Of a stretch of 64,000 nt of DNA, positions 1-64,000 are shown piece by piece. How positions within the stretch are numbered: position 1 is the stretch's first letter; every line of letters starts with the position of its first letter. This DNA is from Gautieria morchelliformis (lineage: Eukaryota; Basidiomycota; Agaricomycetes; Gomphales; Gomphaceae), in NCBI GenBank assembly GCA_015179125.1, contig WHVA01000216.1:1-64000 (forward strand). Reading direction: 5' to 3'. A program made the translations under genes and the position numbers. Under the pieces are notes generated by a model. The model was not told where the DNA came from, searched no databases, and saw only the letters and a list, made by a program, of their open reading frames with translations.

Positions 1-974
1 TTGTGTTTAGGATCGTGCATCTGCCATTGCCGGGGCTTGAATCAGTCATGTGGTCATTGGCTAACGACTGGAGCAGGTATCTAAATGATTTAGAACCACA
101 AATTTAGGAATTTGGGCTTATGGATAGTCATCCAATGTTCTGCCTTTTGGAACACCAGGGAACTGTGCCACCATTGATTATATCCCCGACTCCGACTGAA
201 AGGAGGGGAGGGTTCTGTCGACACAACCTTGTCAGGATCCTGACTTTGCCTGCAAAGTTTATGATGTATGAACATGTTTGCCTTCTTGTTAATTTGCCTG
301 CAATACTTTTTAATATCTTGTCCTGTTTTATGTTCCTCTTAGCCCATATTTTCTTTTCCCTGCATTATCGTATAATAATGCAATTGTTTTTCATGTTGGT
401 TTTGTACCTTTTTGTGAATGCCATCAATATCTTGGTCTTATCTTGCTGTTTTTCCCGCATTATTATTTTTGGCTGTGCTTTCTTTAAATGTCTTATATCA
501 TGACATTTTTCCCCCCATGTACCACTCATCTCTTCTCTTCTACCCCATGTCTATAAGGTATGTCTTTCTTGAAGTCTTTGTACTTTTTTGCTGACTTTTT
601 GATTTGTCCTTTGTTTTGTGCTGTGCTGTTTCCTTGTTATACTGGTCCTGTCACAGTTGTCCTTCTCCATGTCTCATATACTTTCCAGATCTTCCTCTAC
701 ATGTGGTGCCATGTCTCCTTCTTCTGTTCTTCCGTATTGGTGTTGTCCTCCTTATGATAACCTCAAGTCACTTCTCCCACTTCATACCCTGTCGTTTTTG
801 GTATCTCTGTGTTCACACCTTGGTATTGCCTTATCTTCTATGGACCATCATGCTAAACTGATATTAGTTGATTGTATACTATCCTCTCTTCATCATGATT
901 GTGTTTTTTTTTTTGATAATGTGTCTTTGACCACTCTTCAGAATCATTCCATGCAGTACCTCTCTGCTTCATAG
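1..974. repeat. Transposon-derived flank, no gene recognised
   Basis: Only short open frames without recognisable domains. About 30 bases near 106-135 recur near 34300-34330, just upstream of a Copia RNase H fragment, so at least this edge is probably Copia-derived. A purine run near 195-215 followed by TGTCGACA could be a polypurine tract plus LTR start, but I could not find the other edge. The pyrimidine-rich stretch 250-960 shows nothing I can name. Confidence 0.4.
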
Positions 975-1975
975 TGTCATGACCTGTCTATTTCTCTTAC
1001 CCCACTGCCTCTATGTTCCCCCTCGTCACTCCCTAGCATCTTCGCCAGAGTTCGCCTCACCCCCCAACCACTCCTCCTCTATGTCCACTCTATCCGCTGT
1101 TCGCCCCATTCTCCGAACCGCTATTCGCTGCTCGCACATTTTGCCAGCAGGCACACCATCAAATACGATCGATACCATTTACCCGGCGTGATGGTTCATC
1201 ACTAACCCCATCATCTTCTTAATCCAACCCCTTTGGGTGTTCATATGGTCAAAGTGTGTTCGCAGGACGTCCCTTCCGTAGGTCGTGCGGGGTCAACCCA
1301 GTAGACGAAGAGTCTGTGCAGGGTAGCATGTATGTGGGTCCCAAGACATGGTTTTGTACATAAGTGCCTTCGCCACCTTTACTCTCCGTCATTTCATGTT
1401 CGCACTCTGCCCTCACTCTATTGTATGTTTATTCCATCTACTTAGTATCATGACTGCGCACCCCTATCCAACCCTGGCTCACGACGGCCTCTTTCCTATT
1501 CGCTGATACCTTACAAGCATTCGATATAAGTAGTTTACATTCGCATGTATATTCTCCAGTTCAATTATCATATGTCGTCCATCTTGTGCAAACTTGACCT
1601 CGCTGTGATCATCGTCTTGAGCCTTCTCCTGGAGATTTCTACCTTCGACCAGAAGAGGACTTAGGCATCACTGGTGAGTTCTCATACTTCATCTTCGTTA
1701 CCTTAGCCTTCGAACTATTTTCTGTGCTGATGGCGAAGGGATTGTCGCTACTTAGACAACCCTTCCATGACACCTTGTACGTTACATCGTCAAGTGCCAC
1801 GGGCTATTTTGCTACAACTGTAGATAGGGCGAGCCCCGCTCGGGAAGCCCTCTTTTCTTGTGAACATTTATTGGTTCACCTATTCACCGAACGGCATACT
1901 TATTCGCACAAGTTATTCGGGCATTCACTGTGTTCACTAATACACGATATTAATGCCTGAAAACCAATCTTGACA
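975..1975 (+). mobile_element. Solo LTR, family LTR-A (copy 1)
   Basis: Begins TGTCATGACC and ends AATCTTGACA, so the ends form a short TGTCA/TGACA inverted repeat. It is flanked by a perfect 5-bp target duplication CATAG (970-974 and 1976-1980). Length is 1,001 bp. No internal retrotransposon sequence adjoins it, so it is a solo LTR left by LTR-LTR recombination. The same sequence recurs at 22377, 25181, 27767, 28050, 28241 (reversed), 37231 and 40247. Confidence 0.93.
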
Positions 1976-2394
1976 CATAGGCATCATCATCCCTCCTCTA
2001 TACCTTGTCTCCTTTTCAGTTAATTTTACAATGCATTCTGGCTAATTATGGTGAAGATTTTTTCATGATCTTGAGTGTACTCCCTTCCCCTGTACACCCA
2101 CTTTCTGTTGCTGTCCTGTGGGAGCTGTCTTGTATGGCCGTTGATCCCATTGTTCAGGTGTCCAATGTTGCATTTTTACCACTGACTGATTTGATGGCTC
2201 TTTCCTTGCATTTAGGTGTACCTGTCAAATCTATGTCACCCACATATTTTTCTTGTGCTTCACATCTTGTCCCTCACTTCCATGCTTACTGCTGTAAGCT
2301 TGAGTTATTGGACACTGATGAGAATGCTGCTGAGTTGCATATGTGTTGTCCTTATCTCCTAATGCCTCTCCCTCCTATCTAAAGGTGGTTGCTG
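1976..2394 (+). repeat. Repeat I copy 1 (Helitron-associated)
   Basis: About 2037-2390 matches, reversed, the split sequence at 24950-25180, 26169-26275 and 27335-27565, where it lies next to a Helitron helicase relic. A frame of about 125 residues (2005-2382) stays open here, and part of it is also open in the second copy at 27167-27568. I do not recognise the product. LTR-A copy 1 inserted at its left side, so both sides of that LTR are one older unit. Confidence 0.6.
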
Positions 2395-2745
2395 TAAGAA
2401 CCGAGCCTTTGGCCGGCTACTAACTGGTACTACCTTCTGCCAACCTGAGCCTTGTGATTCCCTGCCTGACCTCGAGCCTATCCCCGAGCTTAACCTATGA
2501 CCTTATCCCCTTAGTTATCTGCTCCACCCCATCACACATCAAATTAGTTATAATTACCTCACCCATATCCCTGCTTATGCTCGCCCCTGATTCCTCATCT
2601 CGCCCGTATATAAACCCTCTTGTTTGCACACTTATTCCTCAGTCTGAAAATCAACTATCATACTCCCTTTGATCCTTAGTTTCTAAATACTCGCCTCTTG
2701 ATCAAACCTCGCCTCTTATTCATTTACCTAAGAAATTGGGACTCG
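2395..2745. other. Unassigned, LTR-like promoter stretch
   Basis: No coding potential seen. A TATATAAA sequence near 2607 followed by a C/T-rich run is typical of an LTR promoter and leader, but I cannot define edges or a target duplication. Confidence 0.25.
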
Positions 2746-3159
2746 TCTAATCAGATCTCTCAACCATATATAATAATATAGTACAGGTATTGTCCATACT
2801 TGCTTCTATATTCTGTGATTGTACATCTAACATGTTTCATATATACTTCTAACATGTACTCATATAGTCCATACTCGCCTCTACATTCTATCATCATACA
2901 TGTAACATGCGTCATATATACTTTTAATATATAGTCATCCACATCCTCTCTGAAATTGCTCTGTTATCTGAATACACACCATGCTTTAGCACATACAACC
3001 ATATTTTTAAAATATCAGAACATTCAAAGAAATTTAGAATGTCCACAATATACAAGTTGCTCAAAATGATGGACTATGAATTCGGTTAGGGTTGATATTT
3101 TAAAAGATATCTAATATATCCTAGAAGAATGTACATTGTTGTCAATATGAACATCCTCC
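2746..3159 (+). mobile_element. MITE-F, 5'-truncated copy
   Basis: About 410 bp closely matching the right two thirds of the elements at 9281-9927 and 21419-22043. It ends in the same terminal motif GAACATCCTCC. The left third and left terminal repeat are missing. The right end abuts the stop codon of the transposase gene on the other strand, so the insertion or truncation took place exactly at the end of that gene. Confidence 0.8.
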
Positions 3160-4482
3160 TAGTAGCGTCTACCCTTCTTCTTTTGACGTCTAATGTAGTC
3201 CTCTATGCACTGCCTTGTATCAAAATCTTCCTCCCTTACCCAAGTGTGATCTTCATAGTTTTTCCATTGAACTAAGTATTCTCTTCTCTTTCCTTTTGTC
3301 CTATGATCTAGTATTTTGTTCACTTCATATGTATCTTCTATATCTTGGTCAGATTCATTTGTATCTGTACCTGCTAATAATTGTGCTTGATACTTAGACA
3401 TTTTCTTTGCATCTTCTGTAATATCCTTTAGAGTTGAGATTCTCAGTGACTCAAAGTCGAGGGTATCAGTTGATGGATAGTCAAAATGGCTTTCCATCCA
3501 TGACATATGATTAGGTTGTGCTTGGAGCTCTCCTAATTTAACAAACCGTTTGATATTAAGCAGCAAGCATGCTAATCTAAACTGCAAAGAGAATATCTTA
3601 GGATTCGATGTTTGGACAGGCTTCTGATTATTTAACTTCTTAAATGTCATTCCTAATTCTGAAACTACCAAATCTTTCATTGTAGCGCTTCTCCATATCT
3701 GATAGTTCAGCATTCTTCTGCTTCCAAATTGGATGGCAGAAATTCATGTCTTTCAATCTACCTTGCTTTACTACTTGTTTCACAAATAGTGTATAGCCTC
3801 CATCAAGAGCCATACGATCTACCTTATCCATCTTATCTCTTAAGTTCATTTCTGTGAACATTGCTCCATCAGAGTGGCTACATGGCAATGAATCAGAAAC
3901 AAACAAAGCCATCTCATGAAAATCAATAATTACTTGAGTTCTCATTCCAGAATTTCTGTGTTTATGTGACCATTGTACTTTAGATGATCTTCCTATTTCT
4001 GTTCCTCTTGTGTCATGACCATCAAGGAATAAAGTTATTGTGTTGAATAGTTCTTCCTTATTATTATCCTTTGCAGATAATATTCTAATCCTTATGTTGG
4101 AAAACATATGAGCCAACAAATCAATGACTTTGTCATTTAAGTCATTATTAAGGTCCTTTTCATGTCCAAAAAAACTCTGATGGATCGCATGAAAAGTACT
4201 CCCAGGTATAAATCTGTTCATATCATCAAATGTACAACCTTCAATCAGATGATAGAGTATTAATAGCCCCTTCTCTACATTTCGATATGGACCTGGGTGG
4301 TGCTTGAATGGAAATACCACTACTAGGAAGAAGAACACTGGTATTGGTCCAAGTTTCTCTAGTACTCTTTTTTTGATGAGATCTATTTCAGAAACAGGTT
4401 TTAGTCCTGTTCGATGAAATTTAGTTGGCTTCAACAAAGGCCATTTTTCATCAAGAAACCCCCAATGTTCATTCATCAACAT
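3159..4482 (-). pseudogene. DDE transposase with C-terminal chromodomain, frameshifted
   Basis: A start at 4482 opens a 280-residue frame that looks like a Harbinger/DDE_Tnp_4-type nuclease. The candidate triad is D154 in FLDGHDT, D227 in ALDGGYTLF and E269 in RYNERFGSF, the last matching the VERAFG-type motif of the family. Just after E269 the frame breaks. The sequence continues in another frame (entering about 3650-3713) with SELGMTFKKLNN and runs to 3159. Its tail contains a chromodomain-like block: YEVNKILDH, YLVQWKNYEDHTWV, then an acidic and aromatic finish. Reading across a single shift would give about 440-450 residues. A chromodomain on a cut-and-paste transposase may steer insertion toward methylated histones, as known for chromoviral integrases; that is inference. 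Codon use is AT-rich like the rest of the island. Family assignment is from motif reading only. Confidence 0.75.
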
Positions 4483-4941
4483 TTGCTATTCTTCAAGGAG
4501 TGACTCATTCATTATAAAGGAAAGTTCTCAGCTACAACTATGAGTTGGAAAAAAGAGTGTTGTATAGTTGAGTTCGTTGATAAGATGAGGACTTTATATA
4601 TTTCGATTTTATATTGCATTCACTATTCAACTCTCTAAATAAAACCATAAACAACATAAAGGGAATATAGAATTTTACTGGAATTATATTCTCAACTACT
4701 GGTCTAGATTACCTTCCACAATAAGTGATGACATATACACTAACAGATAGAGATAAATCAATCAAACCAAACTTTGTAGTTAGCAAGCACGATTATAATA
4801 ACAGTCTTTGTGATGATATGTAATTTAAACAACAGTGCTAGCAGTCACAAGGACCTAGCTAACAATTTAATTATAAAACCAGATTAGATGAGTCAGTATT
4901 GAAAATTGATTCTGTGAAATTGTAAATTGGGTCTAGTAGCC
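4483..4941. other. AT-rich intergenic stretch
   Basis: Lies between two divergent ORFs. No repeat edge, RNA gene or long frame was recognised. It may hold the promoters of both neighbours. Confidence 0.4.
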
Positions 4942-6023
4942 ATGGAAGCCCAGATTATCAAGCTCTCTAAAAGGATTGACAGAATCACAGAATGGATAGA
5001 TGAGATAATATCAAATCTCAAACAGATATCTATGGAACAACGTAGAGAGATTATAGAATTAAGAGAGCAGATCAAAAATAATAAGCATGTAGGATTGCGA
5101 ATTAGAAAGATTGCTGGATGTTGTATGTTTTATGATTCACAAGATAATTGCTATAGTCTAGAAGATATGGATGTCTTTATAGATGAAAAACCTCGCAAGT
5201 TGTCTATAGTGTACCGTAAAAAGAAAGACCTGGTATCATATGAGATTGTAGATAATCAAATAAATTTTATGACAAAACAACACAACAAACCAGAACCAAT
5301 AAATTTAACACCGGTTCTCACTCAAAAGGAATCTCAGCTTATTGAAGAAGAAATAAGCAGTAGAAACATTAAATTTGATATCAAAAATATCACAGAAAAT
5401 TGTAGGGTATATAATTCTGAAGATAATTACTTTGAGTTAGCAGACATGGATGTATTTATACATGGAGAAGAAATATCCCCTTTAATAGCATATGATGAAG
5501 AGGATGATCTAGTATCATATGAGGTCAATGATAATAATCAAATAAATTTGCTAACAGCAAAACCAGATAAATTGGATCATGCTAGAGATATCAAAAGAAT
5601 AACACCAAGTTGTAGAATACACGATTCAGAAGGTAATTACTATGAGTTAGCAGACATGGATGTATATATGGATGGAAAAAAAGTATCCATTTTAACAGCA
5701 TATTATGCACGTAATTATCTGTATCATGTGAGGTCAATGATAATAATCAAATAAACCTCCTAACAAAACAACAAGATAAGAATAGTACAAAGGATAGTTT
5801 AGTAAATAAGTCTCTTCAAAGGAGTAAAACTAGATCAAAACTAGCTGAGATCTCAATATTTGATACTCTTGATGAGAAAGGAAATATCGATACTCGATCA
5901 ATATTTGAGATTGATGATGAGATACGCAAGCAGAATAGATTAGATTCCAATAATGAGAGATCAATGTTAGATATTCTTCAAGATAGGTGCCCACCAATAA
6001 TCCTAGAAGATGAGGTATTGTGA
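4942..6023 (+). pseudogene. Three-module repeat protein with coiled coil, frameshifted
   Basis: The first ATG is at 4942. Residues 1-50 are charged and heptad-like (predicted coiled coil). Then follow three copies of a ~75 aa module with the pattern I-x-x-I-x-x-x-C, a D/S-x-x-N/G-Y/C segment, the core LADMDV(F/Y), and a tail reading LVSYEV-DNNQIN. Copy 3 is broken near 5710: the original frame ends at 5754, while the expected tail continues in another frame to TGA at 6021-6023, with a further ~85 charged residues. It could be a pseudogene, a sequencing error or an unannotated intron. I know no family with this module; the spacing suggests small beta-rich domains repeated in tandem. The upstream neighbour is the divergent transposase. 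Confidence 0.6.
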
Positions 6024-6539
6024 CCTCTACATTTGTGAGTCCGGGAACCTTTTCCATCCATTGATATAAAAATTTGGAACAGCATATAAGCTGGAGGTTC
6101 CAAATGACCCATAGAGTATAAAGACATAAGATGGTATTATTATCATTGAATCTGAATCCACTCTCCACTTTAAATGGGAAGTTGAATTTAAATCCCATTA
6201 GATTGATGAATTATGTATCATACATGTTTGTTTCTAAATACTAATTCAAGTACTGGAATTATCATCATATTCCATGGTAACTGATATATAAATGTATTTC
6301 TACGAATATCAGATCTTATGATGTTAGAGATAGAATAAAGTATAATTACTAGTCATGAAAGTGAATGTATTGGTTATATAAGTCATTCTATATGAAGAGT
6401 CAAAATCATAATATTTAGCAATGTTTCTATTAAGATTCTTGATGATAAATATCAAAACTGTAGAAATTAAGCTTTTAAACAAAGCTTGTACACTATCTTA
6501 TGACTCATAGATTACCTCACCAAGTTGTAAAACGTAATA
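6024..6539. other. AT-rich stretch without a recognised gene
   Basis: A minus-strand frame at 5830-6198 overlaps the end of the previous gene on the opposite strand and looks like a shadow. I see nothing else here. Confidence 0.4.
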
Positions 6540-6610
6540 GACCAAATAGCTTAGTTGGTAAAGCACCCTATATACTAATGGGGTCCCAGGTTCGAACCCT
6601 GGCCTGGTTA
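6540..6610 (+). tRNA. tRNA-like sequence, anticodon uncertain
   Basis: The D arm is perfect (GCTT/AAGC with loop AGTTGGTA), as is the T arm (CCAGG-TTCGAAC-CCTGG). These also provide good A-box and B-box promoter matches. The acceptor stem pairs for about five of seven positions (GACCAAA against CCTGGTT). The anticodon stem CCCTA/TGGGG leaves an eight-base loop, TATACTAA, instead of seven, so the anticodon cannot be assigned. It is a tRNA, a decayed tRNA, or the head of a tRNA-derived SINE. Confidence 0.55.
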
Positions 6611-6623
6611 ATAGAGAATTCTA

Positions 6624-7277
6624 TCAGAGGTCTGTAATATGTTTGAGTATATACTCAAACATATATTCGACAATTTCACAGACCTCTGATGAATCTTCTG
6701 TGATTTTTAAGGTTCTATATAAAGTAATCAGAGTTGGACCGCTTTCTACATTTTTTGTTTTATAAACCTTCATCCTTCCATCTTGTAGTATAAGTACACC
6801 ATAGACTGTGACTTTTTCTTGTGATTGACATTTAGGATATAAGGCAAACATCATACTCCTTATTAGAGTATTATATATATAACATTCATTACATGTACCA
6901 TATCCTACAACTAAAGGATACTTTGTTTTACCATTTAATGTGAGTTTTCCAATCATTGTACAAAAGCAATCAGGACTTACCACCCATTGTAAAACTGTAA
7001 AATCTGAGATGCTCTTTATTATTAATCTATACAGCCCATCAGGACTATAGTCCTCTGGAAGGAAAAGCTGTTGTCCACAAGAAAAAACTGACCATTTTTC
7101 CAAGAAATCATATATGTTATCACACAAGATGGCTTCTGTGTTTATTTTCAAAGATCCTATTTCAATGACAGACCTGTTAAAATTATCTAGTTCAAAGGTT
7201 TGTGTCCTGCCTTTATTACCAAAAAAGGCAGATATCTTACGGATAATCCATTTTATAGCAAGCATCATCTCCTTCAT
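6624..7277 (-). CDS. Hypothetical protein, 217 aa
   Basis: A complete single-exon frame from an ATG at 7277. The N-terminus has a hydrophobic patch (about residues 5-20) but is not a clean signal peptide. The middle has several cysteines (SPDCFC, GTCNECY) that could bind metal. The C-terminus is rich in aromatic and acidic residues. I recognise no family. It lies just beyond the tRNA-like sequence, on the opposite strand, in the AT-rich island. Its AT-rich codon use matches the island, not the housekeeping block at 44-47 kb. Confidence 0.5.
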   Translation of the reverse strand: MKEMMLAIKWIIRKISAFFGNKGRTQTFELDNFNRSVIEIGSLKINTEAILCDNIYDFLEKWSVFSCGQQLFLPEDYSPDGLYRLIIKSISDFTVLQWVVSPDCFCTMIGKLTLNGKTKYPLVVGYGTCNECYIYNTLIRSMMFALYPKCQSQEKVTVYGVLILQDGRMKVYKTKNVESGPTLITLYRTLKITEDSSEVCEIVEYMFEYILKHITDL

Positions 7278-7871
7278 CTATATGAATTGACAACTTTGTG
7301 AAATAAGTTTTTATTTAGCATGTTGTGTAGTTCTAGTTATAACCTGGTAGAAATGCATTTATCTACATGCCCATAGTCGCTTAGTGTATAATATTATGTC
7401 ATTCTGTGATAATAGGCACTAAACAAATATTATCTACACCGCTAAGATACTCTTTACTATCAAACAAGGCCATGCAAAAAGGTATGTTAATGAACTCTAG
7501 ATAAGAAAGAAACCCTTACACATATCAGCAGACACCAACACATATACAGTAACTGAACATGACAGTGTCTTACTGTTTGATATTGTTGCTGTTGGATCAC
7601 GTATTCCTCCACCTCAGGAAAAGAGGACTACCACGATTTATAAGAAATGTCAGTCCAAAATTTTAGGTTCTTCACGCTGACTGATCTCATAATTAGCTAC
7701 TTACAAGCTGAAATATATAGCAAAAGGCATTCAAAAAAGAGTCAAGTCTATTCTGCGACTGTAGATAATAATCATATGATTCTATAACTAATAGAGGGTA
7801 GGAGCTGAATCCTGTCAAAACAAAAAGTGAATACAAACTGAGTTTAATATAATATACAAGCTGGATTGACA
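7278..7871. other. AT-rich intergenic stretch
   Basis: No gene or repeat recognised. A short minus-strand frame at 7693-7878 has no supporting feature. Confidence 0.4.
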
Positions 7872-8075
7872 ATGACATATATCCCTACAGCAGGAGATAA
7901 AGTGACATTTAAACATCCAAGGACTGGGAAGGAGATCAAGGGTGATGTTAAAGAAGTACATGACTTCCTGGGGAGAGCAATCATCATATATAAGAGAGTG
8001 AAAATCCCACCTTATATAATGCTGCTGCCGGTATCTCTTCCTTTTGCAGCACTAACAAAAGTAGAAGATAATTGA
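7872..8075 (+). CDS. Small basic protein, SH3-like pattern
   Basis: Sixty-seven residues from an ATG at 7872. The N-terminal half (AGDKVTFKHPRTGKEIKGDV) reads like a small beta-barrel in which a turn of charged residues separates two hydrophobic strands, as in SH3/KOW-type folds. The C-terminal half is hydrophobic. No family was recognised. It has the same orientation as the two following frames and may belong with them. Confidence 0.4.
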   Translation: MTYIPTAGDKVTFKHPRTGKEIKGDVKEVHDFLGRAIIIYKRVKIPPYIMLLPVSLPFAALTKVEDN

Positions 8076-8242
8076 CAAGCTATTTATATACTAGAAAAGA
8101 AAAAAATTGTCAGATTGGTGAGCTTTTAAAAACCCTTTTATACAACTATATTTTTGTAAGGTGATAAGCTATATAAAATGTTATCACGATATGTATCATT
8201 TTTAAAATATATTGAATGATAAGAGTAGAGTGTTTTTAGAAG

Positions 8243-8838
8243 ATGGAGATGGATATAAAAGCTCTTCTAAGAACCTCTATTGAAGTTGCTATAGACCAGT
8301 ATACTAATTCCAATAACTTGGAGTGTTACTGGTATGCTCCTTGGACCATAATTCTCATGGGTTGCTTTGCCAATACTATGATAATAACCTTCAACATGCA
8401 TTTGTTTATGCTGTTGAAAATAGAGATGGAGAAGATAATGTAAGACATTTAATCCCTGATTTTACTGTTACTAAATATACTAAGAATAATAACACTATAA
8501 ATAGTACTACATTTTTAATAGTGGAACTAAAAAGAAGTGTTAAAGCTACAGAAGAACTTGAAATGATCTTCAAGGATACTCAGGAGCAACTGATAAATCA
8601 GGTGACAGTACTATTCCTAGATACCAATTATGAAAGTGTATATGGTATAGCTGCTATAGGGGAATATTGGAGACTTATTAAATATAAAAATTTAAATCAT
8701 AAGTAGAAACCCCAAAAACCTAGAAGTTCTTGGGATAGTGAGAGTTATGGTAAAAAAGTAGAGGTAGTAAAAATAGTACAAGTATATGGACCTTTTGATA
8801 TTTACAGGGGTACATATAAGGAGGATCTTGATAAGTTG
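8243..8838 (+). pseudogene. PD-(D/E)XK nuclease-like protein, broken
   Basis: An ATG at 8243 opens a frame (MEMDIKALLRTSIEVA...) whose homologous continuation moves to another frame near 8340. That frame runs to 8706 and carries LIPDFTVTKY and, about 20 residues later, FLIVELKR. The PDF and VELKR pair fits the D...ExK core of the PD-(D/E)XK fold used by restriction-like and repair nucleases and by nuclease modules of many mobile elements. Sequence after the stop near 8706 (V-E-V-V-K-I-V-Q-V-Y-G-P-F) still looks coding in another frame, ending near 8842. At least one frameshift and possibly a second are present. No substrate can be inferred. Confidence 0.5.
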
Positions 8839-8894
8839 AAAAGATTGGTTATGACAAATTGATATACCTACAATTCTTTAAAAGGATATTAGAT

Positions 8895-9245
8895 ATGTAC
8901 TTCAGAACTCTAGTAGGATGGAAGGTAACAGAAGAAAAGATGATGGAACAATGTACTAGATTAGGAATGAAAGATGTTGAAAACGATTCCAATTATCTCA
9001 GTAAGCTAGTTGGAGTCATAAAAGGTCTTGACTGTCCTATAGTAAGATTCTCTTTAGAAAGACAAGAAGACAGAAAAGAAAAAGGTAAAGATATCCCTTT
9101 CATATTGACAATATGCGAAGGTCCTAAGAGAAAAGGAGAAGTAGATGTGAATAAGATACTAAGTACGTTTCCTGAAATATTTGAAACAATAAAAAGAGAT
9201 CTTGGAATAAAAGGAGAACCTCAATTCTTTTTAGGAGAGCCTTAG
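8895..9245 (+). CDS. Hypothetical charged protein, 116 aa
   Basis: The first ATG of the frame is at 8895. The product is lysine- and glutamate-rich, with a helical N-terminus (WKVTEEKMMEQCTRLGM) and a Gly/Pro tail. It follows the nuclease-like relic in the same orientation and could be its displaced C-terminal part or a separate small gene. No family recognised. It ends 36 bp before MITE-F copy F1. Confidence 0.4.
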   Translation: MYFRTLVGWKVTEEKMMEQCTRLGMKDVENDSNYLSKLVGVIKGLDCPIVRFSLERQEDRKEKGKDIPFILTICEGPKRKGEVDVNKILSTFPEIFETIKRDLGIKGEPQFFLGEP

Positions 9246-9280
9246 AATATAGTATTCATACTTTTTAAAATGTTTTCCTA

Positions 9281-9927
9281 GGGGGATGTTTATAACTGTC
9301 ATATATATGTATATATAGCTTAGCTAATCTATATTTCATAAAATATATCACAATTGAGGCAGTTGCCAGCATCTGTAAGACATGCTTAATCCTAGCCCTA
9401 AAGTTCTTTCTCACAGTCTGCTGCTCCCCCAGGAAAGGGTGTATACCCCATTGTCTAAACCTCAATAGTTATATATCTTTGTACTATAAATGCATATTAT
9501 TTTAAACATACCTTCTAATCAGATCTCTCAACCATATATAATAATATAGTACAGGTATTGTCCATACTTGCTTCTATATTCTGTGATTGTACATCTAACA
9601 TGTTTCATATATACTTCTAACATGTACTCATATAGTCCATACTCGCCTCTACATTCTATCATCATACATGTAACAAGCATCATATATACTTTTAATATAT
9701 AGTCATCCACATCCTCTCTGAAATTGCTCTGTTATCTGAATACACACCATGCTTTAGCACATACAACCATATTTTTAAAATATCAGAACATTCAAAAAAA
9801 TTTAGAATGTCCACAATATACAAGTTGCTCAAAATGATGGACTATGAATTCGGTTAGGGTTGATATTTTAAAAGATATCTAATATATCCTAGAAGAATGT
9901 ACATTGTTGTCAATGTGAACATCCTCC
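9281..9927 (+). mobile_element. MITE-F copy F1
   Basis: A 647-bp element with terminal inverted repeats GGGGGATGTTTA and, reversed, GGAGGATGTTCA. It is flanked by CTA on the left and TTA on the right, a 3-bp target duplication with one change. It matches 21419-22043 over its full length. It has no coding capacity, so it is non-autonomous. The 3-bp A/T-rich duplication and G-rich ends fit a PIF/Harbinger-type origin. Confidence 0.85.
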
Positions 9928-11031
9928 TTAGCTCCGGTATTGGTCTCTCATCAGAAACCTTCTGGCAAGCATTGGATCAATGCAACTGCGGGCTCTACTT
10001 CACAAAAGAGACACTGCACTATTTGCATGGACCGCAATGCCCTCTTTGGCCTTACGTAGATATTCCTGATCGCCCAGCACCATAATCATTAAATCTCTCT
10101 CACCAAAGCACCTACCGTAGTTTACCACTTCATAATAATTAATAGTAATTTTCTTGGAATTATGCTGTAAGCGCGCATGCGATGGAACCAACTTACCCAT
10201 CCAGACCGAGTCTCATCGTTGCGGTCATTTTTCAGCCTCCGCACGTGCGAGCATGAGGTACATCTACGCATGGTGCGTGCTGTCTGGAGCATCGCTCGAC
10301 TCGCTCATGAGCATCATGCCCAATATCGGGTTTGCATCTTGCGCTGCAGCATGCCGTCCAAGCTATGGTACATGGCCGTGATGTGTCCGTGTCCTCCACG
10401 TCACCCTGCAGCCGCAAAGGGGTCACCGAACTGGTCCGTATCCACGATGGGGCTGCGGGTGGCACCGTTGGGGATACAGAGTTGTTGACTCACGAGGAGG
10501 GCTGGCCAAGCGTTGACTGGCCAATGTTTGGAGCTGTGGTACCACCTCACAAGCCACCAACCTGTCTGATCGCTGCTGCTGCTGCTGACCTCCAGGACTT
10601 CTGAAGATGCTACCTCCCGTACCAAACCCTTTGACGGCTGCTGTTGGTTCTGCTGCAGACCAGGTTGCAAAAGGTGCTACAACGCTACTTCCTGCACCAA
10701 ATCCTGTTGAAGGCTGCTGTGTGTTAGGCTGCTGACTTCTCCGTCGCTGACTAGGATTGCCCCAAAGATACTACCTGAGCCAAAACCTCTTGACTACTGC
10801 TGTATGTTTGGCTGCTGACTGCACTGTTGCTGACTAGGATTGCCAAAGATGCTACCTGATCAAAAATTGGATACTATAGCCGAGTCGAGGTTATCATCCA
10901 CTGCAGCCATGTCCCATATTGTGCCAGCCTGCTCAAAATTCAACGGTCGCTATGCGATGTTTTTCGTCGCTGCCGCTGCTCAGGGGATGGTGGTAGTAAC
11001 CGTTTGGTATGTCCGCTTGATGTTACTTTAG
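9928..11031 (-). other. Q/S/G-rich low-complexity remnant
   Basis: Read on the minus strand, 10870-10560 gives repeated G-F-G-S-G-S-I-F-G type blocks separated by runs of Q and S, but with stops and frame changes. This resembles an FG-repeat region of a nucleoporin (Nup98/Nup116 type) or another low-complexity tail. The match is by composition only and could be chance. The plus-strand frames at 10154-10604 look like shadows. Confidence 0.25.
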
Positions 11032-11331
11032 CTAGCCGTGTGCTAGAAGGTTTCTTGCAAGTAATTCAATGTTAATAGACTCTGCTGAACTAAAGTTTAT
11101 GTTTACTGAAGACTGGGTGACCACCTGGAGTTGCCCTCCGGGTGCGATGTAAGAACCAGTAACTTGACTTAGGACTTCCTGCAGCTTTGTGGAGACTTCT
11201 TGAATTTCGGTGATGTTATCATTGTGACGCAACGTTTCGAATTGCTGCTGAGGCATATCATTTAACAGATTGATGAGGCCATGAAGTTGTGGTAGCACTG
11301 TTTGGGCCGAGTGACAAATTTTATCATGCAA
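11032..11331 (-). CDS. Small helical protein or 3' exon of the MULE gene
   Basis: Ninety-nine residues, including FETLRHNDNITEIQEVSTK and a hydrophobic ending. It lies about 170 bp downstream of the MULE transposase on the same strand, so it may be its last exon, but I could not join the frames with confidence. Confidence 0.3.
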   Translation of the reverse strand: MHDKICHSAQTVLPQLHGLINLLNDMPQQQFETLRHNDNITEIQEVSTKLQEVLSQVTGSYIAPGGQLQVVTQSSVNINFSSAESINIELLARNLLAHG

Positions 11332-11501
11332 CTGTTGCTGGACACCTTCCGCGTTGTAGTTCGTCTGTGGTACGTATCAACTGTCAAGTCAGTTCACAAT
11401 GTAAGTGCTAATGCACGGTAGGACCCTCTGTTATCACTTCCGAGTCCTCATCTAATTCAGAGTCAGATTCGTCGGGACAGCCAATTTCCAAGTCAGTATC
11501 C

Positions 11502-13640
11502 TCAACAGTGCTGAGAAGCCACGTGTTTGCTTGGTCCGAGAGATGGGAGGTTATACGAGGCTGTGGAATTTGTCAAATGAGTGACAGGTGAATATGCATC
11601 TCGACTCGCCTGAGACAGCTCCGTTTGATTCACTGACAGCATTTGTATGTTCGAGCCTGCATTAGGAATTGCTATGGTAGTCGCCTTCGGGATTGCAGGG
11701 GTAGAGGTTATTGGGAAGCAAGAATTGTAGATCTCTCGTGCCTCGACTTCCGTCATGGGAAACTGGAATAAATATAATGAGGTGGACAGCTTCTTAGCAT
11801 TGATGAGACTTGAACTTCCTATCCTCAATGCCCAGAGATGCTTGCAGGCTCCCTTATTTGAGTTGAAATAGGGACATGTGTAATCAGCCTCCTCTCTGTG
11901 GGCTGCCTCTGTCTCAGTGAACCACCATGCTACTGGTATAATAGTCACCGCTTCTAGAGCTATTCCTTTGCAGGCTTCAACCAGGTCAAGACCACCAGCT
12001 TGGCTGCGAAAATGCTCTGAGATCCATAGGTAGTAGTTTTCCTGCAATTTCCGGTTGTTAAATATTCCAGGTAATATCTGAGTGACCAGGAGATAGATAA
12101 GCAGGTCAAACCAAAGACGTTTGCCTGCATGCTGCCAGCGGTGAATGTGTTTCCTTTTAAGGACACCATTGAAGGCTTCCAGGTGATTAGTTGTTGGTAT
12201 CACACCTTCAATGGGGATGTGGAGGATCACTGAAGCATCAAGCCGACCTTTTTGAGACCATCCATGCCAGAGGGATACAGGCATCCATGTTTCAGTAAGA
12301 TAGTCGAGATATTTCAGCCTGGAGTTTGCAGCTACTATCATTTCTGGTAGTGTCTTAAGGTTGGTTAATGTCAACCGTTCTTGTGCCATAAGTTCTTGCG
12401 CTGCACGATAGTCCACCGAGAGCAGAAGTCTGCCGTTACTGTAATTAGTTAAGCTCATTATATCTAAATGAATCTGACATACTGTTCCTCTAATGCTTGC
12501 AGTCTTGCCTGCACCTGTTGTTTCAGAAAGTTTCTTATCTGACCCAGACAAATCTCCTTCCGTCGGTTTGTCCAGCACTGGCGGATATGGAATTTGCATA
12601 GGAGCAGTGTTATATCTGGCCATACGAGAACCAAGGCACCCCGTTCCTTTGTATCTGTGTCCGTAATGGTGACCCAAGGTTTGAACAGGGTTCCATTTCG
12701 CATACCGAGAGAATCACGCCACATTTTGAGAAGCTCGTGAAGTATAGACGTGTCATAACCAGCATGAGTCACTTTGTTGCCTGTTGGAGCGGAGAAAAGA
12801 AAGAAGGCCAGTGGAACACCTTTGCCTGCGTCATCAACACCTAGAGCAATAAAGAGTAGAATCCGACTATCGCATACTCCGAAGGTTCCATCGAGAACCA
12901 ACTGCTTGTGATGTGTGTACTTCCATGCAGCCTTTTTCATGTCCGCAGTCTGGATACAGATGTGTAGACGGTCCTCTTTACTGACTCTTGCCTGATAATA
13001 GAAGATGGCCGCTGCAAGTTCTGGCTTGTATTCTTGCGCTTCAGGGTCCAACCAAGCATCAACATTGTCTTGCGGCTGTTTTGTTGTATCAATACCATGC
13101 ATCCGGGAATATTTGCGGTAAAGTCGGCAAGCATCGGATGGAAGGATTTTGTAGCGAATATTGGCTTTCTGGGGATTGTACGCTGACTGTCTGTTATATA
13201 ACCCTGCACGAAGTAATTCATCGTTGCGACTCTGGATTGCTGCAATGCTGCAGTTCAAGTCAATGTTGATATATTTTGCTACGATACAGTAGTACCAATT
13301 TTCAAAACTCACCTTGCACCATCATTCAATTGCTGAAGTGCAACTTGCCAGACATGCTCGTGCAATGGGACTGTGGGAAGCCGCTGCATATTCTGCTTGA
13401 GACAGGCCTCATTATGTGTTATTACACCTGTTATGCGCAAGATGTTGAAAGTGTCTTCCTGGAACGTTAGGTCAATATGTGCGAGACAGCCCATAAAATC
13501 ATAGGGGGCCTTGTGCTTCCAGTCTTTTCCTTGAGGTTTCAAGCCCTTTGCCTCTCGTTGTTGATCATCTTTAGCTTTGTGAGCATTTGTACTTGAGCCA
13601 CACTGGCTTTTATTGCAAAAGTATTACCTTAGAAAACTTC
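11502..13640 (-). CDS. MULE transposase with SWIM zinc finger
   Basis: Three coding blocks join in frame through two introns. Intron 1 is 13248-13312 (GTGAGT...CTGCAG, 65 bp) and intron 2 is 12439-12482 (GTATGT...TTACAG, 44 bp). The first block is basic. The second holds the MULE core: VLDGTFGVCDSRI (first catalytic Asp), VTITDTDTKERGAL (second Asp) and LLLCKFHIRQCWTN (the C-x-x-H-type helix). The third has TTNHLEAFNGVLKRKH, the probable catalytic Glu, and a SWIM finger CPYFNSNKGACKH. Such genes encode the nuclease of Mutator-like elements. The 5' limit is uncertain: the frame is still open to about 13627 and another exon may lie upstream. No terminal inverted repeats were identified. All three blocks are open, so the gene may be intact, unlike most transposon genes here. 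Confidence 0.8.
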
Positions 13641-14220
13641 TTACACAAAAAAGGATCTATCCCACCACTGAACCAAGACACGGCTGTATTTTTTCGAGCC
13701 CAACCCACTGAATGTACTCTACTGTTTACTCCAGCCATTCCCCAGATCTCCTAGGTCCCGCACATCCAGCCTTTGATCTCTTAAAAGACCGATTGCGTCA
13801 ATTTGCGAGTCTGCTCCCTCTGAAAAGAGTCGATGATAGTGTGAACTTGCACGGTAATAATCGTTGATGCTTGTGAGCTGGTCTGCATCGAGATGCAGCA
13901 TGCGAGTATTGACCTTATGATTTTGTGAGCATACTATACGTAGATGAATACAGTGCATTACTTACTTTAATTTCACCACTACCCTGCAAAAGTGGCTTTG
14001 TCGGTACTGCAGGGATATTGCTTCACTACTCGCAATGAGATTGATACAAGACGGCAATTGTGAGAATACTCACAGTTATGACAGGAAATGCGGTCTTGCT
14101 GAGCAATGACGAGCTGAGATTAGAGGAGGGAGACATGCTTGAGCAGTCCATTGGATCTGGAAGCAATGAAGCACGGTCAGGCTGGATGGTATATCTAGAA
14201 AAATCAGTCAATTGAGAAAT
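13641..14220. other. 5' flank of the MULE gene
   Basis: Short frames on the minus strand (13719-13958, 14026-14211) could be upstream exons, but I recognise no domain in them. Confidence 0.3.
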
Positions 14221-14595
14221 GATCCTTACCTGAATAGAGGCCTAAATGGTAGTGGTGAAACACAATCACGCTAGATGGTATGTATATCAGTCTAGAGCTA
14301 GCATGAAAACCCGAAGCTATCAGAAAAATTGACCCTTACCTAAATGGAGGCCTAAATGGCCGTGATGAAATTCAGTCAGTTGAAAAATTGACCTTACGTG
14401 AATAGAGGCCTAAATGGCAGCGATGAAACACAATCGCGCTGGATGGCATGTATACAGTCAGTTCAGTCAGTTGAAAATTTGACCTTTACCTGAATAGAGG
14501 CCTAAATGGCAGCGATGAAACACAATCGTGCTGGATGGTATGTATATCAGTCAGTTGATAAAATGACCCTTACTTGAATAGAGGCTAAATGGAGC
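14221..14595. repeat. Imperfect tandem repeat of ~75-115 bp units
   Basis: The block ACCTGAATAGAGGCCTAAAT followed by GAAACACAATCGxGCT, GGATGGTATGTATATCAGTC and a short A/T spacer recurs about five times with length changes. No coding role is evident. Confidence 0.75.
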
Positions 14596-14716
14596 ATTAA
14601 AGAATGGCTTTGAAGAGGCATACTTAGAGCAGGGGGCGCTCAGCTCCGGACGATGGGGTCACCCAGTGCTGCGGCGTGATCCGCGGCTGACCAAGAATCT
14701 TGTTCGAGCTTCGCAG

Positions 14717-14932
14717 CCCGACTTTACATAATATAAATCGTGAGCTCATGGGCGCTAGGTCCGCGTGCATACCCAACCTAACAGGGATCTAAATTGAACT
14801 CGCAGCTGAACTCGACACTCAGTGGAATACAGTGCATCTGTGGAGCACCCCATAACAGCAGTGGACTGGACTGCACATCTGGAAGCCCTTAATCAATAAT
14901 CTATTCTGCTGGATGAATTGAGGCCAGGAGAC
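14717..14932 (+). mobile_element. LTR-C fragment
   Basis: Matches the central and right part of the Copia-type LTR at 34690-35207 (for example the AACTCGCAGCTGAACTC and CATCTGTGGAGCACCCCATA blocks). It is truncated on both sides and abuts duplication D. Confidence 0.8.
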
Positions 14933-14935
14933 AAG

Positions 14936-17710
14936 GTGCCAGATTGTTAATCATTGATTATTGCTGCAGCACAGGCATATGATCTCAAAGCACTCAATGG
15001 TGTTGATCAAGGCCGCCACAGGCACATGAAGAAGATATCCATATGCACTGAAGTAGGGACAGGTCAGCCTCTGAGTGGGACCCAGAGGGGGTTATGAGTG
15101 CGGCTAGTGTCTACTAATGGTTTAACTAGTAAAATTACCACAAAAAGCTTTCTGCTGTATTCTCTCACGCAACATCACATGGTTTGTTACCCGTTTCGGG
15201 TAATAGTATGCGTCTTGCCTTCGCGCAAGACATTTATTTGTTTTCCTTTTCTTACCGTCCATTGACACAGAAACTATAAGTATGCTTGACCGGAACCGTC
15301 TTCCTCAGTCATTTGACACGCCCCATTTGTACTAGCTATTCTTACACAGGATGCTGCTGGTTGCTTGTAAGTGCACTAGTATCTATTTTTGAATTTAAAA
15401 GTTATCAAATGTATGTGAGAAAAGCGCAAAATATTAAAAGTGCATTTTCCGCGTCATACATCAGTCCTAAATATTGCTAATGAATAAGATGCATCTGGCC
15501 CTCTCTGGTTTTCCTGCCTCCTGAAGTACTCTTCGCGCATATTGAGAAGAAGTCGGTTCCCCACTGCGCAGGTCACGGCAATGACCCAACTGAGATATAC
15601 CATATTTGTGTTAAACCCAGTATGGAAATGCGTATACACTCACGGAAACCCGGCGCCTTCCAAAGATGGCGGGCCTAAAATATTAACCAAGCAATTGAAA
15701 AGCAGAATAGGAAATAGGCTGTTCGAAGAGTCAATAGAGTCCCACGGAAGACGAGGTTACTTGCGTTAAGAAATAGAGTGCGCTGAATTTCCTAGTCAGT
15801 TCGTTCGGCTGGTAAGATACCCATCGCTTACCTGTCGCGAACTATCAAGTGAAACAAGGGCGAGTTACCGTTCTGCATGTACGTCCTCCACGCTCTATGC
15901 AGCATGAAAAGGCATAACACCGTGTGGCTTATGAGAGGGGAGACCCAGATATAGTACACTGGCCTCCCGAAGAGACACCCTGATAGACCATGAGACCCTG
16001 CGACTCCTGCAAGCATCCATGAGACAACTGACAAGGTTACTCTTAGAAAGAAAGAAAACTTACCACCAGGAAAGTTAAGAAAATTGAGCAGGAAAGCGGC
16101 GAACACTGAGCTAGCTAGCGTCCCGGCCGTTATAGATGTTATCTTCCGGTTGCAGTTGTACACTGCATGGATCTGCAATGGCTTATTCAGGCCCTATATG
16201 CTGGAATCTGAGGCCTGACTCACACGAGAAATAAGGATGCCTTTGCACGTTAGTAATTCAAGGAGACAACCTAATGAGTATGAGACATACAACCAGTGCT
16301 GACACTAGGTAGTAAGCCTCTGTCACTGCGTCTAAGAGTCATTTTAAGCCCAACTGAGAATAAACATACGATGCCGTCGCCCATATGGCATACCGATAAC
16401 AGCTAGCTCGTTATATATTAGAAGTCATCAGTTTCCTTCACAGCGTTGTACCTACAACTGACATGCACAAAGTTAGTGACTGCACTCCGTAGTGGATGCG
16501 AATGGATCATAACAACCTTATTTGTAAGAAAATTAAGAAATGATACTTGACCAACAGTCAGCGAAATCGAGAACAGATGTAAAATATATACTTACCGTAT
16601 ACTGCGACCAGGAACCAAATTAAGCCGAAGTAACGATTCTGGTTCCAAAACAATACGGTCATTACTTGCGTATTCACCCGTTCAGCGAAGGGAAAATGTG
16701 ACATTTACAAATATGAAGAGCCCTTTGCCAAGTGACCATGGTGTTTTCCAGACATAGGCAATCTGTAAACAGTTCTGTTAGACCACAATTTGTAAGTTTA
16801 TTAGGAGCATGAGTGTACCTCAGTGTCAAAAGTGATGACTTCAGGCGCCCGTGTCTTCAGCCATTTAGCTCTTTGACGGCGTAACAGGACGCACCATGAT
16901 CATACGATAGATACGTCAATGCCGCGACGAGGGTGGATTTTGCGGTGATTACTACACGCTTACGACGGTGTCAGTACTTTCCGACTACTTCAATGACGAC
17001 TCACAAACTGCAACCAAATTGGGAAGGTCTAGGGCCATCGTGCAAGTGATTCGGACACGAAAGACGCATCGAGAGGATCCTACGGCAAGTATTTATGCAG
17101 GGGAACCCCTCCACCAGCGCCAACCATCAGCAAAACGGGGTTTGATCCGTGAGCATACTTAGCTTTGTTTGACAAACATACAGTACAAGCGGAAACCAGA
17201 TCTCAGGTCAGAGCTGCGCCGACGCTACTTACCGGTACATACCGTAGAGCTGCAATTAACCACGACTTCGCCTTCGGCAACAGCCGCAATCTGCACGGCT
17301 ATGAGATGACTTATCAGACCACATTGCGTCAATATGTGAGTCCGTTCAGGTGTCCTGATGACTTGTGTGGTTACAGAGTGGAATCAAGCGAATGAATACC
17401 GCAACTAATGGTCTTGGCAAGCCAAGAAGGTGAGCGGTCCCAGGGGATGCTATTACTGTAAGCATACAACTGGGCGGAGAGAACAAGATGAAGTAGGGAA
17501 AAGTATTGTTCCACCAAGTGCATGAAGAATAAGCACATTGCGGACACGGATGCCAGTCGGAATTTTAGCTAGCAGGATGATACAGTCACCAAGTAACCGC
17601 TACCGAGTTTTTACATACATAGTTACTTACTTTACATAATTTGGGCGATGCTTAGTCCCGAAGCTTGAAGCGCTAATAAGTACCGAGATCCAGATGCCGT
17701 CTTTGCTGGC
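14936..17710. repeat. Segmental duplication D, copy 1
   Basis: Near-identical to 39957-44010 once the LTR-A inserted there (40247-41490) is removed. Both copies start at GACAAGGTGCCAGATTGTTA and carry a complete DUF6533-type gene. Copy 1 preserves the empty site of the LTR-A insertion: 15220-15240 reads straight through TATGCGTCTTGCCTTCGCGC. Confidence 0.9.
15454..17038 (-). CDS. DUF6533-type integral membrane protein (copy 1)
   Basis: A multi-exon gene read from the minus strand. The start is probably at 17038 (MALDLPNLVAVCESSLK). Later exons carry VAALTYLSYDH, then VITFDTE, then IAYVWKTPWSLGKGLF, then NRYFGLIWFLVAVYG; the YDH, E, W and PWSLGK...NRY sequence is the N-terminal signature of DUF6533 proteins. 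Downstream exons (about 16178-15828) encode hydrophobic helices including YYIWVSPLISHTVLCLFMLHR and end HLIVRDR. The last exon (15639-15454) has TNMVYLSWVIAVTCAVGNR and a charged tail. Donors and acceptors between blocks are GT...AG and 45-80 bp apart. This family has about seven membrane helices, is greatly expanded in agaricomycetes and has no settled function. Exact internal splice sites are not all resolved, and premature stops inside unassigned exons cannot be excluded. Confidence 0.7.
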
Positions 17711-18613
17711 ACCAAGAGCATGTACACCCGACCCGCATGCCCTGAAGCTTACACATACCCCGCAGCTTGAAGATCAACCGTTGTGATGGCACCGGGCCAC
17801 ACTGTCCAGTCCGGATAGAAAGGTAGATTGTGCGTGTATTTTATGTCAAGCTTTGCCGTCGCTTGGGATAGTTAATGGGCTATATAAAGTTCCGGTCACA
17901 GTCACAAATACCACGAGCACCCATGGGCTGTTGCGGAGGAGACCATGGGCGACCGTTGTACAGAAGCGCTATTACAAACTAGAATTGCTGTTCTACCTCA
18001 TTGTCTCCTATACTACAGGGTGGTTTCAATAAGGTTTCTCCAACTATTTCTGAAGCCAAGGTGCTGACCTGGCCACTGAGAAACAATAGGAGCTAGATCC
18101 CAGTTCTGATTGCACTACAGCCAAAAAGTGGCAACACTTTTTCTTGCAGTTTTTAGACTATTCTTAGAGTTTTTTGCATTTCATCATGACCCAGCAGACT
18201 ATGGGCCACTTTTTTTTTTTTCACAATTTTAACACACTTTTTTTGGGATTGAGAAAGTTTTTAAAAAACACTAAATTTTGTTGAAGTCTTTTTACATAAA
18301 AAAACACCAAAAAATCATTGCACAAGCAGCAATAATCAATAACTTTGAGCACTGACAAATCAGTGCTTAAGAATGTCATTAAATAGCTCTAAAAATAAGT
18401 TCTTTTTGAGCACTAATTTTCAGGTAAAAAAAGTAATAAAGAAAATATGAAGTGCTATCACCCTCTTCACCCTGCTGACCCAACCCCGCTCATACATCTG
18501 AGGACAAGCACTTTGGTCGCATGCAAGCTAAGTGGTTGTGCATGAGATGAGGATGGTGGGGCAAGTGTGAGCATGAGTCTGCATGATGCAAACAGCGTGC
18601 AATGGTGGGTATA
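17711..18613. other. No gene recognised
   Basis: A TATATAAAG near 17880 and long A/T runs (18120-18470) are visible, but no coding frame or clear repeat edge. Confidence 0.4.
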
Positions 18614-19302
18614 GGAGGGTGTTTGGAATTACTATAATATCAGATGTTTACTAATAAAAGTAACATTCCCATAAAAGTAACATTCCCATAAAACTCCATC
18701 TTTAAATAGTGATATCTTTTCTGAAACTATTCTATTATTAAAAAGCAATTCTGGGAGATAGTTCTCCATGTTACATGCTAAATGATTAAAGGTATTTAAT
18801 AGAATCCATTGTATACGATTTCCTTCTGTTTATGGATATCTGTTAATAGTTTTGTTGGTACTCCATTTTTTAAAAACTAAACTGCAGTTCTTTCCATGTA
18901 AAATATGTAAGATACTATTGGAGATTTTTCATCCTACAGCCTTCCTAATTGAGCAAACACACCCAGGTATTCTTAGTATGTTGAATCAAATAAAAATATC
19001 TTCTAGTTAACTCACCCATTCTGAGGTAACACATATGTATTTAAAGATGTCAATGGCATACACATGTATGAAATGTACTATCTTAGGGAGTATACCTTTT
19101 AAATTTCTTAAATTTCTAACTCACTAGAGTGTTTCATAATCTATTCAGCTCTTAAAAGATGCTTTGTTTCATGATGCAAATAAGTTTTAAAAATTCCAAA
19201 AGTTCTAAAATCCAAATTATGTTCAGAATAGACTTCAAGTATTTAAATGATCTTAAGGAGATATTAGAATTTGATGCTTCCTATAGTTTCCAAACAACCT
19301 CT
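18614..19302 (+). mobile_element. MITE-E copy E1
   Basis: A 689-bp element with inverted ends GGAGGGTGTTTGGAA and, reversed, AGAGGTTGTTTGGAA, flanked by a 3-bp duplication ATA on both sides (18611-18613, 19303-19305). It closely matches E2 at 30562-31593 but has only two copies of the 17-bp unit (18656-18689) where E2 has 22. It has no coding capacity. Confidence 0.88.
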
Positions 19303-19421
19303 ATAAGCATGAGCACAAGCAAGAAGCAATGGTAGTTCACTGGGGCTGCAGTAGAAGGGCCCACATCTACAACAACCCACAGCATGCAAGTTTTGAAGGT
19401 GTTCTTCATCTCTTCTGTTTC

Positions 19422-20663
19422 CTATGGGGTTGAAGGCCCCAGGTTCAAGTTTAGGTTCAGGCCTGGGGTCATAGGGATGAATACGGGCCAGCAGTCTGAC
19501 AGTTGGAATTGCTCTAAGATCTCCTGAATGTATTGTTTTTGCAATAGTGTCAGTGTTTTTTGTGAGTGGTCATACTTCACCTCCACACCCAGTAATGATG
19601 TCATTGGTCCCATGTCTTTTAACTTAGAGATTTTGCCTAGTTTGTCTTCACCTGCTCTAACTCCTGCTTTGAATCTGACACTAAGGTGAGGTTGTCAAGA
19701 AAAACAGGGATGACAACCATGGTTGTGTTGTTCATCCAGACATTCACACTTGGGTTGTGTTTGAATCCCCATGCCCTCTAGGTCCATTCCCAGTTGTTCA
19801 TAATCTTCCGCTCTGCTTCAGACCATAGAGTCCTCTTTTCAGTTTGCAGACCCAATATGCACCCCCATGACGATAGCCCTCTGGCTGCTGCATATATATG
19901 CATGCATCACCATCTAGGACCCCATTCAAGTACACATTGGATATGTCTACAGATTTGATGTGTGCCCCTTGAAGTGCCCCCTGAGCCAATATTGTGCATA
20001 GTGCTGCCCAGCATGTGGTAGGGGTGAAGACCTTGTCATAATTAATACCTAGCCACTGAGTATATCCTTTTGCGACCAAGCAGCTTTTATACTTGTCAAG
20101 GGACCCATCGGAGTGGGGTTTGATTTGGAACACCCAGTATGAGCCAATGGCTTTCTCTCTGGGTGGCAGTTTCTCCAGTTCCCATGTTCCATTTTCTAGC
20201 AGCACCTGGATTTCCACATCTGTCGAATCCTTCCGCAATGGTATTGCCTTGGCAAATATTTTGTGCACATGGACATCCTTAATGGTCACATTGAGTACTA
20301 GCTCAATGGTAACTGGTGAGGTCTTATTCATGCTGGTGACATTTGAGTCATTGTAGATGAACTCCAGGGCCTGACTGGCTGATGCACTAGCTGCTGCATG
20401 CCCCTCAGGGCCTGGATCAGCACCAGGCATGGTCTAAGGAATGGGTCATGGTGGTGGTAATCCTGGCGGACTGTGGCTTGGCTGGAGCGGCAAGGTGGGG
20501 CAGGTACAGGTGGGGGCAGTGGGTCAGGGTTGGTAGGAGCATCAGGTAGTGGGGCATCAGGATCTGGATCCAGTTTGGGAGGGGGTGGAATGTAAAGGTT
20601 TGCCTCGAGGGGATAGTTCCATGGGGAGTTGATATTGCTTATCACAAGACTTGATTGTTTCAT
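19422..20663 (-). pseudogene. Copia-type reverse transcriptase relic
   Basis: A proline-rich lead (20663-20440) is followed by the RVT_2 domain: NGTWELEKLPPREKAIGSYW, the KSCLVAKGYTQ block, IKSVDISNVYLNG (first catalytic region) and LKRGLYGLKQS. The continuation is in a different frame. The active-site box reads FLDN (near 19710) where Copia has YVDD, so catalysis is lost. The segment SLLGVEVKYDHSQKTLTLLQ (19613-19500) is the RT C-terminus. Frame changes near 19798 and 19615 confirm decay. Integrase and RNase H parts are absent; an RNase H fragment at 34335 is on the other strand and belongs to another copy. Confidence 0.85.
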
Positions 20664-21418
20664 TGTTGTCTAGGGGTAAGTCTGTTACAGTAAATGTTCA
20701 TAAAGTAGGCTCAATGAAAAACCAACCCAAAGGCAGGTGAGAAAGTTTCAGTGGACACACAGGAAAACCTGATGAACCCCTGGTAGCATATGTAAAGCCA
20801 GAAAGACAAACTAATGTAAATATTTTGTGGACAATATCTTGCACACCATTGGGAACTTTGAGGTCAGTGGATATACTCTTCTCTCTGAGTATGATAGGCA
20901 TTCCTGCGTAAAGAGGTAGATAACCAGGAAGTGCACTTTGAACTCTCAAAGTCACATTCTAACAGAGGTAGGTGAGATGCAGAAGGAACCAGTGACCCTT
21001 GCATTATGTTGTTCACAGCACATATCACAAGATCAGACAGTTTTGACCACAGGGATTTGAAATGGACTTTTTTAGCATTCAGGAGTTCACACAAGTGGTT
21101 GGTGTGAACTAGAGCTATACTCTCAAGATTGTCATCCTGATTCATGTCAATTACTGCTGGGTAGTGATCTGAGTGTACACATCTAGAGTTGAAAATATTG
21201 ATGTCGCCTTCAGTGCATTCCCTGTGTCTTACTTAGCTTGTAAACAGCAGCACCATATTCTGGATCACTGCACATGCCTCTCTGTTTATGTAAGTCCACA
21301 GCATCTGTAACACTTTTCCATGTGATTCTGCCTAACCAGCATAGCACTTCATTATTGGATTGTGTAGAATTTCTCCAAATTGGTGTATAGAAAGGAGTAC
21401 CTTGTACTGGAGGGTATT

Positions 21419-22043
21419 GGTGGATGTTTATAAATGTCATATATATGTATATATAGCTTAGCTCATCTATATTTCATAAAATATATCACAATTGAGGCAG
21501 TTGCCAGCAATTGTAAGGCATGCTTAATCCTAGCCCTAAAGTTCTTTCTCACAGTCTGCTGCTCCCCCAGGAAAGGGTGTATACCCTATTGTCTAAACAT
21601 CAATAGTTACATATCTTTGTACTATACATGCATATTATTTTAAACATACCTTCTAATCAGATCTCTCAACCATATATAATAATATAGTACAGGTATTGTC
21701 CATACTTGCTTCTATATTCTGTGATTGTACATCTAACATGTACTCATATGGTCCATACTTGCCTCTATATTCTATCATCATACATGTAACAAGCTTCATA
21801 TATACTTTTAATATATAGTCATCCAAATCCTATCTGAAATTGCTCTGTTATCTTAATACACACCGTGCTTTAGCACATACAACCATATTTTTAAAATATC
21901 AGAACATTCAAAAAAATTTAGGATATCCACAATATACAAGTTGCTCAAAATGATGGACTATGAATTTGGTTAGGGTTGATATTTTAAAAGATATCTAATA
22001 TATTCTAGAAGAATGTACATTGTTGTCAATCTGAACATCCTCC
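21419..22043 (+). mobile_element. MITE-F copy F2
   Basis: A 625-bp element, ends GGTGGATGTTTA and (reversed) GGAGGATGTTCA, flanked by a perfect 3-bp duplication ATT (21416-21418, 22044-22046). The target is codon CAA-TAC of the Helitron helicase, between ...GNFFQ and YPPVQG.... It matches F1 at 9281 over its full length. Confidence 0.9.
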
Positions 22044-22209
22044 ATTGATATTGGGATTAGTAGGAGATGTTTGGACTAATGGTAGTTTAGTAACCTTGGT
22101 CATGGATGACCGAAGTAGTATAACAATTGGACACATAGCTAGTCGTACATCAGTGAACTACTCATTCACTGTGCTACTATCAACAGGTTATGGGCCCCAT
22201 AGGCCTGTT

Positions 22210-22362
22210 ATGCCGTCCATCAACTCCGAGATGTTTGCTGGGCCTAAGCTAGCCCAAAATGGTACAAATTGGGTCACCTGGAAGAGCCAGATGATGGCTA
22301 CCCTGTCTGCAACCTGTGGTGCCAAATGGTACCTGGATGTGGCCACATGGATTCCCCCTCTG
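22210..22362 (+). pseudogene. Copia gag N-terminal fragment
   Basis: About 51 codons from MPSINSEMFAGPKL to the LTR-B junction. It contains the NGTNWVTWKSQM motif typical of the Copia gag/UBN2 domain, which packages element RNA. It is cut by the LTR-B insertion at 22363. Confidence 0.75.
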
Positions 22363-23450
22363 TGTCAGGGGACACCTGTCATGACCTGTTTATCCCTGTA
22401 TCTAGTTACCCCAATTTCCCTTTCATCACCCCACCTCTATGTTCGCTCCATTCACCCTTCACCGAATTCGCCGAACAGTTATTCACTACTCACATCATTC
22501 GCCAGTAGGTGCACCATCAAACACGATGGCCATCCTTTGCCCGGCGTGATGGTTCATCACTGGCACCATCACCCCACCAATTCAACCCCCTTTGGGTGTT
22601 CCTATGGCCAGAATGAATTCACGGGACGTCCTACCCATAGATCGTGTGGGATCAACCCAGCAGACCAAGAGTCTGTGCAGGGTAACATGTATGCAGGTCT
22701 CAAGGCGTGTTTTCTTACATAGGTGCCTTTGTTCTCTCCTCCCCTCCGTTGTTTCATTTCGCACTCCTCCCTTCCTCTATTGCATATACATTTCATCTAT
22801 TTGTATCCTGACTGCGCACCGCTATCCAACCCTAAGCTCATGACAGCCTCTTTCCCATTTGCTGATAACATATGAGCTTCGGTGTAAGTAGCTTATGTTC
22901 ACATGTATATTCTGCAGTTCAATTATCATACATCTATCTTGTGCAAAACTTGACCTCACTGTGACTATCATCTTCAGCCTTCTTCTATAGACTACTATCT
23001 TAGACCAGAGGAGGACTTAAGTACCACTGATGAGTTTTCATACTTCACCTTCACTACCTTAGCCTTCATACCATTATTGGTGCTGTCAGGGAAGGGCTCC
23101 GAAGGAGCACCTTTGGCGGCAAAAGGATTGTCACTACTAGACACCCTTTCCATGAGACCTTGTATGTTACATCGTCAAGTGTCACAGGCTATTTTGCTAC
23201 GACTGTAAATAGGGTGAGCCCTGTTTGGGTAGCCCTCTTACCTTCTAAAACATTTATTTGTGCATCATATTCGCCAAACTACACACTTCATTGCACAAGC
23301 CATTCGGGCATTCACTGTGTTCACTAATACATGATATTAATGCCTAAAACCCACTCTTGACAACACCCTGTTTTCCAGCTCCAACACCATCCCAACCAAG
23401 TCCAACACCACCCTGAGTTCCACTTCCATTTCCATCTCCAATTCCAATTC
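22363..23450 (+). mobile_element. LTR-B, truncated, split by LTR-A
   Basis: Starts TGTCAGGGGACACC and resumes after the LTR-A copy with ACACCCTGTTTTCC and a TTCCA-rich run. This is the reverse complement of the LTR-B right end at 33322. The far end (GGTTGCCCTTATA in other copies) is missing, so the right limit is approximate. Confidence 0.7.
22377..23362 (+). mobile_element. Solo LTR-A (copy 2)
   Basis: TGTCATGACC...TCTTGACA, 986 bp, with perfect duplication ACACC (22372-22376, 23363-23367). It is inserted 14 bp into LTR-B, the youngest layer of this stack. Confidence 0.93.
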
Positions 23451-25180
23451 TGCTATGTGTCATTGTGTATACTGAGACATACAGAAGCTTACCCTACTGT
23501 TGTAGCTCGTTTGTCTCTATTCACTGCACTACTGTCAACAATTGAAAGAAATTGCCTGTGAAGATAATGGTGACACCACTGAACCAATGATCAGATTTTT
23601 CCTTGGCATATCTGAGAGCATGGTCAATTTCCAACAACAATTGTTGGCTGATCAGGGAAACCTCATCAAGTAAAACAATATCCATTTTATTCCACTCCTT
23701 GTGCAGGGCACGTCTATTTTTGACATCAATTCCCACAGAGTAGTCTTCGCTGTCTGTTGCCAAATTTCAGTTCAATTTTCCTTTCCCTTTAGTGACTATG
23801 CTGATACCTAAACCCCTATGAACAGTCGTCTCATCAATCAAAGATGTGCCTGCATCCCTACTTGTTCATCAACATATTCACCACACACTACATGAGTTTT
23901 GCCAGTTCTTCCAGGTACAGTGAGTAAAAGACAGACTGGGTTGGGAGGTGGGGTTGAGTTGGATGGACTGTGATGATGAGCCATCAAGGCAAGGAAGTGT
24001 TGCGTGATTACATGGTAAGCAATCCATTGATCCTCATTCAATTCAAACTCATTGCCTATACACATTGTTATAACATAAGGGTCATCCATTGACACCGAAG
24101 GGGTCAGGTCAGTTGTCACACAATCATTTGAAGGGCAGGAAAAAGTTGACATCCACACAGACCAGATTCATTTGGAACACTCCCCACAGTGCCATGGTTT
24201 GATGAAGACTGTGTAGTCAAGTTATTCAAGTTACATCATCTGTTGGATACCAAACTTTCCTGCATCTTAACAGCATCCACACATACATTCCTGCTTGTCA
24301 GATTGGTAGTAACATTTTCCTCAGTTATGGGGTTTCATTACACACAGATGCAATGGACACTCCTAAATCGTAGTTGTCAAGGGAGGGATGCAGGGCAGCT
24401 GGGACTGTTTCAGAGGTCAGCTCTCTTTCTGAGCCTCTCAGCATCATGCTGATCTTGGCACTCATGTATTGCCTCCCAGTTCATTGTAACATGCAAACTC
24501 ATCGAGTCAAATTTGAAGTCATTAAAAATCTCAGAGATTGTCTGATCAGCACATTGGAACAACTTATCAGAGATGCTGAATGGGTGAAAGTGGGCAAGGA
24601 CGAATAACTTGTAAGCATTGTCATCACTGGGTCTGGGTATTCATGTGCTGTCAACACAGGGGACAAGCTTATTTGTGCATGATGCACCCAGTCATTCAGT
24701 GTGCCGCACTAAGGCATGCATGCTTGAAAGATGGTGGGAGGGCTTCATATAAAAATCATGCAAAACATGGAGATTTGAATTCTAAAACATCTCACAAATT
24801 GACAAAAATAACATGAGATGGGTCATCATTGTGGTGTAAGTAATCAGTGATTTGGTTGGACTCAACTAACAAACCTTCACCGTTGACTTGTACCCAAAGT
24901 GGTGTATCCATTGAATGTGCTTTGCATACTGCTATGTCAAAGAAAATTCAAATCACGCTGCATGCATGCCAGCAAGATGCCAGACATCATTGGGACAGTG
25001 GTGTGTGATGAAATAGAATCTCCATGACCTCAAATGTGGTGTATGGATTGCTGAGCCTGGATCTGTTGTTGGTGCATGAACTGGGACAAGCACTTGTGTA
25101 ACAAACTCTTTGTGGCTTCTTTCAGGGGCATAGGAAAGGATGTCGGTGTTTGTGCAACCATCTTTAGATAGGAGGGAGAG

Positions 25181-26168
25181 TGTCATGACCTGTCTATTTC
25201 TCTTACCCCACTGCCTCTATGTTCCCCCCTCCGACCACTCCTCCTCTACGTCCACTCTATCCGCTGTTCGCCCCATTCTCCGAACCGCTATTCGCTGCTC
25301 GTGCATTTTGCCAGCAGGCACGCCATCAAATACGATCAATACCATTTACCCAGCATGATGGTTCATCACTAACCCATCATCTTCTTAATCCAACCCCTTT
25401 GGGTGTTCGTATGGTCAAAGTGTGTTCGTGGGACGTCCCTTCCGTAGGTTGTGCAGGATAAACCCAGTAGACAAAGAGTCCGTGCAGGGTAGCATGTATG
25501 TGGGTCCCAAGACATGGTTTTGTACATCAGTGCCTTCGCCACCTTTACTCTCCGTCATTTCATGTTTGCACTCTTCCCTCACTCTATTGTATGTTTATTC
25601 CATCTACTTAGTATCATGACTGCGCACCCCTATCCAACCCTGACTCACGACGGCCTCTCCCCTATTCGCTGATACCTCACGAGCATTCAATATAAGTAGT
25701 TTACATTTGCATGTATATTCTCCAGTTCAATTATCATATGACGTCCATCTTGTGCAAACTTGACCTCGCTGTGATCATCGTTTTAAGCCTTCTCCTGGAG
25801 ATTTCTATCTTCAACCAGAAGAGGACTTAGGCATCACTGGTGAGTTCTCATACTTCATCTTCATTACCTTAGCCTTCGAACTATTTTCTGTGCTGATGGC
25901 GAACTCCGAAGGAGCACCTTTGCCGGCGAGGGGATTGTCGCTACTTAGACAACCCTTCCATGACACCTTGTACGTTACATCGTCAAGTGCCACGGGCTAT
26001 TTTGCTATGACTGTAGATAGGGCAAGCTCCGCTCGGGCAGCCCTCTCATCTTGTGAACATTTATTGGTTCACCTATTCACCGAACAGCATACTTATTTGC
26101 ACAAGTCATTCGGGCATTCACTGTGTTCACTAATACACAATATTAACGCCTAAAAACCAATCTTGACA
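25181..26168 (+). mobile_element. Solo LTR-A (copy 3)
   Basis: 988 bp, TGTCATGACC...TCTTGACA, flanked by GAGAG (25176-25180, 26169-26173). It interrupts repeat I copy 2, as comparison with the uninterrupted CTCTCCCTCCTATC at 2374-2388 shows. Confidence 0.93.
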
Positions 26169-27565
26169 GAGAGGCATTAGGAGATAAGGACAAGACATAT
26201 GCAACTCAGCAGCATTCTCATCAGTGTCCAATAACTCAAGCTTACAGCAGTAAGCATGGAAGTGAGGGACAAGATTTTTAGATTAAAATATTAAGTGATG
26301 CCTTTAGTAAACGAATTCTATTGCTTAGTGGCTGGGACCGCTATGTTCGTCCCTCTCCTGTGTGCTGACTAAGCCCCTCGAGACGCGTCCGGCACTGATG
26401 GATGGAGGTCATGTGACTGTGTCGATGAGAGAATGGTGTTGATCTAAGGAATAACTAAATCAAAAGGCTTCGCTTTTGAGGTAGTCTAGAGTAAACAGTA
26501 ATAGTGGACTCTCAACAAATAATTGGAGTAAACTATCGAGATCTAAGTCCTGTAGCTATCGAACAAGACTACAGTAATTTCAGGGGGTGAAACAGTTGAT
26601 TCTGGATGATTTATTCATACATTCGCAGTAGCTACTTATACTATATTAGTGGTAACTACTGGTGTTCGAGATAGTGAGTCGATGGGTCGAAAAACTACTT
26701 GTAACTAGAGGGGTGACTAATTATAGTCATAAAATCATGGGAGTGATGGGGATAGTATCAGGGTTGTTTAAACTTTGGAATAGAGTCTTGTACCTATTAT
26801 ACAAAGCCCCTGTCTACATGGTGTCAAGATAGTAGTCAGCTGGTCGTGTCATGGAGTCCAATAGAAAATAGAAATTAAATCTATCCTGCCTAGCATAAAT
26901 GCTACCCTTGGTGATGGGGCCGCTGTCCCTGTGCCTCTTCTGTGGGGCAGCTAATTGAGTACATGTATTATGGATGACATTCTGAAGTCACTCCACAATG
27001 TCTGGTGCTCCTGTGCAGTCTGCATTCCTCTGCGGCGTTTGGTTCCCGCACCTCCTCGGTGCCTGTGGCCTGGAGCCTGTCGACGTCATGGCCGATGCCA
27101 TCAGTCGATAGGCACGCTGTCTCTGATCGGCCGCACGTGGTCGACGCCCATATCCCTGTATCTTATCTAATATGTAGATAAGATAGCTATTTGTGATGTC
27201 ATGTATCTGTCATCTGTGTCGACATCCATCGTAAGTGTCGTTCCTATTCCTTTTAGTCGTTTTTCTTTCTTTCCTTTTATTAGCTTCTTTGTACATAGAT
27301 GACTTAGAATAAAATAATTGCGTCTATCATAACAAAGATGTGAAGCACAGGAAAAATACATGGGTGACATAGATTTGACAAGTACACCTAAACATGAGCA
27401 AAGAGCTGTCAAATCAGTCAGTGGTAAAAATGCAACATTGAACACCTGAACAATGGGATCAACAGACATACAAGACAGCTCCCACAGAACAGCAACAGAA
27501 AGGGGATGTGCAGGGAAAGGGAGTGCACTCAAGATTGTGAAAAAATCTTCACCAACGATCCTAAA
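26169..27565 (-). repeat. Repeat I copy 2, split
   Basis: 26169-26275 and 27335-27565 together match the reverse complement of about 2037-2385. The left continuation is at 25180-24950, across LTR-A copy 3, and leads into the Helitron relic. This suggests repeat I is the upstream part of the same Helitron or a passenger of it. Confidence 0.7.
26276..27334 (-). mobile_element. Element J, ~1.06-kb insertion
   Basis: Interrupts repeat I with a 5-bp duplication AAGAT (26271-26275, 27335-27339). Read on the minus strand it starts TGTTATGATAGACG and ends ATCTAAAA. The TG start and 5-bp duplication suggest an LTR, but the end is not CA. No coding content. A CTTATCTA/TAGATAAG hairpin lies at about 27160-27181. 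Confidence 0.65.
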
Positions 27566-27766
27566 CACAACATCTAGAGAAGGAGTCTGGACCCCCTTCC
27601 TATATTTTTTTTAACCTTACCCATCACCAATTCGACAGCAAAGAACCCATTTTGGGATTTTCTCCAGTGTACTTGTGCTCATTCCCCCTTGATGTTGACT
27701 GTGCAATGCACAACACCTGTGAATTGCACAACACCTAAATGGCCGTGCACCCCAACCCTAGCATAT
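27566..27766. other. Short unassigned gap
   Basis: Sequence between repeat I and an LTR-A fragment. It contains a GAATTGCACAACACCT doublet (about 27700-27740). No gene seen. Confidence 0.35.
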
Positions 27767-28049
27767 TGTCATGACTCAGTTATTTCTTGTACCCAGTAAC
27801 TCCATTCTCCCTTTCATCACTCCATTTCTATGTTCGCTCCGTTTGCTCTTCGCCGGATTCACCAAACGGTTATTCGCTACTCGCGTCATTCGCCATAGCC
27901 ATGCCACCAAAGCACGATTGACGTCCTTTATCCAGCTTAATGGTTCATCACTGTTCCCATCACCTTCTCGACTCAACCCCCTTTGGGTGTTCCTATGGCT
28001 GAGATGCATTCGGGGGGTGGTCCTACCCCTAGATCGTGTGGGATCAACC
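27767..28049 (+). mobile_element. LTR-A 5' fragment
   Basis: The first ~283 bp of an LTR-A, ending GGGATCAACC where the next LTR-A copy begins. Its 3' portion was not found on the far side of that copy. Confidence 0.85.
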
Positions 28050-28240
28050 TGTCGTGACTTGTTTATTTCCCTTACCCAACTATCCCTACTTTCCCCTCAA
28101 CCACTCCTCCTCTATGTCCGCTCCATTCGCTCTTCGCCCCATTCACCTAACAACCATTCGCTACTCGCATCACTCGCCAGTAGGCACACCATCAAACATG
28201 ATCGACATCCTTTACCCGGCTTGATGGTTCATCACTGGTC

Positions 28241-29555
28241 TGTCAAGATTGGTTTTCAAGCGTTAATATCGTGTATTAGTGAACACAGCGAATGCCCGAA
28301 TAACTTGTGCGAATAAGTATGCCATTCGGCGAATAAGTGAACCGATGAATGTTCACGAAACAAGAGGGCTTGCCCGAATGGGGCTCGCCCTATCTACAGT
28401 CGTAGCGAAATAGCTCGCGGCACTTGACGACGTAACGTGCAAGATATTGCGGAAGGGCTGTCTAAGTTTCGACGGTCCCTTCGCTGGCGAAGGTGCTCCT
28501 TCAGAGCCCTTCGCCAACAGCTTAGAGAGTAGTTCGAAGGCTAAGGTAACGAAGATGAAGTATGAGAACTCACCAGTGATGCCTAAGTCCTTGGCTGGTT
28601 GAAGATAGAAATCTTCAAGGGGAGGCTCAAGAAGATGATCACAGCGAGGTCAAGGTTGCACAAGATGGACGACGTATGATAATTGAACTGGGGAATATTT
28701 TCTATTCCCCTTTAAGAAAAATAAAAATAAAAAGCTACATGCAAATGTAAACTACTTATATCGAATGCTCGTACGGTATCAGCGAATAGGAAAGAGGCCG
28801 TCACAAGTCAGGGTTGGATAGGGGCGCGCAGTCATGATACAGCATAGATGAAATAAACATACAATAGAATGTGAGGAGAGGGGGAACATGAAACGACGGA
28901 GAGTAAAGGTGGCGAAGGCACTTATGGACAAAACCATGTCTTGGGACCCGCATACATGCTTCCCTGCACGGACTCTTGGTCTACTGGGTCGATTCCGCAC
29001 GACCTATGGAAGGGATGCCCTGCGAACACATTTTGACCATACGAACACCCAATGGGGTTGGATTAAGAAGACGATGGGGTTAATGATGAACCATCATGCC
29101 AGGTGAATGGCATCGATCGTATTTGATGGTGTGCCTGCTGGCGAATGATGCGAGCAGGGACTAGCCATTCGGCGAAATGCAAGGAAGGGCGAACAGAGGT
29201 GGCCTAGTGGGGGAGAGGTCGAGGTAGAGGGCGAAGCCGAGCGAACACCGAGGAGGAGTAGCGAAAGGGAAAATGGGGATACCAAGGTGTAGGAAATACA
29301 CTGGTCATGGAAATCCAACTATCAGAACGCCATCAGAGGAGGGTCGAACAGCGGAGGTAGTAGACCCAGTGATGACTTGTCAAGTCAGTCCAAAACCATT
29401 GGTTGTGCGTTTTAACGGCGTGGCAGTGGTAGCGGGCGCGAATCAGAGAATATTGGTTGCCGAACATGACAATAGCGATCGGAACGAACACGGAAATGGG
29501 GTGAGAAATGTCAGGACAGAGCACCTGAGTTATGAGGAATAAACGCGTCATGACA
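28241..29555 (-). mobile_element. LTR-A long form, reversed (copy 5)
   Basis: Starts TGTCAAGATTGG and ends CGTCATGACA, i.e. LTR-A on the minus strand. It is 1,315 bp, longer than the ~1,000-bp form because of an extra 5' segment shared with 40247-41490. Only GTC is shared at the two flanks, consistent with a 5-bp duplication that lost two bases. Confidence 0.85.
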
Positions 29556-30561
29556 GTCCCATCATCTTCTCGACTCAACCCCCTTTGGGTGTTCCTATGG
29601 TCAGAATGCATTCACGGGATGTCCTACCCATAGATCATGTGGGATAAACCCAGCAGATGAAGAGTCCATGCAGGGCAACGTGTATGCAGGTCTCAAGGCG
29701 TGTTTTCGTACATAGGTACCTTCGTCCTCTTTCCTCCCCATCATTTCACATTCGCACTCCTCCTTATTTCTATTGTATATGTGTTTCACCTATTTGTATC
29801 CTGACTGCGCACCCCTATCCAACCCTAGCTCACAACGGCCTCTCCCCTATTCGCTGATACCATATGAGCATTCAATATAAGTAGTTTACATTCGCATGTA
29901 TATTCCCCAGTTCAATTATCATACATCTATCTTGTGCCTAAACTTGACCTCACTGTGACCAACATCTTGAGCCCTCTCCTATATATTTCTATCTTCGACC
30001 AGAGGAGGACTTAAGCACCACTGGTGAGTTTTCATACTCCACCTTCATTACCTTAGCCTTCATACTCTTATCTGTTTTGGAACCCTTCAAGACTTTGGTG
30101 TCAGAGCTAACACTTTGGTCTATCAGAACGTGTCGTATACAAAACTCAAAGAATATTAAACAATGCTGCAGCACAACTCCGGAAATAATTTAATATTTGT
30201 ACCTTGGTTGCAATCTGCATAAGAACTAGTCCAAGTTAATACGGATGGAAGGCAATACGTTTCTTAGCAGCACTGAACAATAAACTAAAAGTCTGTAGGT
30301 TCAAGGACGACTATCGGGGTCCAAGTATTCCAAAAAGATAGGAATGGCTTCACAGGAGAGTTTGTAAGTGGACTGACCCGATTAACGTCAATGCACTGCA
30401 ATAAACGAGCGACTAGGGTTTAAGAAGTGACTTGTGAAAGTCACTGAACAGGAAAGTCACTGATCAGTTCGTCTCGGGTATTGGAGAGCTAATTGACAAG
30501 GAAATCGATTGTCAGACTCACTCTGCAGAATTTCACCTGGAGTGTTAGTCCGGGTGGCTAA

Positions 30562-31593
30562 GGAGGGTGTTTGGAATTACTATAATATCAGATGTTTACT
30601 AATAAAAGTAACATTCCCATAAAAGTAACATTCCCATAAAAGTAACATTCCCATAAAAGTAACATTCCCATAAAAGTAACATTCCCATAAAAGTAACATT
30701 CCCATAAAAGTAACATTCCCATAAAAGTAACATTCCCATAAAAGTAACATTCCCATAAAAGTAACATTCCCATAAAAGTAACATTCCCATAAAAGTAACA
30801 TTCCCATAAAAGTAACATTCCCATAAAAGTAACATTCCCATAAAAGTAACATTCCCATAAAAGTAACATTCCCATAAAAGTAACATTCCCATAAAAGTAA
30901 CATTCCCATAAAAGTAACATTCCCATAAAAGTAACATTCCCATAAAAGTAACATTCCCATAAAAGTAACATTCCCATAAAACTCCATCTTTAAATAGTGA
31001 TATCTTTTCTGAAACTATTCCATCATTAAAAAGCAATTCTGGGAAATAGTTCTCCATGTTACACGCTAAACAATTAAAGGTCATTTAATAGAATCCATTG
31101 TATATGATTTCCTTCTGTTTATAGATATCTGTTAATACTTTTGTTGGTACTCCATTTTTTAAAAACTAAACTGCAGTTCTTTCCATGTAAAATATGTAAG
31201 ATATTATTGGAGATTTTTCATGCTACAACCTTCCTAATTAAGCAAACCCACCCAGGTATTATTAGTATGTTGAATCAAATAGAAATATATTCTAGTTAAC
31301 TCACCCATTCTGAGGTAACACGTATGTATTTAAAGGTGTCAATGGCATACACGTGTATGAAATGTACTATCTAAGGGAGTCTACCTTTTAAAATTCTTAA
31401 AGTTCTAACTCACCACAGTGCTTCATAATCTATTCATCTCTTAAAAGGTGCTTTGTTTCATGATGTACAAATAAGTTTTAAAAATTCCAAAAGTTTTAAA
31501 ATCCAAATTATGTTTAGAATAGACTCCAAGTATTTAAATGATCTTAAGGCGATATTAGAGTTTGATACTTCTTATAGTTTCCGAACAACCTCC
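30562..31593 (+). mobile_element. MITE-E copy E2 with expanded minisatellite
   Basis: A 1,032-bp element, ends GGAGGGTGTTTGGAA and (reversed) GGAGGTTGTTCGGAA, flanked by TAA (30559-30561, 31594-31596). Homologous to E1 apart from the 22-copy repeat array. Non-coding in origin. Confidence 0.9.
30604..30977. repeat. 17-bp minisatellite, 22 perfect copies
   Basis: Unit aaaagtaacattcccat, 374 bp = 22 x 17 with no visible mismatch. Because 17 is not a multiple of three, three units (51 bp) encode a 17-residue period, MGMLLLWECYFYGNVTF, and all three minus-strand frames stay open. The predicted proteins here (30580-31084) are artefacts of this periodicity. Confidence 0.97.
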
Positions 31594-31961
31594 TAAGTAG
31601 AAACGCAACTACTTAACTGAGAATTAATACACTAAGTAAGTGTAATAACCCTAGCTGGGGTTAGCAGCTTAGTAAGCTGTGCAAGCTTGGCAAGTCACAC
31701 GAGGTACGTGGATAGTAGATGATGATGTATTGGCTGATTCACTGCTAAAACTGCAGGCTATTTATACTGCATCTATCTAGCTTATGTAACTACTGCTAGG
31801 AACCTTGTAGAGGCTTCTACTACTGTGAAGAACCTTGTGGAAGCTTAGAGAAGCTTCAGGAAAGGTTTGGAAACTATTGGAAGGCTGTGGAAGGTTCTAT
31901 TGCTATATTGGGTTAAAGTCACAGCTCTGTGACAGTAAGAGTATGTAAGAAACTCCCACGC

Positions 31962-32194
31962 TCATGTGATTATCATGTGACGAAGGAAAGTCATGTGACT
32001 TCAAGCTGGATTGAGGTCATGTGACGGTGTCATGTGATTGTCAGGTGACCGTAGATAATCAGGTGACTTTGAGGTCAGGTGATTGTCAGGTGACTGTAGA
32101 TAATCAGGTGACTTTGAGGTCAGGTGATTGTCAGGTGACTGTGGATGATCAGGTGACTTTGAGCTGTTTTTGAGGTCATGTGATAGTCATGTGA
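31962..32194. repeat. TCAKGTGA octamer array in LTR-H copy 1
   Basis: Fifteen TCATGTGA or TCAGGTGA octamers in 233 bp, partly arranged as a ~43-bp higher-order unit (GTCAGGTGACTGTAGATAAT plus CAGGTGACTTTGAG). The core is an E-box-like CANNTG. The array is also present in copy 2 at 39340-39571. Confidence 0.85.
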
Positions 32195-32832
32195 CCATGG
32201 GGGATTCTTAGCTAAACTATCAAGAGATTGTTGTATCTTGTGGACCCAATGTGAGCGTAGCTATGGCACAGCACAGCCTAACATAGCCTTGTTGCTATGG
32301 TAGCATAGGTTGGGCAGAGTTTGTATTGCACAAACTGTGTTGTGGAGGCTTGGGAATAAATTGCCATTTCCAGAGTGCTGAGTCCGAACCGGTAGAGTGT
32401 CCACTCGAGTTCGGGCTCACGCGCGTCGGAGTTTGAATAAGCAGAGTTGTGGATACATGTGGATTCATAACTCTGCTGCAACAGAATAGAAGTGTTTTGA
32501 GCCAAAGACTTCATTAGAAATGGCGAAAAAATGGTAGGAAATTAGAGGAAGTTTAAATAGTTCATCCCCAATGATAGCAATACCAGTATGCTATATTTTA
32601 AGGTCACTATTTCGAAAATACATGGAATTTCTCCTATTTGACCGGCAAAGCAGGATCCCATACATTATCGGTGCTGTCGGCGAAGGGCTCCGAAGGAGCA
32701 CCTTCGCCAGCGAAAGGATTGTTGCTGCTGAACAACCTTTCCATGACACCTTGCACATTACATCGTCAAGTGTCACGGGCTATTTCGCTATGACTGTAGA
32801 TAGGGCAAGCTCTGTTCTGGCAGCCCTCTTAC

Positions 32833-33322
32833 TATAAGGGCAACCCTGGCTGGTTGTGGAGATCACACTACCACACAACTGACAAGGGGAAATCCAAAGT
32901 ATGTATAAATGAACAGAGTATACAAGAGAGGGGATTCTCACCTGACAAGGGGAAATCCAAAGAGAAAAGTCTAAGGACCCCCAATGTCAGCGAGCCCGTA
33001 TTATACTACGCTGCGCAGCCAGGGGCAACACTTGGCACCCGCCATCAACCCTGCATCTCCCTGACCACCCTGACCCTTGATCGACCCTTGATGCCACCTA
33101 TTATGCGAGCCGCTTGATTTCCGACACTGTTCCGAGAGCGGCAGTTGGAAATTGGAGTGGAACTGGCGAGGCGAACAGAACTGGTGGAAGTTCTCCCAGA
33201 AGCAGAATCATTTCCGAAAGCGGAGGCGGAGATGGAATCGGAACCGGAACCGGAGTCGGAAATGGAGTCGGAACTGGGTGTGGTGTCGGAACTGGAAATG
33301 GAAAACAGGGTGTCCCCTGACA
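32833..33322 (-). mobile_element. Solo LTR-B
   Basis: On the minus strand it starts TGTCAGGGGACACC and ends GGTTGCCCTTATA. Duplication CTTAC (32828-32832, 33323-33327). 490 bp. It contains a GGAACCGGAACCGGAGTCGG-type hexamer-like run (33180-33310) and two GGGGAAATCCAAAG boxes. No internal coding sequence. Confidence 0.88.
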
Positions 33323-33449
33323 CTTACCTTCTCAACATTTATTGGTTCATCTTATTCACCGAATGGCACACTTCTTCGCACAAGCTATTTGGGCATTCGC
33401 TGTGTCCACTAATACACGATATTAATGCCTAAAAAAAACAATCTTGACA

Positions 33450-34334
33450 CATATGCTTAAAGCCATGAAAGTTTTCTTGTCGCAGGATAATGTACTTGCA
33501 CCTGCATAATCCTGACACCTCTGTCACATCTTGATTTCTCAAAAAAATAAAAGTAAATTTTAATGGATCTTTTCAAGCTAAGTTAACCACCGAGAGCTAT
33601 GTATGGGTTGAGTACAAGCATGTTATTCGGTCGGATGCTGATTCCAGCATAGCGCCAGTGTGGGGCCTAGTCAACATTCCTGTCAACCCTGGAGCACTTA
33701 TGGCCATGTTATCCATGCCTAATATTCTTTCTAGATCATTAATCATATACTGTGTTGAGGTGCCCAAAGTTATAGGCTCATGTGCAGGTGCATTTTCTGC
33801 TATCTATGGCATCTCATACCTACTTACAGACCGCCCTATTACCTACCGCTGGACCAGTTCCACTGAATCTCACTTCCACCCCACCAATGGCTTTTGCCCC
33901 ATCCTCATCCACACCCATGCCTCTGGGCCCTTAATTTCATACCCACCAGCTGCCTGATGTGCCCTCAACCTCAGCATATACTCCTTGGGCAAATGCAGTG
34001 TCTCATCGGTAAGTATTACCCTCAAAACTCCAGCTCACCAACAACTGCAAGCACTTAGAGGAGACTAAGTTAATTGAGGACATAGCACTGACAATAGAAT
34101 AGGCTCACAAACAAGACATTGTAGGAGCTCTTCCTCCTCCCATTCCTCTTCCTTGAGGTCGGTCATGAGGTTGAACTCTATATTGGGACACTTGAGGGGC
34201 TGAACAGCTAAGGTATGCTTTAAATTTGGTGCTATGGTTTGGAACTGTGTTCTATATGAGGGGACAGGTGTTGCTCCCATGGTTTAGAACTGCAACTTTA
34301 GGAATTTGGGCTTATGGATAGTCATCCATTATCT
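33450..34334. other. Probable Copia interior, unresolved
   Basis: Lies between an LTR-A edge and a Copia RNase H fragment with its 3' LTR. A plus frame at 33658-33957 has no clear domain. The region is probably decayed pol sequence. Confidence 0.3.
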
Positions 34335-34681
34335 TGTTGTCTACAACTGAAAGTGAATATGTAGCAGCTACTCATGTGGTGTTACAACCATGCCACCCAA
34401 CCATCCCTGCCACCTCCAAAACACTTTGATGTCAAACTGTCACCCACCACCTTATTCTCTGATAATCAGTCCATGATCACACAAACAAGATATCATCAGT
34501 ACCACATGCCTATGAAGCATATCAACATACACTTTCATTTCATTTGCTGGATCATACCCCAGGGTGCTGTTCATCTCATATATTGCCCTACAGAGGATAT
34601 GGTAGCTGATACGTTTACCAAAGCCCTACCTCCTGCAAAGCTCAAGCATTTTGCTGTGGAACTCAGGTTATCCACAGTTTG
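34335..34681 (+). pseudogene. Copia RNase H fragment
   Basis: Contains LSTTESEYVAATH, then a DNQSMI block, MKHINIHFHFI, VHLIYCPTEDMVADTFTKAL and HFAVELRL, all hallmarks of the Copia RNase H C-terminus. The frame shifts near 34390. It ends at a stop followed directly by the polypurine run GAGGGGGAG and LTR-C, the expected 3' end of a Copia element. The rest of pol is missing or unrecognisable upstream. Confidence 0.85.
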
Positions 34682-34689
34682 AGGGGGAG

Positions 34690-35207
34690 TGTTGGAGCTA
34701 GTGTTGTTGGCAAGTCCTGCCACACTTTGCCATGCCATTCTTCCAGGTGGCAATTGCCATGGCAGATGGCAGGCCTCCAGAATAGCATTGGCAGAATATG
34801 GCAGAAGTGAGAAAAGCTTACTCTAGGCTCTGTTTAGGCTATGCAAATTGACTGCCAGAGTGTACTATTAAATATGCAGGCATAAATGTGTCTGGGAATG
34901 ACACAACTCTGGATTAAGTAAGCTCAGTATTGACCCAATTTTCAGTGATGATTACATAATATAAAAGGTGAGCTCATCGGCACAAGGTCCACATGCATAC
35001 CCAACCCAACCGGGATCTAAATTGAACTCGCAGCTGAACTCAACACTCAGTGGAATACAGTGCATCTGTGGAGCACCCCATAACAGCAGTGGACTGGCCT
35101 GCATATCTGGAAGGCCCTTAATCAATAAAATATTCTGCTGGATGAAGTTGAGGCTGGGAGACTGTTGTGATAAATGTCTTGTAGTTGGACCCTCTTTAAG
35201 TCCAACA
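34690..35207 (+). mobile_element. LTR-C, 3' LTR of a Copia element
   Basis: TGTTGGAGC...AGTCCAACA with 7-bp perfect inverted ends (TGTTGGA/TCCAACA), 518 bp, directly after a polypurine tract. A TATA-like ATAATATAAAAGG lies near 34957. A fragment of the same LTR is at 14717-14932. The matching 5' LTR is not present. Confidence 0.88.
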
Positions 35208-36681
35208 TCCACACTCTTTAACAGAACATATTAAAAACACAATTACAGGATTTTGAAAGGAGTTATCTGATAGTTTAACCAGTATGGTTACTGGTTAAGT
35301 GTTACGTATCAAGATTTCCACAAGTTGGTACTAGAAAGGACAATGACTTCAACTTATATGTTGCGCCCCAATAAACTATTGTCCTAAGTATTTCGGATCG
35401 CAAGTCAGAAGTCGGAAAGTATTGAACTTAGACAAGGGTTGGAAGGTGGGTCGGAAGTTGGGTCAGAAGGTGGAGGCGGAAGGCAGAGGGACAAGGGTCT
35501 TGCAAAACTCACTGTGCTAAGAACAGGAGATAGAGCGAAGGAAATCACATATCGAAGGCAATAATCTGATTGCAGAATAACAAGCATACATGAGGGGCTT
35601 TTATACAAAGAGCTGAGACAACATGTAATGGGGTAGTACTAAGCAAATTCTGGAGGGAGCGGAAGTCGGATAGACATATGGGGTAAATAACTAATTGGGA
35701 ACAAAGGACTACAAAGGGGTGCAAGGTAGCATAAAGAACAATGGCAAAAGAACAAGGGGTCGGAAAGTATATCTGACATAAAGAAACAACAAGACTCCAA
35801 AGGGGCCCGGACATATGGTCTTGCTGTGCTGCAAGGCGGGTCCGGTGGGTCTGAGTAATAGAGTCAAAAGAACAAAGGATATAACAAGGGGCAGAATGTC
35901 GGAATTATCGGAGGGTCAGAATGCGAGCGGAACTGAGTGTCGGAAGTCGGAAATGCATGGTCATAACATTAAGGGGCGGACAAGGATATTGGTGATGTCA
36001 TGATGTCATAAACATCAGTTGGTGGCTTCCAATCAGCTGACAGACCTAACCAAGTAGAAGTGCTTGTGTGTTGATCAAGCACTGGATCGGGGGGACAGCT
36101 TGAGCGGGGGCAAAAGAGAAAATGTTTTCTATAGCACCACAAGTGCTATATGAAGACACCGGAGCTTGCGGGATGCAAGGAGAGTAATGTGTCAAGATTA
36201 TTTGACTGTCCTTTGGAAGGGACACAAAGATCAAGTACATATGGAGGTGCATATACATTGGATCTCAAGGAGAAAGCCGATTATGCTGACTGTCTACAGG
36301 GCAAAGAGAGACAATCATGGAGCTATTACATGTTGAGAGGTGCATTATGTATGTTCTCTATAATCCCCACCATTCAAATCCCCCTGTAGAATAATCCCCA
36401 TCTTTTTCTTATGTGTCATGTCACCATAACACCCTCTACCCTGTCCAGATACGCTCACAGGCTCTTTCACCCAGAAATAAAGCACAACATCCATTTCTTT
36501 GACTGCCTATAAATACAGTAGTAGCTCTTGTATGCTACTCTAGCCAGAAATTAACTGTCCTCCCTTGAACATCCATGATTAGTGTGTTTGATCACTGTAC
36601 AATCCATTCCCCATCGATTTACTTTGAACCTTGGTTGAGGGTCTATTATAACTGTCTACTCTCTACTACTCCAGAAGCAAG
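35208..36681. other. No gene recognised; probable LTR-type debris
   Basis: A GTCGGAAG-rich stretch (35400-35950) resembles the GGAxTCGGAA runs of LTR-B. Near 36508, CCTATAAATACAG looks like an LTR TATA region. A plus frame at 36150-36389 has no domain I know. Confidence 0.3.
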
Positions 36682-37210
36682 TATAAGGGCAACCTAGGCA
36701 GACGCTCTACACTCAAGCGGCGAACTGGCGAAGGGGGATCCAAAGTAAGATAGAGAACTATATACAGGACATAGACATACCTGGCGAAGGGGGATCCAAA
36801 GAGAAAACTCTAAGGAACCCCTTCACCACCTAACTATGACTATAAGCAAACTAGGGAATGCTAGCCCGATCACCGAATGCCCGAGTTACATAAGCAATCA
36901 CGCCAGCGATAACAGGGCTGGACAGATAAGGAAGGAACGATGTCGGAAGGGGCCAGAACAGGAAGGGAAATAAACAGAACACAAGACAGAAGGATGCTAA
37001 AGGCTAGGAGAAGCTCAGGGGCCACCAACAACACGCTGCGATAATGCAGTGTGCGATAATGCGCACTGCGATAATGCATGCGATAATGCGCACTGCAATA
37101 ATGCACAGTGCGATAATGCGTGTGATAATGCGCACTGCAATAATGCATGCGATAATGCATGCGATAAAGCACACAATAATGCACAGTGTGTGATTGGTGT
37201 TCCCCTGACA
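36682..37210 (-). mobile_element. Solo LTR-B with GATAATGC array
   Basis: On the minus strand starts TGTCAGGGGAAC and ends GTTGCCCTTATA, 529 bp, with perfect duplication GCAAG (36677-36681, 37211-37215). It carries two CGAAGGGGGATCCAAAG boxes. Where the copy at 32833 has a GGAACC run, this one has a GCGATAATGCA array. Confidence 0.9.
37035..37185. repeat. Short tandem array of TGCGATAATGCA-like units
   Basis: Ten or more 11-13 bp units, GCGATAATGCACAC/GCAATAATGCA variants. On the minus strand it reads as Cys/His/Ala/Leu periodic frames, which are artefacts. Confidence 0.85.
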
Positions 37211-37230
37211 GCAAGAACTTCGGAGCTCTT

Positions 37231-38232
37231 TGTCATGACCAGTTTATTTCTCCTACCGCGCTACCTCTATGTTCCCCCTAGTCACTCCCTAGCATCTTCG
37301 CCAGAGTTCGCCGCACCCACCGACCACTCCCCCTCTACGTCCACTCTACCCGCTGTTCGCCCCATTCTCCGAACCGCTATTCGCTGCTCGCGCATTTCGT
37401 CAGCAGGCATGCTATCAAATATGATCGATACCATTCACCCGGCATGATGGTTCATCATTAACCCCATCATCTTCTTAATCCAACCCCATTGGGTGTTCAT
37501 ATGGCCAAAATGTGATCGCAGGACGTCCCTTCCATAGGCCGTGTGGGATCAACCCAGTAAATGAAGAGCCCATGCAGGGTAGCATGTATGCAGGTCCCAA
37601 GACATGGTTTTGTCCATAAGTGCCTTCGCTCCCTTTACTCTCCGTCGTTTCATGTTCGCACTCTCCCCTCACTCTATTGTATGTTTATTCCATCTACTTA
37701 GTATCATGACTGCGCACCCCTAACCGGCCCTAACTCACGACGGCCTCTTTCCTATTCGCTGATACCTTACGAGCATTCGATATAAGTAGTTTACATTCGC
37801 ATGTATATTCCCCAGTTCAATTATCATACGTCGTTCACCTTGTGCAAATTTGACCTCGCTGTGGCCATCATCTTAAGCCTTTTCTTGGAGATCTCCATCT
37901 TCGACTAGCAGAAGACTTAGGCACCACTGGTGAGTTCTCATACTTCTTCTTCGCTACCTTAGCCTTCGAACTATTTTCTGCGCTGTTGGCGAAGGGATTG
38001 TCGAGACTTAGACAGCCCTTCCGTGAGACCTTGCACATTACATTGTCAAGAGCCACAGGCTATTTCGCTACGACTGTAGATAGGGCGAGCCGCGTTTAGG
38101 CAAACCCTCTTACCTTGTGAACATTCATTGGTTCACCTATTCGCCGAATGGCATACTTATTCACACAAGTTATTCGGGCATTCGCTGTGTTCACTAATAT
38201 GCAATATTAACGCCTGAAAACCAATCTTGACA
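37231..38232 (+). mobile_element. Solo LTR-A (copy 6)
   Basis: 1,002 bp, TGTCATGACC...TCTTGACA, with perfect duplication CTCTT (37226-37230, 38233-38237). Confidence 0.93.
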
Positions 38233-38261
38233 CTCTTGTTCTCTTCTTTGACGACATCCTC

Positions 38262-39739
38262 TGTTTTGGAACCCGTTGAACTAAACGTAAAACTGTGGTG
38301 TTAAACACAAATCTAAAGTTCAATCAGAGATTTGACTTTACAAGCACACACAAGCTTTGAAACTATTTTAACGGAGAACCCAATTAAGAAATTATACTCC
38401 GGTGAAAATCAGAATCAGTATTGGTACAGGAAGTGTAGCAATAGAGATTTAACTGAACATGTGTAGTTCTCAGATTGTGCAATACTTTGTGAGGTCAAAG
38501 AATATTATTAGGCGTCCAAGGGTCCAGATACTTTAAGGGGAAAGCTACCTAGAGTCTTAGGACCGCGAGCCGAGTGAATTAAAGACAACAATAATCCCCA
38601 AGACGTGAAAAGATAGTTCTGCGCTTGAACTCTTCCTCAGTTCAAGTATGTCACTATTCTTGTGGCTTTTCTGGTTTTCCAACTCAACAAACGTAGGATA
38701 TTAACTCACTTACCCTGAGTTAGGTTAATATCTGCAGTGCGTTGATTGATCAAGAAAGATCAATTACTCAAAAGGCTATTAACCCACTTAACTCAGAGTT
38801 AAGTTAATAAACTATTGCGTGAATTGAATAACTAATAACCAAGTCTATTAGATCACTGCTCAGAGTGGCGTCTAATGGTACAGGATTACTAATCAGTTAC
38901 TCTTAGTAATGTTGCTGTTCGCAGCACGATTATTCAGAGCCTGCTGCAATTAAAATAGAGCACTCTTGTACTTCTCAGAGCCAATCAGAGTTGCTGCAAT
39001 CTTAGACTGGAGCCAAGTCAGTGAGCCAGTACTTCAGTACAAGGCTGTGTTGAAGTCACACTTCAGTTACTCAAGGTATGAGTGGTTTGGGTGAAAGATG
39101 ATTGATTGCTTCACTGCTAAAACTGCAGGCTATTTATACTGCATCTATCTAGCTTATGTAACTACTGCTAGGAACCTTGTAGAGGCTTCTACTACTGTGA
39201 AGAACCTTGTGGAAGCTTAGAGAAGCTTCAGGAAAGGTTTGGAAACTATTGGAAGGCTGTGGAAGGTTCTATTGCTATATTGGGTTAAAGTCACAGCTCT
39301 GTGACAGTAAAGCTAAGAGTATGTAAGAAACTCCCACGCTCATGTGATTATCATGTGATGAAGGAAAGTCATGTGACTTCAAGCTGGATTGAGGTCATGT
39401 GACGGTGTCATGTGATTGTCAGGTGACCATAGATAATCAGGTGACTTTGAGGTCAGGTGATTGTCAGGTGACTGCAGATAATCAGGTGACTTTGAGGTCA
39501 GGTGATTGTCAGGTGACTGTGGATGATCAGGTGACTTGGAGCTGTTTTGAGGTCATGTGATAGTCATGTGACCGCGGGTGATTCTTAGCTAAACTATCCA
39601 GAGATTGTTGTATCTTGTGGACCTGATGTGAGTGTAGCATAGAAATATTAATACAACCTTTCTTGAGGACATTTGAAACTAATTAACTAACTAGTAAATG
39701 TTCATAAATAGGTAGCTACTTTGTGGACGATCCCTAACA
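38262..39739 (+). mobile_element. Solo LTR-H (copy 2)
   Basis: TGTTTTGGAACCC...CCCTAACA, 1,478 bp, perfect duplication TCCTC (38257-38261, 39740-39744). Its right half is nearly identical to LTR-H copy 1. No flanking pol sequence belongs to it. Confidence 0.92.
39340..39571. repeat. TCAKGTGA octamer array in LTR-H copy 2
   Basis: Same array as in copy 1, kept at similar length, so it is an ancestral feature of this LTR and not a local expansion. Confidence 0.85.
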
Positions 39740-39756
39740 TCCTCTCATCAGTCCTT

Positions 39757-39861
39757 TGATTTGTCAGCAGGGATCCAGCAACCCTGCTTAGTCATTCTCT
39801 CACCGGTCCAGTCCACCAACCTGATTTGTCAGCAGGGATCCAATGACCCTGCTTAGTCAGA
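39757..39861. repeat. Two direct copies of a ~37-bp sequence
   Basis: TGATTTGTCAGCAGGGATCC plus ...ACCCTGCTTAGTCA appears at about 39757 and 39821. Each copy can form a hairpin (AGCAGGG/CCCTGCT). Confidence 0.7.
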
Positions 39862-40246
39862 TTGTGTGTACACTGGACAAGCAGTGTATATTGAAGCACA
39901 CTCATTTGTGAGTGCTTTATCATCCACCCTATCCCTTCAATCTGACATAAATCCCAGGAGAGACAAGGTGCCAGATTGTTAATCATTGATTATTACTGCA
40001 GCGCAGGTATATGATCTCGAAGCACTCAATGGTGTTGATCAAGGCTGCCGCAGGCACACGAAGAAGATATCCATATGCACTGAAGTAGGGACAGGTCAGC
40101 CTCTGAGTGGAATCCAGAGGTGGTTATGATTGTGGCTAGTGTCTACTAATGGTTTAACTTGTAAAATTACCACAAGAAACTTTCTGCCGTATTCTCTCAC
40201 ACGACATCACATGGTTTGTTACCCGTTTCGGGTAATAGTATGCGTC

Positions 40247-41490
40247 TGTCATGACGCGTTTATTTCTCATACTCAGGTGCTCTGTCCTGCCATTTCTCAC
40301 CCCATTTCCGTGTTCATTCCGATCGCCATTGTCATGTTCGGCAACCAGTTCTCGCTGTCGGCGCCAATTACCATAGCCACGCCGTCAAATGCACGATCGA
40401 CGTCTTTGGACTGACTTGGCAGTCATCGCTGGGTCTACCACCTCCTCTGCTCGACCCTCTTCCGATGGTGTTCTGGTAATTGGATTGTCATCACCTGTGT
40501 ATTTCCTGCACCTTGTTATCCCCATTTCCCCTTTCGCTACTCCTCCCCAGTGTTCGCTCGGCTTCGCCCTCCACCTCGACCTGTCCTCCTCTATGTCACC
40601 TCTGTTCGCCCTTCCTTGCATTTCGCCGAACGACCATTTGCTGCTCACATCATTCGCCAACAGGCACACCATCAAATCACGATTGACATCCCTATCCGGC
40701 ATGATGGCTCGTCAGTAACTCCATCAGCTTCTCGATCCAACCCCCTTTTGGTGTTCATAGGAGCAGGGTGCATTCACGGGACGTCCTACCCGTAGGCCGT
40801 GTGGGATCAACCCAGTAGATGAAGAACCCATGCAGGGCAGTGTATATGCGGGCCCCAAGACATGATTTCGTACACAGGTGTCTTCGCCACCTTCACTCTC
40901 CGTCGTTTCATGTTCTCCCTCTTCTCTCATTCTATTGTATGTTTATTCCATCTATGTTGTATCATGACTGCGCACCCCTATCCAACCCTGACTCGTGATG
41001 GCCTCTTTCCTATTCGCTGATACCTTACAAGCATTCGATATAAGTAGTTTACATTTGCATGTATATTCCCCAGTTCGATTATCATACGTCGTTCATCTTG
41101 TGCAAATTTGACCTCGCTGTGGTCATCGTCTTAAGCCTTCTCTTGGAGATTTCCATCTTCGACTAGCAGAGGACTTAGGCGCCACTGGTGAGTTCTCATA
41201 CTTCATCTTCGTTACCTTAGCCTTCGAACTATTTTCTGCGCTGTTGGCGAAGGGATTGTCGAGACTTAGACAGCCCTTCCGTGAGACCTTGCACATTACA
41301 TTGTCAAGAGCCACAGGCTATTTCGCTACGACTGTAGATAGGGCGAGCCGCGTTTAGGCAAACCCTCTTACCTTGTGAACATTCATTGGTTCACCTATTC
41401 GCCGAATGGCATACTTATTCGCACAAGTTATTCGGGCATTCGCTGTGTTCACTAATACATGATATTAATGCCTAAAAACCAATCTTGACA
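40247..41490 (+). mobile_element. LTR-A long form (copy 7)
   Basis: 1,244 bp, TGTCATGACG...TCTTGACA. The target duplication is GCGTC on the left and GTGTC on the right (one change), and the empty site is preserved at 15220-15240. The extra 5' ~240 bp looks like a duplicated LTR head: a second TTGTCATCACCTGTGTATTT start occurs at about 40488. Confidence 0.9.
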
Positions 41491-41709
41491 GTGTCTTGCC
41501 TTCGCGCAAGACATTTATTTGTTTTCCTTTTCTTACCGTCCATTGACACAGAAACTATAAGTATGCTTGACCGGAACCGTCTTCCTCAGTCATTTGACAC
41601 GCTCCATTTGTACTAGCTATTCTTACACAGGATGCTGCTGGTTGCTTGTAACTGCACTAGTATCTATTTTTGAATTTAAACGCAAAATATTAAAAGTGCA
41701 TTTTCCGCG

Positions 41710-43287
41710 TCAGACATCAGTCCTAAATATCGCTAATGAATAAGATGCATCTGGCCCTCTCAGGTTTTCCTGCCTCCTGAAATACTCTTCGCGCATATTG
41801 AGAAGAAGTCGGTTCCCCACTGCGCAGGTCACGGCAAGGACCCAACTGAGATATACCATATTCGTGTTAAACCCACTATGGAAATGCGTATACACTCACG
41901 GAAACCCGGCGCCTTCCAAAGATGGCGGGCCTAAAATATTAACCAAGCAATTGAAAAGCAGAATAGGAAATAGGCTGTTCGAAGAGTCAATAGAGTCCCA
42001 CGGAAGATGAGGTTACTTGCGTTAAGAAATAGAGTGCGCTGAATTTCCTAGTCAGTTCGTTCGGCTGGTAAGATACCCATCGCTTACCTGTCGCGAACTA
42101 TCAAGTGCAACAAGGGTGAGTTACCGTTCTGCACGTACGTCCTCCACGCTCTATGCAGCATGAAAAGGCATAACACCGTGTGGCCTATGAGAGGGGCGAC
42201 CCAGATATAATACACTGGCCTCCCGAAGAAACACCCTGATAGACCATCAGACCCTGCGACCCCTGCAAGCATCCATGAGACAGCTGACATGGTTACTCTT
42301 AGAAAGAAAGAAAACTTTACCACCAGGAAAGTTAAGAAAATCGAGCAGGAATGCGCCGCACTCTGAGATAGCTATGGTCCCGGCCGTTATACATGTTATC
42401 TTCCAGTTGCAGTTGTACACCGCATGGATCTAGAATGGCTTATTCAGGCAGGAGATGCTGGAATCAGAGGCCTGACTCACACGAGAAACAAGGATGCCTT
42501 TGCACGTTAGTAAGTCAAGAAGACAACCTAATGAGTATGAGACATACAACCAGTACTGACACTAGGTAGTAAGCCGCTGTCACTGCGTCTAAGAGTCATT
42601 TCAAGCCCAACTGAGAATAAACATACGATGTCGTCGCCCATATGGTATACCGATAACAGCTAGCTCGTTATATATTAAAATTCATCGGTTTCCTTCACAG
42701 CATTGCACCTACAACTGTCATGCACAAAGTCAGTGACTGCACTCCATAGCTGATCATAAAGAACCTTATTTGTGAGAGAACTAAGAAATGATACTTGACT
42801 AACAGTCAGCGAAATCGAGAACAGATGTAAAATATATACTTACCGTGTACTGTGACCAGCGACCAAATTAAGCCGAAGTAACGATTCTGGTTCCAAAACA
42901 ATACGGTCATTACTTGCGTATTCACCCGTTCAGTGAAGGGAAAATGTGACATTTACAAATATGAAGAGCCCTTTGCCAAGTGACCATGGTGTTTTCCAGA
43001 CATAGGCGATCTGTAAACAGTTCTGTTAGACCACAATTTGTAAGTTTATTAGGAGCATGAGTGTACCTCAGTGTCAAAAGTGATGACTTTCAGGCGCCCG
43101 TGTCTTCAGCCATTTAGCTCTTTGACGGTGTAACAGGACGCACCATGATCATACGATAGATATGTCAATGCCGCGACCAGGGAGGATTTTGCTGTGATTA
43201 CTACACGCTTGCGACGGTGTCAGTCCTTTCCGACTACTTCAATGGCGACTCACAAACTGCAACCAAATTGGATAGGTCTAGGGACAT
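41710..43287 (-). CDS. DUF6533-type integral membrane protein (copy 2)
   Basis: Same exon order as the gene at 15454-17038. Likely start at 43287 (MSLDLSNLVAVCESPLK), then LVAALTYLSYDH, the WKTPWSLGKGLF block, the NRYFGLIW block, the helix exon ending HLLHLIVRDR-like (42323-42084 region), and the last exon TNMVYLSWVLAVTCAVGNR (41895-41710). Differences from copy 1 are scattered single changes, some in exons (for example I/L, S/D and G/A substitutions in helices). It is divergently arranged with the UTP16-like gene at 44105. Family role is unknown: likely a multi-pass plasma- or endomembrane protein. Internal splice sites are not fully resolved. Confidence 0.7.
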
Positions 43288-44104
43288 CCTGCAAGTGGTT
43301 CGGACACGAAAGACGCATCTAGAGGATCCTATGGCAAGTATTTATGCAAGGGAACCCCTCCACCAGCGCCCACCGTATCAGCAAAACGGGGTTTGATTCG
43401 CGAGCATACTTAACCTTTGTTTGACAAGCATACAGCACAAGCGGAATCCAAGATCTCAGGTCAGAGCTGCGCCGATGCTACCGGCACCCTAGAGCTACAA
43501 TTAACCACGAGTTCGCCTTCGGAAATGGCCGCAAGTTCCATTGATGTCTGCATGGCTGTGACTTATATATAAGTAAAGATGTCGTACGCGAACCAAGTAC
43601 ATAGCCAGTGTTCAAGCAATGTTGGATTCTGTCACGGATCACACGTCAGACGACATTGCGTCAATATGTGAGCCAGTATGATGATTTGTGCGGTTACAGA
43701 GTGAAATCAAGCGAATGAATACCGCGACTGATGGTCTTGGCGAGCCGAGAAGGTGAGTGGGCCCAGGGATGCTATAACTGTAAGCATACAACTGGGCGGA
43801 GAGAACGAGATGAAGTAAGGAAAAGTATTGTTCCACCATGAAGAGTCAGCACACTGCGGACACGGAGCGAGTCGGAATATTCCTGGGTAGCACTGGCAGG
43901 ATCATAAGTCACTAAGTAACCGCTACAGTGTTTTTGCATAGTTTACTTACTTTATTTAGCCTCGAAGCTTGAAGCGCTAAAAGTTTCGAGATCCAGATGG
44001 TGACATTGGCCAAAGCACATATGGCAGTGAACCGGAGGCCATAAAGTCCCGATTTCCGTTTTCGGAAGCTGCGTCCGGACTTTGAAAATTGCTCAAGGGA
44101 CGGC

Positions 44105-44983
44105 ATGCCCTCAAATCGCTCATCCTATTCTTCAGACAGCGAAGATGAGGCACCCGAGGTCTTAACGCTCTCTGCTACTAGGGACTTCTCTCGAACACAG
44201 TCTGAAGCAATACATGCTGTTGAGCTCGCGCAGAAAGCCAAGCGAAAGCGGGAGAACCGCGAGAGAGATGCAGCGCTGAAGGAGGCTAAGGAGGCAAGAG
44301 CAGAGGGCCATGTCATAAAAGAAAGAGGGCCCACGAAGAAGAAAACGAGATCTAAAGCGAACGCAAAAGGAAAGAAGGAACACGACTTGAGTAGGGGGGA
44401 AGAGATGTCGAATGCGGAAGAACGGATGGCGCGCGCAATGAGGGAGGCTGCAGAAGAAGAATCTGGTGGAGATTCTGCGGATTATGTGTCTGACGAGTGG
44501 CATGGCATTGCAAACGAGCAGCAGGAATGGCAAGGGATCACAGATCCAACTGCACCCGCTGCAACCAGGCACCTTCCCGATCATATGTTCTTTACTGCGG
44601 GGACACACAAAACTACTATTAGTTCTTCCTCCCCACCCTCTCCAAAGCCGCGTAAAAAGCGCAAGAAGTCTAAGGCCAAGGAATTGATCGTCGGGTACGC
44701 AGTTTCGCCCGTCTTTCATCAAATATGAACTAATTATTTGTTGTTATGGTACTCATTATGTGTACTGTATGACACTGGAATGTAATTATCTTCCAGCTCT
44801 CGCGTCATCCGTACCCTTCCATCCGCACACCCCGATTCCCTTACGGCGTCTCTCACACGCCCCCCAGCACGCATAAACAGGTTCCTAAAGCGAACATTGA
44901 AGCTCAGGAAGAACGGCGGCAGTGAAGTTCAAAAAAATAAAAATAGTAATAGCTGGGAGAGACGTCCCGGTTCGTACGAATGA
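44105..44983 (+). CDS. U3 snoRNP-associated protein UTP16/BUD21-like
   Basis: Two exons, 44105-44694 and 44797-44983, joined by a 102-bp GT-AG intron (GTACGC...TTCCAG) that keeps frame. The product has an acidic N-terminus (SDSEDEAPEVLTLS), a strongly basic helical middle (QKAKRKRENRERDAALKEAK), a Lys-rich stretch resembling a nuclear/nucleolar signal, and a conserved-looking C-terminus with SRVIRTLPSAHPDSL and RINRFLKRTLKLRKNGG. This arrangement matches the UTP16/BUD21 family of the small-subunit processome, which binds U3 snoRNA and helps process 18S rRNA in the nucleolus. The assignment rests on layout and motif reading. It converges with the carrier gene at 45489. Confidence 0.7.
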
Positions 44984-45488
44984 TTTGATAATCACGATCC
45001 TGCACTAACGTTGATGCAGCCAATCTGGGTGTAATGCGGCATACGACTGGGCCTGCCATGCGATTTGCTAGAAGTGCGACCGTTTAACGAGAAGCTTATG
45101 GCGGATTCAATGGACTTTTTTCGTGGAATGGCCATCCCATTCATCGCCTGGGCAACTAAGTCCTTTTCGGCTTCCACATGCCTTCAAAAGTTCAAACTAA
45201 ACACAGCAACGACATCACATTGTAGTACTACACATAATACAGGAACACGATACACCCACATGCAGACTACAAAGTGACGCCCCACCTACAACAGATTGAA
45301 CCTACACACCTAGACCACTCCCCGCCCACCTCGCACCCTTCATATACAATACGCCCAGCCCACTGACGCATCTATGTACACCCGAACATATATTCGTAAC
45401 CCTCATTTACCGCATTCCAAATGTTCCTGTCTAAGCAGCAGACACCCCACGCGTACCATAGTAAGAATCGCCTGGGTTCCCTCTAGTC
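44984..45488. other. Convergent 3' intergenic region
   Basis: Lies between two converging genes, so it holds both 3' UTRs. Short frames here have no recognisable content. Confidence 0.4.
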
Positions 45489-47299
45489 TCACAGGCCCAG
45501 GCCTTTGGAACGCGCCACGTCAACGCCGCGCTTTAGCTGCTCGTACGTGAGGAAGATGAGGATCGTCGTAGGTTGGAGCCGCGACCATGCCGGTACCCAA
45601 CCTTTAAACATGAACATTGCCCCTTCGTTTGCGAAGGATTTCTTAATTACTTGGAGAGTAGACTGAAGGACGCATTGAAGTTGTGTGGGTAGGAAGGTAA
45701 AGCGATGCAGACCACACAATGCGATGTAAATTGTCAGAAGATGGCCAATGACCAACAGAAGCACTCTGAAGAAGAATGGAAGGACACCCACTGTAGACCC
45801 TGGCCCAGAGGCATTCATGATCCGACTCTATAGGCAGATAGAATTAATGAGTTATATTTGGTTCGGAAGGACGGATGTACCTTCAGCACGTCCGCCGGGG
45901 AGCAGACCGTCGTTGCGACAGTGCCCTGGAAATATGGTGAGTTCCTCAACAAAGATAAAAAGGATCATAGTCAAGTGAACGGTTATAATAACGAAGACAT
46001 GGTACAGATAGAAAAGATCATCTGCACGAAAGCGAAGCACGTACAGCAGCGAAACTCGCGCTGAAGTGGCAGTAAATGTTGTCGCCGAAGATATCATGAC
46101 GAAGAAGCTCTGATTTGAAATAATCGTATCTGAGCACAGGGTTGTGTCAGTATTTGAATAGGCGGGATAAGGCAACGAGAATAATGGGCTATGGACTGCA
46201 GGAAGGACGGAGGAAGCCCCCTGATGGAAGGATATGATACAAGGCCTAACAAGCCACATCAAAGTATGTATTAGAGACGACTGTCGGAGCAACGGATAGA
46301 TGATCCCGGGAATTGACCAGGGGAAGAGGCGGAAGGGCGGAAGTATAAATATAAACCCGGATACTTATTTCGTCGTCAGACTTCCCGCCAAGCTATGACA
46401 TCCGCCTCGCCATCCGTGCCTAATAATAGTAACACGTCTTCATGCTACCACACGCCCCGAGAGAAAGGGAAGGAGAAGTAAAAATGGAACTCCACAGAAT
46501 GTGCCTAAAAGATGAAAGAAATCATAGAAATTACTCACGACGCAAGCTGGCTGGCATTCATAAGAATGGAACGAAGCACGTTGGGTGACATGCCCCGAGC
46601 TAGACTGGATACACCTTCTTCTCGGACCATCTATTTGAAGAGGGTGTGAAAGACATGATAAAAATAAGGAACGGAACGCCGTGGATACAAGAGAGTAAAA
46701 CGTACTCGAAACAGACCGTCGAAGCAATTCTTGTAGTTAAGACGCTTCTCGGGGGCCTTTGCAAAGTCACCTTGCATGCGGACCATGATGATTTCAGCAG
46801 GATTCCCAACTACACCCGCAATTCCTCCAGCTGCGTGCGCATAAGATAGCGATGCAATATTGATGGCTGGACTTACCCATACTGCCTGCAACAGCAAGCT
46901 TGTATGCGGGTGCGTTCTTACCTACAAGTGATCCACGTTAGCATCAAGGTGCTGTGAATCCCGTTCGAAATAGAGCTTACCAGCACCTAACAGCTTCTTA
47001 CTCTCGTCGTACGCCCAGAACCGGCATAGAGAGTAACTCATCTGACGCATCAGAGTTCCTGAGATGCCATCGAACAACCCTCGTACACCTGCTGTTCTAA
47101 CAGTCTTCCGAAGAGACTGGATCATCCCCTTGTCTCCAGATGCCTGCAAGCGCACTTTGGTAAGGTCTAGAGGGTGTGTGATACTGGCAGCGATGCTGGC
47201 GGCGACGCCGCCGAGCCAAAATGGGTATGGCTTGGGCTTAGGGGTGGCAGGTATGGGGGTCGACGGGCCGACTGAGATCGACGCCTGTTTCGAAGCCAT
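45489..47299 (-). CDS. DIC1: Mitochondrial dicarboxylate carrier (DIC1-like)
   Basis: Eight exons on the minus strand: 47299-46981, 46921-46877, 46830-46706, 46630-46539, 46129-46045, 45925-45881, 45827-45792 and 45662-45489; all joins use GT-AG and keep frame. The product shows the three mitochondrial-carrier repeats with their signatures: THPLDLTKVRLQ, GNPAEIIMVRMQ and CSPADVLKSRIM. The last repeat ends FKGWVPAWSRLQPTTILIFL. The start MASKQASIS precedes YPFWLGGVAASIAASITHPL, the first helix. The set fits the dicarboxylate carrier subfamily, which exchanges malate or succinate for phosphate across the inner mitochondrial membrane. It is short-intron, GC-balanced and intact, unlike the transposon zone. 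It converges with the UTP16-like gene. Another dicarboxylate or oxaloacetate carrier subtype cannot be excluded. Confidence 0.88.
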
Positions 47300-49392
47300 G
47301 GGACACGACGTCGAGAGAGGAAGATCGCGGCGGGTGTAGGGTGTGAATCTCAACACTCGGGGAATGCTTTTAAGGGCCTTAATGTCGTCACAGGCGCATG
47401 ATCACTTACCTAATCATAGCCGACGCGGGGCCCCAGATTTTCCAAACAATCTGTAACAAGACCCCATAGACACCTATGCGGTCTGGTCGCTATTCCGCTC
47501 GACAGCGACCGTTAGCGACCGTACAACGTTCTGCCTAGCGTCTTTCTTACACCACAGTTTCGAGGACAGGAACGCGCTTCTCGCCATCATTTCCTGACTT
47601 GAGGGCGTCGGTTGGATTCGGACCTCATGACATCGACAGTCGGGAGTCGACGGGTCCATGTCCGTCTCGGATGCAAGAAACAGCGGCAGGTATCTTATAA
47701 ACGGGAAACAGCCTTTGAGTTTCTAGTCAGGTGTAGGCAGAACGTTAGATTATGCCACGGCCGATATTGCGAAGGCTCCGGCCCGCAACAGCGAGACACA
47801 TGATTATCTTCTTGCGGTCATATGATGAGTCAACAGAAATATCCAAATCCCTAACGTGCCAGGAAATCACGGCTAACCAGCTTATATTTAAAATAGATAG
47901 CAACATACTTTGAATATTGAATTGTCAAGTCATCGGAAACCTGCCAGGTTTCCTTACTGAGTAGCTCTTCTCTGATATCGGCGGCTGATAGAATCCGTTA
48001 CATTGTTTATGCAGAACGTCGATAGCTGTAGGCGCGCTGATCCTGAAATATTCTCACTGGATATATATAGTTGTAAGCACAGCCACAGTTGTAGACGTGA
48101 TGGGATGAACACGGCTCCCCAGAAGCTAGGTTACTAATTACACATTGGGATCCATTCACGTGCTGAATCGGTTGTCGATGTCTTACAGTTACTCGCCATG
48201 AGGATGATTTGCTGTAACTGGTCCTTGTTTCCTACGCTGTCACGCTTCAACATTATATATGTGTGTATATGCCCCGCGTAATAAGCTGAAAGTCAGGCCT
48301 GGGAGTAATCTATATTTGAAGCCGAGGTTAATCTCGGGCCTGCTATTGTGGTAAAGTTTGATATAAACGAGATGACTTCCAATTATATAGTCCTCGAGAT
48401 ATATCGGCAACCTTGCTGGATCAGATATAGTACAGGATATACAGCTACTTGACTGGAAACATGTTTGGGTGGCGAATTTGAAGCTTACTCCAAAGCAGGC
48501 GGGTGTCTTTAACTAATGTAAGTGCCCAGCTCATTCTTATTTCCAGGTTACTAGTCCCATCTTACATAACATTCGATATCATTTGCTTCAGGTATCATAT
48601 TAAGTTTGGAAAGACGCCTGATAGTCAAAAAATAATGCTACTAACCCCTGCTGTGGTACATATAGGTCGAAGTTAGTAGCGCACAATGATATGTAGAAAC
48701 GATAGTGGGCATCGCTGCCTTGCAAAACTAACACCGTATGCAATATATCATATTATGCGGCGCAAAGACTCACGACTCGAGAGGGGGTGAAAGGAGACAA
48801 CCTAGGCTATTAGGATCGCTACACGTTATAATGGATGCCCATGGCGTCCTCATGCTCAGTAATCAACAAGCCATCAAACGCGTTCTCGTCCTACGCAGTT
48901 TCCTTGCACAGCTTCCACATCGGCCAATTATGTTGTCACAATATCTTTTAGTTTCGATGCTTTACAACACAACACATGCCTTCAGCAGAAATTCCGTGAG
49001 TGTCTCCGCCTTTACATGCGCGTTAGGACGCTTTGCTATCTAGGATCGTTTGAGGACTTGTAATTTCTCGGTCCGTTACTGCGGAATATCTAATTGTTCG
49101 AATTTCAGGGTGTAGAAATTCTGGTCAGTAGTAGCCGAATGGTACGGCAAGAAGGGGAAGGGGGGGCGTACACATAAACTTGTTGCACGTAAGGCTAATG
49201 TCCTGACGGCGATCTCTAGTGCCCCTCTCCCTCGGGGCTCTGTCCGCTAAGAAGTGTATAAGACCTCTCAATGTTCTGCAAGTAAACGTCTTGAGTCGAG
49301 AGATGCAATCTGTCAAGCGGCAAAACTTTACCACGGGGTCGCAAGCACGCCCGTGGATGGCCTGCCAGGGCAGATATGAGCATGCACAAAGG
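47300..49392. other. Intergenic, no gene recognised
   Basis: Several short frames (47612-47803, 48738-49043) lack domains, signal peptides or splice support. A 47870-48130 AT-rich patch contains no repeat seen elsewhere in the window. Confidence 0.4.
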
Positions 49393-49548
49393 CTATGAAG
49401 TCAGGCGAAGACGTTTCACCATGGCTGGATCGCCACGACTGTCTAAGACAGCCGCAGAGCGGGCCTGAGGGTACACAGCAGGTGCCGCGTTGACGATAGT
49501 CATAATCGTGGCCGCCGTGAGGAAGGATACGTAAAAAAAAAGACGCAT
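49393..49548 (-). CDS. Possible small secreted protein, 51 aa
   Basis: From an ATG at 49548 the frame reads MRLFFYVSFLTAATIMTIVN followed by AAPAVYPQ, a convincing signal peptide with a likely cut after the VNA or NAA residues. The mature part is only about 28 residues, basic at its end. It has no cysteines. It may be a first exon or a small secreted protein of the kind common in plant-associated fungi. Confidence 0.35.
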   Translation of the reverse strand: MRLFFYVSFLTAATIMTIVNAAPAVYPQARSAAVLDSRGDPAMVKRLRLTS

Positions 49549-50360
49549 TGACTGTATGATTGTATTGTGGATTGCTGGCCAGCCTTCAAGAGACACTGAG
49601 ACACTTTTATAGGTAGTATCTTTCCTGTCCCCGTGCGATATTGTGCCTGACCACGAGTTGGAAGTAGGCACTGAACTGAATATATCCATAACATTTTCCA
49701 CGGAAGTAACGAAGAGATACTAATATGACGAGGTACGCACTGTCGATATGGAACTAAGGAAGCACTTCCTAGTCATATTATCACTGCTGTCGGAAAAACC
49801 GTACCCACAGTATGGTTCGTACCCTTGTCGAAGGGAAGGAAGTGGGATGGTAAGTACTTCAATAATACTCAAAACACACCACGCAGTGGCACGGCATGTT
49901 GCGCACGAGGATAGGCAAGAAGCGCACCGTCCCCCTCTCTCTACCGCGAGTGGGCGAACATAAGCTTAGGAATCTCAAGACAACCGGAGAAGATTGTAGG
50001 TGGTGATGGTGTGTGGCGTTAAGAGAAGCGATGAGCGAGTATACGACTTGTGGATAGAGTTGCTGTCGTATCGCATAGATCACAGAAGAAAACTTGTGGC
50101 TAGCATATGAAGAAATAGGGGACAGGAGCACTGTGAGTTTTGGCATGTTCCTAGGTCGGGACTACACTTTAGACGATGGGATACATCACCGGCGTAGCCA
50201 ACCCCGGGCCAGTGATGCATCGGCGACGAACGAAAATCAGACACTTGCTGAGTCCAGGACTGTAATTAATTTACTTACGACATCATTGCCTCCCTGACCT
50301 TCCTTGTCATACCTCACAGAATATGGTCGTTAACAAATGGCCCATTTGCTAACGGCGGTA
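49549..50360. other. No gene recognised
   Basis: Minus-strand frame 49859-50146 and plus-strand frame 50094-50297 show no domain or splice evidence. Confidence 0.35.
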
Positions 50361-50733
50361 GTGGGTGACTTTCCGTAGCCCTAAAATCCTAAACTCGCAG
50401 TTCTAAAGCAGCTTCGCGCGAGAAAAGTTGTACGTTTAGACCAAGGTTCAAACCGTAAGACCAAATTTCAAACGAGAGTCATCGGCGTTCTCTCGGCATC
50501 TCGCTGGCCCGACTTCCAGCCATGCTCCCGGGTCAGCCAGCCAGTGTGTTGATGTCCAAATTGGGCCAAATGTGATGCCAGCTGTCAGACATGGGTCGGA
50601 CCCCCTGCGTAGATTCAGACGAGGATCGGGCGGAGCTTTACATAATGTGCTTCCCTGTCACCGGCTAGCTCCCGGCTCGCTGTTCCGAGGCATTTAGGAA
50701 AAGGAATTTTTAGGTCTACGGAAAGTCATCCAG
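50361..50733. mobile_element. TA-flanked MITE, 373 bp
   Basis: Inverted ends of about 28 bp share TGACTTTCCGTAG and CCTAAAA (left GTGGG-, right, reversed, CTGGA-), 25 of 28 matching. TA dinucleotides flank it at 50359-50360 and 50734-50735. Non-coding. TA target and length fit a Tc1/mariner-derived MITE. Confidence 0.75.
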
Positions 50734-50735
50734 TA

Positions 50736-51607
50736 GGCACCGGGAAGGATAGCCTGCCATACAACTGCACGGGCAGGGTCTTTTGTATATGAAAAGGGCT
50801 TCTTAGTGAATATTAAGCCCACTGTAAACAAGTGTCACCATTTGTACCCAACTATGGTGCGTCCCAATGTCTCTCTATCCTGAGTCGGAAATATCACAGA
50901 CGTATCTTCGTCATTGACTTTCTCCTTGAAAGAGCTTGGCGTGCCAGTTCACTCCGAGTCACCGCCGACGCGCTTGCATATATTTTGGTCCCTGATTCTT
51001 GACCTCCAGGAATCGAATGGTCCCGACCTTTGGTGTCCCGCCCATAAATTAATGTCTCCGCAGTGAGATGAAAAAGTTAGCTGCGCGGGAATGTGATAAA
51101 CCCTAATCTTCCATGAATGTGGGACCTCAAGCCTACCTAGTCTATCTGGGTATTCCTGGAACGAAACAGAGCAGAGGCACCAGGTCGTTCATGTTACTCA
51201 CTACCATCACTCTGCGCACAGCTTCCCACCTCCGTGTCTCCACTGCCGCTCCCAGTGCGCTGCGACATAATCTGCAACCTGCACCGGCGAGGGAACCGCA
51301 CCACAGAATCCCGCAAGTTCTAACATGAGAACGGAAACTCATCTTCGTATATCCTCTGCTGTGCCCTCGATCAATTGGCAATGGTTCGATGCCTCGACGA
51401 GAATACGGCTGTACACGCAGCCTGGGAAGACAGGAGGCTCTGATTGTCGTCATCCGACACATCTCGTTCGGTAAGGCAGCATCGCTTGACCTTGACAGGT
51501 GTCACAAGGATGAACCCCCTTGTGCCAATGCTGTGCCGATGGCACGATGAACTTAAAAGGGGCAGCCAGCGCCTGGAACCTCAAGTGCACCACCACCAGC
51601 AACCAGA
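50736..51607. other. Upstream region of NLR-like gene 1
   Basis: 51350-51607 resembles the stretch upstream of the second NLR gene (59550-59778), including TCGATCAATTGGCAATGG, so the tandem duplication included the promoter. No gene seen. Confidence 0.5.
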
Positions 51608-54600
51608 ATGGCTGATCCTTTGACGGTATTATCAACAGCAGGCAAGTCGATCACAAACACAACTCGGGATACTGATATGCCAATCAAACCTTTCAGCGAG
51701 CGTTATCGCCGTTCTTCAGCTCACTGCAGCGACGGTCAGCACGTTATACGGATACGGAAATAGCGTCAAGCATGCCTCGAAGGACCGAAAGAGGATTATT
51801 GATCAGTTGCTGATGCTTCAGCAAGTGCTGAATGGCGTCCGTGAGGCCGTGGAGGATGCTTCGGATGCGTCTGTTGAACTGCCGACTTTGACCAAGTTGC
51901 TTGAGTCCCCCGAAGGCCTTCCTCGTTATCGCACCGAGCTGGAAAACCTCAAAGCGAAATTAGAGACTCACAATGGACGCTCAGATCGCTTACAAGCGTT
52001 GATCTGGCCGCTGAAGGAAGGCGATGTCAAGAAGACGCTGGAGTATCTGAAACATTTCCAGCAGCTATTGAGCTCAACCTTGAATACCGATCATTTGTTC
52101 GTCTCCCCGTGCTTATTTGTGTACCTACCCTGACCGTCCCGACAGAGGCGTGACTGTGGAGATACGCACTGATGTCAAACATATGCGTGGAGCTGTCGCC
52201 TCGATGGAGCAGTCAAATGCAAAAGCTAGACAGGGTGAGTGTTTGCCGACACACATTGTTACTGTAATGATCTCTAACCCCGTCGCCTATTTGTGAAGAT
52301 GAACGTCGTGAGAAGATATTTGCATGGCTTGCAGCTCCTGATCACCAGTCAAGCCACACGAGTGCACGAAAGAAGCGACAGCCAGAGACCGGTTTATGGT
52401 TCGTTCGTGGGGAAACATTTAAGGCCTGGAGAGACTTGACCCACTCGACCTTATGGCTCCACGGCAAAAGTATGTTTTTATATACACTGATGGTGATGAC
52501 CGTTGATATTCTAGCGCAGTGGGATCTGGAAAAACAATTCTATGGTGAGAGCTCATTTTCTGTGGTATTCAAGGTTGTTATAAAGCCTCGTTCAAGCTCA
52601 ACCCTGGTCGACGAGCTCTTCCGCCCCAATTTTCCGGATCCGTTACCGTCAGTCGCATATTTTTACTTCACCAACAAGCAGACTGGGACCAACGCCGCCG
52701 TGCGGGCCCTGATTAATCAATTGTCACTGACCATGACATCCGATATTCCGGCCGCCTTGGAGAGTCTCTACTCTCAGCACTCGGAGGGCCGGCAACCACT
52801 AACCTTAGACACTCTGATATCCACCTTGAAGTCTCTTATTGGGAGCATTCCTCATCCGTACATCGTCCTCGATGCTCTCGAAGAATGCGAGGATGGGAAT
52901 GAACTTTTGCGACTCATTCAAGAAATTGATGGCTTTGGCACGTTACATCTTCTGGCAACAAGTCGAGATGAGCTAGAAATTACGGATATAATGTCCTCCC
53001 TGGACCCACTTAGTGTTCCCATGGATGAAATCCATATTCAGGATGACATCCACCTTCACATTCATCAAACACTTTATAATGATCAGCGGTATCAGAAGTG
53101 GTCGCTGGAGGTAATGGAGAAGGTTGAGACCACTTTAATGAATGGTGCACATGGAATGTAACATGTCATTTGTTTCTTGTCCCTGTCACTGGCTGCTGAT
53201 CAGACATTAAGGTTCCGATGGGTTGACTGTCAACTGGATGCACTAGGGAAATGCCGTACTTCAGCTGCCATTGAGGCTGCATTGCAGACTCTTCCAAGGA
53301 CACTTTATGAAACCTACGATAAGATTCTCTTAAATATTCAAGAGGAAGATAGGCAATCTGCACTCAAAGTCTTGCAATGGCTTGCTTTCTCTGTCCGTCC
53401 AATATCATTGGCAGAAACTGTTGAAATATTGGCCACGAATCCCAATGCGGCAGGTGCACATCTATTCAACCCTGAGGAAAGACTATTAAATCCCCGAGAA
53501 GTACTCATTATATGTTCAAGTCTGGTCACTATTTCAGAAGAGGAGAATACTGGCAGATACTTGCATACCACTAATTGGGAACAGGTCAGGCTTGCACATT
53601 TCTCTGTAAAGGAATATTTGACCTTGGGACATATTCGGGGTGGCTGTGCTTCAATCTTTTATTTCAACCAGCACATGGCCAATACCTTCATTGCTGAGTC
53701 GTGCCTCGCCTATCTCTTGCAATTTGACCCGCCATTTCATGACCGTCGTATTAGACGCCGAAATTATCCACTATCTCAGTATGCTGCTGAGCATTGGACC
53801 CACCATGCTCGGTCGAGTGGTTGTAGCTCGGATACTCTGCAATGGCTAATCATGGCTCTTCTCCACAGCATTGACACCATGTACACTAACTGGATTAAAC
53901 TACATGATCCTGATCATGCCTGGGGGTTCAGGTTGCACAACGACCTCACAGGTGGCCCTCTGTACTACACTTCTCTCACTGGGCTGGAAATTCCTTCACG
54001 ACTGCTGTTGGACAGTGGAGCAGAAGCAAATGCAGCTGGAGGCAGGCTTGGCAGTGCACTCCAGGCAGCAGCCATTGAAGGCCACATGGAGATTGTTCAG
54101 CTGCTGCTTGAGCATGGAGCAAATGCTGATGCATTTGGAGGGCAATTTGGCACTGCACTGCAGGCAGCAGTGTTAGGGGGCAATATGGAGATTGTTCAGT
54201 TGCTGCTTGAGCGGGGAACAGATGTGAATGCTGTGAGTGGGTTGCATGGCACTGCACTCCAGGCGGGGGTGTTGAAAGGCAACACTGAGATTGTTCGGCT
54301 GCTGCTTGAACATGGAGCAAATGCTCATGCATTTAGAGCAAAGGCTGATGATCCATTTGGAAGGCAACCTGACACTCCACTCCAGGCGGCAGCCTCAGTG
54401 GGCAACATGGAGATTGTTCAGCTGCTGCTTGCACAGGGAACAGATGTGAATGCAGTGAGTGGGTTACGTGGCACTGCACTCCAGGCTGCGGTGACGAGAG
54501 GTGACACTGAGATTGTTCGGATGCTGCTTGAACATGGAGCAAATGCTCATGCATTTAGAGCAAAGGCTGATGATCCATTTGGAGGGCAACCTGGGACTCC

Positions 54601-55450
54601 ACTTCAGGCGGCAGTGTTGGGAGGCAACAGGGATATTGTTCAGCTGCTGCTTGAGCACGGAGCAGATGCCACTACACTCCAGGCGGCAGTGTCAAGAGGT
54701 GACATGGAGGTTGTGTGGCTGCTGCTTGAGCATGGAGCAGATGTGAATGCAGTGGAAAGGCCATATGAAACTTCACTCCAGGCGGGGGTGTTGAGTGGCA
54801 ACATGGAGATCGTTCGGCTGCTGCTTGACCATGGAGCAGATGTGAATGAAGAGAGAGGATTTTATGGCACTGCACTCCAGGCAGCAGCCCGGAAAGGCCA
54901 CCGAGAGATGGTTCAGCTGCTGCTTGAGTGGGGAGGGGATGTGAATGCTGTGGGAGGCTATTATGGGAATGCACTCCAGGCAGCGTCATCGAGAGGTGAC
55001 ATGGAGAATGTTCAGCTGCTGCTTAACAATGGAGCAGATGTGAACAAAGAGAGAGGATTTCATGGAACTGCACTCCAGGCAGCGGCATCAAGCGGCCACT
55101 TGGAAGTTGTTCGCTGGCTGCTTGAGCATGGAGCAAACGCAAATGCAGTTGGAGGTGAATATGACACTGCTCTCCAGGGGGCGGCATCCAATGGTCACAC
55201 AGAGACTGTTCTGCTCCTGCTGGAGGTAACTGACCTGCTCCAGGGGTGCTATGGCACCATGCTCCAGGATGCTAAGTCAAGGGGTCAAGCAGACATTGTT
55301 CAACTGTTGCTGGAGAAGGGCACAGCTGAGGATGTACCACATGAGGACATTATACAGCACACTACAGGTGACAGCATCAGGAGGTCATGTGAAGATAATT
55401 TTCCTGCTGATGAAGAAAGTTGCAGGAATAAACGAGCAAGACATTCATAA
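51608..55450 (+). CDS. NLR-like STAND protein: fungal N-domain, NACHT, ankyrin repeats
   Basis: Seven exons (51608-51641, 51697-52096, 52146-52234, 52299-52469, 52520-52544, 52597-53157, 53212-55450) sum to 3,519 bp, 1,172 codons, all phases consistent. Intron 1 has a GC donor (GCAAGT...TTTCAG); the others are GT-AG of 45-65 bp. The N-terminus MADPLTVLSTA-ASVIAVLQL with repeated helices matches the Helo-like/fungal STAND N-terminal domain. Next come LWLHGKMGSGKTIL (Walker A, split by intron 4), VAYFYFTNKQ, PYIVLDALEEC (Walker B) and ATSRDEL, typical of NACHT. The winged-helix part includes LPRTLYETYDKIL and LAHFSVKEYL. From residue ~690 about 14 ankyrin repeats follow, then a short basic tail. 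Such proteins sense ligands with the repeats and oligomerise through NACHT to trigger defence or incompatibility; the function here is inferred. Intact, unlike its neighbour. Confidence 0.88.
54000..55330 (+). repeat. Ankyrin-coding tandem repeat (~99-bp units)
   Basis: Units share GCACTCCAGGCGGCAG, GTTCAGCTGCTGCTTGAGCA and GGAGCAGATGTGAATGCAGT. Two 2-unit blocks are near copies of each other and both carry a 36-bp insertion encoding RAKADDPFGxQP, showing a recent higher-order duplication. Confidence 0.9.
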
Positions 55451-55990
55451 CCCCTGGCTTCCACCCTCCCTGAGAGTTTATTTTCTACCTTGTATTTTCC
55501 TCCTCTTTCACCTATTCTGACTTCTCCTTCTTCCTTTCCTTGTTCCTGAGGTTACATTCTTTCACTTGTGTCCATGCCCAGCAGCCTAATTCACTCAGTA
55601 GCTGTATAGCAGCATTAGTGTAAATACCGTATTTACCTGCATTGCCCCTAAAGCAATGTGTGCTACTGGCATGATTAGTTAATACCAATGGATCCTTGTG
55701 GATACACTGTATAGTTCTTGTTCTTGCGTGGAAACTGCTGTGTAGTTTGCCATCTTACCTTTACCTTACACTGTCACTACATAGCACCAGAATACCACAC
55801 ATTGGTCAAGTTCTGTTGCCCTTGGTACTAAGATCACATCATTTACACCTTTTTGAACTTCCTATAGCTGTTCACCCAGTGAACAGCTGATCTGTGGGCC
55901 TGATGACAGTCACAACTTGGAGTACTTGAGCTCAAGTCAAAAGAGCTCAAGGATGAGCCCCATCAACAATGAGACAACAGCTGCCATGGC
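55451..55990. other. 3' flank of NLR-like gene 1
   Basis: Pyrimidine-rich, no domain. It contains the 3' UTR and an unassigned stretch before an LTR-H fragment. Confidence 0.4.
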
Positions 55991-56095
55991 TGTTTTGGAA
56001 CCCTTCAAGACTTTGCTGTCATTGCTAATGCCTCAATCTATCAGAACATGTCATTTATAAGACTTCAAGAATATCCAACCAGCCTTTGAAAGCCA
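55991..56095 (+). mobile_element. LTR-H 5' fragment
   Basis: TGTTTTGGAACCCTTCAAGA and the following ~90 bases match the LTR-H start at 30073. It is truncated on the right. Confidence 0.75.
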
Positions 56096-56330
56096 CAGCC
56101 TGCAGTGCAGTGCCATAAAACCCTCCCTGCATGTTCACATCTGCTCCCTTTGCAAGTAGCATACGAACAAACTCCAAGAAAGGAGCAAGCCACCTGTGGC
56201 ACAGTGATGCCTGTAATGTACTACAATATTTCCCTCCAGCTGCGTTTATATCTGCCCCCGACTCCAGCAGGAACTAAATACCCTTCGAGTGGCCTCCGAG
56301 CGCCGCAATCTGTATAGCACTGCCAGCGTA
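56096..56330 (-). pseudogene. Ankyrin-repeat fragment, reversed
   Basis: On the minus strand it reads SAIQIAALGGHSKGI, then, after a stop or frame change, FLLESGADINAAGG and RMLLAKGADVNMQGG. These are two to three decayed ankyrin repeats related to the neighbouring NLR genes, in opposite orientation, with no NACHT nearby: a relic of a third copy. Confidence 0.7.
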
Positions 56331-56699
56331 TACCTCTGAGCGCCCCAGAGCGGCACAGGACCGAGATGCGGACTGGGCGGCGCATAGTGCGACTGGGCGC
56401 GCGGGTTCGCCGAGAAACAATCTGAGGGATCGCCGGAGACGGACGGAGACGGGCGGGGTCGACCCCGAAGCTGGTCCTGCACCCAGACCTAATGCTTGTC
56501 GTTGCGCCGCTGGGTCTGTCAACGGCGGAGAGATATGTCCCGCCGGAGAAGACGCGAGGACAGTCCCCGAATCAAGACTATGGCCCCTTGGTCGCTGGCC
56601 GGGGGGTGGATACGTGCCCTGGTGTGCCTGTTGCGACCCATATGGCAAGTATGGGTGCACATGTGTTTCAGCGGGCGTGGTGCGCGTAGGCACAGTGTT

Positions 56700-57903
56700 T
56701 ACGGAGGATACTGGAAGAGAAGAGGTTAGTGTGTGCGAGAAGTGGGGAGAAGAGAGAGGGAGGGGGAGAGGACAAGAGGCGGGAAGAAGGGAGGAGAGGG
56801 AGAGGGCTTATAAACAAAAGGGGAAAGTGGGTATATGCGCACGCGTGACGGTAGAGACTGCCAAACACAGCAAAACAGCACAACCCACCTTTCATGCGAA
56901 GCATAAACTCGCCTCCTTCCGTCCCCGCCCAATACTCCACCACTTCCCCGGTCTTTGTCGTCGGCCTTGAGCTTGGATTTCTCTTTCATGTCCATTACCT
57001 CGACGGTGGTGATGATGGGACCTCCGCTTGCCCCGTTATTCACTTCAACACCGGCACCCCCTTCCCCGCCCCACCCAATTCCCCCCAGCCCCGTCTTACA
57101 AGAACGATCTCGCCGATGACAGCGTGGTAGGAGGCTGGATCGGTGTCACACTCTGATTCAGGGTGGTATTCGGACTGGCCGGGTTGGGGCGTTATGTCGT
57201 CTGGCGTGATGTCGATGGTAGACCCCGTCGAGGACGGCGTCCCGGTGCGTGGGTTTGTTCCGAGCGCATGCACGTTGCGCAGCATAGGCATCGGGGCATT
57301 ATTTTCCTTCGCGCCGCTCGACTTGGAACTGCGCAACCTGCTCTTCTTCCCCAGCCCGAGACCCAGCCCCAGTCCTTTCACGCTCACCCCGCCGCCACCA
57401 TTGCTAATGCCACTACCGACCGTCCTTGCGGTCCCACCGTTGACTGTAACGTTGCACGTACCGTCTTCGTGCGATCCCCATAATTTATCGTGTGCCTGCC
57501 CACGCGCCGTACGACGTCGGAGAGGTCTTTCGCACGTGCGTTAGCTGCTTTGGATGACGGGGCAGCAGACGTGCCCGACCCGGAGCTTGAGGTAGCAAGC
57601 GAGGCCTGTAGCGCTAGCTTACTCTTCTTGAGGACCAGTTTCCTGCGCGGGGATGACGTTAATTTCGACTCGTGCGGGACGGGGAAGGTGGATTCTGATG
57701 CACCGTTCTTGGGCGCGAGTACGGATGGATGCACGCCTGACGTGTCGAGCGAACAGTCGGGGGAAGGCGTCGCTTCTGTGAGACGAATGGCGGGGATAGG
57801 GTGCGCGCTGCTGCTGCCGTCGCCAGCCCCAGGCGCAGCATATATCTCAAAAGACGGCCCCGCACGCACAAAAGGCATTTTGCTCCTCGTACGCATGCCG
57901 TAG
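56700..57903 (-). CDS. Hypothetical Ser/Gly/Lys-rich protein, at least two exons
   Basis: Exon 1 (about 57890-57435) starts within MRTRSKMPFVRAGPSFEIY and is rich in Ser, Pro and Ala, with RRKLVLKKSKLALQAS and HTINYGDRTKT. A GTACGT donor leads to exon 2 (about 57385-57090) with GLGLGLGLGKKSRLR and ITPDDITPQPGQSEYHPESE. A third exon may follow (about 56960-56880, EVVEYWAGTEGGEFMLRMK). The layout, a basic disordered protein, recalls nuclear or chromosome-associated factors, but I recognise no family. It sits between an ankyrin relic and the second NLR gene. Exon limits are approximate. Confidence 0.45.
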
Positions 57904-59548
57904 CGCATCGTCGTCGTCGTGTGTCGATAGATAGTCTAGAATCTGTTAGATAGTCGTGTTCTTCGCGTTCACCGTTCTTCACGTCGTGCTGTGCGTGTTG
58001 ATTAGTCCCGTTGTATGTGGTCATAGCCGTTTATTCGTAACGTTCGTACTCCCTCCAGTCCCCGTCAGCGACCCTCGTCCTCACCCTCGCCGGACTCACC
58101 TGGCTGGTCGTAGAAGCCTCGCTCAACACGGGCGTCAGTGAACACGTACAAGACAAGATACGGGGCGCTGGTCACGTGAGAGGGTCGGTGTTGGGCGCAT
58201 TAACTGCGGGCAGCGAAAAGGACGGCAGCGGTGAGTCGTTCGCGACTGCATGGTAGTGTGCATCATGCACGTGATGTGCACAGGCCAGGGAGGCTCCAGG
58301 CTATATAGATACCTTATCTTGTGCAAGTCAACGCAGGATCGTTTTTGGAATTCCTTCCTGTAGTCGATACTCTCACACGATCTAACACCTTAATGTCCAA
58401 GGAATGGTCACGTGCGCGCTCTCCCATGGCCGACACTCACCGAAAGTCGCTGCCCGTGAAACGCTCGTTCGGGATGGTGAGCATCTCCCCATTGGTTCTC
58501 CCGCGTATGATGCCAGCGAGGATGAGCTGCAACCTCATTTTTTAGCTCGTTGCTGACCCTGCGCAGAGGACAACGACCCGCTCACCGATGATGCCGCCTC
58601 GTCCGTCTCCGTCTCCCGCACGAGTCCCTCTTCCTTCCCCCCGGCATGCGAGCTGAGCTTAGTGTTTTCCAGAATACTATCATTATCGGCCTTTCTTCGT
58701 ATACCGGTGTGGGTAACGGTGGGATCGGTTGGCAGCGGCGGATTTGGTGGGTTCGGGGTTCGGTCAAGGGAGGCGAACCTGAGGTGATCGGTTGGTGGAT
58801 CTGCTGGGATCGGTCCCCAGCAGTACTACAATATTTGTAAATAAACCCCAAACCGATGTCATCATATTTGAACCGTAACCGATGCCACCTTCCCGGAACC
58901 ATGGCAAAAGATATAATAAATTCTATTCATCAGATCTACACCGACGTGAACCGATTAAAATGGTACCATTTCTGTGATCCAGCATGATCAGACCGGGTCC
59001 GTGGTTTTCACCGACCTGGACAGCTGCGACCTCCCGGATGGGTCGATTCTCACTGGGGCGGCCCGGAGACAGAGGCCGTGTGGGTGTGCATCAACTCGGA
59101 TCCGACACGGTGTATGTCATTGTGTAACTGAACTCAGACGACGATTGTCTATGTTCCTTGCTGAAACGTGGGCATCTCATGGATTCTCAACCACTTAGGG
59201 GGAGTTGATACGACGCTGTGAGAGACTCTATCAGTGGCGGGAGGGAAAGAAAAACTGCTGGCAGCAGCGAGATTGTGGGTCCGTGCACGGTAAGTATCAG
59301 GATGACGTGACCTTCACTATAAATGCAAGTCACACAAGCACAGCACGCACCGCGTTACTCACCTTGTTCACCATTTATAACTGCAGCTTCCCACCTTCAT
59401 GTCTCCACACCCGCTCTCAATGCCTGCGATATGAGTAACCTGTAACCTGCACATCATGATGCCCACAATCGGCGGTCAACCGCGCACCACACAATTCCGC
59501 GAGTTCTAATAAATGAGTACGGCAACTGTGGCACCTTCGTATATCCTC
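57904..59548. other. Mostly unassigned, possible minus-strand exons
   Basis: On the minus strand 58660-58537 reads HAGGKEEGLVRETETDEAAS and 58530-58440 reads RLQLILAGIIRGRTNGEMLT followed by a GTGAGT donor, so an upstream gene or 5' exons of the previous gene may lie here. I could not assemble it. Confidence 0.3.
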
Positions 59549-62179
59549 TCTGCTGTGCCCTCGATCAATTGGCAATGGACGACTGGCTCGATAAGAATAC
59601 GACTGTTTTCTTGGAGCTCGAATGATGTCATCTAACACAGACTTCGTTCGGTGAGAAAGCATCGCTTGATAAATGTCATAGAAAGCTGTCCTACCTGGCT
59701 GTGCTGATGGCACGATGAACTCAAAAGCCGCAGCCAGCGCCTGGTATCTGAAGTACACCCCCACCGACTGTAACCCAAATGGCTGATCCTTTAACGGTAT
59801 TATCAACAGCAGGCAAGTCGATTACAGATAAGACCGGTATCCTAACATGCTAATCAAGCTGTTCAGCGAGCGTCATCGCAGTTCTGCAACTCACCGCAAC
59901 GACCGTTAGCATTTTATACGGATACGGAAAGAGCGTCAGACACGCCTCGAAGGACAGAAAGAGAATTATTGATCAGTTGCTGATGCTTGAGCCAGTGCTA
60001 AATGGTGTCCGTGAGGCCGTGGAGGACGCTTCGGATGCGTCTGTTGAACTGCCGGCTTTGACCAAGTTGCTTAAGGCCCCCGAAGGCCTTCCTCGTTATC
60101 GCACCGAGCTGGAAAACCTCAAAGCGAAATTAGAGACTCCCAAGGGACGCTCAGATAGGTTACAAGCGTTGATCTGGCCGCTGAAGGAAGGCGATGTGAA
60201 GAAGACGCTGGAGTATCTGAGAAATTTCCAGCAGCTTTTGAGCTCAACCTTGAATACCGATCATTTGTACGTCTTTCTGTGCTCAGTTGCGTACCTACCC
60301 TCACCGTCCCGACAGAGGCGTGACTGTGGAGATACGCACTGATGTCAAACATATGCGTGGGTCTGTGGCCGGGTTGGAACAGGCCAGACAAAGTTTGTGA
60401 TTGTTGACACCCTTCGTTTAGTGATATCTAATGCCTGTTGTCAATTTGTATAGATGACCGTCGTGACAAGATATTTGCATGGCTTGCGGCTCCTGATCAC
60501 CAGTCGAGCCATACGAGTGCACAAAAGAAGCGACAGCCAGAGACCGGCTTATGGTTAGTTCGTGGGGAGACTTTTAAGGCATGGAGAGATTTGCCCCACT
60601 CGACCCTATGGCTCCACGGAAAAAGTTTGTTCTTAATCACGCCGGTTGTGAATGCCATTAACGTTTCAGCAGTGGGTTCTGGAAAAACAATTTTATGGTA
60701 AGAGCCTCGTTTCCTGTAGTATTCAACGCCATAATCCAACAATGGTTCTTTAAGCTCAACTGTCATCGACCAGCTCTTCCTCCCCAATGGGCGGGATCCG
60801 TTACCGACAGTTGCATATTTTTACTTCACCTCCAAGCAGACTGGGACCAACGTCGCCGTGCGGTCCCTGATCAATCAATTATTGCTGACCATGACATCCC
60901 ACGGGGATGATATTCCGGCCGCCTTGGAGAGTCTCTACTCTCAGCACTCAGAGGGTCGGCAATCCCCAACTATGGACAGTTTGATATCTACCCTCAAGTC
61001 TCTTATTGGGAGTATTACTCAGCCATATATCGTCCTAGATGCTCTCAAAAAGTGTGAGGATGGGGGGGAACTTTTGCGACTGATTCAAGAAATCCATGGC
61101 CTTGGCTCATTACATCTTCTGGCAACAAGTCGAGATGAACTGGACATTATGGATGTAATGTCTGCCCTGGGTCCACTTAAAGTTCCCATGGATGAAAGTG
61201 ATATTCAGGATGACATCCAACTTCACATTCACAAAACACTTTATAATGACAAGCAGTATCAAAAGTGGTCGCTAGAGGTCAAGGAGAAGGTTGAGACCAC
61301 TTTGATCAATGGTGGACATGGAATGTAAAGTAACATTGTTCTTGTCCTGATGGTTACTGATCAAACAGTAAGGTTCCGATGGGTTGTGTGTCAACTGGAT
61401 GCACTAGGAAAATGCCGTACTTCGGCTGCTGTTGAGGCTGCGTTGCAGGCTCTTCCAAGGACACTTTACGAAACCTATGATAAGATTCTCTTGAACATTC
61501 AGGAAGAAGATCGGCAATCTGCGCTCAAGGTCTTGCAATGGCTTGCTTTCTCTGTCCGCCCAATATCATTGGCAGAAACTGTTGAAATATTGGCCACAAA
61601 TCCCCATGCAGCAGGTGCATGTCTATTCAACCCTGATGAAAGACTATTGGATCCCTGAGAAGTGCTCACTATATGTTCAAGCCTTGTCACTATTTCAGAA
61701 AACAAGAATCCTGGTGGACACTTTGGCCATACCACTGATCAGGCAGAAGTCAGACTTGCACATTTTTCTGTCAAGGAGTATTTGATCTCGGAACATATTC
61801 ATGGTGGCTGTGCTTCATTCTTTTATTTCAACCAACACATAGCCGATACTTTCATTGCCAAGATGTGCCTGGTCTATCTCCTGCAATTTGACACACCATT
61901 TACTGAGTCTCGTGTTGTATGCCATGACATACACCTGGATTATCCACTATCTCCATATGCTGCAGAGCAGTGGACCCACCATGCTCGGTCAGTAGGTTGT
62001 AGCTCGGCAAGGCTTCAAAGGTTAATCATGGCTCTCCTCAACACCAAGAAACCCATGTATATTAACTGGCTTACATTACATGTTCCTGATGACCCCTGGA
62101 ATGTCTTGTTAGACGAAGACCCCACAGGCAGCCCTCTTTACTATGCTTCCTTCACTGGGCTGGAAATTCCTTCGTGACT

Positions 62180-63018
62180 GCTGCTTGAGCAAGGTGCAGA
62201 AATTAATGCAGTGGGAGGATATTATGGTACTGCACTCCAGGCAGCGGGGGTAAGAGGCCACATGGAGATTGTTCGGTTGCTGCTTGAGCATGGAGCAGAT
62301 ATCAATGCAGTGGGGGGACTATGTGGTGCTGCACTCCAGGTGACAGCCTTGGGTGGCAACACAAAGACCTTTCAGCTCCTGCTTCAGCATGGAGCAGACA
62401 TCCATGCAGTGGGAGGACATTATGGCACTGCACTCCAAGCAGCAGCATTCAGTGGCCACATGGAGATCTTTCAGCTCCTGCTTGAGCAGGGAGCAGATGT
62501 CAATGCCATGGGAGGAGAATATGGTACTGCACTGCTGGCAGCAGCATTGAGTGGCCACACAGAGATAGTTCAGCTACTGCTTGAGCATGGGGCAGACATC
62601 AGTGCAGTGGGAGGACATTATGGCACTGCACTTGAGGAAGTGGCATTGAGAGGCCACACAACCATTGTTCAGCTGCTGCTTGAGCAGGGAGCAGAGGTCA
62701 ATGCAATGGGAGGAGAATACAGTACTGCACTCCAGGTGGCAGCATTGAGTGGCCACATGGAGATATTTCAGCTGCTGCTTGAGCAGGGAGCAAAGGTCAA
62801 TGCAGTGGGAGGACATTATGGCACTGCACTCCAGGCGGCAGCATTGAGTGGCCACATGGACATCTTTTGGCTGCTGCTTGAGCAGGGAGCAGAGGTCAAT
62901 GCAGTGGGAGGACATTATGGCACTGCACTCCAGGCAGCAGCATTGAGTGGCCACCTAGAGATCTTTCGGCTGCTGCTTGAGCAGGGAGCAGAGGTCAATG
63001 CTATGGGAGGAGAATATG
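62180..63018 (+). repeat. Ankyrin-coding tandem repeat, highly homogeneous
   Basis: Eight to nine 99-bp units alternate AVGGHYGTALQAAALSGHM and AMGGEYGTAL types. Several are almost identical in DNA, more uniform than in the intact gene, suggesting recent array growth or gene conversion. Confidence 0.9.
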
Positions 63019-63021
63019 GTA

Positions 63022-63934
63022 AGATAGAAGTCATCTTAAACTGGCACCTTTATGTAAGCGGGCGCTTAGGTCACGTGATGCGCCAAATCCTCGCCTTGGG
63101 GATTTTTTTTTTTTTTTTTCCCCTTTCAGAAGGCACCTTGGTGCAATGACATGTTCTATAATATAATTAGTGACATTGAATTATATTACATGAATTCCTT
63201 GTCCAACTCAGACATAATGTTTGGAGGTAAAGTATGATGGGCATGGTATTTACGGTTTTCCCAGACAGCTTGTGCCCCATTCAACCCTTTTTTGTAGGCA
63301 TCTATAAATCAGGCCAACCTATTAGCATCCCTGTTGAGGAGTTAGAATCTGCTGATAGGAAACAATTCTCACACACCTCTGAATCTGTACAAAGGGGACA
63401 TCATCTAGACAGCCGCAATCCCTGAGGCCTGAATGTGTGAATGGGGTCAAGCACAACCTGCCGGGCGGTCAAAGTGACGACTAAGCAAGCGGCCTGCAGT
63501 GGAACTCACCTAGTGTAAGGTTGTACCTACCTAAACCCTGATTTAAGCAGTAGAAATGTGTAGCAAGGCCCCAGAGTGGTTTGAAGCTTTTTCCGTGCGT
63601 CGTCCAAAGGTTCGAAAGGCTGACAAATAGGTCACGTGACCTATCACGTGACCGCCAAATTCCATCGGTCCAAAAACCGAAATTGCAGGAAATCATTCTA
63701 GGACATCAGAAAAATAATTTGGTATTTTTTCTATGTCACATTTTGGATGCTATATATCTCCTCAATAAATATAGATATATCCTAAGTCTCTCCTAAGGAT
63801 TGTAGGTAGACATGTCCCAAAGAGACTCTAGGAAGCCATTTGGCAAAAAGTGTTTGCCTTCGAGTGTTATTGAGCTCGCCGTTGGACTGTGCTCAGCTTA
63901 TGTAAGGGGTGCCAGTTTAAGATGACTTCTATCT
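63022..63934. mobile_element. Tc1/mariner-type MITE inside the ankyrin array
   Basis: Perfect ~27-bp inverted ends: AGATAGAAGTCATCTTAAAC plus TGGCACC, and the reverse at 63908-63934. The TA target is duplicated (63020-63021, 63935-63936), and removing the element with one TA restores GAATATGGTACTGTACTCC, the expected ankyrin sequence. 913 bp. No transposase seen. Sub-terminal CACGTGA motifs occur at both ends. Confidence 0.93.
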
Positions 63935-64000
63935 TACTGTACTCCAGGCAGCAGCAGTGAGAGGCCACATGGAGATTGTTTGGCTGCTGCTTGAGCATGG

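Follow-up and report, generated by a model that had tools for sequence, protein, structure and literature searches.

The Helitron helicase relic described here is interrupted at one point, where a MITE and a Copia relic now lie side by side. The Copia relic holds a remnant of LTR-B, and this remnant in turn holds a solo LTR, LTR-A. The locus lies within the first 64,000 nucleotides of contig WHVA01000216.1 of Gautieria morchelliformis, the whole of which was analysed and is referred to below as the window. The nest is real and cleanly resolved, but ordinary: we read it as a transposon nest of the usual kind in a repeat-rich eukaryotic genome, with the MITE as its most likely last arrival (probability of about 0.85). 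A preliminary description had presented the locus as five nested layers whose order of insertion, namely Helitron, MITE, Copia, LTR-B and LTR-A, formed a complete and rare relative clock. Of the five steps advertised for this clock, four remain; nesting at this locus gives no position for the MITE, which probably came last.

The helicase relic and its uninterrupted site

Homology to the helicase, recognised at both the DNA and the protein level by comparison with paralogs elsewhere in this genome, covers 20616..25180 on the minus strand in two stretches, 20616-21418 and 23541-25180, and is truncated at both ends; the interval of 20698-24170 reported earlier does contain a nest, but falls short of these limits. 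A Pfam search identified PIF1 (PF05970, E 2.1e-8) on 23541-23853, and the paralog L036 matches the same family (E 8.9e-18). Searched singly, 21234-21416, 20942-21232 and 20617-20943 had no match in Pfam, but these pieces do match the frames of the paralogs, and a first Pfam search with unframed helicase pieces also returned no match. Helitron_like_N (PF14214) was found in the paralog L022 (E 4.9e-26). For a Helitron_like_N or Rep part, three frames of the minus strand of 26169-28300 gave no Pfam match. Further, tblastn of the paralog frames against the window returned only two additional matches, 35399-35638 and 38832-38891, both of them in repeats that occur beside paralogs L025 and L028 and match both strands. 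Helitrons begin with 5' TC, end in a 3' CTRR hairpin and insert between A and T without a duplication. Both termini are missing here, the homology stopping at 20616 and 25180. Because the copy is truncated at 25180, it is named a Helitron relic by descent from the paralogs that carry Helitron_like_N; its helicase is of the Pif1 type, and the gene is now dead.

On the minus strand, the helicase is cut between GNFFQ and YPPVQG by 2,125 bases. The first half (...GNFFQ) ends at 23542 and the second (YPPVQG) starts at 21416; since the insert of 2125 bp (mod 3 = 1) separates codon tops at 23544 (mod 3 = 0) and 21416 (mod 3 = 2), the reading frame of one half continues into the other at the junction. 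The 100 + 100 bases flanking the insert, joined at the shared ATT, were aligned to 12 distinct paralogous helicase places, a set that excludes a few further listed matches, e.g. C1033 and C369. No gap occurs at the junction in 8 of the 12 (C439, C665, C506, C682:273k, C1081, C340, C711 and C559), some of which carry small gaps elsewhere. A ninth place, C651, matches all 100 bases of one flank and 19 of the opposite flank; in C181, C188 and C682:269k the junction is absent from the stretch examined. Coordinates, frame and uninterrupted site thus all bear out the earlier proposal that the GNFFQ and YPPVQG codons had been split. The companion claim, that deletion of the inserts brings the halves back in frame, is correct at the junction but fails beyond it, where about six other changes of frame remain relative to the open frames of L026 and L036 (near 24.93, 24.76, 24.1, 23.87, 21.23 and 20.94 kb). 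At least one stop also falls in the helicase matches, within 23541-23853. A helicase that is whole but for the insert is ruled out by the six further frame changes. An artefact of assembly is ruled out as well, because the junctions have proper duplications and the uninterrupted site recurs.

The inserted elements

The Copia relic is bounded by exact copies of ATTGA at 22044..22048 and 23541..23545, which agrees with the interval (22049-23540) and duplication first assigned to it; the first three bases of the left copy also serve as the right duplication of the MITE. Its 5' LTR (TATTGG...CAACA; 22049..22185, plus strand) was aligned to L010, L012, L013, L016, L017 and L019 and is internally shortened relative to them. 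A leader and the start of gag follow (22186..22362, plus strand; ATG at 22210), 81% identical to C200 over 22168-22361, and the tail of the 3' LTR, placed by alignment to family copies and ending in CAACA, occupies 23454..23540 (plus strand). The nearest relative, L010 (C200), carries Retrotran_gag_2 (2.1e-13), zf-CCHC and Pol_BBD (2.6e-13). The 51-aa gag start in the window matches Retrotran_gag_3 (0.037) and DUF4219 (0.0024), both below the Pfam cut-off. With LTRs and a 5-bp target duplication, this stretch is a relic of an LTR retrotransposon, probably of Copia type, of which the 5' LTR, the beginning of gag and the 3' LTR tail remain.

Within the Copia relic, the 5' end of LTR-B (TGTCAGGGGACACC) lies at 22363..22376 on the plus strand, and family copies with differing flanks have the same left border. 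The remnant continues at 23363..~23452 (plus strand), its first five bases being the ACACC duplication of LTR-A, and here 75 of 80 positions are identical to the C705 copy (L032). The 3' part is deleted. The earlier wording, which spoke of LTR-B remains, was apt, as the 5' end is defined by the family and the 3' part is gone, along with any target duplication on that side.

LTR-A (TGTCATGACC...CTTGACA, 986 bp) spans 22377..23362 on the plus strand between copies of ACACC at 22372-76 and 23363-67, and both its borders and its duplication hold as originally drawn. It matches family copies end to end at 84-88% among the 40 of 4,128 first-look candidates that were scored, and 5-bp duplications flank 11 of the 28 other distinct copies of the family examined. 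A Pfam search of the 1.5 kb beside the LTRs of two family members, L046 and L068, run to name the superfamily, gave no match. One full LTR with a 5-bp duplication and no internal part identifies LTR-A as a solo LTR.

The MITE, MITE-F2, is 625 bp long (21419..22043, plus strand), with the termini GGTGGATGTT and AACATCCTCC. Its target duplication, ATT, occupies 21416..21418, the bases with which the original ATTGA target begins at the uninterrupted site recovered in 8 of 12 places, and 22044-46. These exact repeats, together with end-to-end matches to family copies up to 97% identical, confirm the borders and duplication first proposed. The family numbers at least 45 matches (40 of 512 candidates scored). 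Of 27 copies examined, 20 cover positions 1-625, and an exact 3-bp duplication, whose sequence varies from copy to copy, flanks 14 of these 20. A scan of MITE-F2 for open reading frames found none of 150 aa or more. Being short and multicopy, with terminal inverted repeats and a duplication of fixed length, MITE-F2 is readily classified as a MITE from its sequence features.

Insertion order and relative age

Containment supports the order Helitron, Copia, LTR-B, LTR-A, and to this extent the original sequence of events stands. The depth of nesting is four rather than five, because the MITE adjoins the Copia relic side by side and is not contained. When MITE-then-Copia and Copia-then-MITE were computed, the products were letter-for-letter identical, since the 3-bp duplication and the 5-bp one begin at a common left edge. 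The second place given to the MITE was therefore not an observation. Nor is a complete clock supported. A second solo LTR lies at 25181..26168 on the plus strand with GAGAG on both sides and resembles LTR-A (78% over 945 aligned positions); it abuts the end of the Helitron homology, beyond the interval first described, and nesting cannot order it against the other inserts in the same Helitron.

Taken together, the observations fit a history in which a Helitron copy would have inserted first, and Copia would then have integrated into the helicase with a 5-bp stagger at ATTGA. An LTR-B element would have entered the Copia gag and LTR-A the LTR-B, with most of the Copia and LTR-B sequence lost through deletion and LTR-LTR recombination. 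The MITE, moving by cut-and-paste, would have entered the left ATTGA with a 3-bp stagger, most likely as the last step and not the second.

The position of the MITE was approached through divergence, using one tree with 29 MITE rows and another with 33 LTR rows; the latter omits L070, whose best match duplicated the L044 copy, and the C891:19019 copy is hence absent. Terminal branches, which give only an upper bound on insertion age, measure 0.0085 for MITE-F2 and 0.0773 for LTR-A. Over 100 bootstraps the medians were 0.0069 (0.0009-0.0158) and 0.0679 (0.054-0.0929), respectively, with 0 of 100 pairs reversed. For the Copia relic, a tree of 12 rows over 193 bp gives a terminal branch of 0.129. 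Measured against a family majority from which six divergent MITE copies and four LTR copies of the window were excluded, LTR-A differs by 82 transitions and 16 transversions, and 24 of its 88 CpG positions have changed; MITE-F2 has only 2 CpG positions. As the LTR family thus decays fast by transition, comparisons over all sites overstate the contrast between the two elements, and private changes between purine and pyrimidine were compared too. These transversion-type changes amount to 0/625 in the MITE and 10/983 in LTR-A (Fisher p = 0.008). Strictly private substitutions of all kinds number 2/625 and 15/983 (p = 0.023), and transversions from the family majority 4/625 and 16/983 (p = 0.11). 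The ends of the two Copia LTRs differ at 4 of 23 positions, all by transition; the chance of at least four such differences is 0.006 at 3.2% divergence and 0.19 at 10%, so that this short comparison, given how fast transitions accumulate, lends weak support to the late arrival of the MITE.

A further line of evidence comes from a sister copy of the MITE. In L002 (C682), a copy 97% identical to MITE-F2, with the duplication TTA, interrupts an LTR-A-type LTR, whose pieces 32-676 and 679-986, 80-82% like LTR-A, flank it. This is the one case of a MITE in an LTR-A-type LTR in a scan of 98 loci and the window, and the same scan found no LTR-A-type LTR inside a MITE. Copies of the MITE and the LTR guided the choice of these loci, some of which have short flanks; L002 is one count, in another LTR, and no survey.

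Among the best-scored family copies, divergence places the MITE last, where the preliminary description had put it second, and divergence and the L002 interruption together make a final insertion of the MITE very probable. Had the MITE nevertheless come second, Copia would have landed exactly at its right duplication, and LTR-A would be a young insertion from a divergent lineage without sampled siblings. Such a course of events yields exactly the observed sequence and draws some plausibility from the LTR candidates scored, 40 of 4,128: if a closer source copy was missed, the private changes of LTR-A may predate its insertion and LTR-A may be overdated. The difference in transversions from the majority, at p = 0.11, also leaves it some room. 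It is nonetheless unlikely. The MITE has a terminal branch roughly one tenth as long as that of LTR-A, none of its 625 positions bears a private transversion-type change, and the arrival of Copia, LTR-B and LTR-A, as well as the deletions, would all have to fit within the small divergence of the MITE, even though 4 of 23 positions already separate the two Copia LTR ends and a sister MITE sits within an LTR-A-type LTR.

Neighbouring copies and other nests

The matches listed for the component families, from at most 40 candidates scored in each search, comprise 44 MITE, 63 Copia or LTR-B, 15 helicase and 44 LTR-A-type places. Among them, no MITE elsewhere lies within 5 kb of a Copia or LTR-B place or of a helicase, and no Copia or LTR-B place within 5 kb of a helicase (44, 63 and 15 places); similarly, none of the 44 LTR-A-type places elsewhere is that close to a listed MITE or helicase. 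The sole component pair among the matches listed is in C153, where an LTR-B place lies within 5 kb of an LTR-A-type copy. Flanks that were examined add pairs absent from the matches listed. In C705 (L032), about 280 bp separate a MITE copy from LTR-B; L014, L015 and L017 have LTR-A-type LTRs close to Copia pieces, and in L002, L004, L005 and L006 pieces of the LTR-A type neighbour MITE copies.

Such neighbours lend a little substance to the notion that the nest is a composite element that moved as one unit and records no local history. However, the MITE, Copia and LTR-A each have a duplication of their own, the helicase is uninterrupted at 8 of 12 places, and no repeat of the window junctions was seen in any of these neighbour pairs (C153, C705, L002, L004-L006, L014, L015 and L017). 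A common composite element had been named in advance as a possible refutation of the nest; we consider it extremely improbable. Much the same holds for a single event, in which MITE and Copia entered one break, for instance with the MITE captured during repair of the Copia integration gap, and the order of the two has no meaning. Its appeal lies in the exact left edge that the two duplications share, but this is one coincidence only, the divergence values suggest separate times, and the matches listed include no other MITE/Copia pair within 5 kb; its chance of being right is very slight. That the shared edge is no accident in a broader sense, reflecting either one break or a preference of the MITE for freshly duplicated targets at retrotransposon borders, is a speculative and quite improbable idea.

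Nests, and dating by nesting, are established. In Laccaria bicolor, transposable elements have been described as tightly nested or clustered, with 382 nests or clusters whose members are mostly incomplete and most often involve Gypsy and Copia, in a genome that also holds Helitron and MITEs (PMC3411680). The present case differs in concerning another genome and in offering a single locus, resolved base by base, for which paralogous sites lack the interruption. REANNOTATE derives insertion order from containment and reports nesting across eukaryotes (PMC2672092); by the containment rule as described there, we would expect an adjacent, non-contained pair such as this MITE and Copia to receive no order. 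The interruption matrix of TRANScendence obtains order from genome-wide counts of interruptions between families (PMC5657132). As that source presents it, the approach works on many interruptions, and by our reckoning one locus would supply a single count for each pair.

The locus matters little in itself. It offers a clean worked example of a limit of nesting chronologies, in that adjacent insertions with a shared duplication edge have no readable order. It also illustrates that a confident reading of nesting can be the reverse of the divergence evidence, and that any comparison of ages between families here must first discount the decay of CpG-rich LTRs by transition.

Rarity, too, was claimed for the locus, against which stand the published tight nests and nesting chronologies and other nests in the window itself. 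A third LTR of the LTR-A kind occupies 975-1975 with the duplication CATAG, and an insertion at 26276-27334 has the duplication AAGAT. Another LTR of this kind, at 28050-33449, is spread over four collinear pieces, with a further such LTR, reversed, in the first gap. Given these further LTR insertions and the nest at 28050-33449, nesting is common in this window. The gene content, with NPHP3_N, ankyrin, chromo and MULE domains, and the genome size of 122 Mb give a fungal impression.

Substitution pattern and further copies of the LTR-A family

Across the family of LTR-A (loci L042-L071), the solo LTR innermost in the nest that splits the Helitron helicase relic, transitions are strongly in excess, with LTR-A itself carrying 82 transitions against 16 transversions and alterations at 24 of 88 CpG positions. 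Such an excess would be the expected outcome of cytosine methylation or of a RIP-like process, a cause that we infer. Further solo LTRs of this kind lie in the window at 975-1975, with the duplication CATAG, and at 25181-26168, where a relative with the 5-bp duplication GAGAG borders the helicase homology.

The region 28050-33449 is a further nest, built on an LTR-A-type LTR that is broken into four collinear pieces (28050-28238, 29558-30075, about 32659-32832 and 33323-33449). The first gap holds a second LTR of the same type, reversed, at 28241-29221. Elsewhere in the genome, an LTR-A-type LTR is interrupted by a MITE copy with the duplication TTA (positions 850-2430 of locus L002, contig C682:128300-131921).

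Edges and paralogs of the Helitron homology

The Helitron homology ends sharply at 20616, the identical base at which the matches of the helicase paralog loci L034 and L036 stop. Close by, a Copia-type reverse transcriptase (RVT_2, E 3.8e-26) lies on the minus strand at 19798-20430, oriented opposite to the Copia relic nested in the helicase.

Among the paralogs, the one on contig C665 (L026/L036) has a long open helicase frame, amounting to 1,089 aa in L026, and the one on C181 (L022) has Helitron_like_N. In the paralog on C651 (L023/L037), other sequence seems to lie 19 bases from the same helicase junction, between GNFFQ and YPPVQG. Repeats at 35321-35771 and 38231-38891 of the window also directly adjoin the helicase paralogs L025 and L028.

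Other insertions and coding frames

A 1,059-bp insertion at 26276-27334, flanked by the duplication AAGAT, divides a sequence that has an inverted counterpart in the window: taken as reverse complement, 2370-2264 matches it at 99% identity and 2268-2049 at 90%.

ORFs encoding NPHP3_N and ankyrin repeats occupy 52436-55450 and 60858-63149, with domain matches at 52436-53161, 53177-55450 and 62211-63149; the two regions are apparently related copies. Frames for a MULE transposase (12464-13312), DDE_Tnp_4 (3640-4482) and a chromodomain (3159-3713) all lie on the minus strand. The 161-aa frame at 30599-31084, in which the short peptide GNVTFMGMLLLWECYFY is repeated throughout, is an ORF call on a tandem repeat.
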